Shown: positions 1-64,000 of the stretch, piece by piece
How the letters are laid out: the number at the start of each line of letters is the position of its first letter
Numbering within the stretch: the stretch's first letter is position 1
From: Pseudomonadota bacterium
GTDB taxonomy: Bacteria; Pseudomonadota; Alphaproteobacteria; Acetobacterales; Acetobacteraceae
Length of the DNA stretch: 64,000 nucleotides
Direction: 5' to 3'
Assembly: GCA_021845985.1 (NCBI GenBank)
Contig: JAJZES010000006.1
Location: forward strand, 1 to 64,000
Notes under the pieces: generated by a model
Database searches by the model: none
Told to the model about the DNA's origin: nothing
Seen by the model: only the letters and a program-made list of their open reading frames with translations
Program-made: the position numbers and the translations under genes

Positions 1-23
1 GCGCGGGTCGTCGGCGTCCACAT
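1..23 (-). CDS. Possible start of an IS5-type transposase, cut by the window edge
   Basis: Only seven complete codons are inside the window. They read MWTPTTR from an ATG at position 23, with a GGAG ribosome-binding match about six bases upstream. Many IS5-family (IS427-type) transposases of alphaproteobacteria begin with a very similar peptide, which is the only basis for the name. The location at the edge of a low-GC accessory patch fits an insertion sequence. The call is weak because so little of the gene is visible; any other gene starting here is possible. Confidence 0.3.
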
Positions 24-59
24 GAGATCTCCGGCAAGGCTTCGAACACCTGCCTGGAA

Positions 60-395
60 TCACATCTGGCCCGGCCATCCAACCCCCGGAGGAACACGTT
101 CCGCCTTGATTCCGAAATGGCCTCTTATTGATGTCTCGGCGAGCAAAGTTTGAAATCCAGACTCATCATCGGATAAAGAAACGACCAGATCGGTTCCGGG
201 CGCGGCATAGGCACCCAGCATGTGCGCCGCTGCCGTGGGCACATCGTCAAACCGTCTGTCAAGTAGAAGAGGCGTGACAAAACTCAACCGGCCATAAACG
301 TCGCGCAGGAGTCGCCCGCCGCACGCCGCATCGCTCCCGAGCGTGTTGCTCAGAAGTTCGCCGAACGACCGAGGAGCCTCATCAAAATCAACCAT
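60..395 (-). CDS. Small protein of unknown function, second gene of a HEPN pair
   Basis: This 111-residue protein is not recognised. It has no signal peptide or membrane segment and reads as a small soluble acidic protein, with an Asp/Glu-rich stretch near residues 70-80. The ATG at 395 overlaps the stop of the upstream HEPN gene (ATGGTTGA), so the two are translationally coupled. A GTG four codons upstream is possible but lies inside the HEPN gene. Base composition is clearly lower in GC than the housekeeping genes to the right, which suggests transfer. The gene ends about 37 bases from a possible transposase start, so its 3' end may have been replaced by an insertion. Role unknown; by position it could be the partner of the HEPN protein. 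Confidence 0.5.
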   Translation of the reverse strand: MVDFDEAPRSFGELLSNTLGSDAACGGRLLRDVYGRLSFVTPLLLDRRFDDVPTAAAHMLGAYAAPGTDLVVSLSDDESGFQTLLAETSIRGHFGIKAERVPPGVGWPGQM

Positions 396-795
396 GAACG
401 ACCTCACGCAATCCCTGCGCGACCTGAAACAACGACTCTACATCTGCCTGCCACGCATTGAAGAGTCTCTCGGCATCGATCTCGGACATGTCGGATTCAT
501 ACCGGACATTAACCTCCCAGCCGTGCAGGAACGTTGGCTTCTGCAGAATTGGCCCAAGAACAGCCATAATGCGCGTATGTTATTTTATTAATATTTCCTT
601 GCGGAGCGCCGGAAAATGCCCTCTGATTGGGACGCCCGATTTACCAAGGACCTCTTTTACAAGGCATTCCGCAGCGAAGCCGATCAAGTGGCCTGCGTTC
701 TGAAACCGGCGGCGAGCTGCAAGGTGCCTCGCATCAATTCGATGCCGTCGTGCCGCGTCAGGGGAGCAATCGGCCACAGTGCTAATTCTCCACAT
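388..795 (-). pseudogene. HEPN-domain protein interrupted by one in-frame stop
   Basis: Read from ATG 795 to TGA 388, one continuous frame encodes a HEPN-type helical protein of about 135 codons, broken only by TAA at 580-582 (codon 72). Before the stop the peptide contains NAGHLIGFAAECLVKEV, the typical core of small bacterial HEPN proteins. After it come FLHGWEVNVRYESDMSEIDAERL-like helices and a final helix ending LFQVAQGL, which match the second half of the same family. HEPN proteins are often RNase toxins or nucleotide-binding partners; the R-x4-6-H RNase motif is not evident here. Either the gene is recently inactivated, or the stop is a sequencing error, or the downstream ATG in the same frame (positions 563-565) restarts translation. 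The gene overlaps the next gene by eight bases. Confidence 0.65.
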
Positions 796-876
796 ATCGT
801 AAAATTGCGACTCTTCAGGCTTTTTGGGGACTCGCACGCCGCTCGAGCAGAGTCCAGCGGGAGAGTAGCACATCAC

Positions 877-990
877 TCACCGTACGCCCTGCGCCTGCCG
901 TGCCGCCACCCCACCCCTCTTCAGGACATCGCGCGCCGTCACGTCCGGCACCACCACATTGATGGGCTTGCTGCTGAAGGCGACGTTGGC
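877..990 (-). pseudogene. Decayed 3' end of a second malic enzyme / phosphotransacetylase gene
   Basis: Immediately after the GT61 stop, an open stretch encodes ANVAF, then SSKPINVVVPDVTARDVL, and ends AARQAQGVR. This aligns with the last residues of the intact malic enzyme at 2231-4501 (ANIAF, then [17 protein letters not shown], ending AARQAQGGR). About twenty codons present between those blocks in the intact gene are missing here. The DNA is also recognisably similar over this stretch, though diverged. There is no start codon or upstream part, so this is a non-functional relic of a duplicated or exchanged gene whose body has been lost or replaced by the glycosyltransferase gene. Confidence 0.7.
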
Positions 991-992
991 CT

Positions 993-2205
993 CTACCCGA
1001 GCGCCGCCAGCACGGCGGCGGGATCGACGCGCATATCGACAAACTCCGGCCGCTCCGCCGCCGTCAGATCGTCGCAGACGAGGCAGCGATAGCGCAGGCC
1101 GAGCGAGGCGGCGATCAGGGCGAAGGCGGCAGTGCCGTGGGTGGCGGGAAAGATTTCCACCACCCGCGTTGCAGGGGCGGCGAACGCCAGATGTGCCAGC
1201 CCGGCGCCGTGCCGCGCCACGATCGCAGCGGCACCGGCAAAGGCGGCAACCTGCCCGGCCAGATCGAGCGCCGACAGTTCCACCCGGACAAAGCCGCGCG
1301 CTGCCAGCACGTCCATCAGTGCCGCCTCGTTGACCACGCGCCGCCCTTCGCTGTCGCGGCGCGAGACATACAAGCCGCCCGCCGTGGCGCGCCCGACCGC
1401 ATTCCGCCCCAGTGTGCGGCGGAGAAACCGCAGCGCCCAGGGGGCAGCGGCGAAAGCCGGATGGGGCGGGTCGCGCCGGTCGTCGGTGACCACCAGCGTC
1501 TCGTCGCGGATCGCCTGCGAGATGCCGACTTCGATGATCCGATCGTCGGCGATGCCGCAGAGATGCAGCGCCGCGCGCTGCCACGGGGCGGTGAGCGGCG
1601 GCACCGCCACGCCGATATCCGCGAGCGAACCGAGGGCGGCGAGGCGGGGGATGGCGTCGAGCAGCCAATGCGCGACACCTGGCCGGCCAGATGTCGTCAC
1701 CGAGCACGAACACGCGGCCAGGCAGCAACGGTGCGGCGTCCAGCACCGCGGCATAGTCGCGTTCGACGTAATGCAGCATCGGCGCATAGCGGCTGGAGCA
1801 CGCGCGCAGCACGGTGCGCCGGTCGCCGGCCAACACCACCGGAACATGGCCGAAATTCAGCAGCGCCCCGCCGGCGATGCGGATGGCCCGCAGGGCCGGG
1901 CTGACCGCCACCTCGTCGGACGAAAACCATCTCGGCCTGGGATCGTCGCCGGCCAGCGGCGGCAGGCGACGTTGCATCGGGGCGAACATCAGATCGGCCT
2001 CGACGCCCGGACATTCGTCGGCCTCGGCGAAGCCGGCCCAATGATTGGCTTCCGCCGGGAACGCGGCGGCGATCTCCGCGATCGTTGCAGCCGCGCCGCG
2101 GCCCCACGGGTCGGCGGCGGGCAGACCAGCTTCCTCGGCCATGTCGCGCACCAGCGCCGACAGATCAAAGGAGATTTTTTCGTATTCCCAGATCAGCCGT
2201 GCCAT
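993..2205 (-). pseudogene. GT61-family glycosyltransferase with a single-base frameshift
   Basis: The gene starts at ATG 2205 and runs in one frame through residue 175 (VLGDDIWPA). The remainder is in another frame: VAHWLLDAIPRL, YVSRR, NEAALMDVLAARGF, IVARHGAGLAHLAF and VVEIFP, up to TAG at 993. These blocks are hallmarks of glycosyltransferase family 61 (DUF563), including the H-W-L substrate region and the ARHGAGL loop. Removing one base at T1680 joins the halves as WPAGVAHWLL without losing family residues, so this is either a recent inactivating insertion or a sequence error. Intact length would be about 400 residues. It follows maeB by 25 bases on the same strand. Members transfer sugars to surface glycans; the acceptor is unknown. 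Confidence 0.75.
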
Positions 2206-2230
2206 CGAACATGGCTCGTTGTTCAGCCGA

Positions 2231-4501
2231 TCATCGCCCGCCCTGCGCCTGACGCGCCGCCACCGCGCTCATGTTGAGAATGCCGCGCGCGGTAACGCTC
2301 GGCACCACCACATGAATGGGCTTGCTCATGCCGAGCAGCAGCGGCCCCACCGGCAGCGCATCGGCCGCCGCCTTGACCAGATTGAAGGCGATGTTGGCGG
2401 CGTCCAGCCCCGGCATGATCAGCAGGTTGGCGGTGCCCGAGAGCGTGCTGTCCGGCACCGCGCGGTCGCGGATGGCCTGGCTCAGCGCGGCGTCGGCATG
2501 CATCTCGCCATCGACTTCAAGCTCCGGCGCTCGTGCCCGCAGCAAGGCCAGCGCCTGACGCATCTTGCGCGCCGTCGGGCTGCGGCTGGCGCCGAAATTG
2601 GAGTGCGACAGCAGCGCCGCCTTCGGCACCAGACCGAAGCCGCGCACCGCCTCGGCGGCCAGCACCGTCATCTCCGCCACCTGCTCGGCGGTCGGCTCGA
2701 CCACCATATGCGTGTCGCAGATGAACAGCGCCCCGCCTGGCAGGATCAGGCAGGACAGCGCGTAAATACGCCCGACATCGGCGCGCTTGGGAATGATCGG
2801 CAGCACGTATTCCATGTGCCGCCACCAATCGCCGCTGCCGCCGCAGATCGCCGCATCGGCCATCCCCGCCGACAGCAGCAGCGCCGCGGCGACCGTCGGC
2901 CGGCTCCGCACCCGCCGCGCCGCTGCATCGGGCGGCGCGCCGCGGCGGCCGACCAGACATTGATAGGAGCCGATCAGCGGCCCGAACACGTCGGTATCCT
3001 CCGCCGGATCGATCACCCGCACGCTCTGCGTCAAATCCATCCGCAGCCCGAGTTCCCGCACCCGTGCGGCGATCACCGCGCGGCGGCCGATCAGGATGGG
3101 TTCGGCAATCGCGTCGTCGAGTGCGGACTGCACCGCACGCAGCACCCGCTCGTCCTCGCCCTCGGCATAGACGATGCGGGCCGGGGCGGCGCGCGCCGCC
3201 TCGAACACCGGGCGCATGAGCTGGCCGGAGCGGAACACGAAGCGCTCCAGCTCGCGCCGGTAGGCGGCGAAATCCGCGATCGGCCGGGCGGCGACCCCGC
3301 TGGCCATCGCCGCCCGCGCCACCGCCGGGGCGATGTGCAGGATCAGCCGCGGGTCGAACGGCTTGGGAATGATGTAGTCGCGGCCGAAGGTCGGCGCGGC
3401 GCCGCCATAGGCCGCGGCCACCACCTCGCTCGCCTCCACCCGCGCCAGTTCGGCGATGGCTTCCACCGCGGCGAGTTGCATCGCCTCGTTGATGGTGCTG
3501 GCACCGGCATCCAGCGCACCACGGAAGATGAACGGAAAGCACAGCACGTTGTTGACCTGGTTGGCATAGTCGCTGCGCCCGGTGGCGACGATCGCGTCCG
3601 GCCGCGCCGCCCGCACCGCTTCCGGCAGAATCTCCGGCTCCGGGTTGGCCAGCGCCAGGATCAGCGGCTTGTCGGCCAGCCGGCCGAGCCATTCGGCCTT
3701 CAGCACCTGCGGCGCCGACAACCCCAGAAAGATATCGGCGCCGTCGAGCACGTCGGCCAGGGCGCGGGCATCGGTCCGGCGCGCATAGCGGACCATGCGC
3801 GGTTCCAGGCCGGGGCGGTCAGCATGCACCACGCCCTTGATGTCGGTCAGCGTGACATTGCCGGCCTGTAGCCCCATCGCCACCAGCAGATCGACGCAGG
3901 CCATCGCCGCCGCGCCGGCGCCCGAGGTCACCAGCCGGCATTGCGCCAGATGCTTGCCCTGGATCAGCAGGGCATTGCGCACCGCGGCGGCGACGGTGAT
4001 GGCGGTGCCGTGCTGGTCGTCGTGAAACACCGGAATTTTCATCCGTGCGCGCAGCGTCGCCTCGATGGCGAAGCATTCGGGCGCCTTGATGTCTTCGAGG
4101 TTGATGGCGCCGAAGGTCGGCTCCAGCGCGGCGACCACGTCGCAGAAACGGTCGGGGTCTTGCTCGTTGACCTCGATGTCGAACACGTCGATGCCGGCGA
4201 ATTTCTTGAACAGGACGGCCTTGCCCTCCATCACCGGCTTGCCGGCCAGCGCGCCGATATTGCCCAGGCCGAGGACGGCGGTGCCGTTGGAAATGACGCC
4301 GACGAGGTTGCCGCGGGTGGTATAGAGATGCGCGGCGGCCGGGTCGGCGGCGATTTCCAGGCAGGCGGCGGCGACGCCGGGCGAATAGGCCAGCCCGAGA
4401 TCGCGCTGCGTCGCCATCCGCTTGGTCGGCTCGACCGACAATTTCCCCGGCCGCGGCAGCCGATGGTAGTCCAGCGCCGCCTTGCGGAAATCCTCGTCCA
4501 T
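2231..4501 (-). CDS. maeB: NADP-dependent malic enzyme with C-terminal phosphotransacetylase-like domain
   Basis: This 756-residue protein converts malate to pyruvate and CO2 with NADP reduction, supplying pyruvate and NADPH in the cytosol. The N-terminal malic domain (about 10-165) has [27 protein letters not shown] and HDDQHGTA. A Rossmann NAD(P) domain follows (about 165-400, with [10 protein letters not shown]). The C-terminal third is a phosphate acetyl/butyryltransferase-like domain that in MaeB proteins is usually regulatory, binding acetyl-CoA, rather than catalytic. Length fits the MaeB class. The ATG at 4501 is the natural start, giving [14 protein letters not shown] degenerate copy of its 3' end lies at 877-990. 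It appears to be transcribed alone or with the GT61 gene 25 bases downstream. Confidence 0.95.
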
Positions 4502-4839
4502 AGCCGCCTCCCTGGTCCGGAAAGCAGGATCGGGCGCGGCGGCGATGCGCGCAAGCCGCCCTCGCGCAACACTCCGCCGCGACCATACCGCCTCGGCACA
4601 TGATGGAGCACGCCGCGATGAACGACGCGAGGACGGGGCTTGGCCGGAAGATCCTGCGCCTCAGGCAGCAGCTCGGCCTGACCTGGGCGGAGGTCGCGGC
4701 AAGCTTCTGCCGGACAAGCGGTACTGACCGGTCCGCCGCGCATCAGGCCTTGCGCAGTCACCAGAACATCGGCAGGCCTTTCAGCACGAAGCTGAGCCGC
4801 TTGCTGGTCGCGGTGGGGCTGGAATACGCGCCGAGCGGC
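4502..4839. other. Gap between maeB and the GGDEF-EAL gene
   Basis: These 338 bases separate two minus-strand genes and should contain the maeB promoter. One plus-strand frame starting at ATG 4618 reads GRKILRLRQQLGLTWAEVAASF, vaguely like a helix-turn-helix start, but it runs on into the antisense of the EAL gene with no convincing end. It is not called as a gene. No clear hairpin or repeat was seen. Confidence 0.4.
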
Positions 4840-7170
4840 TCAGGCCACCTCCGACAGCGGCAGCGCCAGCCGGGCGATGTCGCAGGCCGGCATCGGCCTG
4901 CCCAGCAGAAATCCCTGCACCTGATCGCATTGGTGCTCGCGCAGCCGGTTGAGCTGGTCGGCCGTCTCCACCCCCTCGGCGGTGATGTGCAGGCCGAGGC
5001 TGCGGCCGAGGGCAACGATGGCGCGCACGATTGCGTCCGCCTCGCCGCCGTCGCCGAGGCCGCGGATGAAACTCGCGTCGATCTTCAGCTTGTCGAACGG
5101 GAAGCGGCGCAGATAGCTCAGGCTGGAATAGCCGGTGCCGAAATCATCCAGCGCGATGCGCACACCGAGCACCTTCAGCTCGCGCAGCATGCTCAGCGCC
5201 CGGTCGGCGTCGTCGATCAGGATGCCCTCGGTGATCTCCAGTTCGAGCCGCGACGAGTCCAGGCCGGTGCGCATCAGCGTCTGACGCACGCAATTGGCGA
5301 GGTCGCGCTGCTTGAACTGCGCCGGTGACAAATTGACCGCCACCCGGTGCGGCCGGTCCCATGACGCCGCCTCGGCACAGGCGGTCTCCAGCACCCATTG
5401 GCCGAGCGCCACGATCAGCCCGCTCGCCTCGGCGACGGGGATGAACTCGGCCGGCGAGATGCGCCCGCGCTCGGGATGTTCCCAGCGCACCAGCGCCTCG
5501 AAGCCTTCGATGTCGAGCGTGACGCTGTCCAGCAGCGGCTGATAGTGCAGCCGGAACTCGCCCTGCAGCAGCGCCCGTCGCAACTCCTGCTCCATCGTCC
5601 GGCGGCGCTGCAGCAGACGGTCCATGTCCTGCTCGAAGAAGCGGAACACGCCGCGGCCGTCATGCTTGGCGCGATACAGCGCGAGGTCGGCGTTGCGCAG
5701 CAGCACTTCGGGCGCCCCGGCATCGGTCGGATAAAGCGCGATGCCGATGCTGGCACCGAGGCAGACGCTCTGCCCGGCGATGTTGAACGGCTCGGCCAGC
5801 AGCCGCACCAGCCGCTCGGCCAGCGCGGCGGCGGCGCATGGCTGCTCGGCAAAGCACTGGACGATGGCAAACTCGTCGCCGCCGAGCCGCGCCACCGTGT
5901 CCGCTTCGCTGAGACAGCCGGCGAGACGGCGGCCGACCTCGATCAGCACCAGATCGCCGGTCGGATGGCCCATCAGATCGTTGATCGCCTTGAACCCGTC
6001 GAGATCCAGGCAAAACAGCGCCAGCGCCGAGGCGGTCCGCTCGGCGATCGCCATTGCCTGCGCCAGCCGATCGCTGAACAAGGTGCGGTTGGCCAGCCCG
6101 GTCAAGCTGTCATGATGCGCCATATACTGGATGCGCTGCTCGGCCTCGCGCCGGTCGGTCAGGTCGCGCACCGCCAGCACCGTGTCGGCCGCATGGCCGG
6201 GGTCGAGCACGCGGCGCAGCAGCTCCACCGCCCGCCGCGCCCCGCCGGCGCCGAGCAGCACCGCCTCCGCCGAGCCGGGCGTGAGGCTGAACAATGCACC
6301 GAGCGGCCGGCCGACCACCGCATCCCGCCCGCCGCCGAACAGCGCGCAGAGCGGCGCATTGGCATCGACGACGATGCCGTCATGCAGGAATGCGATGCCC
6401 TCGAACGTCGCGTCGGCAAAACGGCGCATGCGACGGGCTTCCTGCGCCGAGCGGTTGGCGAGGTAGCGGTCGAGTGTGGCGCCGAACAAGCTGAGCGACA
6501 GCAGCAGCAGGGTGACCGCCGCAATGGACACCGCCAGCGACCCGGCCGACAGCGCTGCGCCGATGCCGATGCGCCCGCCGAGCGGAGTAACCACGGTGCC
6601 GCTCATCGCCGTCAGATGCAGCGCCAGAATGCCGGCGGCGCCGAGCGATGGCGACAACAACGCATGATGCGACCGCAACGCCCACACCCCGGCGATCAGC
6701 AGGACGGTGCCGATCACCAGCGCCGCCAGCAGCGTCGGCGGGTCCAGCTCGATACGGGCCGCCGGACGCAGCGCCGCCACGCCGAGCAGATGCATGGTAC
6801 CGACGCTCAGCCCGAGGACCGCCCCGGACAGCACTATCGCCACTCGCTGCGGCCGACCGTGACCGGTGAGCCGCGCCGCCAGGCTGCCGCCCACCGCCAC
6901 CAGCAGCGACAGCACCGTCACCGGCAGGGAGAACTCCAGACCGGTCGCCGGCAGATAGGCCAGCATGCCGATGAAATGGGTGGCCCAGGCGCCGGCGCCG
7001 AAGGCCGCCGAGCCGCTGATGTTCCAGAACCAGCGCCACCGCCCCGTCGCCATCCGCGCCCGCTCATGCAGGCTGGCCGCGGTGATGCACCCGAGCAGGC
7101 AGACGATCGCGGCAAGGATCACACGGTCCAGGTCATGCTGCTCAGTGATACAGGCAAACACGCGCAGCAC
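4840..7170 (-). CDS. MHYT-sensor diguanylate cyclase/phosphodiesterase
   Basis: This 776-residue membrane protein makes and/or breaks cyclic di-GMP. Residues 15-235 form a seven-helix MHYT sensor with its repeated signature (ATHFIGM near 64, GTMHLLGV near 124, LHLTAMS near 185), thought to sense a small ligand such as oxygen through bound copper. A PAS-like linker (about 250-340) leads to a GGDEF domain with intact GGDEF at 430-434, so cyclase activity is likely. The RxxD inhibitory site normally five residues earlier is absent, so product inhibition is not expected there. The EAL domain (about 525-770) has EAL at 558-560, ELEITEG and DDFGTGYSSL, the residues of an active phosphodiesterase. 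It follows the two-component pair on the same strand but is separated by 182 bases with an inverted repeat. Confidence 0.92.
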   Translation of the reverse strand: MLRVFACITEQHDLDRVILAAIVCLLGCITAASLHERARMATGRWRWFWNISGSAAFGAGAWATHFIGMLAYLPATGLEFSLPVTVLSLLVAVGGSLAARLTGHGRPQRVAIVLSGAVLGLSVGTMHLLGVAALRPAARIELDPPTLLAALVIGTVLLIAGVWALRSHHALLSPSLGAAGILALHLTAMSGTVVTPLGGRIGIGAALSAGSLAVSIAAVTLLLLSLSLFGATLDRYLANRSAQEARRMRRFADATFEGIAFLHDGIVVDANAPLCALFGGGRDAVVGRPLGALFSLTPGSAEAVLLGAGGARRAVELLRRVLDPGHAADTVLAVRDLTDRREAEQRIQYMAHHDSLTGLANRTLFSDRLAQAMAIAERTASALALFCLDLDGFKAINDLMGHPTGDLVLIEVGRRLAGCLSEADTVARLGGDEFAIVQCFAEQPCAAAALAERLVRLLAEPFNIAGQSVCLGASIGIALYPTDAGAPEVLLRNADLALYRAKHDGRGVFRFFEQDMDRLLQRRRTMEQELRRALLQGEFRLHYQPLLDSVTLDIEGFEALVRWEHPERGRISPAEFIPVAEASGLIVALGQWVLETACAEAASWDRPHRVAVNLSPAQFKQRDLANCVRQTLMRTGLDSSRLELEITEGILIDDADRALSMLRELKVLGVRIALDDFGTGYSSLSYLRRFPFDKLKIDASFIRGLGDGGEADAIVRAIVALGRSLGLHITAEGVETADQLNRLREHQCDQVQGFLLGRPMPACDIARLALPLSEVA

Positions 7171-7309
7171 CGGTCAATCTCCACCTCGGAGCGCCGACAA
7201 GCTGGGGGCTGGCCCCTAGCATCCCGTTAACGTCCGTTGCACACAGCTTGCGGTCGCGCCAATCCGGGCACGCGAGTTCGATGTACAAGCGGAACGCAGG
7301 CGATGTCCA

Positions 7310-7338
7310 CAGATATGTTACTTGAAGAATCATATCTG
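7310..7338. repeat. AT-rich perfect inverted repeat (CAGATATG...CATATCTG)
   Basis: Two 8-base arms at 7310-7317 and 7331-7338 are perfect inverted copies separated by 13 bases. The element sits 15 bases beyond the histidine-kinase stop and 140 bases upstream of the GGDEF-EAL start. It is much more AT-rich than its surroundings. It could be an operator for the GGDEF-EAL gene or a weak terminator; there is no T-run, which favours a protein-binding site. Confidence 0.45.
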
Positions 7339-7352
7339 GTGTTCAGCGTCAC

Positions 7353-8690
7353 TTAACTTGGCAGCGTCACCATTGCCCGCGCCCCGCCGCCCGGCCGGCC
7401 GGTCAGTGCCACATCGCCGCCGTGGCCGCGCAGGATGTTTCGCGCAATGGTCAGGCCCAGCCCGACGCCGCCGGTCTCCCGGTTGCGGCTCGCCTCTAGC
7501 CGGACGAAGGGCTGAAAGACGCGCTCCGCCTCCTCAGGCGCGATGCCCGGCCCGTCGTCTTCGACCAGCACCGTGACCATTCCGTCACGCGGCGGCGACA
7601 GCGTCACCCGCGCCGCGCCGCCGTATTTCACCGCATTGCCGATCAGATTGGTCAGCGCCCGCTTGAGCGCCAGCGGCCGGGCGGCCACGGTCAGATGGTC
7701 CGGCCCGGCATAGGCCAGCCGCTCCGCCGCCTCCACCCGCGCATCCGCGGTCTCGTCCAGCACCGTGCGCAGCAGCTCGGCGAGGTCGAGCGGCACCAGC
7801 GGCTCGTCGGCCAGCGTGTCGCGGCCGAAGGCCAGCGTGGCGCCGACCATCGCCTCCAGTTCGTCGAGGTCGAGCAGCGTCTTGCGGCGCAGTTCGTCGT
7901 CGTCGATGAACTCGGCGCGCAGCTTGAGCCGGGTGATCGGCGTGCGCAGGTCGTGGCCGATGGCCGCCAGCATGAAATTGCGGTCGGCGAGGAAACGGCG
8001 GATGCGCGCCGCCATGCGGTTGAAGGCCGCCGCCGCCTGGGCGATCTCGGCCGGTCCCTGTTCGGGCAGCGGCGGCGCATTGACGTCGCGGCCGAGCCGC
8101 TCGGCGGCGGCGGCCAGGGTGGCGACCGGCGCGGTCAGCCGCCGCACCGCCCACAGCGTCAGTGCCCCCGCGGCGGCGGTCATCAGCACGAAGGCCACGA
8201 GAAAATTGCGGGCCAGGAAGATGCGCGGCGTCTCCATCGGGATCGCGACATTGACCCAACCGCCATCGGGCAGCCGCATGCCGACGACCAGCCGGCGCGC
8301 CCGCGGCCCGCCGAGCCAGACATAGTCGCGCGGCCGGTCCATCAGCGGCATCGGCACGAGCTGCATGTTGAGCCGCAAAGCCCGCTGCAGATCGGGGAAC
8401 AGCGGCGGCAGGTCGGAGACCGGCGGCCCGTCCTGCAGCTTCACCTCGCCTTCGTCGCGCGCATCGATGGCGCGCACGACATCGGCGCGGGCCTCCGGTG
8501 CCGCCAGGGCGACGGTGCGGTAAAGGCTGATGGCGCGCACCGAGATGTCGCGCACCTGCACCAGCCGCAGCGCATCGGCGCGATCCAGCGCGTCGATCGC
8601 CAGCCCCGCCACCTGCACCAGCGCCAGCGCCAGCAGCAGCACCAGCGCGGTGCGCCCGCCAAGGCTCGCCGGCCACAGGCGGCGGGTCAA
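7353..8690 (-). CDS. EnvZ-like sensor histidine kinase
   Basis: This 445-residue inner-membrane kinase senses an unknown periplasmic signal and phosphorylates the response regulator encoded just upstream. Membrane segments lie at about 14-36 and 162-182, flanking a periplasmic domain of roughly 125 residues. A HAMP linker follows (about 183-236). The H-box is IGHDLRTPITRLK with phospho-acceptor His246. The ATPase domain has the N-box NLIGNAVKYGG, DDGPGIAPEE and GVGLGLTIA. The HDLRTP form is typical of EnvZ/RstB-type kinases. It starts 13 bases after the regulator gene, so the two form one operon. Confidence 0.92.
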   Translation of the reverse strand: MTRRLWPASLGGRTALVLLLALALVQVAGLAIDALDRADALRLVQVRDISVRAISLYRTVALAAPEARADVVRAIDARDEGEVKLQDGPPVSDLPPLFPDLQRALRLNMQLVPMPLMDRPRDYVWLGGPRARRLVVGMRLPDGGWVNVAIPMETPRIFLARNFLVAFVLMTAAAGALTLWAVRRLTAPVATLAAAAERLGRDVNAPPLPEQGPAEIAQAAAAFNRMAARIRRFLADRNFMLAAIGHDLRTPITRLKLRAEFIDDDELRRKTLLDLDELEAMVGATLAFGRDTLADEPLVPLDLAELLRTVLDETADARVEAAERLAYAGPDHLTVAARPLALKRALTNLIGNAVKYGGAARVTLSPPRDGMVTVLVEDDGPGIAPEEAERVFQPFVRLEASRNRETGGVGLGLTIARNILRGHGGDVALTGRPGGGARAMVTLPS

Positions 8691-8703
8691 CGGCGCGGCG
8701 CCG

Positions 8704-9456
8704 TCATTCCCGCCCGACCTCGCAGGCCAGCACGTAGCCGCCGCCGCGCACCGTCTTGATCAGTTGCGCCTGCCGCCCGTCATCCTCCAGCTTGCGCCGC
8801 AGCCGGCTGATGGCGACGTCGATGGCGCGGTCGAACGGCCCGGCCTGCCGGCCGCGCAGCAGATCGAGCAGCATGTCGCGCGTCAGCACCCGGTGCGGCC
8901 GCTCCGTCAGCGCCAGCAGCAGATCATATTCGCCGCCGGTCAGCGGCACCTCGACCCCCTCCGGGTTGAGCAGCCGCCGGCGCGGCGGCTCCAGCCGCCA
9001 GCCGCCGAACAGCAGCGCGCGTGGCATCGCCTCCGCCCGGCTCTGCGCCTCGCCGGCGCGGCGCAGCACGGCGCGGATGCGCGCCAGCAACTCGCGCGGC
9101 GCGAACGGCTTGGCGAGGTAGTCGTCGGCGCCGAGTTCCAGGCCGATGATGCGGTCGGTCTCCTCGCCCATCGCCGTCAGCATGACGATCGGCACGGTCG
9201 AGACGCCGCGCAGCCAGCGGGCGAAATCGAGACCGCCCTCGCCCGGCAGCATCAGGTCGAGCACGACGAGATTGAAATGCCCGTTCGGCCATGCCCGCCG
9301 CGCGTCGCGCGCGTCGCGCACGGTGCTGACCCGAAATCCCTGTTTTTCCAGGAAGCGGGCGAGCAGGTCGCGGATCTCGCGGTCGTCATCGACCACCAGG
9401 ATATGCGGCGGCGCGCCGGGGGCCGGGCCGCTTGCGGCAAGAAGCGGGCTTTCCAT
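8704..9456 (-). CDS. OmpR-family response regulator
   Basis: This 250-residue DNA-binding regulator is partner to the kinase 13 bases downstream. The receiver domain (about 18-130) has the acidic cluster VVDDD at 21-25, phospho-acceptor Asp67 in VVLDLMLPGEGG, a TA switch in VMLTAMG, and Lys in LAKPFAP. The C-terminal winged helix (about 150-245) ends with AIDVAISRLRRKLE and TVRGGGYVL, which are OmpR-type. I use the ATG at 9456 (MESPLLAASG); the frame is open further upstream but that part is antisense to the divergent glycosylase gene. The promoter should lie in the 90-base gap to that gene. Confidence 0.92.
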   Translation of the reverse strand: MESPLLAASGPAPGAPPHILVVDDDREIRDLLARFLEKQGFRVSTVRDARDARRAWPNGHFNLVVLDLMLPGEGGLDFARWLRGVSTVPIVMLTAMGEETDRIIGLELGADDYLAKPFAPRELLARIRAVLRRAGEAQSRAEAMPRALLFGGWRLEPPRRRLLNPEGVEVPLTGGEYDLLLALTERPHRVLTRDMLLDLLRGRQAGPFDRAIDVAISRLRRKLEDDGRQAQLIKTVRGGGYVLACEVGRE

Positions 9457-9546
9457 GAAGGCAACATTAGGCGCGATGCGGCCGGCACAGAAGGGGCCGC
9501 CGGGCGTGCGTTGCACTCGGTTGCGATTCCTCGCAGAACGTCGGCT

Positions 9547-10215
9547 GTGAGCTTTCCCCATCTTCCGCCGGAGGCGCGCGCGGCACTGGCCGCGCTTTGC
9601 CTGCGCGATCCCGATCTCGCCCGGATCGAGCCGGCCGCCGGCCCGCTGCCGTGGCGCCGCCGCCCTGCCGGCTTTGCCGGGCTGTTCCAGGCGATCGTCG
9701 GCCAGCAGATCAGCAACCAGGCCGCCGCCGCCATCTGGCAGCGGGTCGCCGCCCTGCCGGGGGCAACCACGCCCGACGGCGTGCTGGTGCTGTCCGACGA
9801 GGCGCTGCGCGGCGCCGGCCTGTCGCGGCCGAAAGTGGCGCATGCCCGCGCGCTGGCCACGGCCTTCGCCGACGGCCGGCTGGACGCCGCCGCGCTCGCG
9901 GCGATGGACGACGAGGCGGCGGTGGCGGCGATCTCGGCGGTGCGCGGGCTGGGCCGTTGGACGGCGGAGGTCTATTTGCTGTTCGCGCTCTGCCGCGACG
10001 ACATCTTCCCCGCCGCCGATCTGGCGCTGGCCGCCGCCGCGGCGCATCTCAAGGCACTGGCCGAGCGGCCGTCGCCGGCGGCGCTGCGGGCGCTGGCCGA
10101 GCCGTGGCGGCCGCAGCGCGGGCTGGCGGCGCGGCTGCTGTGGCACCACTGGCGCCACGTCACCGGCCGCGCCGCGATGGACGATCTCGTACTCCTGCCG
10201 GAGGTTTCGCCATGA
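9547..10215 (+). CDS. DNA-3-methyladenine glycosylase, AlkA/HhH-GPD type
   Basis: This 222-residue base-excision repair enzyme removes alkylated bases from DNA. The helix-hairpin-helix-GPD core is visible: FQAIVGQQISNQAA near the N-terminus, LRGAGLSRPKVAHAR, then VRGLGRWTAEVYLLF and DIFPAADLAL, whose Asp is the expected catalytic residue. It lacks the N-terminal domain of E. coli AlkA, like many short alphaproteobacterial versions. Start chosen at GTG 9547, since no ATG in frame is available in the gap from the divergent regulator. Its stop overlaps the start of the following crotonase gene (ATGA). Confidence 0.88.
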   Translation: MSFPHLPPEARAALAALCLRDPDLARIEPAAGPLPWRRRPAGFAGLFQAIVGQQISNQAAAAIWQRVAALPGATTPDGVLVLSDEALRGAGLSRPKVAHARALATAFADGRLDAAALAAMDDEAAVAAISAVRGLGRWTAEVYLLFALCRDDIFPAADLALAAAAAHLKALAERPSPAALRALAEPWRPQRGLAARLLWHHWRHVTGRAAMDDLVLLPEVSP

Positions 10216-11003
10216 GCTTTCCCCTGCATCCGAATCTTCCGGTGGTGCGCCGCGGCGATCTCGCCATCGTCAGCTTCGACCGACCTGACAAGCGCAACGC
10301 CTTCGACCTCGGCATGTGGCGGGGGCTGGCGGCGACGCTGGCGGCGCTGTCGCAGGACGAGACGCTGCGCTGCGTCGTGCTGCGCGGCGCCGGGACGGAG
10401 GCGTTCAGCGCCGGGGCGGACATCTCCAGCTTTGCCGCCGAGCGCGGCAGCCGGGCGCAGGAAGACGTGTACGCCGTGGCGCTGCATGAGGGCATGCAGT
10501 CGATCCGGCTGTGCCAGCACCCGGTGGTGGCGATGATCATGGGCTGGTGCATCGGCGGCGGCGCCGGAATCGCCACGATGTGCGATTTCCGCGTCGGCGG
10601 CGAGGACATCCGCTTCGGCATCACCGCGCGCAATCTCGGGCTGTGGTACCCCTATGCCGAGATGGACCCGGTGGTGCAGCTCGCCGGCACCGCGGTTGCC
10701 GCCGAGGTGTTCATCGAGGGCCGCATCTTCAGTGGTCGCGAAGCCTATGAGAAGGGTTTGCTGTCCCGCGTGGTGCCCGATGAGGCGGTGGAACGCGAGG
10801 CGCTGGCGCTGGCCGGCCGCATCGCCGAGGGCAGCCCGCTGTCGGCGCGTTTTCACAAGGCAGCGCTGCGCCGGCTGCGCGGCGAGCTGCCGATCCCGGC
10901 GGCGGAGCAGTCGGCGGCCAACGCCTTCGTCGAGACCGAGGATTTCCAGGACGCGGTGCGCGCCTTCCTGGAACGGCGCCAACCGGTATGGCGCGGGCGC
11001 TGA
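10212..11003 (+). CDS. Crotonase-fold protein lacking both hydratase glutamates
   Basis: This 263-residue protein has the enoyl-CoA hydratase/isomerase fold: FDRPDKRNAFD, AFSAGADISSF and GWCIGGGAGIATMCDFR mark the CoA and oxyanion-hole region. The two glutamates used by true hydratases are missing: the GGGCE site reads GGGAG, and the later QPE site is replaced by TARN in FGITARNLGLWYP. Hydration is therefore unlikely; another CoA reaction such as isomerisation or C-C bond chemistry is more plausible. The ATG at 10212 overlaps the glycosylase stop by four bases, so the two are co-translated although no functional link is known. A hairpin follows the stop. Confidence 0.82.
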   Translation: MSFPLHPNLPVVRRGDLAIVSFDRPDKRNAFDLGMWRGLAATLAALSQDETLRCVVLRGAGTEAFSAGADISSFAAERGSRAQEDVYAVALHEGMQSIRLCQHPVVAMIMGWCIGGGAGIATMCDFRVGGEDIRFGITARNLGLWYPYAEMDPVVQLAGTAVAAEVFIEGRIFSGREAYEKGLLSRVVPDEAVEREALALAGRIAEGSPLSARFHKAALRRLRGELPIPAAEQSAANAFVETEDFQDAVRAFLERRQPVWRGR

Positions 11004-11013
11004 GCGGGAGGGC

Positions 11014-11030
11014 GGCGGCGTGTCGCCGCC
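11014..11030 (+). terminator. GC hairpin after the crotonase gene
   Basis: A 7-base stem (GGCGGCG at 11014-11020, CGCCGCC at 11024-11030) with a 3-base loop lies 11 bases after the stop. No U-tract follows, so intrinsic termination is only a possibility. Confidence 0.35.
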
Positions 11031-11255
11031 GGCATTGATTGCGCTGCGACAATTTCAGCGGCGGTTAACTTCGACGTGAAGTCATCCATACGTCACCGTG
11101 CTGTCGTTCGCCTGCGCGGCGAGTGGGTGTAGAAGACCGGCTGAGCGGAAAGTCCTGCGCGGCGAACGGGAAAGCCGGACAATTCCGACCGAATAGTAAC
11201 CGATCGGCCAGCCAGCCATGAACGAGCGGTTGTGCCGCCCCAAGGGAAATCCAGG

Positions 11256-11498
11256 ATGGCCGAAGTGACGACACGTCCCGCATTCGACCGCGCGCAGACG
11301 CAGGCGGTGCGCCGTGCCCTGAGCCGGACGCGGGACCACACATCGCTGTCGGATCTGCTGTTTCTGGAGCGCTGGGAGATGGCGCCGATCCACGGCCCGG
11401 CGGCGGCCCTGCGGGTGGCACAGATCCGCCGCGCCAATCCGGACCTCGCCGAGCAGGTGCGCGCCGAGGTGGCGCGGGCACAGGCGCGGCGCGACTGA
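11256..11498 (+). CDS. Small protein of unknown function (80 aa)
   Basis: An 80-residue reading frame from ATG 11256, with codon use like its neighbours (GC at third positions). The sequence is charged and helical, with LSDLLFLERWE in the middle and an Arg/Ala-rich tail; no signal peptide, membrane segment or known motif. An upstream AAGGGAAATCCAGG stretch can serve as the ribosome-binding site. It lies alone between the crotonase and CoA-transferase genes. Function not known; coding status inferred from codon bias and the ribosome-binding site. Confidence 0.55.
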   Translation: MAEVTTRPAFDRAQTQAVRRALSRTRDHTSLSDLLFLERWEMAPIHGPAAALRVAQIRRANPDLAEQVRAEVARAQARRD

Positions 11499-11638
11499 CT
11501 GCACGCCCGGCGCCGCCGCTTCCTGCCACGCTGTCGCCACACTGCGCCGGCGGCCCCAACGAGGGCAGCGCCAACGTTGCACGCCGCGCGCCACAGTGGC
11601 AGCTTGACGGCAACAAACCGAGGCGGAGCGGGGCGGCA

Positions 11639-12346
11639 ATGGCGGTCAACAAAATCTATCCGAACGCGGCGGCCGGGCTGGCCGGGCTGCTGCGCGACGA
11701 CATGATGATCATGTCGGGCGGCTTCGGCCTGTGCGGCATCCCCAGTGTGCTGATCGAGGCGATCCGCGCCAGCGGCGTCACCGGCCTGACGGTGATTTCC
11801 AACAATGCCGGCGTCGATGATGCGGGCCTGGGGCTGCTGCTGCAGACGCGCCAGATCCGCAAGATGATCAGCTCCTATGTCGGCGAGAACCAGACCTTCG
11901 CCAAGCAGTATCTGGCCGGCGAGCTGGAGATCGAGTTCAACCCGCAGGGCACTCTGGCCGAGCGCATCCGCGCCGGCGGTGCCGGCATCCCGGCCTTCTA
12001 CACCCGCACCGGCGTCGGCACGCCAATCGCCGAGGGCAAGGAGGAGCGCGAGTTCGACGGGGTGCGCTATCTGATGGAACGCGGCCTGCGCGCCGATCTG
12101 GCCATCGTGCATGCCTGGAAGGCAGATCACGAGGGCAATCTCGTCTATCGCAAGACGGCGCGCAATTTCAACCCGATCATGGCCACCGCCGCGGCAACCA
12201 CTGTCGCCCAGGTCGAGATGCTGGTGGACAACGGCACCATCGACCCCGACCACATCCAGACACCAGGTATCTTCGTCAAACGCATGGTGATCGTCGGCGA
12301 CATCGACAAGCGGATCGAGCAGCGAACCGTGCGCAAGCGCGCCTGA
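11639..12346 (+). CDS. scoA: 3-oxoacid CoA-transferase, subunit A
   Basis: This 235-residue alpha subunit of a succinyl-CoA:3-ketoacid CoA-transferase helps move CoA from succinyl-CoA to acetoacetate or a similar acid, feeding ketone bodies and polyhydroxybutyrate products into the TCA cycle. Family blocks are [13 protein letters not shown] (the CoA-binding glycine loop), ISNNAG near 60, [33 protein letters not shown] and FYTRTGVGT. The ATG at 11639 follows a GGAGCGGGG stretch. The B subunit starts 17 bases after the stop, so the pair is an operon. Confidence 0.92.
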
Positions 12347-12363
12347 GCGGAAAGGAGTCTGAC

Positions 12364-13014
12364 ATGCCCTGGACACGCGACGAAATGGCGGCCCGCGCGG
12401 CACGCGAGCTGCAGGACGGCTTCTATGTCAATCTCGGCATCGGCATCCCCACCCTGGTTGCCAACCACATCCCCCCTGGCATGACCATCCAGTTGCACAG
12501 CGAAAACGGCATGCTCGGCATGGGCGCCTTCCCCTTCGAGGGCGAGGAGGACCCCGACCTGATCAACGCCGGCAAGCAGACGGTCACCGAGTTGCCGACC
12601 ACCAGCTTCTTCGACAGCGCCGCCAGCTTTGCCATGGTGCGCGGCGGGCACATCGCGCTGTCCATCCTCGGCGCGCTGCAGGTCTCCGAACAGGGCGATC
12701 TGGCCAACTGGATGATCCCCGGCAAGATGGTCAAGGGCATGGGCGGCGCCATGGATCTGGTCGCCGGGGTGCCGCGCGTCGTCGTGCTGATGGAGCATAC
12801 CGCCGGAGGCAAGCCGAAGCTGCTCAAGCAATGCACCCTGCCGCTGACCGGGACCCGCGTGGTCAACCTCGTCATCACCGACCTCGGCGTGCTCGATGTG
12901 ACCGACGATGGCCTCGTGCTGGTCGATCTGGCCCCCGGCGTCAGCGTCGAGGAATTGCGCAGCAAGACCGAAGCGTCGTTCCGCATCCACCCCGACCTGC
13001 AGCGCGCCGCCTGA
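12364..13014 (+). CDS. scoB: 3-oxoacid CoA-transferase, subunit B
   Basis: This 216-residue beta subunit carries the catalytic glutamate, Glu47 in the [11 protein letters not shown] block, which forms the acyl-anhydride/glutamyl-CoA intermediates. Other family blocks are [23 protein letters not shown] and [11 protein letters not shown] strong ribosome-binding site (AAAGGAG at 12351-12357) is six bases from the ATG. It is co-transcribed with scoA and no third gene follows; a tRNA gene comes next. Confidence 0.93.
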
Positions 13015-13108
13015 GCGGCGGTCTGATCCGCGATTCCGGGGCTTGATCCACCCGGCATCGCGGCTCTATATGCGCCCCGCCCGCGACGATGCCGCGCGGG
13101 ACACGGGC

Positions 13109-13184
13109 GGGGCCATAGCTCAGTTGGGAGAGCGCCTGAATGGCATTCAGGAGGTCGTCGGTTCGATTCCGATTGGCTCCACCA
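13109..13184 (+). tRNA. tRNA-Ala (GGC)
   Basis: A 76-base cloverleaf including an encoded CCA. The acceptor arms GGGGCCA and TGGCTCC pair fully with one G-U. The anticodon stem CCTGA/TCAGG encloses the loop ATGGCAT, giving anticodon GGC, which reads GCC/GCU alanine codons. The T-arm GTCGGTTCGATTCCGAT is normal. It lies between scoB and the Sco gene on the same strand. Confidence 0.95.
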
Positions 13185-13207
13185 CCGCCAGCCTGAAGGA
13201 TGTCGAG

Positions 13208-13807
13208 ATGAGCCGTGGCTGGCGCACTTGGCTGCTGCCGACCCTGGCCATCATCGTGGTGCTGGTGATTGGCGGTGGCGCCTGGCTTTACATCTCGCAG
13301 GATGTTTCGGCGCAGATCGGCGGCATCGGCGGGCCGTTCACGCTGATCGACGGCAGCGGCCAAACCGTCACCGACCGCACCTTCCGCGGCCGGTTCATGC
13401 TGGTCTATTTCGGCTACACCTTCTGCCCCGATGTCTGCCCGACGACGCTGACCACCGTGGCCGCCGCGCTGGACCGGCTGGGACCGCAGGCCGATCAGGT
13501 GCAGCCGTTGTTCATCACCGTCGATCCGGCGCGCGACACGCCCAAGGTGATGCATGAGTATACCGCCGCCTTCAGCCCGCGTATCCTCGGCCTGACCGGC
13601 AGCGAGCAGCAGATCGGCGCGGTGGCGCGCGGCTATCGCGTCTATTTCGCCAGCCACGCCGCCGCCGGCACCAGCGACTATACCGTCGATCACAGCTCCA
13701 TCCTCTATCTGATGGGGCCGGACGGACGTTTCGTGGCGCCGCTGCGCACCGACCAGTCGGCCGGCGCGCTGGCGGCGGAAATCCGCAAGGACATGACCGA
13801 ACGATGA
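13208..13807 (+). CDS. Sco1/SenC-family copper chaperone for cytochrome oxidase
   Basis: This 199-residue membrane-anchored thioredoxin-fold protein delivers copper to, or reduces, the CuA site of cytochrome c oxidase. One N-terminal membrane helix (about 8-28) is followed by the periplasmic domain with YFGYTFCPDVCPTT (the CxxxC copper site), VDPARDTP, and the copper-ligand His in VDHSS. I chose ATG 13208 because it gives the usual short cytoplasmic tail before the anchor; the frame is open back through the tRNA. Its stop overlaps the next start (ATGA), linking it to the PCu(A)C gene. Confidence 0.92.
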   Translation: MSRGWRTWLLPTLAIIVVLVIGGGAWLYISQDVSAQIGGIGGPFTLIDGSGQTVTDRTFRGRFMLVYFGYTFCPDVCPTTLTTVAAALDRLGPQADQVQPLFITVDPARDTPKVMHEYTAAFSPRILGLTGSEQQIGAVARGYRVYFASHAAAGTSDYTVDHSSILYLMGPDGRFVAPLRTDQSAGALAAEIRKDMTER

Positions 13808-14247
13808 CATACCTTACCCTGACGGCAGTGCTGCTGTTGCTCGCCACCCCGGCCGCGGCGCAGACGCCGGCGCCAGGCATTGAGGTATCGCAGCCATGGG
13901 CGCGGGCGACGGCCGGGGCCGGCCGCTCCGCCGCGGTCTATTTCACCCTGCGTGACCACGGCGCTGCCGACCGCCTGACCGGCGCCAGCACCCCGGTTGC
14001 CGGCATGGCGATGCTGCATGAAAGCACCGAGAGCAACGGCGTCGCCCATATGCGCATGCTCAACGCCATCGAATTGCTGCCCGAGCATGACACGGTGCTG
14101 CGCCCCGGCGGCCTGCACCTGATGCTGACCGGGCTGAACGGGCCGCTGCGGCAGGGCCAGACGTTCAGCCTGACCCTGACCTTCGCCCACGCCGCCCCGG
14201 TGACGCTGACGGTGCCGGTGCTCGCCCCCGGCGCCGCCGGCCCCTGA
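13804..14247 (+). CDS. Periplasmic copper chaperone PCu(A)C
   Basis: This 147-residue protein has a cleavable signal peptide (LLLLATPAAAQ) and the PCu(A)C (DUF461) domain. The Cu(I)-binding Met/His set is visible in GMAMLHES, VAHMRM and GGLHLMLTGL. These proteins hold copper in the periplasm and pass it to Sco and the oxidase. The four-base overlap with the sco gene is the common arrangement of this pair. Proline/alanine-rich C-terminus, no other domain. Confidence 0.9.
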   Translation: MTYLTLTAVLLLLATPAAAQTPAPGIEVSQPWARATAGAGRSAAVYFTLRDHGAADRLTGASTPVAGMAMLHESTESNGVAHMRMLNAIELLPEHDTVLRPGGLHLMLTGLNGPLRQGQTFSLTLTFAHAAPVTLTVPVLAPGAAGP

Positions 14248-14380
14248 GCTGACGCCGCGGCGGCGTGTTCACGCACGCGCCTGCATTCCCCTGGCGGTGC
14301 AACGGCAGCTGTACGCCGACGTTAGTCCGCCGGCCGACGCGCAATATCAGCAGTCCGGCCGGACAGGAAAGGGCACATCA

Positions 14381-14638
14381 ATGTCGATTATCGGGTGGAT
14401 CTTGCTTGGCTTGATCGCGGGATTCATTGCCAGCAAAGTCGTCAACAATACCGGCGAGGGAATATTCCTCGATATTATTCTCGGCGTGGTTGGGTCGGTG
14501 GTTGGCGGCTTCATCTTCAGCACCTTCGGCGCCGCCGGGGTGACCGGGTTCAACCTGTACAGCATGCTGGTTGCCGTGGTCGGCGCCATCATCGTGCTGT
14601 GGCTGTATCACGCGATCAGTGGCGCGCGGCGCGTGTGA
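14381..14638 (+). CDS. GlsB/YeaQ/YmgE-family small membrane protein
   Basis: This 85-residue protein has three membrane segments and the family's glycine-rich pattern: IGWILLGLIAGFIASKV, then IILGVVGSVVGGFIF and a third helix near 60-78. The family is sometimes named transglycosylase-associated but its function is unsettled, with links to stress and acid response. The ATG at 14381 follows AGGAAAGG. It is a single gene followed by a hairpin. Confidence 0.88.
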   Translation: MSIIGWILLGLIAGFIASKVVNNTGEGIFLDIILGVVGSVVGGFIFSTFGAAGVTGFNLYSMLVAVVGAIIVLWLYHAISGARRV

Positions 14639-14649
14639 CCGGGCACGCC

Positions 14650-14675
14650 GCCCCTTCCTGGCGACGGGAAGGGGC
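14650..14675 (+). terminator. Stem-loop after the GlsB-type gene
   Basis: A perfect 9-base stem (GCCCCTTCC at 14650-14658, GGAAGGGGC at 14667-14675) with an 8-base loop starts 11 bases after the stop. There is no T-run, as is common for hairpins in this GC-rich window, so termination is likely but not certain. Confidence 0.5.
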
Positions 14676-14832
14676 TGCCGGCCGGTAGCCAGACCGCTGC
14701 CTCATCGTAACATCGACATAACCGGCTTTTCATTCCGCTCCGTCCGGGCCAATGTCAGGCACTCTGGCGGCGGCGGGACGACTCGATCCCTGGCGTTGCC
14801 CCAATAGAGTCGCAACGAACTGGGAGTCCCGC

Positions 14833-15861
14833 ATGAACATCCGCCTGCCTGCTCTGGCCATGACTGGCCTGGTTGCCTGTGCGTTCGGCGCGCCCGAGGC
14901 GATGGCTGACGGCAGTGGTTCGGCGACTCTCGATGCGGTGAAGGCGCGCGGGCAACTGGTCTGCGGCGTCGCCGGGCAGGTGCCGGGCTTCTCGCTGCCG
15001 GACAGCCAGGGGGTGATGCGCGGACTCGACGCCGATGGCTGCCGCGCCGTCGCCGCGGCAGTGTTCGGCGATATGAACAAGGTCAAATACGTCAACCTGA
15101 CGACGCAGAACCGCTTCACCGCACTGCAGTCGGGCGAGGTCGATGTGCTGATCCGCAGCACCACCTGGACGCTCGGGCGGGAGGCCAATCTCGGCGCCGA
15201 ATTCGCCGGCGTGAACTACTACGACGGCACCGGCTTCCTGGTGAAGACGGCGACCGGAGTGAAATCGGCCAAGGAACTCGACGGCGCCACCATCTGCGTG
15301 CAGCCGGGCACCAGCACCGAGCTGGCCATCGCCGATTATTTCCGCCGCAACAACCTCAAATTCACACCGATCCTGATCGAGAACCTGGCGGAGATTCAGA
15401 CGGCGTTCCTGTCCGGCCGCTGCGACGTCTATTCGACCGACAGCTCGGGGCTGGCCACCTTCCGCGCCACCCAGCCGACCAAGGAGGATTTCGTGCTGTT
15501 GCCCGAAATCATCAGCAAGGAGCCGCTTGGCTACATGGTCCGCAAGGGTGACGACAAATGGTTCGACATCGTCCGCTGGACCTATTTCGCCCAGCTCACC
15601 GCCGAGGAGGAGGACGTTTCCAGCAAGAACGTCGATGAGCAGATGTCGAGCACCAACCCCGACATTCGCCGCCTGCTCGGGGTCGAGGGCGACATGGGCA
15701 AGGCCCTCGGGCTGGATAACAAATGGGCCTACAATATCGTCAAGCAGGTCGGCAATTTCGGCGAGATGTGGGACCGGGACATCGCCGTGCTCGGCGTGCC
15801 GCGCGGCATCAACAATCTGTGGACCAAAGGCGGCATCCAGTACGCTCCGCCGATCCGCTGA
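14833..15861 (+). CDS. aapJ: General L-amino-acid ABC transporter, periplasmic binding protein
   Basis: This 342-residue solute-binding protein captures L-amino acids in the periplasm for the AapQM permease. A signal peptide of about 25 residues ends at AMADG. The family-3 binding-protein domain shows VCGVAGQVPGFS, ALQSGEVDVLIRSTTWTLGREA, VQPGTSTELAIADYF and the C-terminal VLGVPRGINNLWTKGGIQYAPP typical of AapJ. It heads a four-gene operon; 14 bases separate it from aapQ. Confidence 0.95.
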   Translation: MNIRLPALAMTGLVACAFGAPEAMADGSGSATLDAVKARGQLVCGVAGQVPGFSLPDSQGVMRGLDADGCRAVAAAVFGDMNKVKYVNLTTQNRFTALQSGEVDVLIRSTTWTLGREANLGAEFAGVNYYDGTGFLVKTATGVKSAKELDGATICVQPGTSTELAIADYFRRNNLKFTPILIENLAEIQTAFLSGRCDVYSTDSSGLATFRATQPTKEDFVLLPEIISKEPLGYMVRKGDDKWFDIVRWTYFAQLTAEEEDVSSKNVDEQMSSTNPDIRRLLGVEGDMGKALGLDNKWAYNIVKQVGNFGEMWDRDIAVLGVPRGINNLWTKGGIQYAPPIR

Positions 15862-15875
15862 CCGGCACGGCGCCG

Positions 15876-17084
15876 ATGTCGCACGCCGCCGGCGACCCGC
15901 GCCTGATCGGCGCACAACAGGCGCCGCGCAAGCCGTGGCGCCTGTCGTGGAGCGATCCGCGCACCCGCAACGTGGTGTGGCAGGTGGTCGTCATCGGCGC
16001 CGTCGGCGCTGTGTTGTGGTATCTGATCGGCAACACCAACCGTAATCTGGCGGCGCGGCACATTGCCACCGGGTTCGGCTTCCTCGGCCGGACGGCGGGG
16101 ATTCCGATCGGCGAACAGCCGATCCCGTACAATTCGGCCACCGACACGTTTGCCAAGGCGCTGCTGGAAGGCATCCTCAACACGCTGAAAGTGGCGGTGG
16201 TCGGGATCATCCTGGCCACCATCTGGGGCACGCTGATCGGCATCGGCCGCACCTCGCGCAACTGGCTGGTGGCGCGGTTGACGGCGATCTATGTCGAGAC
16301 GCTGCGCGACATCCCGGTGCTGCTGCAGCTGCTGTTCTGGTACACCCTGCTGCAGGGGCTGCCGGCGCCGCGCCAAGCGATGCGCCTGGGCAGCATCTTC
16401 CTGTCCAACCGCGGCATCAAGATCCCGGTTCTGGTCTGGAGCGGCGCCTATTCCTGGGCGGTGCTCGGCGGCGTGCTGGGCATCGGGCTGACGGTGGTTT
16501 GGGCCCGCTGGGCCAAGCGGCGGCGCGACGAGACCGGCTCGGCGCCGCCGGTCTGGCCGGTGGCGCTGGGGCTGATCATCGGCCTGCCGGTGCTTATCTG
16601 GGCGTTGCTCGGCGCACCGCATGTCGTCGATGCGCCGGCGCTGCACGGCTTCAACTTCGTCGGCGGCGCCACCATCACCCCGGAATATGCCGCGCTGCTG
16701 CTCGGCCTGAGCATCTACACCGCCGCCTACATCGCCGAGATCGTCCGTTCGGGCATCCAGTCGGTGCCGCACGGCCAGTGGGAGGCGGCCGGCGCGCTCG
16801 GGCTGCGGCGCGGCACGGTGCTGCGCATGGTGGTGCTGCCGCAGGCGCTGCGCGTGATCATCCCGCCGATGACCAGCCAGTATCTCAACCTGACCAAGAA
16901 CAGCTCGCTCGCCGTGGCGATCGGCTATCAGGACATCGTCTCGATCGCCAACACCACGCTGAACCAGACCGGACAGGCGATCGAGGGCATTGCCATCATC
17001 ATGGCGGTCTACCTCGTCATCAGCCTGTCGATCAGCCTGTTCATGAACTGGTACAACGCCCGCATGGCGCTGGTGGAACGCTGA
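15876..17084 (+). CDS. aapQ: General L-amino-acid ABC transporter, permease AapQ
   Basis: This 402-residue inner-membrane permease is one of two that form the channel of the Aap transporter. It has the long form typical of AapQ: an N-terminal helix near 30, the LEGILNTLKVAVVGIILATIWG segment, an insert of hydrophobic helices around 190-260, and the ATPase-contact EAA loop EAAGALGLRRGTVLRMVVLPQ. Start at ATG 15876 gives MSHAAGDPR. Two bases separate its stop from the aapM start, indicating tight coupling. Confidence 0.95.
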   Translation: MSHAAGDPRLIGAQQAPRKPWRLSWSDPRTRNVVWQVVVIGAVGAVLWYLIGNTNRNLAARHIATGFGFLGRTAGIPIGEQPIPYNSATDTFAKALLEGILNTLKVAVVGIILATIWGTLIGIGRTSRNWLVARLTAIYVETLRDIPVLLQLLFWYTLLQGLPAPRQAMRLGSIFLSNRGIKIPVLVWSGAYSWAVLGGVLGIGLTVVWARWAKRRRDETGSAPPVWPVALGLIIGLPVLIWALLGAPHVVDAPALHGFNFVGGATITPEYAALLLGLSIYTAAYIAEIVRSGIQSVPHGQWEAAGALGLRRGTVLRMVVLPQALRVIIPPMTSQYLNLTKNSSLAVAIGYQDIVSIANTTLNQTGQAIEGIAIIMAVYLVISLSISLFMNWYNARMALVER

Positions 17085-17086
17085 GC

Positions 17087-18220
17087 ATGTCGATTGCGCT
17101 GTCCTCCGGCGCGACGCCGGCCCGCGAACGCCCGCCGCTCGGCACCACCGGGCCGGTCGGCTGGCTGCGCGCCAATCTGTTCGGCTCCTGGTGGTCCACG
17201 GCGTTGACGCTGGCGCTCGGCTACGTCGTCGTCCGGTTCCTCTGGGGCTTCATCGACTGGGCGCTGATCCGCGCCGTCTGGACGGTGCCGATGGGACCGC
17301 ACGGGCCGGACGCAACGATCTGCCGGCAGATGAAGGGTGCCGGCGCCTGCTGGGCGGTGATCGGCGACAAATGGCGGTTCATCCTGTTCGGCCAGTACCC
17401 TTATAACGAGCAATGGCGGCCGGGCATCTGCGTGGCGCTGTTTATTGCCCTCTACGCCGCCTCCGCCAACCGCGCCTTCTGGCGGCGCGAGTTGCTGTAT
17501 CTGTGGCTCGGCACGCTGGCGGTGATCTTTGCGCTGATGTGGGGCGGCTTCGGGCCATTGCAGTTCGTTCCCGACGACCAATGGGGCGGGCTGCCGATCA
17601 CCCTCATTCTCGCCACGTTCGGCCTCGTCGCGGCGTTTCCGCTCGCCATCCTGGTCGCCCTCGGCCGCCGCTCGAAAGAGTTGCCGGTGGTGCGCATCCT
17701 GTGCGTGGTCTATGTCGAGCTGATCCGCGGCGTGCCGCTGATTTCGCTGCTGTTCATGGCCAGCGTGCTGTTCCCGCTGTTCATGCCGGAGGGGCTGAAC
17801 CCGGACAAGCTGCTGCGCGCGCAGGTCGCCATCATCCTGTTCGCCGGCGCCTATCTGGCCGAAGTGGTGCGCGCCGGGCTGCAGGCGCTGCCGAAAGGTC
17901 AGAGCGAGGCGGCGGAGGCGCTCGGTCTGTCGTACTGGCGCAAGACGCGGCTGATCATCCTGCCGCAGGCGCTGCGGCTGGTCATTCCGCCGCTGGTCAA
18001 CACCTTCATCGGCTTCTTCAAGGATACCTCGCTGGTGCTGATCATCGGCATCTATGACCTGCTGACGGCGGGCAAAGTGGCGCTGGCCGATCCGGCCTGG
18101 ACCGGCTTCGCCGCGGAGGTCTATCTCGTGTTGGCGGCGATTTATTTCATGTTCTGCTTTGCCATGTCGCGCTACAGCCATGGGCTGGAACTGCGCCTCG
18201 CGGCAGCGCGCGGACGCTGA
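17087..18220 (+). CDS. aapM: General L-amino-acid ABC transporter, permease AapM
   Basis: This 377-residue second permease has the AapM layout: an N-terminal helix near 40-60, a periplasmic region with two cysteines ([14 protein letters not shown]), then the permease core with [35 protein letters not shown] and the EAA loop [21 protein letters not shown]. It pairs with AapQ. The ATPase gene starts 11 bases downstream. Confidence 0.95.
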
Positions 18221-18231
18221 GGGGGCCACGC

Positions 18232-18978
18232 ATGGACGAGACGCCGGCGATCCTGCTGGAGCAGGTCAACAAATGGTACGGCAGCATGCATGTGCTGCGC
18301 GACGTGTCGCTGAGTGTCGCGCAGGGCGAGCGGGTGGTGGTCTGCGGCCCGTCCGGCTCCGGCAAATCGACCATGATCCGCTGCATCAACCGGCTGGAGG
18401 AGCACCAGCAGGGCCGCATCGTCGTCGATGGCACCGAGTTGACCGACGATCTGCGGGCGTTGGATGCGATCCGCCGCGAGGTCGGCATGGTGTTCCAGTC
18501 GTTCAATCTGTTTCCGCACCTGACCATCTTGGAAAACTGCACCCTGGCGCCGATCCAGGTGCGCAAGATGAAGCGCGTCGAGGCGGAGGAGCTGGCGATG
18601 GAGTATCTGCGCCGGGTGCGCATCCCCGAACAGGCGAAGAAATATCCCGGCCAGCTCTCCGGCGGTCAGCAGCAGCGCGTCGCTATTGCCCGCGCCTTGT
18701 GCATGCGGCCAAAAATCATGCTGTTCGACGAGCCGACCTCGGCGCTCGACCCGGAGATGATCAAGGAAGTGCTCGACACCATGGTCGGCCTCGCCGAGAC
18801 CGGCATGACGATGGTGTGCGTGACGCATGAGATGGGCTTTGCCCGTCAGGTGGCCAACCGCGTCGTCTTCATGGACCGCGGCGAGATCGTCGAGAGCGGC
18901 GAGCCGAACGCATTGTTCGAGAACCCGCAGACCGACCGGCTGAGGCTGTTTCTCAGCCAGATTTTGCGCGGCCACTGA
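18232..18978 (+). CDS. aapP: General L-amino-acid ABC transporter, ATPase AapP
   Basis: This 248-residue ATPase energises AapQM. It has Walker [10 protein letters not shown] near 41-49, the Q-loop in [13 protein letters not shown], signature [15 protein letters not shown], Walker [15 protein letters not shown] and the switch His in VTHEMGFA. The ATG at 18232 follows GAGGGGG. It is the last gene of the operon and converges on hemA. Confidence 0.95.
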
Positions 18979-18986
18979 CCGGGCCG

Positions 18987-19006
18987 GCCGCCGCAACTCA
19001 GGCGGC
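18987..19006. terminator. Hairpin between convergent aapP and hemA
   Basis: GCCGCC (18987-18992) and GGCGGC (19001-19006) form a short 6-base stem with an 8-base loop, just after the aapP stop and overlapping the hemA stop. It could act in both directions. The stem is short and has no T-run. Confidence 0.3.
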
Positions 19007-20197
19007 GACGGCAAGACCCGACGGCAGCACCGCGCGCAGCGCCGCCACCAGCGCCTCCATCATCGCGTCGGTGTGCAGCGGCGTCGGCGTCAGACGCAGC
19101 CGTTCCTGGCCGACCGGCACGGTCGGATAGTTGATCGGGGTGGCATAAATGGCGAACTCGTCGAGCAGCCGCCGGCTCACCGTCCGGCACCGCTCCGCCT
19201 CGCCGACATGCACCGGCACGATATGGCTGGCCGAGGGCAGGATCGGCAGGCCGGCGGCGGCGAGCACGCGCTTGAGCCGCTCCGCCCGCTCGAACAGCGC
19301 GGCGCGGCGCGGCTGATCCTGGCGGACATGGCGCACCGAGGCGAGCGCCGCCGCCACCGTGGTCGGCGGCAGCGAGGTGGTGAAGATGAAGCCGGAAGCG
19401 GTGGAGCGCAGCCAGTCGATCAGTTCGGCGTCGCCGGCGAGATAGCCGCCATGGCAGCCGAAGCCCTTGGCCAGCGTGCCCTCGATCAGGTCGATGCGCC
19501 CCGCCACCCCGTCGCGCTCGGAAACCCCGCCACCGGTCGGGCCATACATGCCGACCGCGTGAACCTCATCCAGATAGGTCATGGCGCCGAACCGCTCGGC
19601 GAGGTCGCAGATGGCGGCGATCGGCGCGATGTCGGCGTCCATCGAATAGACGCTCTCGAAGGCGATCAGCTTCGGCGCCGCCTGCGGCGCCGCGGCCAGC
19701 CGCGCTTCGAGGTCGGCAAGGTCGTTATGGGCGAAAACATGCACCGTCGCCGGCGCGCCCTTGATCCCGGCGATCATCGAGGCGTGGTTCTTCTGGTCGG
19801 AGAACACATGCCAGTCGGGCAGCGCCCGCAGCATGGTCATCAGCCCGGCCTGATTGGCGACATAGCCGGAGGTGAACAGCAGGGCGGAAGGCTTGCCGTG
19901 CAGCGCCGCCAACTCGGCCTCCAGCGCGTCGTGCAGATCGCTGGTGCCGGCGATGTTGCGGGTGCCGCCGGCGCCGGCGCCGATCTCCACCGCCGCCGCC
20001 GCCGCCGCCGCCGTCACCACGGGATGCACGCCCATGCCGAGATAGTCGTTGGACGACCAGACGGTGATCGGGCGCGTGCCGAGCAAATAGACCGGAAAGG
20101 TCGCGGCGCGCTTGCGCAGCGGCGTGAACGAGCGGTAGCGGCCCTGGGCGCGGATGCGCTCAAGCTCGGCATGGGCGGCTTGGCGGAGCGGATGCAT
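18998..20197 (-). CDS. hemA: 5-aminolevulinate synthase
   Basis: This 399-residue PLP enzyme condenses glycine with succinyl-CoA to make 5-aminolevulinate, the first step of haem, bacteriochlorophyll and corrinoid synthesis in alphaproteobacteria. Diagnostic residues are SSNDYLGMG near 48, [24 protein letters not shown] with the PLP-stacking His138, the cofactor Asp210 in [14 protein letters not shown], and the Schiff-base Lys244 in [12 protein letters not shown]. The [18 protein letters not shown] block near the C-terminus separates it from KBL and BioF relatives. The ATG at 20197 gives MHPLRQAA. Confidence 0.93.
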
Positions 20198-20260
20198 GGC
20201 GGTGGCGCTACTCCTGTCGTGATGGGGCGGGGAAGTCTCATCACCGCATGGCAGCGGCGA

Positions 20261-20686
20261 TCAATGCGCGTAGAGCCGCACCTCGCGCGTCGGCGTGCCG
20301 GGATCGCCCTGCACGCCGATAGTGATATGGTCGGCCGAGATACGGTCGGCCTGCAAGGCATTGGCCACCATTTGTGCGTCCTCGGCGCCGTTGCGCAGGA
20401 AACTGTCCTGCACCGCCTTGCTGGCATTGGTCGGCACCGGGGTCATCACGTCGAAATGCACGTCCGGCTTGCGTGAGATGGCGGCGCGCACCGCATCGTC
20501 GATGGCCGGGCGCCAGTCGGCGTTGGGATCGCTCATCCGCAGGGTCAGCAGCGGCAGCGGCGGCAGGTCCGGCCGACTGACCGCCGACGGCGCCGGCGTC
20601 TCGGTGCGCTCGAAGGTACGCTGGTCGATCATCCGGCAGCCGGGCAACGCCAGCACGCAGGCCACCACGATCCAGGGTCGGTTCAT
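20261..20686 (-). CDS. Putative lipoprotein of unknown function
   Basis: This 141-residue protein has a short hydrophobic N-terminus ending LALPGC, a likely lipobox with Cys17 as the lipid-attachment site. The mature part has a Pro-rich linker (about 30-45) and a small mixed domain with TLRMSDPNADWRPAID and FDVMTPVPTNASKAVQD. No catalytic motif is visible. It lies on the same strand between MmcB and hemA. Function unknown. Confidence 0.7.
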   Translation of the reverse strand: MNRPWIVVACVLALPGCRMIDQRTFERTETPAPSAVSRPDLPPLPLLTLRMSDPNADWRPAIDDAVRAAISRKPDVHFDVMTPVPTNASKAVQDSFLRNGAEDAQMVANALQADRISADHITIGVQGDPGTPTREVRLYAH

Positions 20687-20738
20687 GGCCGCGGACCCTC
20701 GCAGGAAGCAGGGCGCTTCGCAACCTGCCGCTGCACCA

Positions 20739-21212
20739 TCACTCGGGCCGCAGCGCGGCGCGCAGTTCGGCCACCCCCTCTGGATCGGTGACGGCGGCGA
20801 GGCGCATGGCGGCGAGGCCCGCGAACAGCCGCAGCAGCGCGCGCCGGCGCGGCGGCGACAGCCGATGCTCGGGCGCCGCGCGCAGCAGGTCGGCGATGCC
20901 GGCGCCGGCGACGATCAGCCCGACATCGTCCGGCAGCAACTGCTGCGGAAAATCGTCATCGACGGCGAAATAGAGCGCGTCGGAGACCTCGCGGTACTCG
21001 TGCCATTTGCCGTCGGTCAGAAAGTCGCGGACGCCGGACTTCACCTCGATGCAGGCGAAGCCGCCATCCGGGCGCAGCGCCAGGATATCGGCCCGGCGTC
21101 CGTTGGGCAGCGCCACCTCATGCAGCGGCGCCCAGCCGAGCCGCAGGCAGAGCCGCGCCGTCGCCCGGCGGACGGCCAGGCTGCGCTGCGGCAAACTCGG
21201 ATCATCCGACAT
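20739..21212 (-). CDS. MmcB-family DNA repair-associated protein
   Basis: This 157-residue protein belongs to the MmcB family, in which the Caulobacter gene is LexA-controlled and linked to DNA-damage tolerance. A PD-(D/E)xK-like site is visible: Asp42 in RRADILALR and Glu56-x-Lys58 in ACIEVKSGVRDF, followed by WHEYREVSDALYFAV, which is strongly conserved. It starts at ATG 21212, 49 bases from the divergent metallopeptidase gene. I see no obvious LexA box in that gap. Confidence 0.85.
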   Translation of the reverse strand: MSDDPSLPQRSLAVRRATARLCLRLGWAPLHEVALPNGRRADILALRPDGGFACIEVKSGVRDFLTDGKWHEYREVSDALYFAVDDDFPQQLLPDDVGLIVAGAGIADLLRAAPEHRLSPPRRRALLRLFAGLAAMRLAAVTDPEGVAELRAALRPE

Positions 21213-21261
21213 CGCGTCTGCGGGATGCTATAGGCCCGCGGATCAGGCAGAAAGATGCGTC

Positions 21262-21654
21262 ATGGACCATCGCTTCACCACGCCGCCGACCGCCGACGAC
21301 ATCGCCACTCTGGCCGAGCGTGCGCTCGCCGCCATCCCCGAGCGGCTGCGCCGGCATGTCCGCGATGTCGGCATCGCGGTCGAGGAACTGGCCGACGAGG
21401 CGACGCTCGACGCGCTCGGCATCGACAGCGCCTGGGACCTGACCGGGCTTTACCACGGCACGCCGCTCGGCCAGCAGAGCGTGGACGACGTGGCGCGGCC
21501 ACCGAACCTGATTTTCCTCTACCGGCAGGCGATCCTGCTGGAATGGGTGGAAGAGGGTGAGGATCTCTACCGGCTGGTGCGCAACGTGCTGATCCACGAG
21601 ATCGCCCATCATTTCGGCTTCAGCGATGCCGACATCGCCGCGCTCGAAGAATAG
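21262..21654 (+). CDS. Metallopeptidase-family protein (zincin-like, DUF1025)
   Basis: This 130-residue protein has an intact HExxH zinc site in LIHEIAHHFGFSD near the C-terminus, plus LTGLYHGTPL and LIFLYRQAILLEW, the conserved blocks of the small zincin-like metallopeptidase family found in actinobacteria and alphaproteobacteria. The natural substrate is not known. ATG 21262 is the only start that avoids the divergent mmcB gene. The DUF1489 gene follows after 12 bases. Confidence 0.85.
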   Translation: MDHRFTTPPTADDIATLAERALAAIPERLRRHVRDVGIAVEELADEATLDALGIDSAWDLTGLYHGTPLGQQSVDDVARPPNLIFLYRQAILLEWVEEGEDLYRLVRNVLIHEIAHHFGFSDADIAALEE

Positions 21655-21666
21655 CCCGGCGCGCGC

Positions 21667-22080
21667 ATGCTGCATCTGATGAAACTCGCCGTCGGCATCG
21701 CCGACCTGCCGCATCTGGCCGCGGTGCAGGCGGAGCGGGCGCGCAGCGCTCCGCCGCTGCGCCACCTGACGCGCAACCATCCGCGCCGCGCCGCCGAGCT
21801 CATCGATGGCGGCTCGATCTACTGGGTGATTGGCGGCAACATGCTGGCACGCCAGCGCATTTTCGATATCCAGCCGGCCGACGAGGACGGCCGCACGGCG
21901 CTGCTGCTCGACCCGGTGCTGGTGGCACTGACCGGTCGGCCGACGCGGCCGTTCCAGGGCTGGCGCTATCTCGACCCGGCGGCGGCCCCGGCCGATCTGC
22001 CGCGCGGCGGCGTGGCGGCGGGCGAAGACGCCCTGCCCGCGGCGCTGCGGCGGGAATTGGCCGCGCTCGGCCTGCTGTAA
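21667..22080 (+). CDS. DUF1489-family protein
   Basis: This 137-residue protein matches the DUF1489 pattern: MLHLMKLAVGIADLPHL at the start, THNHPRRA-like TRNHPRRAAEL, GSIYWVIGG and the C-terminal PFQGWRYL. The family is widespread in alphaproteobacteria and has no assigned function. It forms a two-gene unit with the metallopeptidase upstream (12-base gap). There is no signal or membrane segment. Confidence 0.85.
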   Translation: MLHLMKLAVGIADLPHLAAVQAERARSAPPLRHLTRNHPRRAAELIDGGSIYWVIGGNMLARQRIFDIQPADEDGRTALLLDPVLVALTGRPTRPFQGWRYLDPAAAPADLPRGGVAAGEDALPAALRRELAALGLL

Positions 22081-22208
22081 CAGCGTTCCGTTGTTGTTAC
22101 GGAATAGCAGTTGCGAAATCGCGGAAGTTTGTTCATAGTTGTTTCAGGCATCTAGCCGCCGTTGCTGCAAAAGCCCCTCAACACCTTCTCTGCCGCGGAG
22201 CCATCCAA

Positions 22209-22418
22209 GTGTCCATCACCCGCCGCCTGCTGCTTGCCATCATCGGCATCACTCTGCCCGTCGCGCTGACCGCCGCCGGCGCTCACGCGGCGAGCGGGCC
22301 TGTCGTGCATCACCATCATCGCCACCACGCGACGCACAGCGTCAACGCCCGCACGCACCACCACAAGGCGCTGCACCACACCGCCGCGGCGCTTGGCCAC
22401 TCGCGCAGCCAGGCCTGA
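22209..22418 (+). CDS. Small exported histidine-rich peptide
   Basis: A 69-residue protein from GTG 22209. The first 28 residues form a good signal peptide (RRLLLAIIGITLPVALTAAGAHA). The mature part of about 40 residues carries roughly a dozen histidines in clusters such as HHHHRHHATH and THHHKALHH. Such sequences can bind zinc, nickel or copper in the periplasm, but no family is recognised. It is directly followed by a strong hairpin, and hpnN starts 159 bases downstream. Codon use and signal peptide support a real gene. Confidence 0.65.
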   Translation: MSITRRLLLAIIGITLPVALTAAGAHAASGPVVHHHHRHHATHSVNARTHHHKALHHTAAALGHSRSQA

Positions 22419-22442
22419 GGCCCGACACACCAGACCAGCACG

Positions 22443-22469
22443 CCGCCGCGCGGCCGGACCGCGCGGCGG
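22443..22469 (+). terminator. Strong GC stem-loop after the His-rich peptide gene
   Basis: A perfect 11-base stem (22443-22453 with 22459-22469) and a 5-base loop lies 24 bases after the stop codon. No U-tract follows. It probably separates the small gene from hpnN. Confidence 0.5.
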
Positions 22470-22577
22470 ACGTTGCCATGTCAGCGCGAACGCCAGCGGC
22501 CTGACCGGGGCGGGATGGACCCGCTCGGCCGCATCGACTATCCGATGCGGCTGACGCGCTGCTGCTGATTGGTCCGT

Positions 22578-25178
22578 ATGCTCCTGCCTCGCCTGTTCGC
22601 CGCCCTGGTCGGGCAGATGCGTCGCCACGCTCCGCTCGCGGTGGTGCTGGGCGTGCTGCTGGGTGCGGCGGCATCCTGGTATGGTGTGACGCATCTCGGT
22701 ATTTCCACCAACACCGATGCGATGTTCGCCGCCACCCTGCCCTGGCGGCAGCGGCAGATCGCCTGGGACCGCGACTTCCCGCAGTCGCGCGACCAATTGG
22801 TCGGCGTCGTCGATGCAGCCGCGCCGGAGCAGGCGGAACAGACCGCCGCCGACCTCGCCGCCGCGCTGGCCGGCGACCCAGCGCATTTCATCAGTGTCAC
22901 CCGCCCCGACGCCGATCCCTATCTGCAGCGCAACGGGTTGCTGTTCCTCGATCCGGCCGAACTGTCCGACCTGCTCGATCGTACCATCGACGCGCAGCCC
23001 TTCCTCGGCCAGCTCGTCGCCGACCCCTCGGCGCGCGGCCTGTTCGGCGCCCTCGCCCTGCTCGCCATCGGCGTCGAGCGCGGCCAGGCCGACCTTGCCG
23101 GTCTCGCCACGCCGCTGACGGCGTTCCACCATGCGCTGGCCGCCGCCGCCGCCGGCCACCCGACGCCGCTGTCGTGGGAGACGCTGCTCGCCGGCAAGGT
23201 GGCGGCGCAGGCCGGCCCCTATCGCTTCGTCCTGACCCAGCCGCGGCTCGATTTCGCCGCGCTGCAGCCGGGCGGAGTGGCCACCGCGGCGATGCGCGCC
23301 GACATCGCCGCCCTGCCGTTCGTGCGCGACGGCAGCGCCCATGTCCGCATCACCGGCCCGGTTGCCCTGGCCGACGAGGAGTTCGGCACCGTCGCCGAGG
23401 GCATGACCGCCGGCACGCTGGGCAGTCTGGCGCTGATCACCCTGTGGCTGGTGCTGGCGGTACACTCCTGGCGGCTGATCGTGCCGATCCTGGCGACGCT
23501 GCTGCTCGGGCTGGCGCTGACCCTCGGCTTCGCCGCGCTGGCGGTGGGCACGCTGAACCTCATTTCCGTCGCCTTCGCCATTCTGTTCGTCGGCATAGCG
23601 GTAGATTTCGCCATCCAGTTCAGTGTCCGCTTCCGCGACATGCTGTTCGCCGAGGGCACGCTGCCCGCCGCGCTCGACCGCACCGGGCGCGAGGTCGGGC
23701 CGGAGGTGCTGGTCGCCGCCGCCGCCACCGCCTGCGGTTTCCTCGCCTTCGTGCCGACCTCCTTCGCCGGCGTCGCCGAACTCGGGCTGATCGCCGGGGT
23801 CGGCATGATCATCGCGTTCGTCTGCACCCTGCTGTTTCTGCCGGCGGTGCTGGTGCTGTGCCGGCCGCGCCCGGAGCCCTCGCCGCCCGGCTTCCGCCGC
23901 GGCGACGCGGCCGAGGCGTGGCTTGGACGGATGCGCCGCAAGGTGTTGGCCGGGTTCGCCGCGCTGGCCCTGCTCGGCGCCGCGCTGCTGCCGGTGCTGC
24001 GCTTCGACAGCGATCCGCTGCATACCAAGAACCCGAATACCGAGGCGATGCGCACCCTCGCCGACCTGATGCAGTCGCCGCTGACCGCGCCCTACAGCAT
24101 CGACATCCTGGCCCCGTCGCTGGCCGATGCCGATGCGCTGGCGGCGCGGCTCGGCAGGCTCAAATCGGTCGATCAGGTGCTCACCCTGTCCAGCTTCGTG
24201 CCGCAGGATCAGCCAGCCAAGCTGGCGCTGATCGCCGATGCCGCCAACATTCTCGGCGCCACGCTGACCCCGAGCACCCCGGCAGCGCCGGTGACACCGG
24301 ACGATCTGCGGCTCGCCGCACGCACGTCTGGGGCGGAGATCGAGCGTGCCGCGGCAAAGCTCGCCGCCGACTCGCCGCTGCGGTTGATCGGCACCGACCT
24401 CGCGGCGCTGGCGGCAGCGCCCGACGCGGTGGTGATGGCGGCGAACGCGGCGCTAGTGCAATTCCTGCCGATGCAGCTCAACCGGCTGCGCACGGCGCTG
24501 GAGGCGCATCCGGTGACGCTCGCCGACGTGCCGCCCGCCATTGCCCGTGACTGGCGGCTGGCGGACGGACGCGCCCGCATTCAGGTCGTCGGCAGTGCAG
24601 CGACGCATGGCAGCGCCGGACTGCACGCGCTGGTGGCGGAGGTGCGCGCCATCGCCCCCGATGCCGGCGGCAGCGCGGTGACGATCGTGGCGACCGCCGC
24701 CACCGTCGTCGGCGCCTTCGGCGCCGCCGCGGTCTATGCGCTGCTGGCGATTGCCGTGATTCTGGCGCTGGCGCTGCGGCGGCTGGGCGATGTGGCGCTG
24801 GTGCTGGCGCCGCTGCTGCTGTCGTCGCTGCTGACCGCGCTGGTGGTCGGCGCCTTCGGCATCCGGCTCAACTTCGCCAACATCATCGCCCTGCCGCTGC
24901 TGCTGGGGGTGGGGGTGTCGTTCAACGTCTATTTCGTGATGAATTGGCGACGCGGCACGCGCCGCTTCCTGGGCAGCGCGACGGCGCGGGCGATCGTGTT
25001 TTCCGCCCTGACCACGTCGACCGCGTTCGGCTCGCTCGCCGTCTCGGGCCATCCCGGCACCGCCAGCATGGGCGTGCTGCTGCTGATCAGCCTCGGCTGC
25101 ACCGTGGTCGCAACGCTGGTGTTCGAGCCGGCGCTGCTGCTGTCAGTCAGGGCAGCGCCGCCCGCACCCGAGGACTGA
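22578..25178 (+). CDS. hpnN: Hopanoid-associated RND transporter HpnN
   Basis: This 866-residue inner-membrane protein of the RND/MMPL type moves hopanoids toward the outer membrane. It has the double layout of the family: a membrane helix (about 22-40), a periplasmic loop, six helices (about 270-440) with IAVDFAIQFSVRF, then a second helix, loop and six-helix set ending near 860 with GVGVSFNVYFVMNWRRG. NTDAMFAATLPWRQ near 45 is typical of HpnN. ATG 22578 is used; a TTG three codons earlier is possible. The last 32 bases overlap the convergent hpnK gene. Confidence 0.92.
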   Translation: MLLPRLFAALVGQMRRHAPLAVVLGVLLGAAASWYGVTHLGISTNTDAMFAATLPWRQRQIAWDRDFPQSRDQLVGVVDAAAPEQAEQTAADLAAALAGDPAHFISVTRPDADPYLQRNGLLFLDPAELSDLLDRTIDAQPFLGQLVADPSARGLFGALALLAIGVERGQADLAGLATPLTAFHHALAAAAAGHPTPLSWETLLAGKVAAQAGPYRFVLTQPRLDFAALQPGGVATAAMRADIAALPFVRDGSAHVRITGPVALADEEFGTVAEGMTAGTLGSLALITLWLVLAVHSWRLIVPILATLLLGLALTLGFAALAVGTLNLISVAFAILFVGIAVDFAIQFSVRFRDMLFAEGTLPAALDRTGREVGPEVLVAAAATACGFLAFVPTSFAGVAELGLIAGVGMIIAFVCTLLFLPAVLVLCRPRPEPSPPGFRRGDAAEAWLGRMRRKVLAGFAALALLGAALLPVLRFDSDPLHTKNPNTEAMRTLADLMQSPLTAPYSIDILAPSLADADALAARLGRLKSVDQVLTLSSFVPQDQPAKLALIADAANILGATLTPSTPAAPVTPDDLRLAARTSGAEIERAAAKLAADSPLRLIGTDLAALAAAPDAVVMAANAALVQFLPMQLNRLRTALEAHPVTLADVPPAIARDWRLADGRARIQVVGSAATHGSAGLHALVAEVRAIAPDAGGSAVTIVATAATVVGAFGAAAVYALLAIAVILALALRRLGDVALVLAPLLLSSLLTALVVGAFGIRLNFANIIALPLLLGVGVSFNVYFVMNWRRGTRRFLGSATARAIVFSALTTSTAFGSLAVSGHPGTASMGVLLLISLGCTVVATLVFEPALLLSVRAAPPAPED

Positions 25179-25962
25179 GCAGCGCCGCCAGCTCGGCCTG
25201 ATGCTCATAGGTCGGCATCAGCGCGTCGAGCGGCGCATCCCGCCGCGTCGCCGGGTGAAAGTAGATTTCCGATGTGCCGTGCGGCAGGTTGCCGAGCACG
25301 CGCAGCACCCGCTCCTCGGTCATATGGCCGCTCCAGGCGATGCCGAAAACCGCGTCGTCGCTGGTCATGCCGGCGCGCCGCGCCTGCGCCCGCAGCACCC
25401 GGCACCAGGCATGCAGCAGCCGCCCGCCGAGGCCGGCCGAGCCGCCGCAGCGGCGGAGCACCCGCGGCGGCTCGGCCGGCACGCGGATATGGCGCAAGCC
25501 GAACTCCCGGCCGATGCGCAGCATCATCCGCCCGACCGTCGGATGAAGATGCATATGCCTGTGCGCGTCGGCATGGCTGAGCGGCAGCCCGGCGGCGGCG
25601 AAGGCCGAGAACTGGGCGCGGATTTCCGCCTCGAGCTGCCGCCGCACGCGGGCCGAGCTAACATAGCTCAGCGCAATATCCACCTGATCGGTGGGAAACC
25701 AGCCGCGGCGGTCGATCAGGTCCGGCACTTCCGGGCGCGGCAGCATCGGCGGCCCCTGCACCAGCGTCAGATGCAGGCCGACCTTGAGGTCCGGCAGCCG
25801 TTTTGCCCGCCGGATCGCGTCAGTTGCCGCGAAGCCGCCGACCATCAGGCTGGCATGCGTCAGCACGCCCTCGCGGTGGGCCCGTTCGACGGCCTCATTC
25901 ACCGCTTCGGATATGCCGAAATCATCAGCGGTGAAGCGGATGCGGCCGTTGCTGTGAATCAC
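25147..25962 (-). CDS. hpnK: Hopanoid biosynthesis deacetylase HpnK
   Basis: This 271-residue YdjC/ChbG-type deacetylase removes the acetyl group from N-acetylglucosaminyl-bacteriohopanetetrol during cyclitol-ether head-group synthesis. Metal and catalytic residues are visible in FTADDFGISEAVN, GLHLTLVQG and SHADAHRHMHLHP. The C-terminal SEIYFHPATR block is also conserved. Its ATG overlaps the hpnJ stop by four bases, and its 3' end overlaps hpnN by 32 bases on the other strand. Confidence 0.93.
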   Translation of the reverse strand: MIHSNGRIRFTADDFGISEAVNEAVERAHREGVLTHASLMVGGFAATDAIRRAKRLPDLKVGLHLTLVQGPPMLPRPEVPDLIDRRGWFPTDQVDIALSYVSSARVRRQLEAEIRAQFSAFAAAGLPLSHADAHRHMHLHPTVGRMMLRIGREFGLRHIRVPAEPPRVLRRCGGSAGLGGRLLHAWCRVLRAQARRAGMTSDDAVFGIAWSGHMTEERVLRVLGNLPHGTSEIYFHPATRRDAPLDALMPTYEHQAELAALLSPRVRAALP

Positions 25963-27401
25963 GTTGCGGGGAAAGACGGGGCAATCTGCCGCTCGCGCAG
26001 GAACTGGAAGAACTCCACCCCCTCGCGCAGCCGGCGCTTCATCATCTGCGGGCTGCGCACCATTTCGCCGACGATGGCGGCGATCTTCGGCGCCCGGAAG
26101 TAGAACCGCTTGTAGAACGCCTCCACCGAGGAGAATATTTCGGTGTGCGCCAGATGCGGGTAATGCAGCGGCGCGATCTGGATGCCGTGTTCATCGACCA
26201 GCTCGGCATGGTCGGCATCCAGCCAGCCATTTTCCAGCGCCTGTTTATACAGGAAGGTGCCGGGATAGGGCGCGGCGAGCGATACCTGCAGGGTGTGCGG
26301 GTTTATCTCGATGGCAAACCTGATCGTCTCCTCGATGGTCGCGCGGGTCTCGCCGGGCAGGCCGAGGATGAAGGTGCCGTGGATTTTGATCCCCAGCTCA
26401 TGGCAATCGCGGGTGAACTGCTTGGCCACCTCGATGCGCATGCCCTTTTTGATGTTGTGCAGGATCTGCTGGTTGCCGCTCTCATAGCCGACCAGCAGCA
26501 GCCGCAGCCCGTTGTCGCGCAACACCTTCAGCGTTTCGCGCGGGACATTGGCCTTGGCGTTGCAGCTCCATGGCACCCCGAGCTTGCCCAGCTCGCGGGC
26601 GATCGCCTCGGCGCGCGGCAGGTTGTCGGTGAAGGTGTCGTCGTCGAAGAAGAACTCGCGGACCTGCGGAAAATAGGATTTCGCCAGACGGATTTCCTCG
26701 GCGACATGCTGCGGCGAGCGCACCCGGTAGCGATGCCCGCCGACCGTCTGCGGCCACAGGCAAAAGGTGCAGCGGCTCTTGCAGCCGCGTCCGGTGTAGA
26801 GCGACAGGTAGGGATGCAGCAGATAGCCGATGAAGTAATCCTCGATCCGCAAGTCGCGCTTATAGACTTCGGTGACGAAGGGCAGGCTGTCCATGTCTTC
26901 GATCACCGCGCGGTCGCGGTTATGCACGATGGCGCCGTCGCGGCCGCGCCAGGAGATGCCGTCGATCGCAGAAAAATCCCGACCCTCGGCAACTTCCTTG
27001 ATGGTGAAGTCGAACTCGTTGCGCGCCACGAAGTCGATCGGCGCGCCCTGGGTCAGGCTTTCCTGCGGCTGCACCGCCACCTTGGCGCCGACGAAACCAA
27101 TCTTCAGCGCCGGATTGGCGTCCTTGAGCGCCCGCGCGACGCGCACATCGGCGGCGAAGGAGGGGGTCGAGGTGTGAATGACGCACAGCTCATAGCCGCG
27201 CACCTGCGCCAGGATCGGGTCCAGCGCGGTACGGCTCGGCGGCGCGTCGATCAACTTGCTTCCAGGCACCAGGGCGGCGGGCTGCGCCAGCCAGGTCGGG
27301 TACCAGAAACTCTTGATCTCGCGCTTGGCCTGATAGCGCGAACCGGCGCCGCCATCGAACCCGTCGAAGGACGGCGGTTGGAGAAACAGCGTCTTCATCA
27401 T
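25959..27401 (-). CDS. hpnJ: Hopanoid B12-binding radical SAM protein HpnJ
   Basis: This 480-residue enzyme contracts the glucosamine head group of bacteriohopanetetrol to a cyclitol ether. The N-terminal half is a cobalamin-binding-like domain (VIHTSTPSF, FVGAKVAV). The radical SAM cluster site is Cys207-x3-Cys211-x2-Cys214 in GRGCKSRCTFCLWP, followed by FFFDDDTFTDN, GYESGNQQIL and FILGLPGET. Start taken at ATG 27401, where ATGATGA overlaps the hpnI stop; the next codon is also ATG. Confidence 0.93.
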   Translation of the reverse strand: MMKTLFLQPPSFDGFDGGAGSRYQAKREIKSFWYPTWLAQPAALVPGSKLIDAPPSRTALDPILAQVRGYELCVIHTSTPSFAADVRVARALKDANPALKIGFVGAKVAVQPQESLTQGAPIDFVARNEFDFTIKEVAEGRDFSAIDGISWRGRDGAIVHNRDRAVIEDMDSLPFVTEVYKRDLRIEDYFIGYLLHPYLSLYTGRGCKSRCTFCLWPQTVGGHRYRVRSPQHVAEEIRLAKSYFPQVREFFFDDDTFTDNLPRAEAIARELGKLGVPWSCNAKANVPRETLKVLRDNGLRLLLVGYESGNQQILHNIKKGMRIEVAKQFTRDCHELGIKIHGTFILGLPGETRATIEETIRFAIEINPHTLQVSLAAPYPGTFLYKQALENGWLDADHAELVDEHGIQIAPLHYPHLAHTEIFSSVEAFYKRFYFRAPKIAAIVGEMVRSPQMMKRRLREGVEFFQFLRERQIAPSFPAT

Positions 27402-28519
27402 CAGCGTCCGACCCCAACCTGCTCTACCGCGCCAACCCGCCCGGCCCGCATGATCTGCCCGCGCCACTCGACGCGGTTGCCGCCATGTGCGGCCAGTACC
27501 AGAACCAACGACATGAGATCGCGCCACGGCAATTCCCAGGGCGCCACCGTCTCGGCGATCCCGAGAGCCCGGTCGATGCCGCGCGCCGCCACGGCCCGCC
27601 CGACCCATGCCCCCAGCAGCAGCGCCAGGGCGAACGGCTCAAATCCGCCAAACAGCAGGGCCAGTACGCCCCAGGCCAGGGGATATTGCACCGCAGATGC
27701 GATAAACGCCAGCGGCGACAGCGCCCGGATGGTGCGCGCCCAGCGCAGTTCATGGCGGAACAAGGCGGCAAGCGACGCCTCGGGCACCGTCGTCGCCGGC
27801 ACCGTCGTCGCCAGCCCGATGCCGAGGCCAAGGGCGCGCACCCGCTGGCCCATGACATTGTCATCGGCCAGTTCATCGCGCAGCGTCGCGAAGCCGCCGA
27901 TCGCCACCAGCGTCTCGCGGCGCAGCGCCAGCGTCGCCCCCAGCGCGTCCTGCCGGCCGAGCGCGCGCGCCAGCAGGGCGCCGGGCAGAAACCCGTGGGT
28001 GATGCCGCTGGCGCCGAGCCGCCCGGTCATGCCCGGATGCGCCGGCAGCCCGGTGTACAGCGTCGTCGCCAGACCGATGCCCGGCTCCGCCAGCGCGGCG
28101 GCGACATGGCGCAGATAATCGGGCGCCGCATGCACGTCGCTGTCGGCCACCACCAGCACGTCGTGGCGCGCCGCCGGCAGCATGTTCATCAGATTGGCAA
28201 CCTTGCGGTTGGACCCGGGGGCGGTGTCATCGACCACCACCGCGATGTCGCACGCGGGAAACCGCGCCCGCACCCGCGCCACCGCGGCCAGCGCCGGGTC
28301 GGCCGGGTCCTGCACCCCGAACACCACCTGGAAATGCGGATAATCCTGGCCACACAGGCTTTCCAGCGCGGTGTCGAGCAGCGGCTCGGCGCCATAGAGC
28401 GGTTTGAGCACGCTGACCGCCGGCCAGACCGCCATCGCCCGCACCCGACGTGCCGCGGCGAAGCGCCGGACCAGCCACCACCCGGCCAACGCCTGCAGCA
28501 GTCCCAACACGGTCAGCAC
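27401..28519 (-). CDS. hpnI: Hopanoid biosynthesis glycosyltransferase HpnI
   Basis: This 372-residue membrane glycosyltransferase (ceramide-glucosyltransferase-like, GT21 type) adds N-acetylglucosamine to bacteriohopanetetrol. N-terminal helix at 1-20, then PAVSVLKPLYGAEPLLDTAL, VVVDDTAPGSNRKVANL, the metal-binding VVADSDVHAAPDYL, GQDALGATLALRRE and the Q/RxxRW-type HELRWARTIRALSP. Three to four helices follow. The only in-frame start nearby is GTG 28519; the frame is open slightly upstream into hpnM, so a weaker upstream start is possible. 23 bases separate it from hpnM. Confidence 0.92.
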   Translation of the reverse strand: MLTVLGLLQALAGWWLVRRFAAARRVRAMAVWPAVSVLKPLYGAEPLLDTALESLCGQDYPHFQVVFGVQDPADPALAAVARVRARFPACDIAVVVDDTAPGSNRKVANLMNMLPAARHDVLVVADSDVHAAPDYLRHVAAALAEPGIGLATTLYTGLPAHPGMTGRLGASGITHGFLPGALLARALGRQDALGATLALRRETLVAIGGFATLRDELADDNVMGQRVRALGLGIGLATTVPATTVPEASLAALFRHELRWARTIRALSPLAFIASAVQYPLAWGVLALLFGGFEPFALALLLGAWVGRAVAARGIDRALGIAETVAPWELPWRDLMSLVLVLAAHGGNRVEWRGQIMRAGRVGAVEQVGVGR

Positions 28520-28542
28520 GGCGGCCAGCGTGGCGATCCAGG

Positions 28543-29145
28543 TCAGGACTTCCCCCCGGCCTCAAGGCTCGCCACCTTGCGCCTGAGCGAGTCGATCAGC
28601 GGCGCCGCTGAGCCGCCGCGCAGCAGGGCGCGAAAATCCGACCGTTGCACCGCCACCCGGCTGATCGAGCCGTCGAACAGAATATCGACGATCCGCCAGC
28701 CCGCGGTGCCCTCGCGCACCTGATAGTCGATCCGCGTCGCGTCGCCGGATCTCGGCACGATCTGCGTCGCCACCACCCGGTCGGCGCCGACGGCGCGCGT
28801 CTGCGGCAGAATGTCGAAACGCTGGCCGTCGAAACCGTCGAAATTGGCGGCGTAGCTGGCCACCGTATAGCGAATGAAAACGTCGAGCAGCGTCGCCTGC
28901 TGGTCCGCCGGCAGCGCGGCAAAGCGCGGCCCGACCGACACCTGCAAGATCTGCCGCAGATCAAACGCCTGCTCGATCACCGGCCGGAGCAGCGCCGCAC
29001 GCGCGGCAAACCCGGCTGGCCCGAGCCGCATCGCCGCCAGCAGCGCGGCGTCGAGTTGCGCCACCGGAGCTTCCGGCCCGGTTGCCGCCGGAGCCGGGGC
29101 GGCGGCCGCGGCGAGCAGGGCAAGCAGCAGGTAGCGACGCTTCAT
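28543..29145 (-). CDS. hpnM: HpnM, MlaC/Ttg2D-like periplasmic lipid-binding protein
   Basis: This 200-residue periplasmic protein is the hopanoid-locus member of the MlaC (Ttg2D) family, which ferries phospholipid-like molecules between membranes. It has a signal peptide of about 20 residues ending APAPAA, then VIEQAFDLRQILQVSVGPRF, FIRYTVASYAANFDGF, IDYQVREGTAGWRIVDILFDGSI and SDFRAL, all family blocks. Its ATG overlaps the ispA stop by four bases. It probably works with HpnN. Confidence 0.9.
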   Translation of the reverse strand: MKRRYLLLALLAAAAAPAPAATGPEAPVAQLDAALLAAMRLGPAGFAARAALLRPVIEQAFDLRQILQVSVGPRFAALPADQQATLLDVFIRYTVASYAANFDGFDGQRFDILPQTRAVGADRVVATQIVPRSGDATRIDYQVREGTAGWRIVDILFDGSISRVAVQRSDFRALLRGGSAAPLIDSLRRKVASLEAGGKS

Positions 29146-30059
29146 TGTCGCCGCGCCACTACGAAGTCGGCGAGCGCGCGCAGCACCTCCGCCGGCGCGC
29201 CGAAACTGTCGAGATGTTGCGCCGCCTGGGCGGCCAGCATTGCCGCCTGCGCCCGTGCCCGCTCGGCCCCGAGCATGCCGACCAGCGTGGCCTTGCCGGC
29301 GGCGGCGTCCTTGCCCGCGGTCTTGCCGGTCTCCTCGGTGGTGCCGGTGGCGTCGAGCAGATCATCGGCGATCTGGAAAGCCGCGCCGAGGTCACGCCCA
29401 TAGGCGGCCAGCGCATGCCGCTGCGGCGCCGGCGCACGGCCGAGAATGGCACCGGCCTCGGCGCTGAACTGAATGAGCCGCCCGGTCTTCAGCGCCTGCA
29501 GCCGGATCACCTGCTCCAGCGTCAGCGTCCGCCCCTCCGCCAGCATGTCGATCATCTGCCCGCCCGCCATGCCGCGCGCCCCGGACGCGAGGCCCAACCC
29601 CACCACCAGCTCGCAGCGCGCCTCCGGGTTCGAATGCGTGTCCGGCTCGGCCAGCACCTCGAAGGCGCGGGCCTGCAATGCGTCCCCGGCGAGGATCGCG
29701 GTGGCTTCGTCAAACGCCTTGTGGGTGCTCGGCTTGCCGCGCCGCAGATCGTCATTGTCCATCGCCGGCAGATCGTCGTGCACCAGGGAATAGGCGTGCA
29801 GCATTTCAAGCGCCGCACCGACCCGCGCGGCGCAACGCCGATCGACCCGAAACAGCGCGGCGGACTCCAGCACCAGGAAGGCCCGCAGCCGCTTGCCGCC
29901 GCCGAGCGTGGCGTAGCGCATCGCCTCCGACAGCCGCGCCTCAATCCCGTCGGGCATCGGCAGCAGATCGTTCAACGCCTCGGCCACGTCCGCCGCGGCG
30001 GCGGCCATCGCCTCCGCCAGCGCCTGACCCGCCGCTGTCACGTTCACGTCAGAAGCCAT
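29142..30059 (-). CDS. ispA: Farnesyl diphosphate synthase
   Basis: This 305-residue trans-prenyltransferase builds farnesyl diphosphate, the precursor of squalene and hopanoids. The first Asp-rich motif is [19 protein letters not shown] and the second [23 protein letters not shown], the conserved KTGRLIQFS and [10 protein letters not shown] blocks are also present. I chose ATG 30059 ([10 protein letters not shown]); the frame extends further upstream but that would overlap the divergent ispH promoter region. It heads the operon ispA-hpnM-hpnI-hpnJ-hpnK, in which most junctions overlap. Confidence 0.93.
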
Positions 30060-30219
30060 GCGATGCGATCCCCGGTCCGGCAGAGCGGCGCGGACCCTAC
30101 CCGAAGCGTGGGATTCCTGCCATATGCGTCCGGCCCGGACAGGTCGGGGGATTGTTTGCCGCCCGGGCGGCGTCATATCGCAGCGTAGGTTCGGCGCGCG
30201 AAACAGACGGGAGTGGTGC

Positions 30220-31152
30220 ATGCTTCGGGTGGTCCTGGCACAACCGAGGGGATTTTGCGCGGGCGTCGAGCGCGCCATTGAAATCGTCGAGCGGGCGCTG
30301 CGTAAATATGGTCCGCCAATTTATGTTCGCCACGAAATTGTCCATAACCGCCATGTGGTCGAGGATTTGCGCCGCCGCGGGGCGGTGTTCGTCGATGATC
30401 TGGCGGAAATCCCGCCCGGCGCGATGACCGTGTTCAGCGCCCACGGCGTCGCCCGGCGGGTCGAAGAGATGGCGCGCGAACGTGCCCTGCCGGTGATCGA
30501 CGCGACCTGCCCGCTGGTCGCCAAGGTCCATAACGAAGGCCGCCGCTACGCCGGGCAGGGGCGCGAGGTGGTGCTGGTCGGCCATGCCGGCCACGCCGAG
30601 GTGGAGGGCACGATCGGCCAGATCGATGGCATTGTGCATCTGGTCCAGACGGTGGCCGACGTGGCGGCGCTGACCCCCGGCACGCCCGAGCGCATGGCCT
30701 ATATTACCCAGACGACACTCTCGGTCGATGACACACGCCACATTATCGCCGCCCTCAAGCAGCGCTTTCCCGGCATCGTCGGCCCCGATGTGCGCGACAT
30801 TTGCTATGCCACGCAGAACCGTCAGCAGGCGGTGCGCGAGCTGGCCGAGGCGGTGGATGTCATCCTCGTCGTCGGCAGCCGCAACAGTTCCAACAGCAAC
30901 CGGCTGTGCGAAATCGGCAGCGATCTCGGCACGCCGAGCTATCTGATCGACGATGCCGAGGCGTTGCGCCCGGAATGGTTCATCGGCGCCCGCCGGGTCG
31001 GACTGACCGCCGGCGCCTCGGCGCCCGAGACGCTGGTGCAGGGCGTCATCGACGGGCTGCGCCGCTTCGCCGAGGTCGAGGTGGCATCGCTGCCCGGCGT
31101 CGCCGAGGATGTGCGGTTCCGCTTTCCCGCCGAAGTGGCCGAAGTGGCCTGA
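30220..31152 (+). CDS. ispH: 4-hydroxy-3-methylbut-2-enyl diphosphate reductase
   Basis: This 310-residue iron-sulfur enzyme makes IPP and DMAPP in the last MEP-pathway step. The three cluster cysteines are Cys13 ([10 protein letters not shown]), Cys97 (DATCPLV) and Cys195 (ICYATQNRQ). Substrate residues [14 protein letters not shown] and [10 protein letters not shown] are in place. ATG 30220 follows a GACGGGAG match. It is divergent from ispA with 160 bases between, and hpnH follows after 25 bases, so isoprenoid supply and hopanoid extension are co-expressed. Confidence 0.95.
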
Positions 31153-31177
31153 TCGACCCCGCTTTTAAGGACAGGAC

Positions 31178-32329
31178 ATGTCGGTTCCGCTCAATCAGGC
31201 CCTCCGCGTCGGCGCCTATGTCGTCAAGCAGCATCTCATCGGCCGCAAGCGCTATCCGCTGGTGCTGATGCTGGAGCCGCTGTTCCGCTGCAACCTCGCC
31301 TGCTCGGGCTGCGGCAAGATCGACTATCCGGCGGAAATCCTCAACCAGCGGCTGTCGCTCGAACAATGCCTGGAGGCGGTGGATGAATGCGGCGCCCCGG
31401 TGGTCGCCATCGCCGGCGGCGAGCCGCTGCTGCACAAGGAGCTGCCGCAGATCGTCGAGGCGATCCTCAAGCGCGGCAAGTTCATCTATCTCTGCACCAA
31501 TGCGCTGCTGCTGGAAAAGAAGCTTTCCCAGTACCAGCCGCACCGCAACTTCGCCTGGGACGTGCATCTCGACGGCGACAAGGACATGCACGACCGCGCG
31601 GTCAGCCAGGGCGGCGTCTATGAGCGTGCCGTTTCCGCCCTCAAGGCGGCCAAGGCGGCGGGCTTCCGGGTCTGCATCAACACGACGCTGTTCGACGGTG
31701 CCGACCCGGCGCGGGTCGCCGGCTTCCTCGACGACGTCACCGCGATCGGGCTGGACGGGGTGATGATCTCGCCCGGCTATGCCTATGAGCGCGCTCCCGA
31801 CCGGGCGCATTTCCTCAATCGCCGCAAGTCGAAGGAGCTGTTCCGCGACATTTTCCGCCGCGGCCGCGGCCGCGGCTGGAAGTTCAACCAGTCGGCGCTG
31901 TTCCTCGACTTCCTGGCCGGCAATGAACGCTATTCCTGCACCCCCTGGGGCAAGCCGACGCGCAACGTGTTCGGCTGGCAGCGGCCCTGCTACCTGCTCG
32001 GCGAGGGCTATGCCAAGAGCTTCGCCGAGCTGATGGAAACCACCGACTGGGACCGCTACGGCACCGGCAATTACGAGAAATGCGCCGACTGCATGGTGCA
32101 CAGCGGCTATGAGGCGACGGCGGTGGTCGATGCGGTGCGCAAGCCGTGGAAGATCGCCGCGGCGGCGTGGCGCGGCCCGCGCACCGAGGGACCGATGGCG
32201 CCGGAAATCCCGCTCGACCGGCAGCGCCCGGCCGAGTACGTGTTCAGCCGCCATGTCCAGGACGTGATGGAGGGGCTACGCCACCGGCCGCCGGTCGCGG
32301 CGGAGAATGTCGCCGACGCGGCGGAGTAG
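31178..32329 (+). CDS. hpnH: Adenosyl-hopene transferase HpnH
   Basis: This 383-residue radical SAM enzyme joins a 5'-deoxyadenosyl group to hopene (diploptene), the first step of extended hopanoid synthesis. The cluster motif is Cys38-x3-Cys42-x2-Cys45 in FRCNLACSGCGK, followed by AGGEPLLHKEL, WDVHLDGDKDMHD, and the C-terminal cysteine-containing CTPWGKPTRNVFGWQRPCYLL and CADCMVHSGYE region typical of HpnH. AAGGACAGG precedes the ATG. Its last 54 bases overlap the convergent hpnG gene. Confidence 0.95.
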   Translation: MSVPLNQALRVGAYVVKQHLIGRKRYPLVLMLEPLFRCNLACSGCGKIDYPAEILNQRLSLEQCLEAVDECGAPVVAIAGGEPLLHKELPQIVEAILKRGKFIYLCTNALLLEKKLSQYQPHRNFAWDVHLDGDKDMHDRAVSQGGVYERAVSALKAAKAAGFRVCINTTLFDGADPARVAGFLDDVTAIGLDGVMISPGYAYERAPDRAHFLNRRKSKELFRDIFRRGRGRGWKFNQSALFLDFLAGNERYSCTPWGKPTRNVFGWQRPCYLLGEGYAKSFAELMETTDWDRYGTGNYEKCADCMVHSGYEATAVVDAVRKPWKIAAAAWRGPRTEGPMAPEIPLDRQRPAEYVFSRHVQDVMEGLRHRPPVAAENVADAAE

Positions 32330-32923
32330 CGCCGCCCGCGCCGCGGCGGCGTGACGCGCCAGCGCGATCAGCGCCGGAAGCTGACCCGGCCGCGCCAGCA
32401 GCGATGCGGCGACGCGGCCGGGACGCATCCGCCCCGCGGCGTCGAGCGCATCGAACGCCAGCGGCGGCAGGTCGAACCCGGCCGGGTCGCAGACCGCGCG
32501 CAGCACCGCAAACGCCAGCCCGTGCCGAGCGGCGACCGCGGCAACGGCGCCGCTCTCCAGATCGACGCCGGCGGCGCCGGTGGCGGCGAACAGCTCCTGC
32601 TTCTCGGCGCGCGTCGCCACGATGCGGTCGGCAGCGGCCAGGCTGTCGGCGGACCAGCCGCCGAGCCGCGCCGACAGGGCGGCATCGGTCGGCACCTCGC
32701 CGACCCGCCGCGGCACCAGCAGCGTTCCGGCCGGGCAGGCCGGATCAAGGCCGCCGCACAGTCCGAAACTGACCAGCGCCGTCACCCCCTGCTCCGCCAG
32801 CCGCTCGGCCGCCGCCGCCGCGCCCGCCGCCGTGCCGCCGCCCGCGGCAACGACCCCGAGCGGCGCGGCGAGGCGTGCCTCGGCCCGCAGCCCGGTAACG
32901 ACCCCGATCACCTCGGCGCGCAC
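32276..32923 (-). CDS. hpnG: HpnG, adenosylhopane nucleosidase/phosphorylase
   Basis: This 215-residue nucleosidase-like protein releases adenine from adenosylhopane to give ribosyl- or phosphoribosylhopane. The purine-nucleoside phosphorylase fold shows VSFGLCGGLDP, GVDLESGAVAAVAARHG (the M-E-x2 equivalent of the substrate Glu) and LRAVCDPAG. There is no ATG; I use GTG 32923 after GGGGGAA. A GTG at 32986 is possible but would overlap the promoter of the divergent SDR gene. It converges on hpnH with a 54-base overlap. Confidence 0.85.
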   Translation of the reverse strand: MRAEVIGVVTGLRAEARLAAPLGVVAAGGGTAAGAAAAAERLAEQGVTALVSFGLCGGLDPACPAGTLLVPRRVGEVPTDAALSARLGGWSADSLAAADRIVATRAEKQELFAATGAAGVDLESGAVAAVAARHGLAFAVLRAVCDPAGFDLPPLAFDALDAAGRMRPGRVAASLLARPGQLPALIALARHAAAARAALLRRVGDILRRDRRPVA

Positions 32924-33003
32924 GCCATTCCCCCGTCCGCCCCCGATTGCCCCGCCGCCGCGGACTCGATAGGCAGACTTAGCCACCCCACCGGAGACGC
33001 GCC

Positions 33004-33786
33004 ATGGATACCGGGATCGACGGCCGCCGCGCCCTCGTCTGCGCCGCCAGCAAGGGCCTCGGCCGCGCCTGTGCGATGGCGCTGGCGCGCGAGGGCGTCG
33101 CCGTCACCATCACCGCGCGCGGCGCAGCGGCGCTCGAACAGACCGCCGCCGAGATCCGCACCGCAACCGGCGCCAGCGTCACCACCGTCGTCGGCGACAT
33201 CACCACCGAGGCCGGCCGTGCCGCGGCTCTCGCCGCCTGCCCCGACCCCGACATCCTGGTCAACAATGCCGGCGGCCCGCCGCCCGGCGATTTTCGTGCC
33301 TGGGAGCGCGAGGACTGGCTGCGCGCGCTCGATGCCAACATGCTGACACCGATCTTCCTTATTCGCGCGGTGGTGGACGGCATGGCGGCGCGGCGCTTCG
33401 GGCGCATCGTCAACATCACCTCCGCCGCCGTGCTGTCGCCGATCCCCACGCTCGGGCTGAGCAACGGCGCCCGCGCCGGCCTCACCGGCTTCGTCGCCGG
33501 CCTCGCCCGCCAGGTGGCGCGTCACAACGTCACCCTCAACAACCTGCTGCCCGGCCCCTTCGCCACCGACCGGCTGCGCAGCAACGCCGCCGCCGAGGCG
33601 GCCCGGTCCGGGCGCGATGTCGAGGCGGTGATCGCCGCCCGTGCCGCCGCGGTTCCCGCCGGGCGCAACGGCGACCCCGCCGAATTCGGTGCCGCCTGCG
33701 CCTTCCTGTGCAGCGCCCAGGCCGGGTTCATCGTCGGCCAGAATCTCCTGCTCGACGGCGGCAGCTTCAACGCCAGTTTCGCCTGA
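33004..33786 (+). CDS. SDR-family oxidoreductase without the usual Tyr-Lys pair
   Basis: This 260-residue short-chain dehydrogenase/reductase-fold protein resembles FabG-type reductases. The cofactor loop reads CAASKGLGRA instead of the common TGxxxGIG, and NNAGG follows. The catalytic Ser region ITSAAVLSPI is present, but the YxxxK motif is replaced by LGLSNGARAGLTG, so Tyr and Lys are both absent. This is a recognisable SDR subgroup in proteobacteria, but its chemistry is uncertain. C-terminus FIVGQNLLLDGG is normal. The stop is two bases from the next gene, a solute-binding protein, suggesting co-expression. Confidence 0.85.
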   Translation: MDTGIDGRRALVCAASKGLGRACAMALAREGVAVTITARGAAALEQTAAEIRTATGASVTTVVGDITTEAGRAAALAACPDPDILVNNAGGPPPGDFRAWEREDWLRALDANMLTPIFLIRAVVDGMAARRFGRIVNITSAAVLSPIPTLGLSNGARAGLTGFVAGLARQVARHNVTLNNLLPGPFATDRLRSNAAAEAARSGRDVEAVIAARAAAVPAGRNGDPAEFGAACAFLCSAQAGFIVGQNLLLDGGSFNASFA

Positions 33787-33788
33787 GC

Positions 33789-35303
33789 ATGCTGACCCGC
33801 CGCGCACTGGCCGGCGTTGCGGCGGCCTCGCTGCTGGTGCCGGCGGCGCGGGCGCAAAAGGCCGCCGACACGCTGCGCATCACTTGGCGCGACGCCATCC
33901 CCGACCTCGATCCCTACCGCAACCAGCTCCGCACCGGCTTCATCATCGCCCATCACGTCTGGGACTGCCTGCTCGACCGCGACCCGGAGACGTTCCAGCT
34001 TCGCCCGCTGCTCGCCACCGCGTGGCGGCAGGAGAGCGATACCGCGTGGCGCTTCACCCTGCGCCCGGACGTGCTGTTTCACGACGGCTCGCCGTGCACC
34101 GCCGATGACGTGGTCTATACCGTCGAGACGATCCGCGCCGGCACCGGCATCGTCGTCCCCGGCCTCTTTGCCTGGCTGGCCGGTGCCGAGGCGGTGGATG
34201 CGGTGACGGTGCGCATCAGCCTCGGCGCGCCATTCCCGGCGGTGCTCGAATATCTCGCCATGGTCATGCCGATCCTGCCGCGGGCGTATCGCGAGCGGAT
34301 CGGCGCCGATGCGTTTGGCCGCGCCCCGGTCGGCACCGGCCCCTATCGCATGGCGGCGACGCAGCCCGCGGACGGCATCCTGCTCGACCGCTTCGACGGG
34401 TATTTCCCCGACAGTCCGAAGGGACGGCCAAACATCGCCCATCTCGCCATCCGCGAGGTCGGCGATGCCATGAGCGAATACGCCGACCTGCTGGCCGACC
34501 GCGCCGACTGGATCTGGCAGCTCAGCTCGGACGAATACGCCGCCATCGCCCAGGCGCCGGGTCTCGTCGCGCTGCACGGCGAGTCGATGCGGCTCGGCTA
34601 TCTGTCGCTCGACGCCGCCGGGCGCAGCGGGCTGAGTTCGCCGCTGACCGATCTGCGGGTGCGTCAGGCGATCTGCCATGCCATCGACCGCACCGCCATC
34701 GCCCAACACCTGCCCGGCGTCGCCGGCCGGGTGCCGGACGCGCCCTGTTTCCCGACCCAGTTCGGCTGCGACGCCGCCGCCGCCACCCGCTACCCCTACG
34801 ATCCGGCCCGCGCCCGCGCGCTGCTGGCCGATGCCGGGTTCGCCGACGGCTTTACCACCGAGATCGTCTCCTATGTCCTGCCGGAAGACGGGACCGCGGT
34901 GCGCACCTATCTGCAGGCGGTCGGCATCAGCGCCGAGCTGACCCAGCTTCCCACCGCCGAAGCACTGGCGCGCGCCGAGGCCGGCACGACGCCGCTGTTT
35001 CTTGGCACCTGGGGCAGCTATTCGATCAATGACGTGGCGGCGTTCCTGCCGCAGTTCTTCGGTGGCGGCCCGCTCGACGACGCGCATCTGCCGGAACTCG
35101 AATCGCTGGTCGGCCAAGCGGGGCGCAGCGGCGACGCCGACCAGCGCCGCGGCCTCTATGGCCAAGCCATCCGCATCATCACAGCACAGGCATTGTGGCT
35201 GCCGCTGCACACCTACGCCACCACCTATGGCATCGTGCGCGGCCTTGCCTTCCGCCCCTACCCCGATGAATTGCCAAGATTCTATCTGACAAACTGGAAA
35301 TAG
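33789..35303 (+). CDS. Peptide/nickel-type ABC transporter substrate-binding protein
   Basis: This 504-residue family-5 solute-binding protein (DppA/OppA/NikA type) captures peptides or related compounds. The N-terminus has an Arg-Arg signal (LTRRALAGVAAASLLVPAARA), possibly Tat-compatible. Family blocks: LRPDVLFHDGSPCTADDVVYT, GTGPYRM, VRQAICHAIDR and YPYDPARARALLADAG. No cognate permease or ATPase genes are adjacent, so it is an orphan binding protein here. It starts two bases after the SDR gene. Substrate not predictable. Confidence 0.88.
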   Translation: MLTRRALAGVAAASLLVPAARAQKAADTLRITWRDAIPDLDPYRNQLRTGFIIAHHVWDCLLDRDPETFQLRPLLATAWRQESDTAWRFTLRPDVLFHDGSPCTADDVVYTVETIRAGTGIVVPGLFAWLAGAEAVDAVTVRISLGAPFPAVLEYLAMVMPILPRAYRERIGADAFGRAPVGTGPYRMAATQPADGILLDRFDGYFPDSPKGRPNIAHLAIREVGDAMSEYADLLADRADWIWQLSSDEYAAIAQAPGLVALHGESMRLGYLSLDAAGRSGLSSPLTDLRVRQAICHAIDRTAIAQHLPGVAGRVPDAPCFPTQFGCDAAAATRYPYDPARARALLADAGFADGFTTEIVSYVLPEDGTAVRTYLQAVGISAELTQLPTAEALARAEAGTTPLFLGTWGSYSINDVAAFLPQFFGGGPLDDAHLPELESLVGQAGRSGDADQRRGLYGQAIRIITAQALWLPLHTYATTYGIVRGLAFRPYPDELPRFYLTNWK

Positions 35304-35353
35304 GCCGGAGCGCCGGGGGTGACGCACCGCCCCCCGCATGGTAGGCGTGGCTG

Positions 35354-35890
35354 ATGCGCACGATTTCGTTGGCTTTCGTGCTCGTGATTGTCCTGGCGAC
35401 ACCGGCCCTGGCCGGCGGCGGTTGCGCCACCATGATGATGCCGGCAATCAGCCTCAAGCAGGTCTCGCGCGGCTTCGGACCGATTGGGCCGCATGGCTTC
35501 CACAGCGGACTCGATCTGACCGCGCCCTATGGCTCGGCGGTGCGGGCGGCGCTCGGCGGAGAGGTGGCGTTCATCGGCAGCTATTTCGGCTATGGCAATA
35601 TCGTCGATCTGCGCCATGGCGATGGAATGACGACGCGCTATGCGCATCTGTCGGCCTTCGCCCCCGGCCTGCGCGTCGGCCAGCGGGTGGCGACGGGGGC
35701 ACTGCTCGGCGCGGTTGGCACCAGCGGCCACGCGCACGGGCCGCATCTGCATTTCGAGGTTCGGATCGACGGTCAAGCGGTCGATCCCAAGCCGTTCCTG
35801 GCCCTCGCCCCGTGCCGCGCCGCCCCCGAGGCGATCGAAGAGGCGCAGGCACCGGCGGCCGAACCGGCAGTCGGGCCAGGGCACCACTGA
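35354..35890 (+). CDS. M23-family peptidoglycan endopeptidase
   Basis: This 178-residue exported LytM-type metallopeptidase cleaves peptide cross-links in peptidoglycan. Signal peptide of about 20 residues (VLATPALA). The zinc ligands are His50 and Asp54 in FHSGLDLTAP and the HLHFE motif late in the domain, with TRYAHLS and GTSGHAHG between; all are intact, so activity is likely. A short Ala/Pro-rich tail ends the protein. Start at ATG 35354; the ribosome-binding site is weak. Single gene. Confidence 0.9.
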   Translation: MRTISLAFVLVIVLATPALAGGGCATMMMPAISLKQVSRGFGPIGPHGFHSGLDLTAPYGSAVRAALGGEVAFIGSYFGYGNIVDLRHGDGMTTRYAHLSAFAPGLRVGQRVATGALLGAVGTSGHAHGPHLHFEVRIDGQAVDPKPFLALAPCRAAPEAIEEAQAPAAEPAVGPGHH

Positions 35891-36076
35891 GTCCTGGGCG
35901 GACGCCGGCCAGATCAGCCACCGATGGCTCGTCCGGCAATCAAGCCGGATGCAATCCCGCCGCCGCCCCGCCCACCGTAAGGGCGGGGGCGCAGGCAGGC
36001 GACGGCGGCCGATTCCCTGCACTGCAGCGACCGCGCGGTTGCGGTCGGTCCAGGCCTTGGCTATATCGCCCGACGC

Positions 36077-36151
<75 letters not shown>

Positions 36152-36327
36152 GTCCCCATCTGCATCTTTCGTCAATCCGCCACAGGGCGCAGGGGCCTGA
36201 CGGGCGGACGCGTATTCGCCAACTGCGGCCGGCGCGATCCCTGGCTTTCAGGACGCCAGATCGGCGACACATCCAAGGCAAATGGCATAGCCTGGGCGCG
36301 AAGCGGCGATGATCGAGGATCGGGACG

Positions 36328-36771
36328 ATGGAGGCGATGGCGCTTGCCGTGGCGGAGGCGCGGGCCGCGGCCGGGCGTGGGGAGGTGCCGGTGGGGGCGG
36401 TGGTGCTCGGGCCGGACGGCGCGGTGCTGGCGCGCGCCGGCAACGCCACCGAGGCGGCGCGCGATGCCAGTGCGCATGCCGAATTGCTGGCGCTGCGCGC
36501 CGCGGCGCAGGCCACCGGGGCGCCGCGGCTGCCGGGCTGCGATCTGGTGGTGACGCTGGAACCCTGCCCGATGTGCGCCGCCGCGATCGGGCTGTTCCGC
36601 ATCCGCCGACTGGTGTTCGGCGCCTATGACCCGAAGGGCGGCGGCGTCGAGCACGGGCCGCGGGTTTACGCGGCACCCGGCGCGCAGCATCGGCCGGAGG
36701 TGGTGGGCGGCGTGCGCGAAGCGGAGTGCGCTATGCTGCTGCGGACGTTCTTTGCCGCGCTGCGCGGATGA
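36328..36771 (+). CDS. tadA: tRNA(Arg) adenosine(34) deaminase TadA
   Basis: This 147-residue deaminase converts A34 to inosine in tRNA-Arg(ACG), allowing it to read three codons. The zinc site is HAE in ASAHAELLAL and PCPMC in LEPCPMCAAAI; VPVGAVVLG near 20 and FGAYDPKGGG are typical of TadA. The last 41 bases overlap the 3' end of the convergent trpF gene. Start at ATG 36328; the region back to the tRNA (36152-36327) has no other gene. Confidence 0.9.
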   Translation: MEAMALAVAEARAAAGRGEVPVGAVVLGPDGAVLARAGNATEAARDASAHAELLALRAAAQATGAPRLPGCDLVVTLEPCPMCAAAIGLFRIRRLVFGAYDPKGGGVEHGPRVYAAPGAQHRPEVVGGVREAECAMLLRTFFAALRG

Positions 36772-37363
36772 AGGCGCGGATCAGCGCCGGGTCTTTGACG
36801 CCGCGCTGGCGCTCGACACCGGACGAGACATCGACCGCCGCCGCCCCCGAGGCGGCGATGGCGGCGGCGACATTGTCGGGCGTCAGTCCGCCCGCCAGCA
36901 GCCAGGGGGCCGGCGCCGTCCAGCCGGCCAGCATCGCCCAGTCGATGGCCACCGCATTGCCGCCCGGCCGCGTCGCCCCCGGCGGCGGCTTGGCCTCGAT
37001 CACCAGCCGGTCGGCCGCGGCGCGCGGCAGATCGGCCTGGGTGGCGACGCCGACCGCCTGCCAGACCGGCAGCCCGAAGCGGGCGCAGAGTGCGGCCACC
37101 CGGTCGATGTCGGCATAGACCTGCAGCGCGTCGAGCGGCAGGGCGGCGAGCACCGAACGGATGGCGGCATCGGACGGCGCGACAAACAGGCCGACCCGTG
37201 CCGGGCCACCCGGCACCGCGGCGGAGATGGCGGCGGCGGCCGATGGCGTCAGCGCCCGCGGCGACGGCGGGTAGAACACGAACCCGACCCAATCGGCCCC
37301 CGCCTCGGCCGCCGCCGCCAGCGCCGCCGTGTCGGTGATGCCGCAGATTTTGACCCCGATCAT
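36731..37363 (-). CDS. trpF: Phosphoribosylanthranilate isomerase
   Basis: This 210-residue TIM-barrel enzyme carries out the third committed step of tryptophan synthesis. VKICGIT contains the catalytic Cys7, and the general acid Asp is in LQVYAD near 125. The phosphate-binding loop is LAGGLTPDNV and VDVSSGVE closes the barrel. Its ATG overlaps the pyrF stop by four bases. The usual trpB and trpA do not follow; the gene ends inside the convergent tadA 3' end. Confidence 0.93.
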   Translation of the reverse strand: MIGVKICGITDTAALAAAAEAGADWVGFVFYPPSPRALTPSAAAAISAAVPGGPARVGLFVAPSDAAIRSVLAALPLDALQVYADIDRVAALCARFGLPVWQAVGVATQADLPRAAADRLVIEAKPPPGATRPGGNAVAIDWAMLAGWTAPAPWLLAGGLTPDNVAAAIAASGAAAVDVSSGVERQRGVKDPALIRAFIRAARQRTSAAA

Positions 37364-38055
37364 CCGGCGATCTCCGCCGCCAGCGCCGCCGCCGCCGCCG
37401 CCGGGTCGGCCGCCTGGGTGATCGGCCGGCCGACCACCAGCCAGTCCGCCCCGGCCTGCGCCGCCTGCCGCGCCGAGAGCGTGCGTGCCTGATCGTCGGC
37501 GGCGGCGCCCTGCGGGCGGATGCCGGGCACCACCAGCAGCGGCGCCGGGCCGAGCGCCGCGCGCAACGCCGCCACCTCGGTCGGCGCGCAGACCAGCCCG
37601 TCGGCGCCTGACGCCATCGCCATGTGCGCCAGCCGCACCACCTGCGCCGCCGTGCCGCCGGGCACGCCGGCGGCGGCCAGCGCCGCATCATCGAGACTGG
37701 TCAGCACCGTCACCGCCAGCAGCGCCGGCCGCTGCGCCCCGGCCGTCTCGGCGGCGGCGCGGGCGGCGCGCAGCATGGCGGCGCCGCCTGCCCCATGTAG
37801 CGTCAGCAGCCGCGGCGCCAGCGCCAGCACCGAGCGGACGGCGCCGGCCACCGTGTTCGGGATGTCGTGCAATTTCAGATCGAGGAACAGGTTGCGCGCG
37901 CCGACCGCGCGAACGCCGGCGGGGCCATTGGCGAGGAAAAACTCCAGGCCGAGCTTGACCATGCCGCAGGACCGCGCGACCGCCGCCGCCCAGGCCGCCG
38001 CCTGTGCGATGTCCGCCGTGTCAAGGGCCGCGATCAGCCCGGCCGGACGGGTCAT
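37360..38055 (-). CDS. pyrF: Orotidine 5'-phosphate decarboxylase
   Basis: This 231-residue barrel enzyme makes UMP from OMP. LIAALDTAD holds the first Asp, VKLGLEFF the next, and the catalytic Asp-Lys-x2-Asp core is FLDLKLHDIPNTV. GADGLVCAP and VVPGIRPQGAAADDQART are phosphate-site blocks. Start at ATG 38055, overlapping the lapA stop by four bases. It is also overlapped by trpF, so lapA-pyrF-trpF are one translational unit. Confidence 0.95.
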   Translation of the reverse strand: MTRPAGLIAALDTADIAQAAAWAAAVARSCGMVKLGLEFFLANGPAGVRAVGARNLFLDLKLHDIPNTVAGAVRSVLALAPRLLTLHGAGGAAMLRAARAAAETAGAQRPALLAVTVLTSLDDAALAAAGVPGGTAAQVVRLAHMAMASGADGLVCAPTEVAALRAALGPAPLLVVPGIRPQGAAADDQARTLSARQAAQAGADWLVVGRPITQAADPAAAAAALAAEIAG

Positions 38056-38387
38056 GCCGCCGGAACGAGCGACCTGGAGGCTGACTGGGCGGCGGTCTGC
38101 CTCGTGGCGAGCTGGGCCTTCAGCTCGGCCACCTGGGCATCGAGCAGCCGTGCCGCATATTCCGCCCGCCGCGCCCGCCGCCGCGCCGCCAGCAGGCTGA
38201 ACCACAGCACCAGCGCGCCGAGCACGAAGGCCACCGCCATCGCCCCCAGCATCGCCAGCGACAGCGGCAGGGTGAGCAGGAAATCGGTCGGCCAGAAGCC
38301 GAACGTGGTCATTGCCCGGTTCTGCGGCGACAGCGCGAACAGCACCAGGATCAGCAGCACCGGGGCGGCGAAGACGAGGCGCAGCAT
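38052..38387 (-). CDS. LapA-family (DUF1049) membrane protein
   Basis: This 111-residue protein has two membrane helices (about 3-20 and 42-68) and a C-terminal coiled-coil-like tail (RRARRAEYAARLLDAQVAEL), the layout of LapA-domain proteins tied to lipopolysaccharide assembly in E. coli. FALSPQNRAMTTFGFWP is the conserved loop. It sits between ihfB and pyrF, its usual place in alphaproteobacteria, and shares a base with the ihfB stop. Confidence 0.82.
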   Translation of the reverse strand: MLRLVFAAPVLLILVLFALSPQNRAMTTFGFWPTDFLLTLPLSLAMLGAMAVAFVLGALVLWFSLLAARRRARRAEYAARLLDAQVAELKAQLATRQTAAQSASRSLVPAA

Positions 38388-38704
38388 CAGGCCGGCACCC
38401 GCGCCGCCGCCGGGCGGGCCGGCGTCTGCCGGTTGACCCGCTCGCGCAGCTCTTTGCCGGCTTTGAAGAACGGCACCGCCTTTTCATCGACCGCAACCGC
38501 GACGCCGGTGCGCGGATTGCGCCCGGTGCGCGCGTCCCGCCGCTTGACGGTAAAGGCGCCGAAGCCGCGCAGCTCCACCCGTTCGCCGCGCGCCAGCGCC
38601 GCGGTGATCTCGTTGAAAATCGTCGCCACGATGGTCTCGACATCGCGGCCGAGCAGATGCGGGTTAGCCGCCGACAGCTCAGTAATCAGCTCCGATTTGG
38701 TCAT
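38387..38704 (-). CDS. ihfB: Integration host factor subunit beta
   Basis: This 105-residue DNA-bending protein pairs with IHF-alpha in transcription and recombination. It has [17 protein letters not shown] at the start, [25 protein letters not shown] (the DNA-intercalating arm with its Pro) and [16 protein letters not shown] short Ala/Pro-rich tail extends it beyond the usual 95 residues. It follows sppA by 12 bases and starts the run of overlapping genes to trpF. Confidence 0.95.
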
Positions 38705-38716
38705 CCGCCCTCCGCG

Positions 38717-39628
38717 CTACCCGCCGACCACTCCAGGCTGCCAAATGGCCAGCGCCCCGTCAATATTAAGTCCTTGGAAGCCAACAACTTTCATCAGCGG
38801 CCCGAGCGTCGCGCCGAGCGTCCGTTCGGCCAGCGTGCGGGTCTCGAGGCGCTGCACCGGCAGCGACTCGGCAACGCCATGCGCCGCCAGCCACGCCCGC
38901 GCCTCCGGCTCACCGCCGATGGCGTCGATCAGCCCGAGCTTGAGCGCCTGGCGCCCGGTATAGGGCCGGCCGTCGGCGAGCGCGCGGACCTGCGTTACGT
39001 CCATGTGGCGTCCGACGGCGACCATGCCGACGAATTGATCGTACATGTCCATCACCAGCCCCTGCAGCACCTCCCGCCCCTCGGGCGACAGAGGCGCGGT
39101 CAGGCTCGGCTGGTTCTTCAGCGGGCCCGAGACGATGGCCCCGGCGGTGACGCCGAGCCGCGACAGCAGGCCCGACACCTCGGCGGTTTCCAGCAGCACG
39201 CCGATCGACCCGGTCAGCGTCGCCTCACTGGCATAGATGCGGGCCGCCGGCACGGCGATCATGTAGCCGGCCGAGGCGGCGAGGCCGCGCATCACAGTGA
39301 CGACGGGTTTCACCGCGGCGACGCGGGCAATGGCGTCGTGCAGGCTCTCGCCACCGGCGACGCTGCCGCCGGGACTGTCGATTTCCACCAGCAGGGCGCG
39401 CACGCTGGCATCCCCGGCCAGCGCGGCGATGCTGCGGGTCAGCCGCGGATCGTCGGTGATGATGCCGCTGACCACCAGCCGCGCGACATGCGGGCGCGCT
39501 CCGGCGCCGAGCCGCCCGAGCCCCAGCACGACCAGCAGCAGCACCGCCAGCACCGCCGCACCGCGCCAAAACAACAGGCGGCGCTTGAGGCGCCGCCTGT
39601 CGATCAGCAGATCAGTCTCCAGGCTCAT
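38717..39628 (-). CDS. sppA: Signal peptide peptidase SppA (S49, short form)
   Basis: This 303-residue membrane-anchored serine protease degrades cleaved signal peptides. One N-terminal membrane helix (about 20-42) precedes the S49 domain: IDSPGGSV, ASAGYMIAV, the nucleophile Ser in LTGSIGVL and the general-base Lys in SGPLKNQPSL. It is the single-domain form rather than the double E. coli form. It lies 22 bases after rpsA on the same strand, its conserved position. Confidence 0.92.
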   Translation of the reverse strand: MSLETDLLIDRRRLKRRLLFWRGAAVLAVLLLVVLGLGRLGAGARPHVARLVVSGIITDDPRLTRSIAALAGDASVRALLVEIDSPGGSVAGGESLHDAIARVAAVKPVVTVMRGLAASAGYMIAVPAARIYASEATLTGSIGVLLETAEVSGLLSRLGVTAGAIVSGPLKNQPSLTAPLSPEGREVLQGLVMDMYDQFVGMVAVGRHMDVTQVRALADGRPYTGRQALKLGLIDAIGGEPEARAWLAAHGVAESLPVQRLETRTLAERTLGATLGPLMKVVGFQGLNIDGALAIWQPGVVGG

Positions 39629-39650
39629 CGCCCGCGCGACCGACCGGCGC

Positions 39651-41375
<1,725 letters not shown>

Positions 41376-41678
41376 GAGGATGATTTCGTCCTATCGGGTC
41401 GGCCGGGGCGCGAAGCCAAACCGGCCGCTGGAATGCGCGCTTGGATTAAGCACGACATGCCCGCGCCATCAGCGCAGGCCAGATTGAGCTTGATGACCGA
41501 GGCGGGCGGCAGTGACGCGACCGACCCAGGACGCCCGGCCCCGCCGCGCGCGGCGACATAGATGCGTAACCCCAGAGCGGAGTCAAGTGCCGCCGGGCAA
41601 GCAAACCGACCGCGCCCGGCCGGTCGCTGTGTGCGCTTGCGACCATGGCCCCCGCGGCCTGGGTCAGGCGCCTGAAGC
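41376..41678. other. Gap upstream of rpsA
   Basis: These 303 bases separate the acyltransferase gene from rpsA, both on the minus strand, and should hold the rpsA promoter and leader. I see no convincing gene. A GCCGGGC/GCCCGGC inverted match near 41592-41620 with a long loop could be a weak terminator for the acyltransferase operon. Confidence 0.4.
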
Positions 41679-42878
41679 TCAGCTTCGCGGCAGCGCGCGC
41701 AGGGTCGAAAGGTCGGCCAGCCACGCCGCAACACGTTTTCCGAGCGCGATGCCGGGGCGTTCGATGGCGATATGAGCCAGGGCCGATGCGCCGACCAGGG
41801 CCATGGCGGCCACCAGGACCACCGACCAATAGTGCAGCGGCGTTTGCAACGCATAGCGGCGGGCCGCCGGCACGGCGAATGCAACGAACAGAAATATGCC
41901 CTGCAACAGGTAGATGCCGAAGCTGCTCTCGCCGAGGCGCAGGGCGGCGCGGCTGGACAGCAGGCCAAAGCCGCTGGCACCCGCAGCGACGGCAAGAAAC
42001 GCCGGCGCCATCAGCAGCACCGGTCCGACGGCATAGGCCGTGTTGGCGCCCAGCAGGACCGCCGCAAGCGAGGCGACAAACATCGCTGACAAAACGGCAT
42101 CCGAGCCGCCGAGCCGTTTGAGCCGGGTCAGCGGCACGCTCGCGCAGCACATTCCGACGAAAAAATCCGCCCAGAACACCCACCATGCGCCCTGCTCGCG
42201 CATCGCCGCGATCAGGCACATCACCAGCCCGCCAAGGACGAAGATCAAACCCCACCTGGGCGACCGGGCGAACAGCGAAAGCGGCAGCAGCGCGAGATAA
42301 AACCGCCATTCGTAGCTCAGCGTCCACAGCACGCCGGCAAGCACGATGAAGGTCTGCCGATAGGCGTTGATGTCGGGTCCGGTGCCGTAAAAGCCGAGCA
42401 GGCACCAATGCAGCACTTCGCGCACCAGCCGGCCGGCGGGTTCGTGGGCGACGCCGCCCGAGGCGGCGGCGATGACCGCCAACATGGCGCCGATGGTCAG
42501 GAAATAGACCGGGCCGATCCGAAATATCCGCCCGACATACAACGCCCGCCAAGCCGGCCGCCCCTTGTCCGCCAGCAGTTTCCCCCAGAACAAATACCCG
42601 GTGAACATGAAAAACAGCGATACGCCGACCTGCCCCAACATGGTGTAGAACGAAGACGGCGGCACCGCCCATACGCCGGTGACAAGAAATTGGCGATACA
42701 CCGCGGCATGATGGAAGACCACGCCGAGCGCCAGGAACCCGCGCAGGCCGTCGATGCTGCCGGCCCGGTTGGATCCTCGCGCCGCGCCGACATCAAGGTG
42801 GCTGAACACCGGCAGACGCACGACCAGCAGCAGCGCGGCCATGCAGAGCACATACCAGACCGGCGACCAGACATTCAT
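41679..42878 (-). CDS. Acyltransferase-3 (OafA/YrhL-like) membrane protein
   Basis: This 399-residue integral membrane protein has about ten helices and the acyltransferase-3 signature: SIDGLRGFLALGVVFHHAAV with the catalytic His near 57, the RIFRIGPVYFL loop and LWTLSYEWRFYL. Members O-acetylate or acylate surface sugars such as O-antigen or exopolysaccharide. ATG 42878 overlaps the methyltransferase stop by four bases, so the two proteins are made together and probably modify the same glycan. The target is unknown. Confidence 0.88.
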   Translation of the reverse strand: MNVWSPVWYVLCMAALLLVVRLPVFSHLDVGAARGSNRAGSIDGLRGFLALGVVFHHAAVYRQFLVTGVWAVPPSSFYTMLGQVGVSLFFMFTGYLFWGKLLADKGRPAWRALYVGRIFRIGPVYFLTIGAMLAVIAAASGGVAHEPAGRLVREVLHWCLLGFYGTGPDINAYRQTFIVLAGVLWTLSYEWRFYLALLPLSLFARSPRWGLIFVLGGLVMCLIAAMREQGAWWVFWADFFVGMCCASVPLTRLKRLGGSDAVLSAMFVASLAAVLLGANTAYAVGPVLLMAPAFLAVAAGASGFGLLSSRAALRLGESSFGIYLLQGIFLFVAFAVPAARRYALQTPLHYWSVVLVAAMALVGASALAHIAIERPGIALGKRVAAWLADLSTLRALPRS

Positions 42879-43753
42879 GCCGCAGTGCCGGCGCTCCGTG
42901 CCAGCGCCGCCGGACGCAGCCGGGTGATCGCCACCTCGCCGCGCGGGGCGAGCGATTTCTGCACCGCGATCAGGTTCTTCTCGAAGCTGATATGGCCGAT
43001 CTGGCGCGCCACGCGCAGCTTGTCGGGGTCGATGCCGCGGTCGCTCTCGAACTCGTCGAAGTTCACGTAGCGCGCCAGATCGGCGAACCAGCCGACGCAG
43101 GTGCGGGCGAACGCCGGATCGTCGATATGCACGCCGTCCCAGCCGCCAAACGTCCAGTAGGACGACATCACGTCCTCGACGACATAGACCCCGCCATCCA
43201 CCAGCGCATCGAACAGGGTGAGGAAGGTGAAGATCTGATGCCGGCTGAGATGCGATCCGTCGTCGATGATCACGTCGAACGGCCCGTCCTGCCGCGCCAG
43301 CAGCGCGAGATCGGCGGCCGAGGACTGATCCACCTGACGGATGCGGGTGCCCGGCGTGGCAAGTCCCCGCTTGTCCTCCAGGTCGCAGCCGGTGATGCGG
43401 GCGAACGGGAAATAGGCCTGCCATGCGTTGAGCGACTGTCCGCCCAGCGCGAAGCCGTAGCCGCCAATGCCGATCTCCAGCAGGCGGATGCGCCGGTATT
43501 TCAGCCGCGTCAGGTATCTGCTGTAGAGATGGCCATATCGATGGCCGTTGATCTGATGCTTGTCGGACCCGGATTTCCGCAGGACATAGGACAGCGACAG
43601 CGGCAGCAGACAAACCAGCGTCGCGATGGCGACGTTGCGGCGGTACAGCCACACGTAATACCGCCGCCAGCCGGCCGCCTTGCGCGCCTCCGACAGCCTG
43701 TTCCAGCCGATCATGGCCTTGAATGCGGCCTTGAGGCCGCCTGTGCCGTTCAT
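42875..43753 (-). CDS. SAM-dependent methyltransferase, macrocin O-methyltransferase-like
   Basis: This 292-residue class I methyltransferase resembles the MycE/TylF-type sugar O-methyltransferases: SDKHQINGHRYGHLYSRYL, the SAM loop RLLEIGIGGYGFALGG, FDVIIDDGSHLSRHQIFTF (metal-binding DDGSH) and GGVYVVEDVMSSYW. Start at ATG 43753, which follows a few codons of open frame. It overlaps the acyltransferase gene, implying joint decoration of a sugar. An N-terminal hydrophobic stretch (about 42-60) is unusual and could anchor it to the membrane. Confidence 0.82.
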   Translation of the reverse strand: MNGTGGLKAAFKAMIGWNRLSEARKAAGWRRYYVWLYRRNVAIATLVCLLPLSLSYVLRKSGSDKHQINGHRYGHLYSRYLTRLKYRRIRLLEIGIGGYGFALGGQSLNAWQAYFPFARITGCDLEDKRGLATPGTRIRQVDQSSAADLALLARQDGPFDVIIDDGSHLSRHQIFTFLTLFDALVDGGVYVVEDVMSSYWTFGGWDGVHIDDPAFARTCVGWFADLARYVNFDEFESDRGIDPDKLRVARQIGHISFEKNLIAVQKSLAPRGEVAITRLRPAALARSAGTAA

Positions 43754-43856
43754 CGCGCGCACCCTCGCCGCTGCCACCGCCGCCGCCCGATGCCGGCCGC
43801 CCGGTCAGCTAGCATGGCGGCTCCGACACCGCCACGCAGCCGTTGCGACGGGCCGG

Positions 43857-44666
43857 CTACAGCGCCAGTTCCACACACACCGGCACATGGTCCGATCCCT
43901 GCGGCCAGTCGCGCGCGTCCTTGAGGATGGTGTGCGAGCGCAGCGCCCCGCGCAGATCGGGGCTGACCCAGACATGATCGAGCCGCCGGCCGCGGTCGGA
44001 GGCGCGCCAGTCGCGGTTGCGATACGACCACCATGTATAGAGCTTCTGGTCCTCCGGCACGAAATGGCGCAGCGCATCGACGAACTGCGCCCGCTGCCAT
44101 GCCAGCAGCCCCTGCGTCTCGGCCGGCGTGTGGCTGACCACGTCGAGCAGTTGCCGGTGGCTCCAGACATCATTTTCGAGTGGTGCGATGTTGAGATCGC
44201 CGACCAATACGGTGCGGGTGAGCGGCGGGCGGGCGGCGAACCATGCCGACGCCTCGGCGACGAAATCGAGCTTGTGGGCATATTTCGGGTTGGCCGCCCG
44301 GTCGGCCACGTCGCCCCCGGCCGGGACGTAGAAATCATGCATCTCGACCGGCCCGGACGGCAGGTCGAGCAGCGCCGCGACGTGACGGCAATCGCCGCGG
44401 GCGCACCAGTCGGGCGCCGTGTCGATCGGCACGAGCGGCACCCGCGACAGGATGGCGACGCCGTTATAGCCCTTCATGCCGCGCCGCACGACATGCGGGT
44501 AGCCGAGCGCCGGCGGCCCCTCGGCGGGGAACAATTCGTCCGGCACCTTGGTTTCCTGCAGGCAGATCACCTCCGGGTCGAGGGCGGCGACGAGCCGCGA
44601 CAGCAGCGGCAGGCGCAGTCGCAGCGAGTTGATGTTCCAGGTGGCGATGCGCAGGCGCTGGCTCAT
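43857..44666 (-). CDS. xth: Exodeoxyribonuclease III (AP endonuclease)
   Basis: This 269-residue repair nuclease cuts DNA at abasic sites and has 3'-5' exonuclease activity. Motifs include RIATWNINSLRLR, CLQETKV with the metal Glu, YNGVAILSR, VLVGDLNIAP, and RLDHVWVSP then GSDHVPV with the catalytic His. Start chosen at ATG 44666 (MSQRLRIATWN); an ATG four codons earlier is nearly as good. It is divergent from the Liv-type operon, with 98 bases between. Confidence 0.92.
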   Translation of the reverse strand: MSQRLRIATWNINSLRLRLPLLSRLVAALDPEVICLQETKVPDELFPAEGPPALGYPHVVRRGMKGYNGVAILSRVPLVPIDTAPDWCARGDCRHVAALLDLPSGPVEMHDFYVPAGGDVADRAANPKYAHKLDFVAEASAWFAARPPLTRTVLVGDLNIAPLENDVWSHRQLLDVVSHTPAETQGLLAWQRAQFVDALRHFVPEDQKLYTWWSYRNRDWRASDRGRRLDHVWVSPDLRGALRSHTILKDARDWPQGSDHVPVCVELAL

Positions 44667-44764
44667 GCGCCGCTGCATGGCAAGCCCGCGCCACCACCGC
44701 AAGGGCAGGCTTGCGCCGGACGCGCGAAAACTTCATCACGGGCGGGCGCGGGAGGGGATGGTCG

Positions 44765-45865
44765 ATGCGGTTTCTGGTGATGCTGGCGGCGTGTCTCGTG
44801 CTCTCCACCGCGGCCGGCGCCGCGGAACCAGTGCCGGTCGGGCTGGTGGCCATCCTCAGTGGCCCCAACGCCGCCTACGGCACCGCCATCCGCGCCGGGG
44901 CGGAACTGGCGCTGGCCGAGATCGACGCCGGCGGCGGGCCGAAGATCGCGTTGACCGTCGAGGATTCCGGCGGCACCAAGGACGGCGCCATCAACGCCGC
45001 GCGCAAGCTGATCGGGCGCGACCATGTCGCCGCCATCATCGGCCCGACGCTGTCCAACGAGATGTTCGCGATGGGGCCGGTGGCCAACGGGCGCGGCGTG
45101 CCGACCATCGGCACCTCGACCACCGCCGCCGGCATCACCGATATCGGCCCGTTCATCTTCCGCACCGCGCTGCCCGAGGCCGACGTGATCCCGGTGACGA
45201 TGGCTCGCGCCGTCGCCCGCGGGGTCAAGACCATCGCCCTGCTCTATGCGTCGGACGACGCCTTCTCCAAGTCCGGCTTCGACACCATGCGGGCGGCGGC
45301 GGAGCAGGCCGGGCTGAAAATCCTGACGGTCGAAAGCTTCGCCAGCAAAGACACCGACTTCTCCGCCCAGCTCACCAAGATCAAGGCGCTGCAGCCGGAC
45401 GCGGTGGGCATTTCCGCCCTCGTCGAGCCGGTCTCCGGGGTGCTGCTGCAGACGCGCCAGCTCGGCTTCGGGCCGCAGACGCTGTTCATCGGCGGCAACG
45501 GCGCCAACTCGCCGCGGCTCGGCCAGATCGCCGGCGCCGCAGCGGACGGGCTGATCGTCGGCAGCCCGTGGTTCGTCGCCAAGCCGGACCCGCTGAACCA
45601 GGCCTTCGTCGCCGCCTTTCACGCCCGCACCGGCCACGACCCGGACCAGTTCGCCGCCCAGGCCTACGACACGATGAAAATCCTCGACGAGGCGATCGCC
45701 CGCGCCGGCAGCGCCAGCCCCGGCGCGATCCGCGACGCGCTGCTGCGCACCGACCATCACGGCGTGATGGGGCCGTTCCGCTTCACCGATCATCGCGACC
45801 CCGCCTCCGCCGAGGGTGTGGTGGTGCTGGAGATGCATGGCGGCGCCTTCCGCGTCGCCGAGTAG
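44765..45865 (+). CDS. Branched-chain amino-acid-type ABC transporter binding protein
   Basis: This 366-residue periplasmic binding protein of the LivJ/LivK type has a signal peptide of about 20 residues (ACLVLSTAAGAA). Family blocks: VGLVAILSGPNAAYG, SGGTKDGAINAARKLI, AAIIGPTLSNEMFA, TIGTSTTAAGITDIGPFIFRT and FAAQAYDTMKI. It heads a complete five-gene transporter operon. The ligand may be a branched-chain amino acid, an amide or an aromatic acid; the sequence does not decide. Confidence 0.92.
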   Translation: MRFLVMLAACLVLSTAAGAAEPVPVGLVAILSGPNAAYGTAIRAGAELALAEIDAGGGPKIALTVEDSGGTKDGAINAARKLIGRDHVAAIIGPTLSNEMFAMGPVANGRGVPTIGTSTTAAGITDIGPFIFRTALPEADVIPVTMARAVARGVKTIALLYASDDAFSKSGFDTMRAAAEQAGLKILTVESFASKDTDFSAQLTKIKALQPDAVGISALVEPVSGVLLQTRQLGFGPQTLFIGGNGANSPRLGQIAGAAADGLIVGSPWFVAKPDPLNQAFVAAFHARTGHDPDQFAAQAYDTMKILDEAIARAGSASPGAIRDALLRTDHHGVMGPFRFTDHRDPASAEGVVVLEMHGGAFRVAE

Positions 45866-45869
45866 TCCG

Positions 45870-46748
45870 ATGCTGCCGCAGCAACTGGCCAACGGGCTGC
45901 TGCTCGGCGCCACTTATGCCCTGTTCGCGCTGGGTTTTACCCTGATGTTCGGGGTGCTGCGCGTCATCAACCTGACCTATGGGTTCTATTTCACCCTCGG
46001 CGCCTTTCTGGCGCTGTGGCTGACGCGGGCGGGCGTCGGGCTGGTGCTGGCGCTGCCGGCCGCGGCGGTCGGCAGCGGCCTCGTTGCCGTCGGCATCGAT
46101 GCGCTGCTGCTGACCCGGCTGCGGCGGGCGCGGGCGGATGAGCTGTCGTATCTGATGGTGACGCTCGGCGCGGTGCTGGCGCTTTATGCCGGCATGGCGG
46201 CGCTGCTCGGCCCGGACATCCGCCGCCTGCCGCCGGGCACCATCGACGAGGCGGCGATCCTGCTCGGGCCGATCCGAGTGACGGCGGCGCAACTGCTGAT
46301 CCTCGGCGCCTGTGCGGTGCTGGTGGCGGCGCTGGCGGCGCTGCTGCGGGCGACGCGGCTCGGCCTGGGTATCCGCGCGCTGGCCGAGAACCCGGATGCG
46401 GCGGCGCTGATGGGCATGGCGACCGGGCGTATGGCGGCGCTGGTCTCCTTCCTCTCCGGCGCGCTGGCCGGCGCCGCGGGGGTGCTGATCGGCCTCAACT
46501 TCAACGCCATCCATCCGTACATGGGCGAGAGCATGATGCTGCGCGGCTTCGTCGTGGTCATCGCCGGCGGCCTCGGCAGCGTCGCCGGCGCCATCATCGC
46601 CGGCCTCCTGCTCGGCATCATCGAGGTACTGACCGCCGGCTATCTCTCCTCCGGGCTGAAGGAGGCGGTGGCGTTCGCCATTCTCGTGCTGGTGCTGTGG
46701 ACGCGACCGCAGGGCTTGTTCGGCCGCAGCGCGGCGGTGCGGGCGTGA
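45870..46748 (+). CDS. livH: LivH-type ABC transporter permease
   Basis: This 292-residue inner-membrane permease has eight predicted helices and the LivH signature: LLLGATYALFALGFTLMFGVLRVINLTYGFYF at the start and RALAENPDAAALMGM, the coupling loop, near 170, with VVVIAGGLGSVAGAIIAGLLLG later. It starts four bases after the binding-protein gene and its stop overlaps the livM start (GTGA). Confidence 0.92.
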   Translation: MLPQQLANGLLLGATYALFALGFTLMFGVLRVINLTYGFYFTLGAFLALWLTRAGVGLVLALPAAAVGSGLVAVGIDALLLTRLRRARADELSYLMVTLGAVLALYAGMAALLGPDIRRLPPGTIDEAAILLGPIRVTAAQLLILGACAVLVAALAALLRATRLGLGIRALAENPDAAALMGMATGRMAALVSFLSGALAGAAGVLIGLNFNAIHPYMGESMMLRGFVVVIAGGLGSVAGAIIAGLLLGIIEVLTAGYLSSGLKEAVAFAILVLVLWTRPQGLFGRSAAVRA

Positions 46749-47593
46749 CCTTGCCGCCGTTTCTCGCCGATCTGATCTGGACCTACCAGAACGTCATCGT
46801 CGCGCTCGGGGTCAACGGGCTGCTGGCGCTGGCGATGTATGTGGTGCTGGCGGCGGGGCAGCTCTCGCTCGGACAGGCGGCGTTCATGGGGCTGGGGGCC
46901 TATTCCTCGGCGCTGCTCAGTCTGCGGCTGCAGCTGCCGTTCACCGCGGTGCTGCCGCTGTCGGTGGTGGCGCCGGTCGGCTTCGCCCTGCTGGTCGGCG
47001 GGCCGACGCTGCGGCTGTCGGGCGTCTATCTCGCCATCGCCACCATCGGTCTCGGCGAGGTGCTGCGCGCGGTCTATCTCAATGTCGATGTGCTGGGCGG
47101 CGCGCTCGGCCTGTCGGGCATCCCCGAGGCGGCGCCGATTTGGCTGATCTATCTGATCCTGGCGGTGGCGCTGCTGCTGCTGTGGCGGGTCGGGCGCAGC
47201 CATATCGGGCGGGCGATGGAGGCGATGCGGGTCGATGCGGCGGCGGCGGCGGCGATGGGCGTCGATGTCCGGCGCTACCGGCTCGGCGTGCTGCTGGCCT
47301 CGGCGGCGCTGGCCGGACTGGCCGGGGCGCTGTCGGCGCACGCCACCGACTTCATCGGGCCGAACGATTACGGGTTCGAGCCGGCGGTGACCATTCTGTC
47401 GTTCGCCCTGCTCGGCGGCATCGGCTCGCCGTTCGGGCCGGTGCTTGGCGCCTGGGTGCTGACCCTGTTGCCGGAGCTGTTGCGCGGCTTTGCCGATGTC
47501 CGTCTGGTGCTGAACGGCGTCGTCATCGTGCTGGCGGTGCTGTTCCTGCCGCGCGGGCTGCTGGCGTGGCGGATGCGGCGGATCGCGGCGTGA
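46745..47593 (+). CDS. livM: LivM-type ABC transporter permease
   Basis: This 282-residue second permease carries GLLALAMYVVLAAGQLSLGQAAFMGLGAY, IATIGLGEVLRAVY and the coupling loop GRAMEAMRVDAAAAAAMGVDV. It is at the short end of the family, without the long N-terminal extension of enteric LivM. GTG 46745 is the start, overlapping the livH stop by four bases; its own stop overlaps livG in the same way. Confidence 0.92.
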   Translation: MTLPPFLADLIWTYQNVIVALGVNGLLALAMYVVLAAGQLSLGQAAFMGLGAYSSALLSLRLQLPFTAVLPLSVVAPVGFALLVGGPTLRLSGVYLAIATIGLGEVLRAVYLNVDVLGGALGLSGIPEAAPIWLIYLILAVALLLLWRVGRSHIGRAMEAMRVDAAAAAAMGVDVRRYRLGVLLASAALAGLAGALSAHATDFIGPNDYGFEPAVTILSFALLGGIGSPFGPVLGAWVLTLLPELLRGFADVRLVLNGVVIVLAVLFLPRGLLAWRMRRIAA

Positions 47594-48351
47594 GCCTGCT
47601 GGCGCTGCGCCGACTGTCGCGGCACTACGCCGGCATCGCCGCCGTCGATCGCGTCGATCTCGATGTGCCGGGCGGCGGCGTGCATGCGCTGATCGGCCCG
47701 AACGGGGCAGGCAAGACGACGCTGTTCAACCTCATCTCCGGCCTCGTCGCGCCGAGCGCCGGGACCATCGTGCTCGACGGGACCGACGTGACCCGGCGCG
47801 GGCCGGAGGTGCGGGCGCGCCTCGGCATCGCCCGCACCTTCCAGAACATCCGCATCTTCGGCGCCATGACGGCGCTGGAAAACGTGCTGACCGGGCTGCA
47901 TCCGCGCTTCGCCAGCGGCCTCGGCGCGGTGCTGGTGGGGCTGCGGCGGGTGCGGCGGGAGGAACGTCAGGCGCTGGACCGGGCGGGCGAGGCGCTGGCG
48001 CTGGTCGGGCTGCAGCGGCTGGCCGGCGCGCCGGCGGCGACGCTGTCCTATGGCGACGCGCGGCGGCTGGAGATTGCGCGCGCCATCGCCGGGGCGCCGC
48101 GCCTGCTGCTGCTCGACGAGCCGGCGGCAGGGATGAACCCGGCGGAGACGATGGCGCTGGCCGCGCTGGTGCGCCTGATCGCCCAGGCCGGCACCACGGT
48201 ACTGCTGGTCGAGCACGACATGCGCTTCGTCATGGGGCTGGCCGACAGTGTGACGGTGCTGAATTTCGGCCGCTGCATCTTCCACGGCGCGGCAGAGGCG
48301 GCGCGGCGCGACCCGGCGGTGATCGAAGCCTATCTCGGGCGGCGCGGATGA
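47590..48351 (+). CDS. livG: LivG-type ABC transporter ATPase
   Basis: This 253-residue ATPase has Walker A GPNGAGKTT, GIARTFQNIRIFGAMT (LivG-type Q-loop), a signature region reduced to LSYGDARRLEIARA (LSYG instead of LSGG, normal in LivG), Walker B LLLLDEPAAGMNP and the switch His in VEHDMRFVMGL. GTG 47590 overlaps the livM stop; the stop overlaps the livF start (ATGA). Confidence 0.92.
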   Translation: MSLLALRRLSRHYAGIAAVDRVDLDVPGGGVHALIGPNGAGKTTLFNLISGLVAPSAGTIVLDGTDVTRRGPEVRARLGIARTFQNIRIFGAMTALENVLTGLHPRFASGLGAVLVGLRRVRREERQALDRAGEALALVGLQRLAGAPAATLSYGDARRLEIARAIAGAPRLLLLDEPAAGMNPAETMALAALVRLIAQAGTTVLLVEHDMRFVMGLADSVTVLNFGRCIFHGAAEAARRDPAVIEAYLGRRG

Positions 48352-49058
48352 GCGCGCTGGAGGTCGCCGGCCTCGCCGTCGCCTATGGCCGCACGGAGGC
48401 GCTGCGCGGCGTCGATTTCGCCCTGGCGTCGGGCGAGACGGTGTGTCTGCTCGGCGCCAACGGGGCCGGCAAGACGACGACGCTGCGCGCGCTGAGCGGG
48501 CAGGTCCGGCCGCGCGCCGGCAGCATTCGGCTGGACGGGACGGATCTGGCCGGCATGGCGCCGCACCGGGTGGTCGGGCGCGGCATGGTGCAGGTGCCGG
48601 AGGGGCGGCAAATTTTCGCCGCGCTGAGCGTCGCCGAGAACCTGACGATGGGCGGCTGGCGGCAGCGCGGCGGCGCCGCGGCGGCGCGGCGGCGCGACAG
48701 CGTGCTGGCCCGCTTCCCGCGCCTGCGCGAACGGTTGCGCCAGCCGGCCGGGTCGCTGTCGGGCGGCGAACAGCAGATGCTGGCGATCGGCCGGGCGCTG
48801 ATGGCGGCGCCGCGGGTGCTGCTGCTGGACGAGCCGAGCATGGGGCTGGCGCCGCTGATGGTCGAGGAGATTTTCGCCATCATCGCCGCCCTGAAAGCCG
48901 ACGACGTGACCATTCTGCTGGTCGAGCAGAACGCCCGCGCGGCGCTGGCGGTGGCGGACCGCGCCTATGTGCTGGCAGGCGGACGGATCACACTGTCCGG
49001 CCCGGCGTGGCAGGTGGCCGACGATCCGGGCGTGGTGGCGGCGTATCTGGGGGGATAG
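48348..49058 (+). CDS. livF: LivF-type ABC transporter ATPase
   Basis: This 236-residue second ATPase has Walker A GANGAGKTT, VQVPEGRQIFAALSVAENL (LivF-type Q-loop), signature LSGGEQQMLAIGRAL, Walker B VLLLDEPSMGLAP and VEQNARAAL in place of the switch His, as usual for LivF. It ends the operon. The FAH-family gene converges on it with 68 bases between. Confidence 0.93.
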   Translation: MSALEVAGLAVAYGRTEALRGVDFALASGETVCLLGANGAGKTTTLRALSGQVRPRAGSIRLDGTDLAGMAPHRVVGRGMVQVPEGRQIFAALSVAENLTMGGWRQRGGAAAARRRDSVLARFPRLRERLRQPAGSLSGGEQQMLAIGRALMAAPRVLLLDEPSMGLAPLMVEEIFAIIAALKADDVTILLVEQNARAALAVADRAYVLAGGRITLSGPAWQVADDPGVVAAYLGG

Positions 49059-49126
49059 CGGCTCCCTGTTGCAGCTCGGCCGACAGAATCGTCGCCTCCT
49101 TGTTTACCTCCGTCCGGCGCCGCGGC

Positions 49127-49813
49127 TCAGCCGATCCGCGTCCGCACCGTGCCGACTCCCGCGATCTCGCCTTCCAGCAGATCGCCGCGACCGACGGCAG
49201 CCACCCCCTCCGGCGTGCCGGTGAAAATCAGGTCGCCGGGGGCGAGGCGGACGAAGCCCGACAGAAAGGCGATCGTCTCCGCCACGCTCCAGATCATCTG
49301 TGACAGGTCGGAGGATTGCCGCAGCGTGCCGTTGACGCGCAATGCGATCGTGCCGTGCGTCGGCTCGGGCAGGCGGGCGGCGGGGATCAGCGTGCCGATC
49401 GGGGCGGAATGATCGAAGCCCTTGGCCATGTCCCACGGCCGGCCGGCCTTCTTGGCCTCGCTCTGCAGATCGCGCCGCGTCATGTCCAGACCGGCGGCGT
49501 AGCCCCAGACATGGCCCAGCGCCTGCGCCACGGCAATATCGGCGCCGCCGGTGGCGATGGCCACGACCAGCTCCATCTCATGATGCAGATTGGCGGTCTG
49601 CGGCGGATAGGGCATGTCGGCGCCACCGGTCAGCACCGCATCGGCCGGCTTGGTGAAGAAGAACGGCGCCTCCCGCTCGGGATTGCCGCCCATCTCGCGC
49701 ACATGCTCGGCGTAATTGCGGCCGACGCAGAAGATGCGCCGCACCGGGAAGGCGCCGCCGCCTTCGACCGGAATGGCGGGCGGGACGGGCGGGGCGATGA
49801 CGAACTCGGCCAT
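49127..49813 (-). CDS. Fumarylacetoacetate hydrolase-family protein
   Basis: This 228-residue enzyme has the FAH fold that hydrolyses C-C or C-N bonds in dicarbonyl acids, for example acylpyruvate or fumarylpyruvate. The metal ligands are in [10 protein letters not shown] and [25 protein letters not shown] and [10 protein letters not shown] and IFTGTPEGV are the other family blocks. ATG 49813. The pairing with a divergent DctA-type carrier (115 bases away) suggests acid uptake and breakdown, but the substrate is not known. Confidence 0.88.
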
Positions 49814-49928
49814 GAGGCGCTCCTCGGCTGCGCGGCGACGATACCGCGGCGCCGCGGCCGCGCAACCCGGCTTGCCCCGCCACCCGCCCTCGTGCGTAAT
49901 CGCCCCGACACAGGGGGGGGAAACGGCG

Positions 49929-51200
49929 GTGATCGGAACACGCGCCTCGAAATCGCTTTATATCCAGGTGCTGATCGCCATCATCGCCGGCGTGCTGCTC
50001 GGGCATTTCTTCCCGCATATCGCGGTCGCCATGCAGCCGTTCGGCGACGGCTTCGTCAAACTGGTGCGCATGATGATCGCACCGATCATCTTCATCACCG
50101 TCGTGGTCGGCATCGGCAAGCTGACCGACACCGCCGAGGTCGGGCGGATCGGCCTCAAGGCCATCGTCTATTTCGAGTTGATGACCACCATCGCCATGCT
50201 GATCGGGCTGGCGGTGGGGCATATCGTCTCGCCCGGCGCCGGAATGAACGTCGCGCCCGCCTCGCTCGATGCGGCAGCGGTGGCGAAATACGCCAACGCG
50301 CCGCACCAGGGCGTCGCCAACTTCCTGCTCGCAATCATCCCCGACACCATCGTCGGCGCCTTTGCCAAGGGCGACATCCTGCCGGTGCTGTTCTTCGCCG
50401 TGCTGTTCGGCATCGGCGTCGCCAATATCGGCGCGCGCGGGCAGCAGATGCTGCATGTGCTGGAAGAGGCCAATGCCGCGCTGTTCGCCGTCATCGGCAT
50501 CATCATGCGCGTCGCCCCGCTGGGCGCGTTCGGCGCGATGAGCTTCACCATCGGCAAATACGGCATCGGCTCGCTGGCGCAGCTCGGCATCTTGATGCTG
50601 TGCTTCTATGTCACCTGCGCGCTGTTCATCTTCGTCGTGATGGCGGCGGTGATGCGGCTGGCCGGGCTGCGGCTGTGGCCGCTGCTGCGCTACCTGCGCG
50701 AGGAGTTTTTCATCGTGCTCGGCACCAGTTCGTCGGAGGCGGCGCTGCCATCGCTGATGGCGAAGCTGGAGCAGATGGGCTGCGCGCGTCCGCTGGTCGG
50801 CCTCGTGGTGCCGCTCGGCTATGCGTTCAACCTCGACGGCACCTCGATCTATTTCACCATGGCGATCACCTTCATCGCCCAGGCGCTGAACATCCCGCTG
50901 AGCTGGGGGGATTACGCGCTGATCCTGACGGTGCTGCTGCTGACCAGCAAAGGGGCGGCAGCGGTGACCGGGGGCGGCTTCATCACCCTGGCGGCGACGC
51001 TGGCGACGCTGAACGGCAAGGTGCCGGTGGCGGGGATCGTGCTGGTGCTGGCGATCGACCGCTTCATGAGCGAGGCGCGGGCGATCACCAATCTGTTCGG
51101 CAACTCGGTGGCGACGGTGTTCGTGGCGTGGTGGGAAGGCCAGCTTGATGTCGCCACGGCGCGGCGGACGCTGGCCGGCGGCGGCGCCACGGCGGAGTAG
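49929..51200 (+). CDS. Dicarboxylate/amino-acid:cation symporter (DctA/GltP type)
   Basis: This 423-residue inner-membrane carrier imports C4-dicarboxylates or acidic amino acids with H+ or Na+. The glutamate-transporter fold shows [18 protein letters not shown], the Ser-rich re-entrant loop [13 protein letters not shown], the substrate-binding [12 protein letters not shown] and [14 protein letters not shown], then [19 protein letters not shown] with Asp, Arg and Asn ligands. GTG 49929 follows a run of eight G, the likely ribosome-binding site. A hairpin follows the gene. Confidence 0.9.
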
Positions 51201-51221
51201 CGGTTGGTGATCGGTGCCGGG

Positions 51222-51245
51222 CCAACGCCCCATTCCGGGCGTTGG
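51222..51245 (+). terminator. Stem-loop after the DctA-type gene
   Basis: A perfect 9-base stem (CCAACGCCC at 51222-51230, GGGCGTTGG at 51237-51245) with a 6-base loop, 21 bases after the stop, followed by TTGAA. This is the most terminator-like hairpin in the window and separates the gene from the convergent SDR. Confidence 0.55.
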
Positions 51246-51343
51246 TTGAACCGGCCTGCCGAATCTGGCGCGTGTGCTGCCGCTTGCCGCTTGGTCGCGG
51301 CGCGGCAACGCCGTCGCCAGAGGGCGGAGAACGGGGCGAGAGC

Positions 51344-52264
51344 CTAAACCGGGTCCCAACCGATCACGTCGCCGCTGCGGTCGAGCGGATAGAACGAGGC
51401 TTTTAGCGCCGGCATGCCATGTTCGGCGATCAATTCCGGCGTCCAGCCCTCGCCGCGGTGTACGCTGCGGATCGGCCTGGTGTGGCTGAACAGGAAAATC
51501 TCGTTCATGCGGGCGCTGAATATCTGCCCGTTCACCTCGCCCGCCGCGTCGGAGCCGAGATAGACCGCCAGCGGCGCGTTTTTGTCCGGCGTCATCTGCT
51601 CGATCCTGGCCAGCCGCGCCTTCGCCTCCGGCGTTTCGGCCGGGATGGAGGAGGTCATCCGGCTCCAGGCGAACGGGGCAATGCAGTTGGAGCGCACGTT
51701 GAAGCGCTGCATGTCGAGCGCGATCGACTTCGACAGGGCGACGATGCCGAGCTTGGCCGCCGAGTAATTGGCCTGCCCGACATTGCCGATCAGCCCGGAG
51801 GTACTGGTCATGTGGACATAGGCGCCGCTGTTCTGGGCACGGAAATGCCCGGCGGCGGCGCGGCTGACGAAGAAGCTGCCGTTGAGATGCACGTTGATGA
51901 CGCTGGTCCAGTCCTCCGCCGTCATCTTGTGGAACATCACGTCGCGCAGGATGCCGGCATTGTTGACCACGATGTCGATGCGGCCGAAGCTGTCGATTGC
52001 CGCCTGCACGATGTGCTGGGCCGAAGTCCAGTCGCTGACGCTGTCGGTGTTGATGACGGCGCGCCCGCCGCGCTGCTCGATGATCTGCCGGGTCTGCTCC
52101 GCCGGTGTCGCCGAGCCGCCATGGCCGCTGAGTGATACGCCGATGTCGTTGATCACCACCGCAGCGCCGGCCAGCGCCATCGCCACCGCGATTTCCCGAC
52201 CAATGCCGCCGCCGGCCCCGGTCACCACCGCTACCTTGCCGTCCAGCATGCCCGCTTGCGTCAT
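51344..52264 (-). CDS. SDR dehydrogenase, 3-hydroxyacyl-CoA dehydrogenase (MFE-2-like)
   Basis: This 306-residue short-chain dehydrogenase resembles the dehydrogenase part of multifunctional enzyme 2 of beta-oxidation. VVTGAGGGIGREIA, NDIGVSLSG near 40, NNAGILRD, the Ser in MTSTSGL and the intact Tyr-x3-Lys in ANYSAAKLGI are all present, and the C-terminal ASFYPLDRSGDV tail is longer than in FabG. ATG 52264 is used; a second ATG five codons later is possible. It is the last gene of the minus-strand acyl-CoA operon. Confidence 0.88.
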   Translation of the reverse strand: MTQAGMLDGKVAVVTGAGGGIGREIAVAMALAGAAVVINDIGVSLSGHGGSATPAEQTRQIIEQRGGRAVINTDSVSDWTSAQHIVQAAIDSFGRIDIVVNNAGILRDVMFHKMTAEDWTSVINVHLNGSFFVSRAAAGHFRAQNSGAYVHMTSTSGLIGNVGQANYSAAKLGIVALSKSIALDMQRFNVRSNCIAPFAWSRMTSSIPAETPEAKARLARIEQMTPDKNAPLAVYLGSDAAGEVNGQIFSARMNEIFLFSHTRPIRSVHRGEGWTPELIAEHGMPALKASFYPLDRSGDVIGWDPV

Positions 52265-52321
52265 GTTCGTCCCTCCCGCATGTACTGGATCAGTCGCGCG
52301 GCGCGCCGCCTGCGTCAATCG

Positions 52322-53473
52322 TCATCGCCGGGCGCCCAGGCCGAGCACCTCGCGGGCGATGATGCTGCGCTGAATCTCCGAGGTGCCGCCATAAATCGTC
52401 GTCGGCCGCGCCTGAATGAACAGTCCGGCGGGATGCAGCGCACGATTATCCTCCATCGGATCGAGCAGCCCGGCGTTTTCGCCGGCCACCTCCAGCATGG
52501 TCTCGGTGATGCGCTGAAACAGCTCGCTCTGGTTGATCTTCAGCAGCGAGACATCCGCCCCCAGAGTCTCGCCACGCCGCAGCCGTTCGGCGAACACTTC
52601 ATACAGCGCCTTGTGGTCGGCCAGATCGAGCCGCAGCCGGGTGTAGCGGTCGCGGAATCCCGGATCTTCCGTCACCCCCATCGCCTCGCCCAGTTCGCGC
52701 AGCCGCGCCAGCGCATGGGCGGATTGCCTGGCCGAGCCGAGGAAGATGCGCTCAAAGCCAAGCAGCGCCTTGGCCATCGTCCAGCCTTTGTTGACCTCGC
52801 CGACGAGATTGCCCCGCGGCACGCGAACATCGTCGAAAAACACCTCGCAGAACTCGTCGTGCAATTCGAGATTGACAATCGGCCGCACGGTGATGCCGGG
52901 ACTGTCCATCGGCACCAGCAGGAAGGAAATGCCCTCCTGCTTCTTCGCCGCCTTGTCGGTGCGCACCAGCAGAAAAATCCAGTTGGCGTCGGTCGCCATC
53001 GTGGTCCAGGTTTTCTGGCCGTTGACCACCCAGTGGTCGCCGTCGGCCACCGCCTCGGTGCGCAGACCGGCAAGGTCCGATCCGGCGCCCGGCTCGCTGT
53101 AGCCCTGGCACCAGACATGCGCGCCGGCGAGGATTTTCGGCAAAAAGAACGCGCGTTGTTCGGCCGTGCCGTAGCGGATCAGCAGCGGGCCGAGCAGCAC
53201 GATGCCATGATCCGGCGCACGGGCGACGCCGAAGCGTTCATATTCATCAGTCAGCACCAGCAGCTTCGCCGCATTCAGCCCCATACCGCCATGCTCGCGC
53301 GGCCATGCCGGCGCCAGCCACCCTTTTGCCGACAGCGTCATGTACCAGGGTTTGATCGCCGGCCAGTGCAGGCGTCTCGGCGGATTGCGTAGCGCCGGCG
53401 GATAGTGCTCCTCCAGGAAGCGGCGCACTTCGCCGCGGAACTCGTCATCGCTCAACGCATTCCACTCAGTCAC
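52322..53473 (-). CDS. Acyl-CoA dehydrogenase
   Basis: This 383-residue FAD enzyme oxidises an acyl-CoA to the 2-enoyl-CoA. It has WCQGYSEPGAGSDLAGL (FAD loop), VVNGQKTWTT, FCEVFFDDVRVP, and the C-terminal IYGGTSEIQRSIIAREVLG. The catalytic-base position is less clear; the HPAGLF/GGTSEIQ region fits the FadE-type subgroup seen in steroid and branched-acid degradation. It lies 57 bases upstream of the SDR gene and 120 bases after the DUF35 gene, all on one strand. Confidence 0.9.
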   Translation of the reverse strand: MTEWNALSDDEFRGEVRRFLEEHYPPALRNPPRRLHWPAIKPWYMTLSAKGWLAPAWPREHGGMGLNAAKLLVLTDEYERFGVARAPDHGIVLLGPLLIRYGTAEQRAFFLPKILAGAHVWCQGYSEPGAGSDLAGLRTEAVADGDHWVVNGQKTWTTMATDANWIFLLVRTDKAAKKQEGISFLLVPMDSPGITVRPIVNLELHDEFCEVFFDDVRVPRGNLVGEVNKGWTMAKALLGFERIFLGSARQSAHALARLRELGEAMGVTEDPGFRDRYTRLRLDLADHKALYEVFAERLRRGETLGADVSLLKINQSELFQRITETMLEVAGENAGLLDPMEDNRALHPAGLFIQARPTTIYGGTSEIQRSIIAREVLGLGARR

Positions 53474-53593
53474 GGCGTTCTCCTCGCGGCGCGCAGTCCA
53501 GCCGCCTTTTGCCCCGGCGCGCGCGACGGCCGGGTCTTCGCGTCGTTGCGGCTGACCGCGCCGGTCACCGCCTGGGCAACCGGACCAGCCGAA

Positions 53594-53977
53594 CTAATCC
53601 GGCGTGAAGCACGCCACCGGCGTCCCGTCCGCGCTCGGGCGGAACACCAGCCGAACCGGCTGGCCGATCCGCAGCGCATCGAAATCGCAGTCAACCAAAT
53701 TGGTCATCAGCGTCGGCCCGCCGGCCAGCGCGACATAGGCGATGGCATAGTTCGGCGTCACCCGGCGCATGACGCTGTAACTGTAGATCGTGCCGCGTCC
53801 GTCATGCGCCTCCCAGGCGGTGGCGCCGAAGCAGAACGGGCACAGCGCGCGCGGGTACCAGTGGGTCCGGCCGCACTGGGTGCAGCGGCGCAGCAGGAAG
53901 CGGCCGGCGGCGGCGGCGGCGTAAAACGGTGCGCTCTCCGGCGTCTGTGGCGGCGCCGGCAGGCTGCGGTCGGTCAT
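53594..53977 (-). CDS. DUF35 Zn-ribbon/OB-fold protein, partner of a thiolase-like enzyme
   Basis: This 127-residue protein has a zinc ribbon with two CxxC pairs in RRCTQCGRTHWYPRALCPFC (about 31-50) followed by an OB-fold with GTIYSYSVMRR and VRLVFRPS. DUF35 proteins bind thiolase-type partners; with Ltp2-like proteins they form aldolases in steroid side-chain breakdown. It starts at ATG 53977, five bases after the thiolase stop, so the two are almost certainly a complex. Confidence 0.88.
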   Translation of the reverse strand: MTDRSLPAPPQTPESAPFYAAAAAGRFLLRRCTQCGRTHWYPRALCPFCFGATAWEAHDGRGTIYSYSVMRRVTPNYAIAYVALAGGPTLMTNLVDCDFDALRIGQPVRLVFRPSADGTPVACFTPD

Positions 53978-53982
53978 CGCCG

Positions 53983-55149
53983 TCACTCCCGTTCCAGGAT
54001 CAGCGTTGCCGCGCCGTGCCGGCTGCCGAGCAGCCCGCCGGTACCGTGCGCCAGCGCCAGATCGCAGTGTTTCACCTGCACCGCCGGATGCGCCTCGCCG
54101 CGCAATTGCCGCACCGCCTCGATCACCTTGGTAATGCCGCCGCGGTTGGCCGGATGGTTGTTGCACAGGCCGCCGCCATCGGTGTTGAACGGCAGCCGGC
54201 CGACGCCGGAGATCAGGTTGCCGTCAGCGACGAAACGGCCGCCCTGCCCTTTGGCGCAGAAGCCGAGGTCTTCGATCTGCATCAGCACGGTGATGGTGAA
54301 ACTGTCGTAGAGCGAGGCATATTTGATGTCGGCGGGCGTCAGCCCGGCCTCGGCGAAGGCGGCCGGGCCGGACCAGCGCGCCGCCGAATACGTCAGATCG
54401 ACCGCGCCGCCATCCTGGCCCTTCATCGCCTCCCCGGCGCCGCGGACCTTGACCAGCGGGCGTGCCAGAGCGCGCGCCACCTCCGGCGCCACCACCACCA
54501 GCGCCCCGCCGCCATCGCTGACGACGCAGCAATCGAGCCGGTGCAGCGGGTCGGCGATGATCGGGCTGTCGAGCACGTCCTGCACCGTCACCACCTCGCG
54601 CAGCATGGCGTGCGGGTTGTGCTGCGCATGATGGCTCGCCGCCACCTTGATCCAGGCGAGCTGTTCGCTGGTGGTGCCGTACTCGTGCATGTGGCGCATC
54701 GCACACATGCCGTAGACGTTTGTCGTCACCGGGCCGAACGGCATCTCCCACGCCGCATCCGGCACGCCGCCGGCGGCCGGACGCGGCGCGGTGCCGCTGG
54801 AGCCTTCGCTGCGCGGCCGGCCGGCAAGCGTGATCAGCGCCACCCGGCATTTCCCCGCCGCGATCGCCGCCGCCGCATGCGCGACATGGGCGATGTAGGA
54901 ACAGCCGCCGAGATCGGTGCTGTCGAGATGGCGCAGCCGCAGGTTCATGTAGTCGGCCATCGCCAACGGCCCCAGACCGGGCGCGTCGCCGGCGCAGAAA
55001 TACCCGTCCACATCGTCCTTGGTCAGCCCGGCATCGGCCAGCGCCCCGGCGGCGCACTCGGCGTGCAACTGCGCCAGCGACAGGTCCGGCGCCTTGCGCG
55101 TCGGATGTTCCCAGGCGCCGGCGATATAGGCTTTGCCGTTGATGCTCAT
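53983..55149 (-). CDS. Thiolase-like protein (SCP-x/Ltp type)
   Basis: This 388-residue thiolase-fold protein belongs to the lipid-transfer/SCP-x branch. It shows YIAGAWEHPTRKA, Cys83 in DLGGCSYIAHVAHAAAAI near the position of the thiolase nucleophile, VVSDGGGALVV, CNNHPANRGG with the catalytic His region, and ALAHGTGGLLG. The classical second catalytic cysteine near the C-terminus is not seen, as in Ltp-type aldolases. With the DUF35 gene five bases downstream it may act as a retro-aldolase on a beta-hydroxyacyl-CoA rather than a thiolase. ATG 55149; divergent from the crotonase gene. Confidence 0.85.
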   Translation of the reverse strand: MSINGKAYIAGAWEHPTRKAPDLSLAQLHAECAAGALADAGLTKDDVDGYFCAGDAPGLGPLAMADYMNLRLRHLDSTDLGGCSYIAHVAHAAAAIAAGKCRVALITLAGRPRSEGSSGTAPRPAAGGVPDAAWEMPFGPVTTNVYGMCAMRHMHEYGTTSEQLAWIKVAASHHAQHNPHAMLREVVTVQDVLDSPIIADPLHRLDCCVVSDGGGALVVVAPEVARALARPLVKVRGAGEAMKGQDGGAVDLTYSAARWSGPAAFAEAGLTPADIKYASLYDSFTITVLMQIEDLGFCAKGQGGRFVADGNLISGVGRLPFNTDGGGLCNNHPANRGGITKVIEAVRQLRGEAHPAVQVKHCDLALAHGTGGLLGSRHGAATLILERE

Positions 55150-55207
55150 CGCCTCGCTTTCCCTCATCAGCCGCACTCTGCCACACTCCGCCTGACAGGA
55201 GGAACGC

Positions 55208-55993
55208 ATGACCGAGGATTTGCTCGAACAGCACGCCGATGGCGTCGTCACGCTGACGATGAACCGAGCGGACCGGCTGAACGCCCTGTCCGACGCGATG
55301 GTCGCGGCGCTGGTCGAAGCGCTGCCGCGGCTTGGCGCCGACCCGGCGGTCGGCGCCATCATCCTCACCGGCGCCGGCCGCGGCTTCTGCGCCGGCGGCG
55401 ATGTCAAGACCATGGCCGGCCGCCACGATGCCACGTTCGAACAGCGGCTGGAGGCGCTGCGCGCCATGCAGCTTGTGGCGCGGCTGCTCTACACCACGCC
55501 GAAAGTGATTATCGGCATGGTCAACGGGGTCGCCGCCGGCGCCGGCATGGCCATCGCGCTGGCCTGCGACCTGCGGCTCGCCGCCGCCTCTGCGCGCTTT
55601 GCCACCGCCTTCGGCGGCATCGGCTTTTCCGGCGATTTCGGCATCAACTGGTCGCTGACCCGCCTCGTCGGCGGCGCCCGCGCCCGCGAACTGATGTTTT
55701 TGGGCGAGATGCTGGACGCCGCGGCGGCTCTACGCCTCGGCCTGGTGACGCGCTGCGTGCCGGACGCCGATCTGCTGGCCGAGACCACCTCCCTGGCACG
55801 GCGCATCGCCGCCGGGCCGCGCGTCGCCTTCGGCTATATGAAGCGCAACCTCAACGCCGCCGCCACCGAGCCGCTGGATGCGGTGCTGGAGCTGGAAGCG
55901 ATGCACCAGATCCGCGCCTCCTGCACCGAGGACCACCAAGAGGCGCGCACCGCCTTCGTCGAGAAGCGCCCGCCGGTGTTTCGGGGGCGCTGA
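55208..55993 (+). CDS. Enoyl-CoA hydratase/isomerase-family protein
   Basis: This 261-residue crotonase-fold protein has RADRLNALSDAM, GFCAGGDVKTMAGR (oxyanion hole) and NGVAAGAGMAIALACDLRLA. The first hydratase Glu is replaced (GAGMA) and the second region reads AFGGIGFSGDFG with an Asp, similar to PaaG/ECI-type isomerases that use a single Asp. An isomerase is therefore more likely than a hydratase. A GGAGGAAC ribosome-binding site precedes ATG 55208. The gene is divergent from the thiolase gene with a 58-base shared promoter region and is followed after one base by a DECR-like SDR. Confidence 0.88.
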   Translation: MTEDLLEQHADGVVTLTMNRADRLNALSDAMVAALVEALPRLGADPAVGAIILTGAGRGFCAGGDVKTMAGRHDATFEQRLEALRAMQLVARLLYTTPKVIIGMVNGVAAGAGMAIALACDLRLAAASARFATAFGGIGFSGDFGINWSLTRLVGGARARELMFLGEMLDAAAALRLGLVTRCVPDADLLAETTSLARRIAAGPRVAFGYMKRNLNAAATEPLDAVLELEAMHQIRASCTEDHQEARTAFVEKRPPVFRGR

Positions 55994-55994
55994 C

Positions 55995-56840
55995 ATGTTC
56001 CTCCCCGATCTGCTGCGCGGCAAACGCATCCTGGTGACCGGCGGGGGCACCGGCCTCGGCAAGAGCATCGGGCGGCGGTATGCCGAGCTGGGCGCCGAGG
56101 TGATCATCTGCGGCCGCCGCGCCGGCGTGCTGGCGGCGACCGCCGACGAAATCGCGGCGGCGACCGGGCGGCCGGTGGCGCATCATGTCTGCGACGTGCG
56201 CGACGCCGCCGCGGTCGAGGCGATGATGGCCGCGGTGTGGCAGGACGGCCCGCTCGATGCGCTGATGAACAACGCCGCCGGCAATTTCATCGCCCGAACC
56301 GAACGGTTGTCGCCGCGCGCCTTCGATGCGGTGCTGAACATCGTGCTGCACGGCACCGCCTATTGCACCATGGCCGTCGGCCGCCGCTGGATCGAGGCTG
56401 GGCGCGGCGGCTTCATTCTCAGCGTCGGCACCACTGCGGCGTTTACCGGCGGTCCCTATACGGTGCCCTCCGCCGCGGCCAAGGCGGGCGTGCTGGCGAT
56501 GATGCGCAGCCTCGCCGTCGAATGGGGACCCAAGGGCATCCGCACCGCCGTCGTCGCTCCCGGTCTGTTTCCAACCAAGGGCGCCTGGGACCGGCTCTAT
56601 CCACAAAATGCCCAGCCGGAGCCGCAAGAGATGGGGGTGCCGTTGCGCCGCGTCGGCGTGCATGCGGAACTGGCCAATCTCTGCGCCTATCTGATGTCCG
56701 ACCACGCCAGCTATATCAGCGGCGAGTGCATCGTCATCGACGGCGGACGCTGGATGCAGGGCGTCGGCGGCAACATCGCGCGCACGCTGGAGCGCTGGAC
56801 CAACGACGACTGGGAGCGCTTCCGCCAGGGCGGCGGTTAA
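55995..56840 (+). CDS. SDR, 2,4-dienoyl-CoA reductase-like
   Basis: This 281-residue SDR has VTGGGTGLGKSIG, NNAAGNFI, and SVGTTAAFTGGPYTVPSAAAKAGVLAMMRSLAVEWG split by features of the DECR branch: the usual Tyr is replaced (PSAAAKAG keeps the Lys) and NNAAGNF is its cofactor-loop signature. Such enzymes reduce dienoyl-CoAs with NADPH during breakdown of unsaturated acids. It starts one base after the crotonase stop, so the two form an operon and could act in sequence on double bonds. Confidence 0.85.
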   Translation: MFLPDLLRGKRILVTGGGTGLGKSIGRRYAELGAEVIICGRRAGVLAATADEIAAATGRPVAHHVCDVRDAAAVEAMMAAVWQDGPLDALMNNAAGNFIARTERLSPRAFDAVLNIVLHGTAYCTMAVGRRWIEAGRGGFILSVGTTAAFTGGPYTVPSAAAKAGVLAMMRSLAVEWGPKGIRTAVVAPGLFPTKGAWDRLYPQNAQPEPQEMGVPLRRVGVHAELANLCAYLMSDHASYISGECIVIDGGRWMQGVGGNIARTLERWTNDDWERFRQGGG

Positions 56841-56931
56841 TGCCCAGCGGGATATGCGAGGCGCCGGGCCGCCGGCCCGCGGCGCTCGCTATCGTGTTGC
56901 GGCGGCCGGTGGTGGCGACAGGCGCCGCGGC

Positions 56932-58815
56932 TCACTCGCCGGACAGTTCCCGCCGCCGCCGGTCCAGTTCCTCGCTGTAGCGCCGCAGCGCGTAGGCTTC
57001 GGTCAGCAGGCCGATGACCCGGCGGCTGTCCTTGCCATCGACCACCACCAGAGCGTCCGCCTCCGCCTGCTCGAACAGGCTGACCGCATCCTTGATCGTC
57101 ATCTGCGGCAGCAGCATGTCGGCGGCGTAGTGCAGGATGTCGGTCAGCCGGGTGTTCTCGTCCATGTCCGGGGCATGCGCCTCCGGCACCAGCACGATCC
57201 CGGCATAGCGATCGGATCTGTCCAGCACCACCACGCGCGTCGCCGCGCCGAGCGGGAAGTCGCGGCGGAAGGCGGCGATCGTGGTGTCGGCCTGCACCGT
57301 GCGCAGTTCGCGGCGCATCATCCGCGCGACGGTCAGGTTGCGCATCCAGCCGATATCGACGGCGCTGCGGATCGCCTCGCCGCGCAGATGGAACCGCCAC
57401 GTCGCAAAACTGTAGCCGAAGGTGCGCCGCACCGTTAGCGCCGACACCGCCGCCGCCATCACCACGGCAACCGTCAGCGGCAGGCTGCCGGTGCTCTCCA
57501 GCGCCAGGAACGCCATCGTCAGCGGCCCGCCGACGATGGCAACGGCCAGTGCGCTCATCCCCACCAGCGCGCCCACCACCGGCGGCACCGCCTGCGTCGT
57601 CGCGATCAGCGCCAGCGCCCCGGTGAACAGCTTGCCGAGCAGCGCGCCGAGGAACAGCGAGGCGAAGAACAGCCCGCCGCGGAACCCCGAACCGATCGAG
57701 ATCGCCGAGGCCAGCGCCTTGAGCACGATCAGCAGCGTCAGATGGCGCAGCGTGTAGGGCGCATCCATCGTCACCTGCAGCGCGGCGTGGCCGGAGGACA
57801 GCACCTGCGGCGAGGCCAGCGCCAGTGCGGCGACGCACAGCCCGCCGATCGCCGGGCGCATCCAGGTCGGCACCCGGCTGCGGCGGAAGAAATCCTCGGT
57901 CAGCGTCACCCCGCGCATGATGGCGATGCCAACCAGCGCCGCCAGCATGCCGAGCGCCAGCACCGGCAGGTAATCGACCGCGGCGATGGCGGTCGGCAAC
58001 TGGATGTCGAAGCCATACAGCTCCGGCGTCAGGATGCGCACCACCACTACGGCGACGATGGCGGCGCTGACCACCGGCGCCAGCGTCGCCAGGGAATAGG
58101 TGCCGATGACCAGCTCGTAGGCATAGAAGGCGCCGGTCAGCGGCGCGTTGAAGGCGGCAGCAATGGCGCCAGCGGCGCCGCACCCGACCAGCAGCCGCAA
58201 ATCGTTGCGCCGCACCCGGAAGCTGCGGCCGAGCCGCGAGGCCACCGCCGAGCCGATCTGCGTATAGCCCGCCTCCAGCCCCACCGAGGCACCGACACCG
58301 TTCGACAGCATGGTCTGGGCGACGACGATCAGGCTGTCGGTGAGCGACATGCGCCCGCCATAGAGCGCGTTGGCCTCGATCGGGTCGATGGTGCGGCGTG
58401 GCCACCAGCGGGTCAGCGCGAAGCCCGACAGCCCCATCAGCACCCCGCCGACCAGCAGCGAGCCGGCGGTGCGCCAGGGATCGACGAACACCTGACCACT
58501 CAGCCGCTCGCCCGGTGCGACGCCATAGAGCAACTGGTGCATCGCCTGGGTGACGAGGCCCATCGCGGTGACACAGAGGCCGGCGGCAAGCCCGACCAGG
58601 CCGGCGAGCACGACCAGCCAGATTTCGTCGGTGCGGACCAGCGCGCGCAGCGTCTGCGGCGCATGCAGTACCCATTCGTTCAGCTTGCGGCGCGGGCGGG
58701 CGGGCGTGTCGGCGGGGTCGCGACCGGCGCCCGCCAGTCCCGTCAGCCGCTCCAGAACACTTCGGCGCCGCTTGCCGGTTGCCGCCGGCAAGGCGCCGCC
58801 CAAAAACCCCGCCAT
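56932..58815 (-). CDS. ClC-type chloride channel/antiporter with CBS domains
   Basis: This 627-residue membrane protein has the ClC fold (about 70-500): GVGASVGLEAGYTQIGS keeps the gating Glu, GCGAAGAIAAAFNAPLTGAFYAYE, and GSGFRGGLFFASLFLGA form the anion path. A C-terminal pair of CBS domains (about 510-620) may bind nucleotides. ATG 58815 is used; ATG 58887 would add 24 residues. Length and CBS tail fit the long bacterial ClC class. It converges on the DECR-like gene with 91 bases between. Confidence 0.9.
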   Translation of the reverse strand: MAGFLGGALPAATGKRRRSVLERLTGLAGAGRDPADTPARPRRKLNEWVLHAPQTLRALVRTDEIWLVVLAGLVGLAAGLCVTAMGLVTQAMHQLLYGVAPGERLSGQVFVDPWRTAGSLLVGGVLMGLSGFALTRWWPRRTIDPIEANALYGGRMSLTDSLIVVAQTMLSNGVGASVGLEAGYTQIGSAVASRLGRSFRVRRNDLRLLVGCGAAGAIAAAFNAPLTGAFYAYELVIGTYSLATLAPVVSAAIVAVVVVRILTPELYGFDIQLPTAIAAVDYLPVLALGMLAALVGIAIMRGVTLTEDFFRRSRVPTWMRPAIGGLCVAALALASPQVLSSGHAALQVTMDAPYTLRHLTLLIVLKALASAISIGSGFRGGLFFASLFLGALLGKLFTGALALIATTQAVPPVVGALVGMSALAVAIVGGPLTMAFLALESTGSLPLTVAVVMAAAVSALTVRRTFGYSFATWRFHLRGEAIRSAVDIGWMRNLTVARMMRRELRTVQADTTIAAFRRDFPLGAATRVVVLDRSDRYAGIVLVPEAHAPDMDENTRLTDILHYAADMLLPQMTIKDAVSLFEQAEADALVVVDGKDSRRVIGLLTEAYALRRYSEELDRRRRELSGE

Positions 58816-59129
58816 TCTGCACGTCCGAATCGAGATGGCGCCGCATGCGTCCAACACCGCTCGGCTAGCAGACCATCGCGGCATCAATGCGGCGGTTCGC
58901 GCCGGCGATCAATCGCACAGGCCTGGCATTTGCTCTTAACTCGACGTAACCGAAGCGCGGCGTGGCCGAGGGGTATCACCAGCCGGCGGATCCGGCAGCG
59001 GCCGGGCCGCCCGTCGCCGCGACGGGGGTGCCGGAACTGTGATCCCCTCTGAAAGGATCGTTAATATCGGTTTGATCGCCGGTGCGGCTTAATTCAGCCC
59101 AATAAAAAGCAATCCAGGGTTGTAACGCC
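58816..59129. other. Divergent intergenic region, ClC and AIDA/Hint genes
   Basis: These 314 bases separate two divergent genes and should contain both promoters. The stretch is more AT-rich toward the Hint gene (for example CGTTAATATCGG and CCAATAAAAAGC near 59055-59110). No gene or clear hairpin was found. An alternative start of the ClC gene at 58887 would take 72 of these bases. Confidence 0.4.
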
Positions 59130-62100
59130 ATGAGCCTGACCGTCAGCTCCGGGCAGATCGTCTCTGCCACCAGTGCCTCGCCGTATATCGGCTCGGGCAC
59201 GGTCGAAAACGGCGGATCATTGATCGTCGTCTCCGGCGGCGACATCAATTACGTCGTCGTGCAGGCGGGCGGCAGCGCGACGGTGCTGTCCGGTGGGCAG
59301 AGCTTTTTCACCACCGTCGATGGCGGCGGCGTGCTGACGATCTCCTCTGGCGGCGGGCCGTTCCTCAATCTGGACACGGTGGTTCTTGCCGGCGGCGTTG
59401 AACAGGTGCTGTTCAGCGGCACCGCGACATCGTCGTTCCTGTCCGGCGGGATCGAGCGGCTGGCGGCCGGCGCGGTCGCCTCGGCGGTCAGCGCCACCGC
59501 CGGCGGCACCCAGGTCGTCTCGCTCGGCGCCACCGCGATCGGCACCGAACTCGGCTCCGGCGGGATGTTGGAGGTGCTCAACGGCGGCACCGCCGTTGAT
59601 ACCAATTCGGCGCCGAACTTTGCCGGCCCGACCGGGGTGGCGGGATCGGCGGTGGTTTCCGCCGGCGGCAGCCTGTCGGCGACATCCGGGTCTTACGTCG
59701 AATCCGTCACCGTGCTGGCCGGCGGCAGCGTCAGCATCGCCGGCGGTGGGGCGATCAAGGACAGTGTTCTCGACGGGGTGACGCTGAGCCTTGGCTCGCG
59801 CGCGTTCGGCTTCAACAACACGCTGTCCGGCGGCGGCGAGACGATCACCTCGGGCGGCGGCGACAGTTTTTCGATCCTGCTGGCCGGCGCCACCGCCAGC
59901 GTGCTGGGCGGCAGCGCCAGCGACCTGACCCTGTCGGGCGCGACAATGACGGTGCTGTCCGGCGGCACCGTCGCGTCCACCCGAGTCTCCGCCGGCGGCC
60001 TGCTCATCGTCGGCACCAGCGGCTCGGCCACGCTCGACGGGATTTCTGCCGGCGGCAGCGAGACGGTGTCGTCGGGCGGCGCCGTCAGCCTGCAATACGA
60101 CGGCGGCGCGCAGACCATTTCCGCCGGCGGCGTCGCCAGCGGCACCAATGTCGCGACCGGCGGGACGCAGACGGTGCTGCTGAGCGGAATCGCCTCGGCA
60201 ACCTCGGTCAGCGGCGGAACGCAGATGGTTTCCTCCGGCGGGCTGGCGATCGACACCACGGTCAATGGCGGCAGCGCCGTGATCTCCGCCGGCGGCACGC
60301 TGGAAGTGCTGGCGGGGCACACGGCGCGCGGCGTCACCCTGCTGTCGGGCGCCATCCTGCTGGCCGATTCGGGCAGCACGCTGCAGGCCAGTGAAGTCGG
60401 CAGCGCCGCCACCCTGGCGGTCTCCGCCGGGGTCAGCGAGTTGGCGACCCTGGTGCTGGACGGCGGCTATGAGGCGGTCGGCTCCGGCGTCATCGCCACC
60501 AGCGTCACCGTCATGCGGGGCGGCAGCCAGACCGTGTTCAACGGCGGCACCGCCGACAACACCATGCTCGGCGGCTACTTCGACCCCTCGACCGGGTCGC
60601 CGACCAGCACGCTGCAGCCGGGCGGCGCGCAATATATCTCCTCGGGCGGCCACGCCAACGACACGACGATCGACGCCGGCGGCGTGCAAACGATCTTTAC
60701 CTCCGGCATCGCCAGCTTCACGCTGGTCTCCACCGGCGGCCAGGCGGTGGTGTCGAACGGCGGCACGCTGTCGGCAGTGGTGGTCGATGCCGGCGGCAGC
60801 GTCGTCATCTCCGCCGGCGGCGTCGACCTGGGCGGCCAGCTTGGCGCACCCGGCGCCAGCATTCCGAGCGAGTTCGGCATCTCCGGCGGCAGCGCCAGCG
60901 TGCTCAGCGGCGGCACCGCGAGCGGGCTGGCGGTCTATTCCGGCGGCATGCTCAGCGTTGCCGCCGGCGGCAGCGTCATCAACCCGCTGATCGGCGGCGG
61001 CACGCTCGATCTTGCCGTCGGCGCATCGGTCAGCGGCACGATCAGCTTCGCCGCCGGCATTGGCGGCGGCGAGTTGGTGATCAACAGCACCGTCATGCCG
61101 ACGGCGCCGATCGGCTCGCTCGGTCCCAACGACACCATCGACCTTGCCGGCATCCCGTTCGCTTCCGGTGCCAGCGTGGTGCTCGGCGCCAACGACGTGC
61201 TGAGCATCACCGAAGGCGGCCACACCTATGATCTCAACCTGATCTCGGCCGGACTGGGCGGTCAGGCGATCACCCTGGCCGCGGCACCCGGCGGCGGCGG
61301 CACGCTGATCGAGGTGGCGTGCTATGCCGCCGGCAGCCGCATCGCGACGCCCACCGAGATGGCTCCGGTGGAGACGCTGCGACCGGGCGATAGCGTGCTG
61401 GCGTGGCAGGATGGCGCGTGGCGGCCGGCGCCGGTGCGCTGGGTCGGCCAGCGGACCGTCGATCTTGCCCGTCATCCGCGCCCGCAGCAGGCGGCGCCGA
61501 TCCGCATTGCCGCCGGCGCCATCGCCGAGGGCGTGCCGTGCCGCGACCTGCTGCTCTCGCCCGACCATGCGGTGCTGATCGACGCGGCGCTGATCCAGGC
61601 GCAGGCGCTGCTGAACGGCATCACCGTGACGCAGCAGACGCCGCCGCAGATCAGCTATTGGCATGTCGAACTCGACCAGCACGGTCTGCTGCTGGCCGAG
61701 GGGCTGGCGGCGGAGAGCTATCTCGACACCGGCAACCGGGCGCTGTTTGCCGGAGAATCCGGCGCCACGCCGCTGCACCCCGATCTGGCCTCGGCGGCGG
61801 CGTGGACGACGCGCGGCTGCGCCCCGCTGCATCTCGCCGACGTCGCCGTCGCCGCGGCGCATGCGCGTGTGCTGCTGCGCGCACTCGCCGACGGCCATAT
61901 GGTGACGGCCGATCCCGACCTCATCGTCCTCGCCGATGGCGCGACGGTGCTGGCCGGCGCCTCCTGGTGCGGGTGCGGCGACCCGGCGACCTGGGATTTG
62001 CCGCTGCCGGCGGGAACGCGGCGGCTGCGGCTGATCAGCCGGCGGTTCGTTCCGGCCTGGTTCGCCGAGCCGGATCGCCGCCAACTCGGCGTTGCCGTCG

Positions 62101-62321
62101 CCGCGCTGACGGTCGCCGGCCGGCGGCTGCCGCGCGCCGCCTTCGCCAGCGGCTGGCACGCCCAGGAACGCCATTGGCGCTGGACCAATGGCGATGCGGT
62201 GATCGAACTCAAGCCGGCGCGCGGCACGACATCGCTGCGCCTGACGCTGGCCGCCGCCGGGGCGCGCTACTGGACCGCGCCGGCACTGCCACGCCGCCGG
62301 GACATGGCTGCCGACATCTGA
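59130..62321 (+). CDS. AIDA-type repeat protein with C-terminal Hint domain
   Basis: This 1063-residue protein has two parts. Residues 1 to about 650 are many imperfect repeats of roughly 18-20 residues with paired-glycine turns (VLSGGTA, ISAGG, VSSGG), like the AIDA repeats that form a beta-helix in adhesins. From about 728 comes a Hint (hedgehog/intein) domain: Cys731 in VACYAAGSRIATP, LRPGDSVLAW, CRDLLLSPDHAVLI with the conserved His, and SYWHVELDQHGLL. A further 180 residues follow. There is no signal peptide and no beta-barrel, so it is not a classical autotransporter. Hint domains can self-cleave or attach proteins to other molecules; Cys731 and the His suggest activity. Export route and partner unknown. 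Antisense long frames are artefacts of GC-rich repeats. Confidence 0.9.
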   Translation: MSLTVSSGQIVSATSASPYIGSGTVENGGSLIVVSGGDINYVVVQAGGSATVLSGGQSFFTTVDGGGVLTISSGGGPFLNLDTVVLAGGVEQVLFSGTATSSFLSGGIERLAAGAVASAVSATAGGTQVVSLGATAIGTELGSGGMLEVLNGGTAVDTNSAPNFAGPTGVAGSAVVSAGGSLSATSGSYVESVTVLAGGSVSIAGGGAIKDSVLDGVTLSLGSRAFGFNNTLSGGGETITSGGGDSFSILLAGATASVLGGSASDLTLSGATMTVLSGGTVASTRVSAGGLLIVGTSGSATLDGISAGGSETVSSGGAVSLQYDGGAQTISAGGVASGTNVATGGTQTVLLSGIASATSVSGGTQMVSSGGLAIDTTVNGGSAVISAGGTLEVLAGHTARGVTLLSGAILLADSGSTLQASEVGSAATLAVSAGVSELATLVLDGGYEAVGSGVIATSVTVMRGGSQTVFNGGTADNTMLGGYFDPSTGSPTSTLQPGGAQYISSGGHANDTTIDAGGVQTIFTSGIASFTLVSTGGQAVVSNGGTLSAVVVDAGGSVVISAGGVDLGGQLGAPGASIPSEFGISGGSASVLSGGTASGLAVYSGGMLSVAAGGSVINPLIGGGTLDLAVGASVSGTISFAAGIGGGELVINSTVMPTAPIGSLGPNDTIDLAGIPFASGASVVLGANDVLSITEGGHTYDLNLISAGLGGQAITLAAAPGGGGTLIEVACYAAGSRIATPTEMAPVETLRPGDSVLAWQDGAWRPAPVRWVGQRTVDLARHPRPQQAAPIRIAAGAIAEGVPCRDLLLSPDHAVLIDAALIQAQALLNGITVTQQTPPQISYWHVELDQHGLLLAEGLAAESYLDTGNRALFAGESGATPLHPDLASAAAWTTRGCAPLHLADVAVAAAHARVLLRALADGHMVTADPDLIVLADGATVLAGASWCGCGDPATWDLPLPAGTRRLRLISRRFVPAWFAEPDRRQLGVAVAALTVAGRRLPRAAFASGWHAQERHWRWTNGDAVIELKPARGTTSLRLTLAAAGARYWTAPALPRRRDMAADI

Positions 62322-62455
62322 GCGGCGTCCGACTGCCCGGCAAGCCGTCGCTCACCGCGCCAATGCGCCGGATCGAGCGGGCAGTGCATTGCGCGCTCTC
62401 GCCTTTTGGCTGAACCCGGGGTATCGGCGGGCGCGCCTTGCCCGAGGGTATCACC

Positions 62456-63064
62456 ATGCTGCGGCCGCAATTGACCGATCTGATCGCCGCCGCCGGAGAC
62501 CTGTTGCGGCGCGACGACCTGCCGTTCGCGCTGGCGTGGCCGGCGGCCGGGCCGCTGCGCGCCAGTCCCGCCTGTGGATTGCCGGTGCTGCGCTGGCTGC
62601 CGGCCGCCTGCGCCGCCGGCACGCCGGCGGAACTGATGGCAGCGCTGCTGGCGGCAGCGCCGCATCTGGCCTGGGGTCAGACCTATGCGGCGGCGGACAT
62701 CGACGCGGCGTTTCTCGACCGTTACGGCTGGACGGAGTTGATCGGGCTGCGCGGCCCGGTGCCGAGCCGGCATCTGGCCGCCGGGTTCCTGCTGCTCGGC
62801 CCCGACACGCACTATCCGCGGCACAGCCATGCGGCGGAAGAACTCTATCTGCCTCTGTCCGGCACTGCCGCGTGGCAGCGCGGCGACGCGCCGTGGCAGG
62901 AGCGCGCAGCGGGGGACTGCGTGCATCATCCGGGCGGCATGCCGCACGCGATGCGGACGGGGGCGGCGCCGCTGCTGGCGTTCTACGTCTGGCGCGGCGG
63001 CGATCTGGCGGAGAAATCGCGCTTTGACCCGGCCGGGACCGCCGCGCCGGCAAATGGCCGTTGA
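62456..63064 (+). CDS. DMSP-lyase-family (cupin-DLL-like) protein
   Basis: This 202-residue single-cupin protein matches the dimethylsulfoniopropionate lyase family (DddL/DddQ type). The metal site shows His123-x-His125 with Glu129 and Tyr131 in HYPRHSHAAEELYLPLSG, and His158 and His164 in CVHHPGGMPHAMRT. A helical N-terminal half (about 1-100) is usual for DddQ. True lyases split DMSP to dimethyl sulfide and acrylate; many homologues in land bacteria are untested, so the substrate is uncertain. ATG 62456 (MLRPQLTDL) is preferred to a TTG six codons earlier. Confidence 0.75.
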   Translation: MLRPQLTDLIAAAGDLLRRDDLPFALAWPAAGPLRASPACGLPVLRWLPAACAAGTPAELMAALLAAAPHLAWGQTYAAADIDAAFLDRYGWTELIGLRGPVPSRHLAAGFLLLGPDTHYPRHSHAAEELYLPLSGTAAWQRGDAPWQERAAGDCVHHPGGMPHAMRTGAAPLLAFYVWRGGDLAEKSRFDPAGTAAPANGR

Positions 63065-63157
63065 CCGGCCTTCGGGCAACGCGGCGACGGACAAAGCGGA
63101 GCGGCCTTTCCTTCGCCAAGCCGCGTGTCATCTTCCCCGCCGCCAGGGGGGCGCAGG

Positions 63158-64000
63158 ATGAGCACGGGGTGGTCGGAACTGGTGCGCGGCGGCAATGCGG
63201 GGCGCAGCGCGGTGGTCGGCGGCGGCATGGTGCTGCACGCGGTCAATACATTCATCGTCACCACCATCCTGCCCTCGGTGGTGCGCGACATCGGCGGGCT
63301 GCGCTATTTGGCCTGGAGCACGGTGCTCTACATCGTCGCCTCGCTGCTCGGCGGCGCCGTCGCCTCGCGCCTGCTGCAGCGCCTCGGCGCGCGCAACGCC
63401 TATCGGCTGGCGCTCGGCCTGTTTGCCGCCGGGTCGCTCGGCTGCGCCATGGCGCCGGCGATGCCGGTTCTGCTCGCCGGACGCCTCGTGCAGGGGCTGG
63501 GGGCGGGCCTGCTCTCGGCGCTCTGTTTCACCATGGTCCGCACACTGTTCCCAGCCCGTCTGTGGCCGCGGGCGCTGAGCGTCGTGTCGATCGCCTGGGG
63601 CATGGCGACCTTGCTCGGGCCGGCGGTCGGCGGGGTGTTCGCCCAGTACGGCGCCTGGCGCGCCGCGTTCTGGAGCGTCGCCGCGGTAACGCCGGTGCTG
63701 TTGCTGCTGGTCGAGTTCTCTCTGCCGCGTGGCCTCGCCCGTCCGCCGGCCGCGCCGACGGCATTGCCGGTGCAGACCCTGCTGCTGCTCGCCGGCAGCG
63801 TGCTCGCCGTCTCGGCCGGCAGCATGTCGGCCGATGCGGGCTGGAACATCGCCGGGCTGGTGCTGGCCATCGCCGGCTTCGCCCTGTTCGCCCGGCGGGA
63901 AGCCACCGCCACGGCGCGGCTGTTTCCGTTCGGTGCGACGCTGCCCGACACGCCGCTGGCGGCGACCTATGCCGCCATGATCATGCTGATGGCCGGCACC
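63158..64000 (+). CDS. MFS transporter, N-terminal part (cut at window end)
   Basis: The first 281 residues of a major-facilitator transporter are visible. It starts at ATG 63158 with AGGGGGGCGCAGG upstream. Helix 1 has VVGGGMVLHAVNTFIVTTILPSVV, helices 4-5 contain GRLVQGLGAGLLSAL (the drug:H+ antiporter motif C-like region), and GMATLLGPAVGGVFAQYGAWRAAFW is motif C proper. This pattern fits a 12- or 14-helix drug-efflux pump. At least nine helices are inside the window; the stop lies beyond 64000. Confidence 0.88.
   Translation, partial: MSTGWSELVRGGNAGRSAVVGGGMVLHAVNTFIVTTILPSVVRDIGGLRYLAWSTVLYIVASLLGGAVASRLLQRLGARNAYRLALGLFAAGSLGCAMAPAMPVLLAGRLVQGLGAGLLSALCFTMVRTLFPARLWPRALSVVSIAWGMATLLGPAVGGVFAQYGAWRAAFWSVAAVTPVLLLLVEFSLPRGLARPPAAPTALPVQTLLLLAGSVLAVSAGSMSADAGWNIAGLVLAIAGFALFARREATATARLFPFGATLPDTPLAATYAAMIMLMAGT

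Follow-up and report, generated by a model that had tools for sequence, protein, structure and literature searches.

The left arm of a divergent gene cluster in an Acetobacteraceae genome encodes, in the reading which we favour with moderate confidence, four of the seven proteins of an acyl-CoA pathway, apparently a non-steroid one, in which a thiolase-like protein and a DUF35 protein would act together as a retro-aldol C-C lyase. The analysis covered 64,000 nucleotides of contig JAJZES010000006.1 (the window), and this reading draws on gene content, sequence conservation, the active-site pattern, a predicted fold and the recurrence of the set.

All six genes listed in an earlier note on this DNA were found in the window, and they are split into two divergent arms (Table 1). 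For the MFE-2-type SDR, the ATG at 52264 was preferred as start over the TTG at 52318. A sigma-70-like promoter was not found in 51000-57200, and a scan of the neighbouring genes at 42.9-59 kb, which is not an exhaustive annotation, did not reveal a regulator. In relatives, the DUF35 gene lies directly downstream of the thiolase-like gene at 133 of 137 places, near-duplicate loci included; at three of the remaining places there was no room for it, and at one it lies elsewhere. Because this order recurs so often, the pair represents more than a chance arrangement.

Table 1. Genes of the divergent cluster and the spacer between its arms (positions in the window).
Feature	Position	Strand	Remarks
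MFE-2-type SDR	51344-52264	-	57 bp gap to ACAD gene
ACAD (acyl-CoA dehydrogenase)	52322-53473	-	GTG start; 120 bp gap to DUF35 gene
DUF35 protein	53594-53977	-	5 bp behind thiolase-like gene
Thiolase-like protein	53983-55149	-	ATG start at 55149
Spacer between arm starts	55150-55207		58 bp
Crotonase-fold Asp-type isomerase	55208-55993	+	Right arm
DECR-like SDR	55995-56840	+	Right arm

In profile searches the thiolase-like protein was assigned to PRK08142/NF006010 (752 bits, cut-off 462), a family for which a functional report was not found in the literature, and Pfam places a Thiolase_C_1 domain in it (7.9e-50). Conservation was assessed in 115 relatives of at least 55% identity. The place of the thiolase Cys is occupied by Gly82 in all of them, 17 residues ahead of Gly99 and thus at the same spacing as the Cys in 7yvy and BbsB. 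Tyr281, Asp282, Ser283 and Phe284 (YDSF) are each present in 115/115, and the Asn331-His332-Pro (NHP) motif is likewise invariant (His332 and Pro333, 115/115). The adjacent Cys83 was ruled out as a displaced nucleophile, since this residue is Cys in just 24 of the 115 relatives (Ser in 79, Ala in 12).

The residues were compared with the catalytic residues given in PMC12329534, which are Tyr302 and Cys304 in Sal and Tyr294 and Tyr344 in Ltp2. Gly82 corresponds to Sal Gly89, and Tyr281 to both Sal Tyr302 and the Ltp2 base Tyr294. The place of Sal Cys304, however, is taken by Ser283, leaving the Sal dyad incomplete, and the Ltp2 acid Tyr344 is replaced by His332. With the bile-acid aldolase CtSal-Shy(DUF35) (9myr, PMC12329534) the window proteins share the Gly at the Cys place, the YD motif with the base Tyr, the DUF35 partner and the ACAD/MaoC/aldolase logic; they differ in sequence (33% identity), in the Ser for Cys304 and a His for Sal Gln352, in a DUF35 protein that stands alone instead of being fused to MaoC, and in the lack of a steroid context. 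TcLtp2-ChsH2(DUF35) (6ok1) likewise has the Gly, the base Tyr and the DUF35 partner, but is 35% identical, and the cut-off of NF005892/PRK07855, which we take to be the model for the Ltp2 steroid aldolase, is missed (223 vs 469 bits). Gly82 and a Tyr at position 281 are also found in the relative L005, which falls outside the aldolase clade.

In the full phylogenetic tree, PRK08142, PRK06158, 4u4e, Sal and Ltp2 form one group (split support 100/99), with the Cys-thiolases 7yvy, BbsB, PRK06157 and PRK07516 outside. The L144 'thiolase' was excluded from both trees. In a reduced tree, from which eight rows were dropped (seven from the long-branch list of the full tree and L128; BbsB, also long-branch, was retained), the split from the thiolases drops to 91/75. 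Joining PRK08142 to Ltp2 or Sal gave AU p values of 0.046 and 0.039, respectively, in this tree. A grouping with ordinary degradative thiolases, which the earlier note had named as the result that would speak against its aldolase candidate, is absent from the full tree, whereas the reduced tree does not formally reject PRK08142 with the Cys-thiolases (AU p 0.076). The AF2 model of the thiolase-like protein (pLDDT 86.7) gave the best VIA Z with Sal (51.2), followed by the Sphaerobacter 'thiolase' 4u4e (50.8) and Ltp2 (49.8); the thiolases 7yvy, 6esq and BbsB reach 45-48, SCP2 thiolases 41-44 and classical thiolases at most 35. Thus, the likeness of the pair to steroid side-chain aldolases claimed earlier holds for tree, model and active site, but does not extend to the protein being an Ltp2. 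Taken from sequence and model, the thiolase-like protein is predicted to be the C-C lyase (retro-aldolase) subunit. The DUF35 protein, with a zinc ribbon (Cys32, 35, 46 and 49) plus OB fold, matches both ChsH2 Pfam domains, zf-ChsH2 and OB_ChsH2_C (2.9e-18 and 1.1e-11), and in the PDB 9myr_B (which pairs with Sal) and 6ok1_B (which pairs with Ltp2); it is predicted to be the partner subunit of the lyase.

The best PDB matches of the ACAD are 4x28, 6wy9 and 6wy8, of which the first two are presumably ACADs with a steroid role. Aligned with small subunits, it appears as a PimC-like large subunit with Glu241 (GFERIF) and without GGIGYTDE, whereas the small subunits of contig C35 of the same genome and of the related loci L130 and L113 contain GGIGYTDE and lack GFERIF. 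We take GGIGYTDE to be the FAD signature in alpha2beta2 ACAD pairs; the Glu on one subunit and the signature on the other correspond to the PimCD/ChsE type. The cut-off of the PimC model TIGR03204 is missed (287 vs 624 bits). The ACAD thus looks like one half of a heterotetramer with its predicted partner on C35, where the second ACAD forms an operon with a MaoC hydratase and an ADP-forming CoA ligase. Neither these three genes nor the half-dimer appearance of the ACAD had been noticed in the earlier note. Complete sets of ligase, MaoC, ACAD-S, ACAD-L, thiolase-like, DUF35 and SDR genes occur in three related loci (L113, from Roseomonas sp. E05, L130 and L131); in the genome studied here the set is spread over two contigs. 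The left arm thus appears to be part of a ligase/dehydrogenase/hydratase/C-C-lyase pathway that resembles the steroid side-chain triad and is probably not for steroids. In the tally of neighbours, which comprised 80 loci, many of them short, and for which plasmid-derived probes were weak for most families, most pairs had neither an SDR nor an ACAD nearby.

From these data we infer the reactions, acid/base roles, complex formation and substrate type as follows. The free acid would be converted to its acyl-CoA by the ligase, desaturated by the heterotetrameric ACAD and hydrated by MaoC to a 3-hydroxyacyl-CoA, which the thiolase-like/DUF35 complex would split by retro-aldol cleavage, releasing acetyl- or propionyl-CoA together with a ketone or aldehyde. 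Tyr281 would deprotonate the 3-hydroxyl, the role put forward for Sal Tyr302 and Ltp2 Tyr294, and His332 would protonate the enolate, a third solution next to Sal Cys304 and Ltp2 Tyr344. The SDR might act on the cleavage product or oxidise a hydroxyl during a further round, and the DECR-like reductase and the isomerase could strip double bonds from an unsaturated substrate.

The membership of the right arm in this pathway is weaker than that of the left arm. Its first protein carries GAGMAI and FGGIGF at the places where, as we assume, hydratases have their Glu residues, and its Asp143 aligns with an Asp of PDB 2ej5 and 6slb, presumably the PaaG-type catalytic Asp. It is predicted from sequence to be a PaaG-like delta3-delta2 enoyl-CoA isomerase, with the cut-off of the PaaG model TIGR02280 missed (208 vs 345 bits). 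For the DECR-like SDR, the best PDB match is human mitochondrial DECR1 (1w6u, 4.4e-64); SAAAK replaces YxxxK in this protein, and the cut-off of NF005811 (SDR-type 2,4-dienoyl-CoA reductase) is missed (248 vs 318 bits). That both arms form one operon or pathway was not borne out; the isomerase and DECR-like genes were not found next to the pair in those same-genus loci that were inspected, and the relatives examined do not support one six-gene operon. At close to even chances, the right arm is a separate unsaturated-acyl-CoA module that adjoins the pair by chance in this genome, and the arms do not form one pathway. Consistent with this, DECR was found at E <= 1e-60 in 4 of 34 other genomes and in none of four same-genus genomes, the isomerase at E <= 1e-50 in 9 of the 34 and there at places other than the matches to the thiolase-like protein, and the same-genus loci L133, L134 and L135 contain no isomerase and just a 35% DECR match. 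Against a separate module stand the mere 58 bp between the arm starts, DECR homologues on plasmids of Paraburkholderia, Variovorax, Sphingopyxis and Tistrella, where they belong to clusters of a similar kind, and an unrelated 2,4-dienoyl-CoA reductase in a Polaromonas PRK06158 cluster. The Sphingopyxis cluster has a Cys-type PRK06157 thiolase; the Tistrella stretch shows no thiolase.

The left-arm SDR is of the MFE-2/HSD17B4 dehydrogenase type (PDB 2et6, 4.8e-97; 1gz6, 1.5e-59) and is predicted to dehydrogenate either a 3-hydroxyacyl-CoA or the product of the cleavage. Such an SDR adjoins the pair in L113, L130, L131, L133, L134, L135 and others and is present in all five of the fullest sets (L113, L130 and L131 with PRK08142, L151 and L155 with PRK06158), where it suits a 3-ketoacyl-CoA better than an aldol. 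Also, PRK08142 has a Ser where the C304S variant of Sal shows no detectable activity (PMC12329534). Both observations run against the retro-aldol reading, and so do the grouping with Cys-thiolases that the reduced tree does not reject, the Gly82 and Tyr of L005, the spread of the set over two contigs and the many pairs with neither SDR nor ACAD nearby. Since the SDR is in all complete sets, it is possible, though clearly less probable, that the pair cuts a 3-ketoacyl-CoA delivered by MaoC and the SDR in a retro-Claisen reaction without a Cys acyl-enzyme. CoA or water would then attack directly, Tyr281 and His332 would serve as acid and base, and the reaction would parallel BbsAB or the MFE-2/SCP-x route but without a Cys. 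The invariant thiolase His-Pro motif, absent from Sal and Ltp2, fits such a reaction, as does the fold shared with BbsB of the DUF35-type benzoylsuccinyl-CoA thiolase BbsAB (7pxp, Z 45.5), which presumably sits in a pathway with an SDR and an ACAD; BbsB, however, has a Cys nucleophile and an HDAF motif and falls outside the aldolase clade. Furthermore, we know of no thiolase that dispenses with its Cys, those clade members that have been characterised are aldolases, and such an SDR lies within 6 kb at >55% identity in only 11 of the 80 loci. In favour of the retro-aldol reading, a gene labelled 'other thiolase' is located directly upstream in 11 loci (71 of the 80 offered a complete 3 kb of upstream sequence), and thiolysis in these loci may fall to another gene. 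In L144, one of the two probes behind this label, place 82 is not a Cys; some of these neighbours may therefore not be Cys-thiolases.

PRK06158/NF004811, with 4u4e in the same clade, is the sister of PRK08142. It has the Gly at the Cys place, Tyr281, the His-Pro, a DUF35 neighbour (L151, L153 and L156) and the same ACAD-L, MaoC, ligase and SDR partners (L151 and L155), but is 39-48% identical to the window protein, and in L151, L153 and L156 the order is reversed, with the DUF35 gene ahead of the thiolase-like one. The three PRK06158 rows read YDAF, and 4u4e reads YDSF. For PRK06158, 4U4E or the Sphaerobacter thermophilus thiolase a functional report was not found in the literature, and the reports found on DUF35 together with thiolase and acyl-CoA dehydrogenase are by their titles all steroid work, with none on the function of PRK08142 or PRK06158. 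As a rather speculative extension, both families might constitute a third, widespread class of DUF35 C-C lyases, in which a Tyr/His dyad does the work without a Cys. Given that every one of the fullest sets includes the MFE-2-type SDR, the substrates of some members may be 3-ketoacyl-CoAs, cut without an acyl-enzyme, a reaction which to our knowledge is not known in the thiolase fold. The range of the proposed class includes Alpha- and Betaproteobacteria, Rokubacteria and actinobacterial and haloarchaeal plasmids.

As stated in the earlier note, the sequence names no substrate, and our analysis had the same outcome. The cyclohexylacetate route includes an orphan lyase; a search for this substrate gave no useful paper among the matches listed. 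A steroid substrate is unlikely, and it is very improbable that the cluster degrades steroid side chains with a Sal/Ltp2 orthologue. The ACAD is closest to 4x28 and 6wy9, and the dehydrogenase-hydratase-aldolase logic is shared with C. testosteroni ORF40-44 in the part of PMC12502768 available. However, the Ltp2 model is not reached, the clade is apart from Ltp2 and Sal, and the best match in the genome to one model, NF009479/PRK12845, has 78 bits (cut-off 793). We take PRK12845 to be the 3-ketosteroid delta1-dehydrogenase family, and the steroid pathway was judged unlikely on this result and the separate clade. A non-steroid enzyme comparable by its description is IpfDE of ibuprofen degradation, a retro-aldolase or thiolase releasing propionyl-CoA that, unlike the pair, works with a ring dioxygenase (PMC9195938, available part). 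We give hardly any credence to the view that the protein is an ordinary thiolase of degradative beta-oxidation, as the overall thiolase fold and the Thiolase_C_1 domain stand against the Cys missing in 115/115, a TIGR01930 (classical/SCP-x thiolase) score of 24 vs 240 bits and the low Z to classical thiolases compared with about 50 to the aldolases.

PRK08142 and PRK06158 proteins carry the database names 'thiolase domain-containing protein' or 'acetyl-CoA acetyltransferase', and pathway reconstructions will therefore label them thiolases. Should they prove to be DUF35 lyases, their acid/base pair would be new, and a reaction of the steroid side chain, also described for ibuprofen, would become general in the acyl-CoA catabolism of bacteria and haloarchaea.

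The six genes of the divergent cluster were all found in the window at the positions claimed for them in the earlier note. By their Pfam and NCBIfam names they encode an SDR, an acyl-CoA dehydrogenase (ACAD), a DUF35 protein (zf-ChsH2 and OB_ChsH2_C) and a thiolase-like protein in the left arm, and an enoyl-CoA hydratase/isomerase and a second, DECR-like SDR in the right arm. The starts of the two arms are separated by 58 bp, and 5 bp lie between the stop of the thiolase-like gene and the start of the DUF35 gene. The Liv-type ABC operon (see table) is followed by a gene for a fumarylacetoacetate-hydrolase-family protein and then by one for a DctA transporter, these two transporters being possible candidates for transport of the substrate; a ClC channel gene flanks the far side of the cluster.

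The window thiolase-like protein is a clear member of the PRK08142 family (752 bits against a cut-off of 462). For residue conservation 129 homologues were aligned; 115 of them reach 55% identity or more, and the counts are over these 115, a set that is not fully non-redundant. Gly82, which takes the position of the thiolase nucleophile, as well as Tyr281-Asp-Ser-Phe-Thr and Asn331-His-Pro are kept in 115/115, and position 83 is Cys in only 24. The distance from Gly82 to the conserved Gly99, 17 residues, is the same as for the nucleophile Cys in the Cys-thiolases 7yvy and BbsB. In the residue map to the steroid side-chain aldolases Sal (PDB 9myr) and Ltp2 (6ok1), Gly82 corresponds to Sal Gly89, Tyr281 to Sal Tyr302 and Ltp2 Tyr294, Ser283 to Sal Cys304 and Ltp2 His296, and His332 to Sal Gln352 and Ltp2 Tyr344. 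The Sal paper (PMC12329534) describes Tyr302 and Cys304 as catalytic in an enzyme without a Cys nucleophile, and cites Tyr294 and Tyr344 of Ltp2 as catalytic. Thus, PRK08142 has the base in common with these aldolases, does not have the Sal acid, and carries a His where the Ltp2 acid stands. This invariant Gly/Tyr/His pattern is a new contribution of the present analysis. The paralogue L005, which lies outside the aldolase clade, likewise carries this Gly and this Tyr.

The DUF35 gene lies directly downstream of the thiolase-like gene at 133 of 137 places; at three there is no room for it, and at locus L123 it is found about 5.4 kb off on the other strand. Its zinc-ribbon cysteines are common, not universal (Cys32 in 129, Cys35 in 112, Cys46 in 117 and Cys49 in 112 of 134 sequences).

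For the phylogeny against Ltp2 and thiolases asked for in the earlier note, a full maximum-likelihood tree and a reduced one were built. In the full tree PRK08142 forms a single clade of 20 rows (100/100), nearest to a clade of its sister family PRK06158 and the Sphaerobacter 'thiolase' 4u4e (99/97); Sal and Ltp2 come next, 32 rows in all (100/99), with the Cys-thiolases outside. With eight rows omitted, the outer split from the Cys-thiolases received 91/75, and the AU test gave p 0.076 for PRK08142 grouped with Cys-thiolases, 0.046 for PRK08142 joined to Ltp2 alone and 0.039 to Sal alone. These trees speak for, without proving, a place for PRK08142 on the aldolase side.

The AlphaFold2 model of the thiolase-like protein is good (mean pLDDT 86.7, pTM 0.90), residues 333-335, which adjoin His332, being below pLDDT 50. 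VIA-align Z scores were 51.2 for Sal (rmsd 2.3, 371 aligned), 50.8 for 4u4e (1.9, 352) and 49.8 for Ltp2 (2.1, 362), followed by TbSLP (48.3), the Pyrococcus thiolase (47.7), 6esq (47.3), BbsB (45.5), zebrafish SCP2-thiolase (44.4) and classical thiolases (at most 34.9). The top three lie within 1.4 of each other and the nearest Cys-thiolase is 2.1 lower, so this ranking is suggestive only. Taken together, residues, tree and fold largely support the aldolase-like thiolase/DUF35 pair proposed earlier, its activity being predicted; the link to steroids is by analogy only. In the window's own genome no match close to the cut-off was found for PRK12845, the one model used here as a steroid-degradation marker.

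The nearest structures to the left-arm SDR are MFE-2 dehydrogenases, and this SDR is present in all five fullest gene sets, which fits a 3-ketoacyl-CoA substrate. A lyase without Cys could not perform thiolysis of a 3-ketoacyl-CoA by the known mechanism. A gene labelled as another thiolase lies at most 3 kb upstream in 11 loci (full stretch in 71 of 80 loci; 1, 1, 0, 0 and 0 loci in the remaining five distance bins), a label that is only partly secure since L144, one of its two probes, is without Cys at place 82. Cys-free retro-Claisen cleavage by the pair is therefore kept as a rather unlikely alternative to the predicted aldolase activity.

Loci L113, L130 and L131 hold genes, in this order, for an ADP-forming CoA ligase, MaoC, ACAD small, ACAD large, thiolase-like protein, DUF35 and SDR, with 72-76% (ACAD large) and 76-80% (SDR) identity to the window genes. 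L130 and L131 have a gene for a TTT-type binding protein between the ACAD large and thiolase-like genes, and in L113 and L131 an MmgE/PrpD gene follows the SDR. As a large subunit, the window ACAD carries its Glu in GFERIF, where it aligns to the Glu of 4x28, and is without GGIGYTDE; in the small subunits the pattern is reversed. In the own genome, another contig (C35) carries an operon of ligase, a 151-aa MaoC and ACAD small subunit, and a search of this genome for the long MaoC of L130 found none. The short MaoC adjoins the pair in the near-duplicates L132/L067 and L134/L054, in L143 and on a Pseudonocardia plasmid (58% identity). The recovery of this seven-gene pathway, divided between two contigs of the own genome, is a new contribution.

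Features with coordinates, and plasmid clusters containing DECR homologues
Feature	Location	Positions	Strand	Remarks
Liv-type ABC transporter operon	window	44711-49058	+	encodes a binding protein, two permeases and two ATPases; immediately precedes the cluster
Gly/Ser-rich repeat protein, 1063 aa	window	59130-62321	+	opposite strand open too (985 codons)
Cupin protein	window	62438-63064	+	match to DMSP lyase Pfam family PF16867 (4.7e-34)
Second PRK08142-DUF35 pair (L124)	own genome, C40	8580-9764 (within L124)	-	neighbours: CitE/RipC-like and RipB-like genes, ECH, AMP ligase, SDRs
Thiolase-like copy (L001/L125)	own genome, C9	108369-109633		match in two stretches, then DUF35 gene; perhaps broken or frameshifted
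Thiolase-fold paralogue (L126)	own genome, C24	50340-51386		very long branch; grouped with Sal in tree (98/92)
Paraburkholderia cluster	plasmid			OB-fold, thiolase, three ECH, DECR, ACADs, MaoC
Variovorax cluster	plasmid			DECR homologue, PRK06158
Sphingopyxis cluster	plasmid			DECR homologue, Cys-type PRK06157 thiolase
Tistrella cluster	plasmid			DECR homologue, ACADs, ADP ligase; no thiolase within stretch

For the right arm, an E threshold of 1e-60 gives orthologues of the DECR-like SDR in 4 of 34 other genomes and in none of the four that belong to the same genus; the isomerase, at a threshold of 1e-50, is found in 9 of the 34, and one of these nine is same-genus. Loci L133, L134 and L135, of the same genus, showed no isomerase and a DECR hit of only 35%. 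DECR homologues (47-65% identity) are located in similar-type clusters on plasmids of four genera, and in Polaromonas JS666 an unrelated NADPH-dependent 2,4-dienoyl-CoA reductase lies inside a PRK06158 cluster; these clusters were chosen by similarity to the window DECR, SDR or ACAD and are a biased sample. A role of the right arm with an unsaturated substrate is plausible.

Weak pointers to the substrate are the TTT-type binding proteins and ADP-forming ligases, which suggest that an organic acid is taken up, and the PimC/PimD-like ACADs, which are reminiscent of dicarboxylates. Since the pair is close to pobA and pca genes in Phaeobacter and to a P450 in Rhodococcus, substrates probably differ from host to host.

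Among 59 other genomes searched, 23 have a protein scoring above the PRK08142 cut-off; 14 control genomes yielded none, and the own genome contains two copies. The best titled genome matches are two MAGs (alphaproteobacterial or unclassified), then Methylobacterium and Acetobacteraceae-type genera; the host is presumably an alphaproteobacterium close to Acetobacteraceae. Plasmid matches at 62-67% identity include Rhodococcus, Mycobacterium, Pseudonocardia, Halomarina and Natrinema. The sister family PRK06158 has the same partner genes in Actibacterium and on a P. aeruginosa plasmid. The latter, 847 kb and typed as conjugative, encodes, besides the PRK06158 thiolase, an ADP ligase, MaoC and two ACADs, and its SDR shares 74% identity with that of the window; the thiolase gene is cut off by the end of the stretch, and the DUF35 gene was not seen. 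From these shared partners, the two thiolase-like families therefore look interchangeable within one pathway skeleton, and this exchange is a further new contribution of the present analysis.
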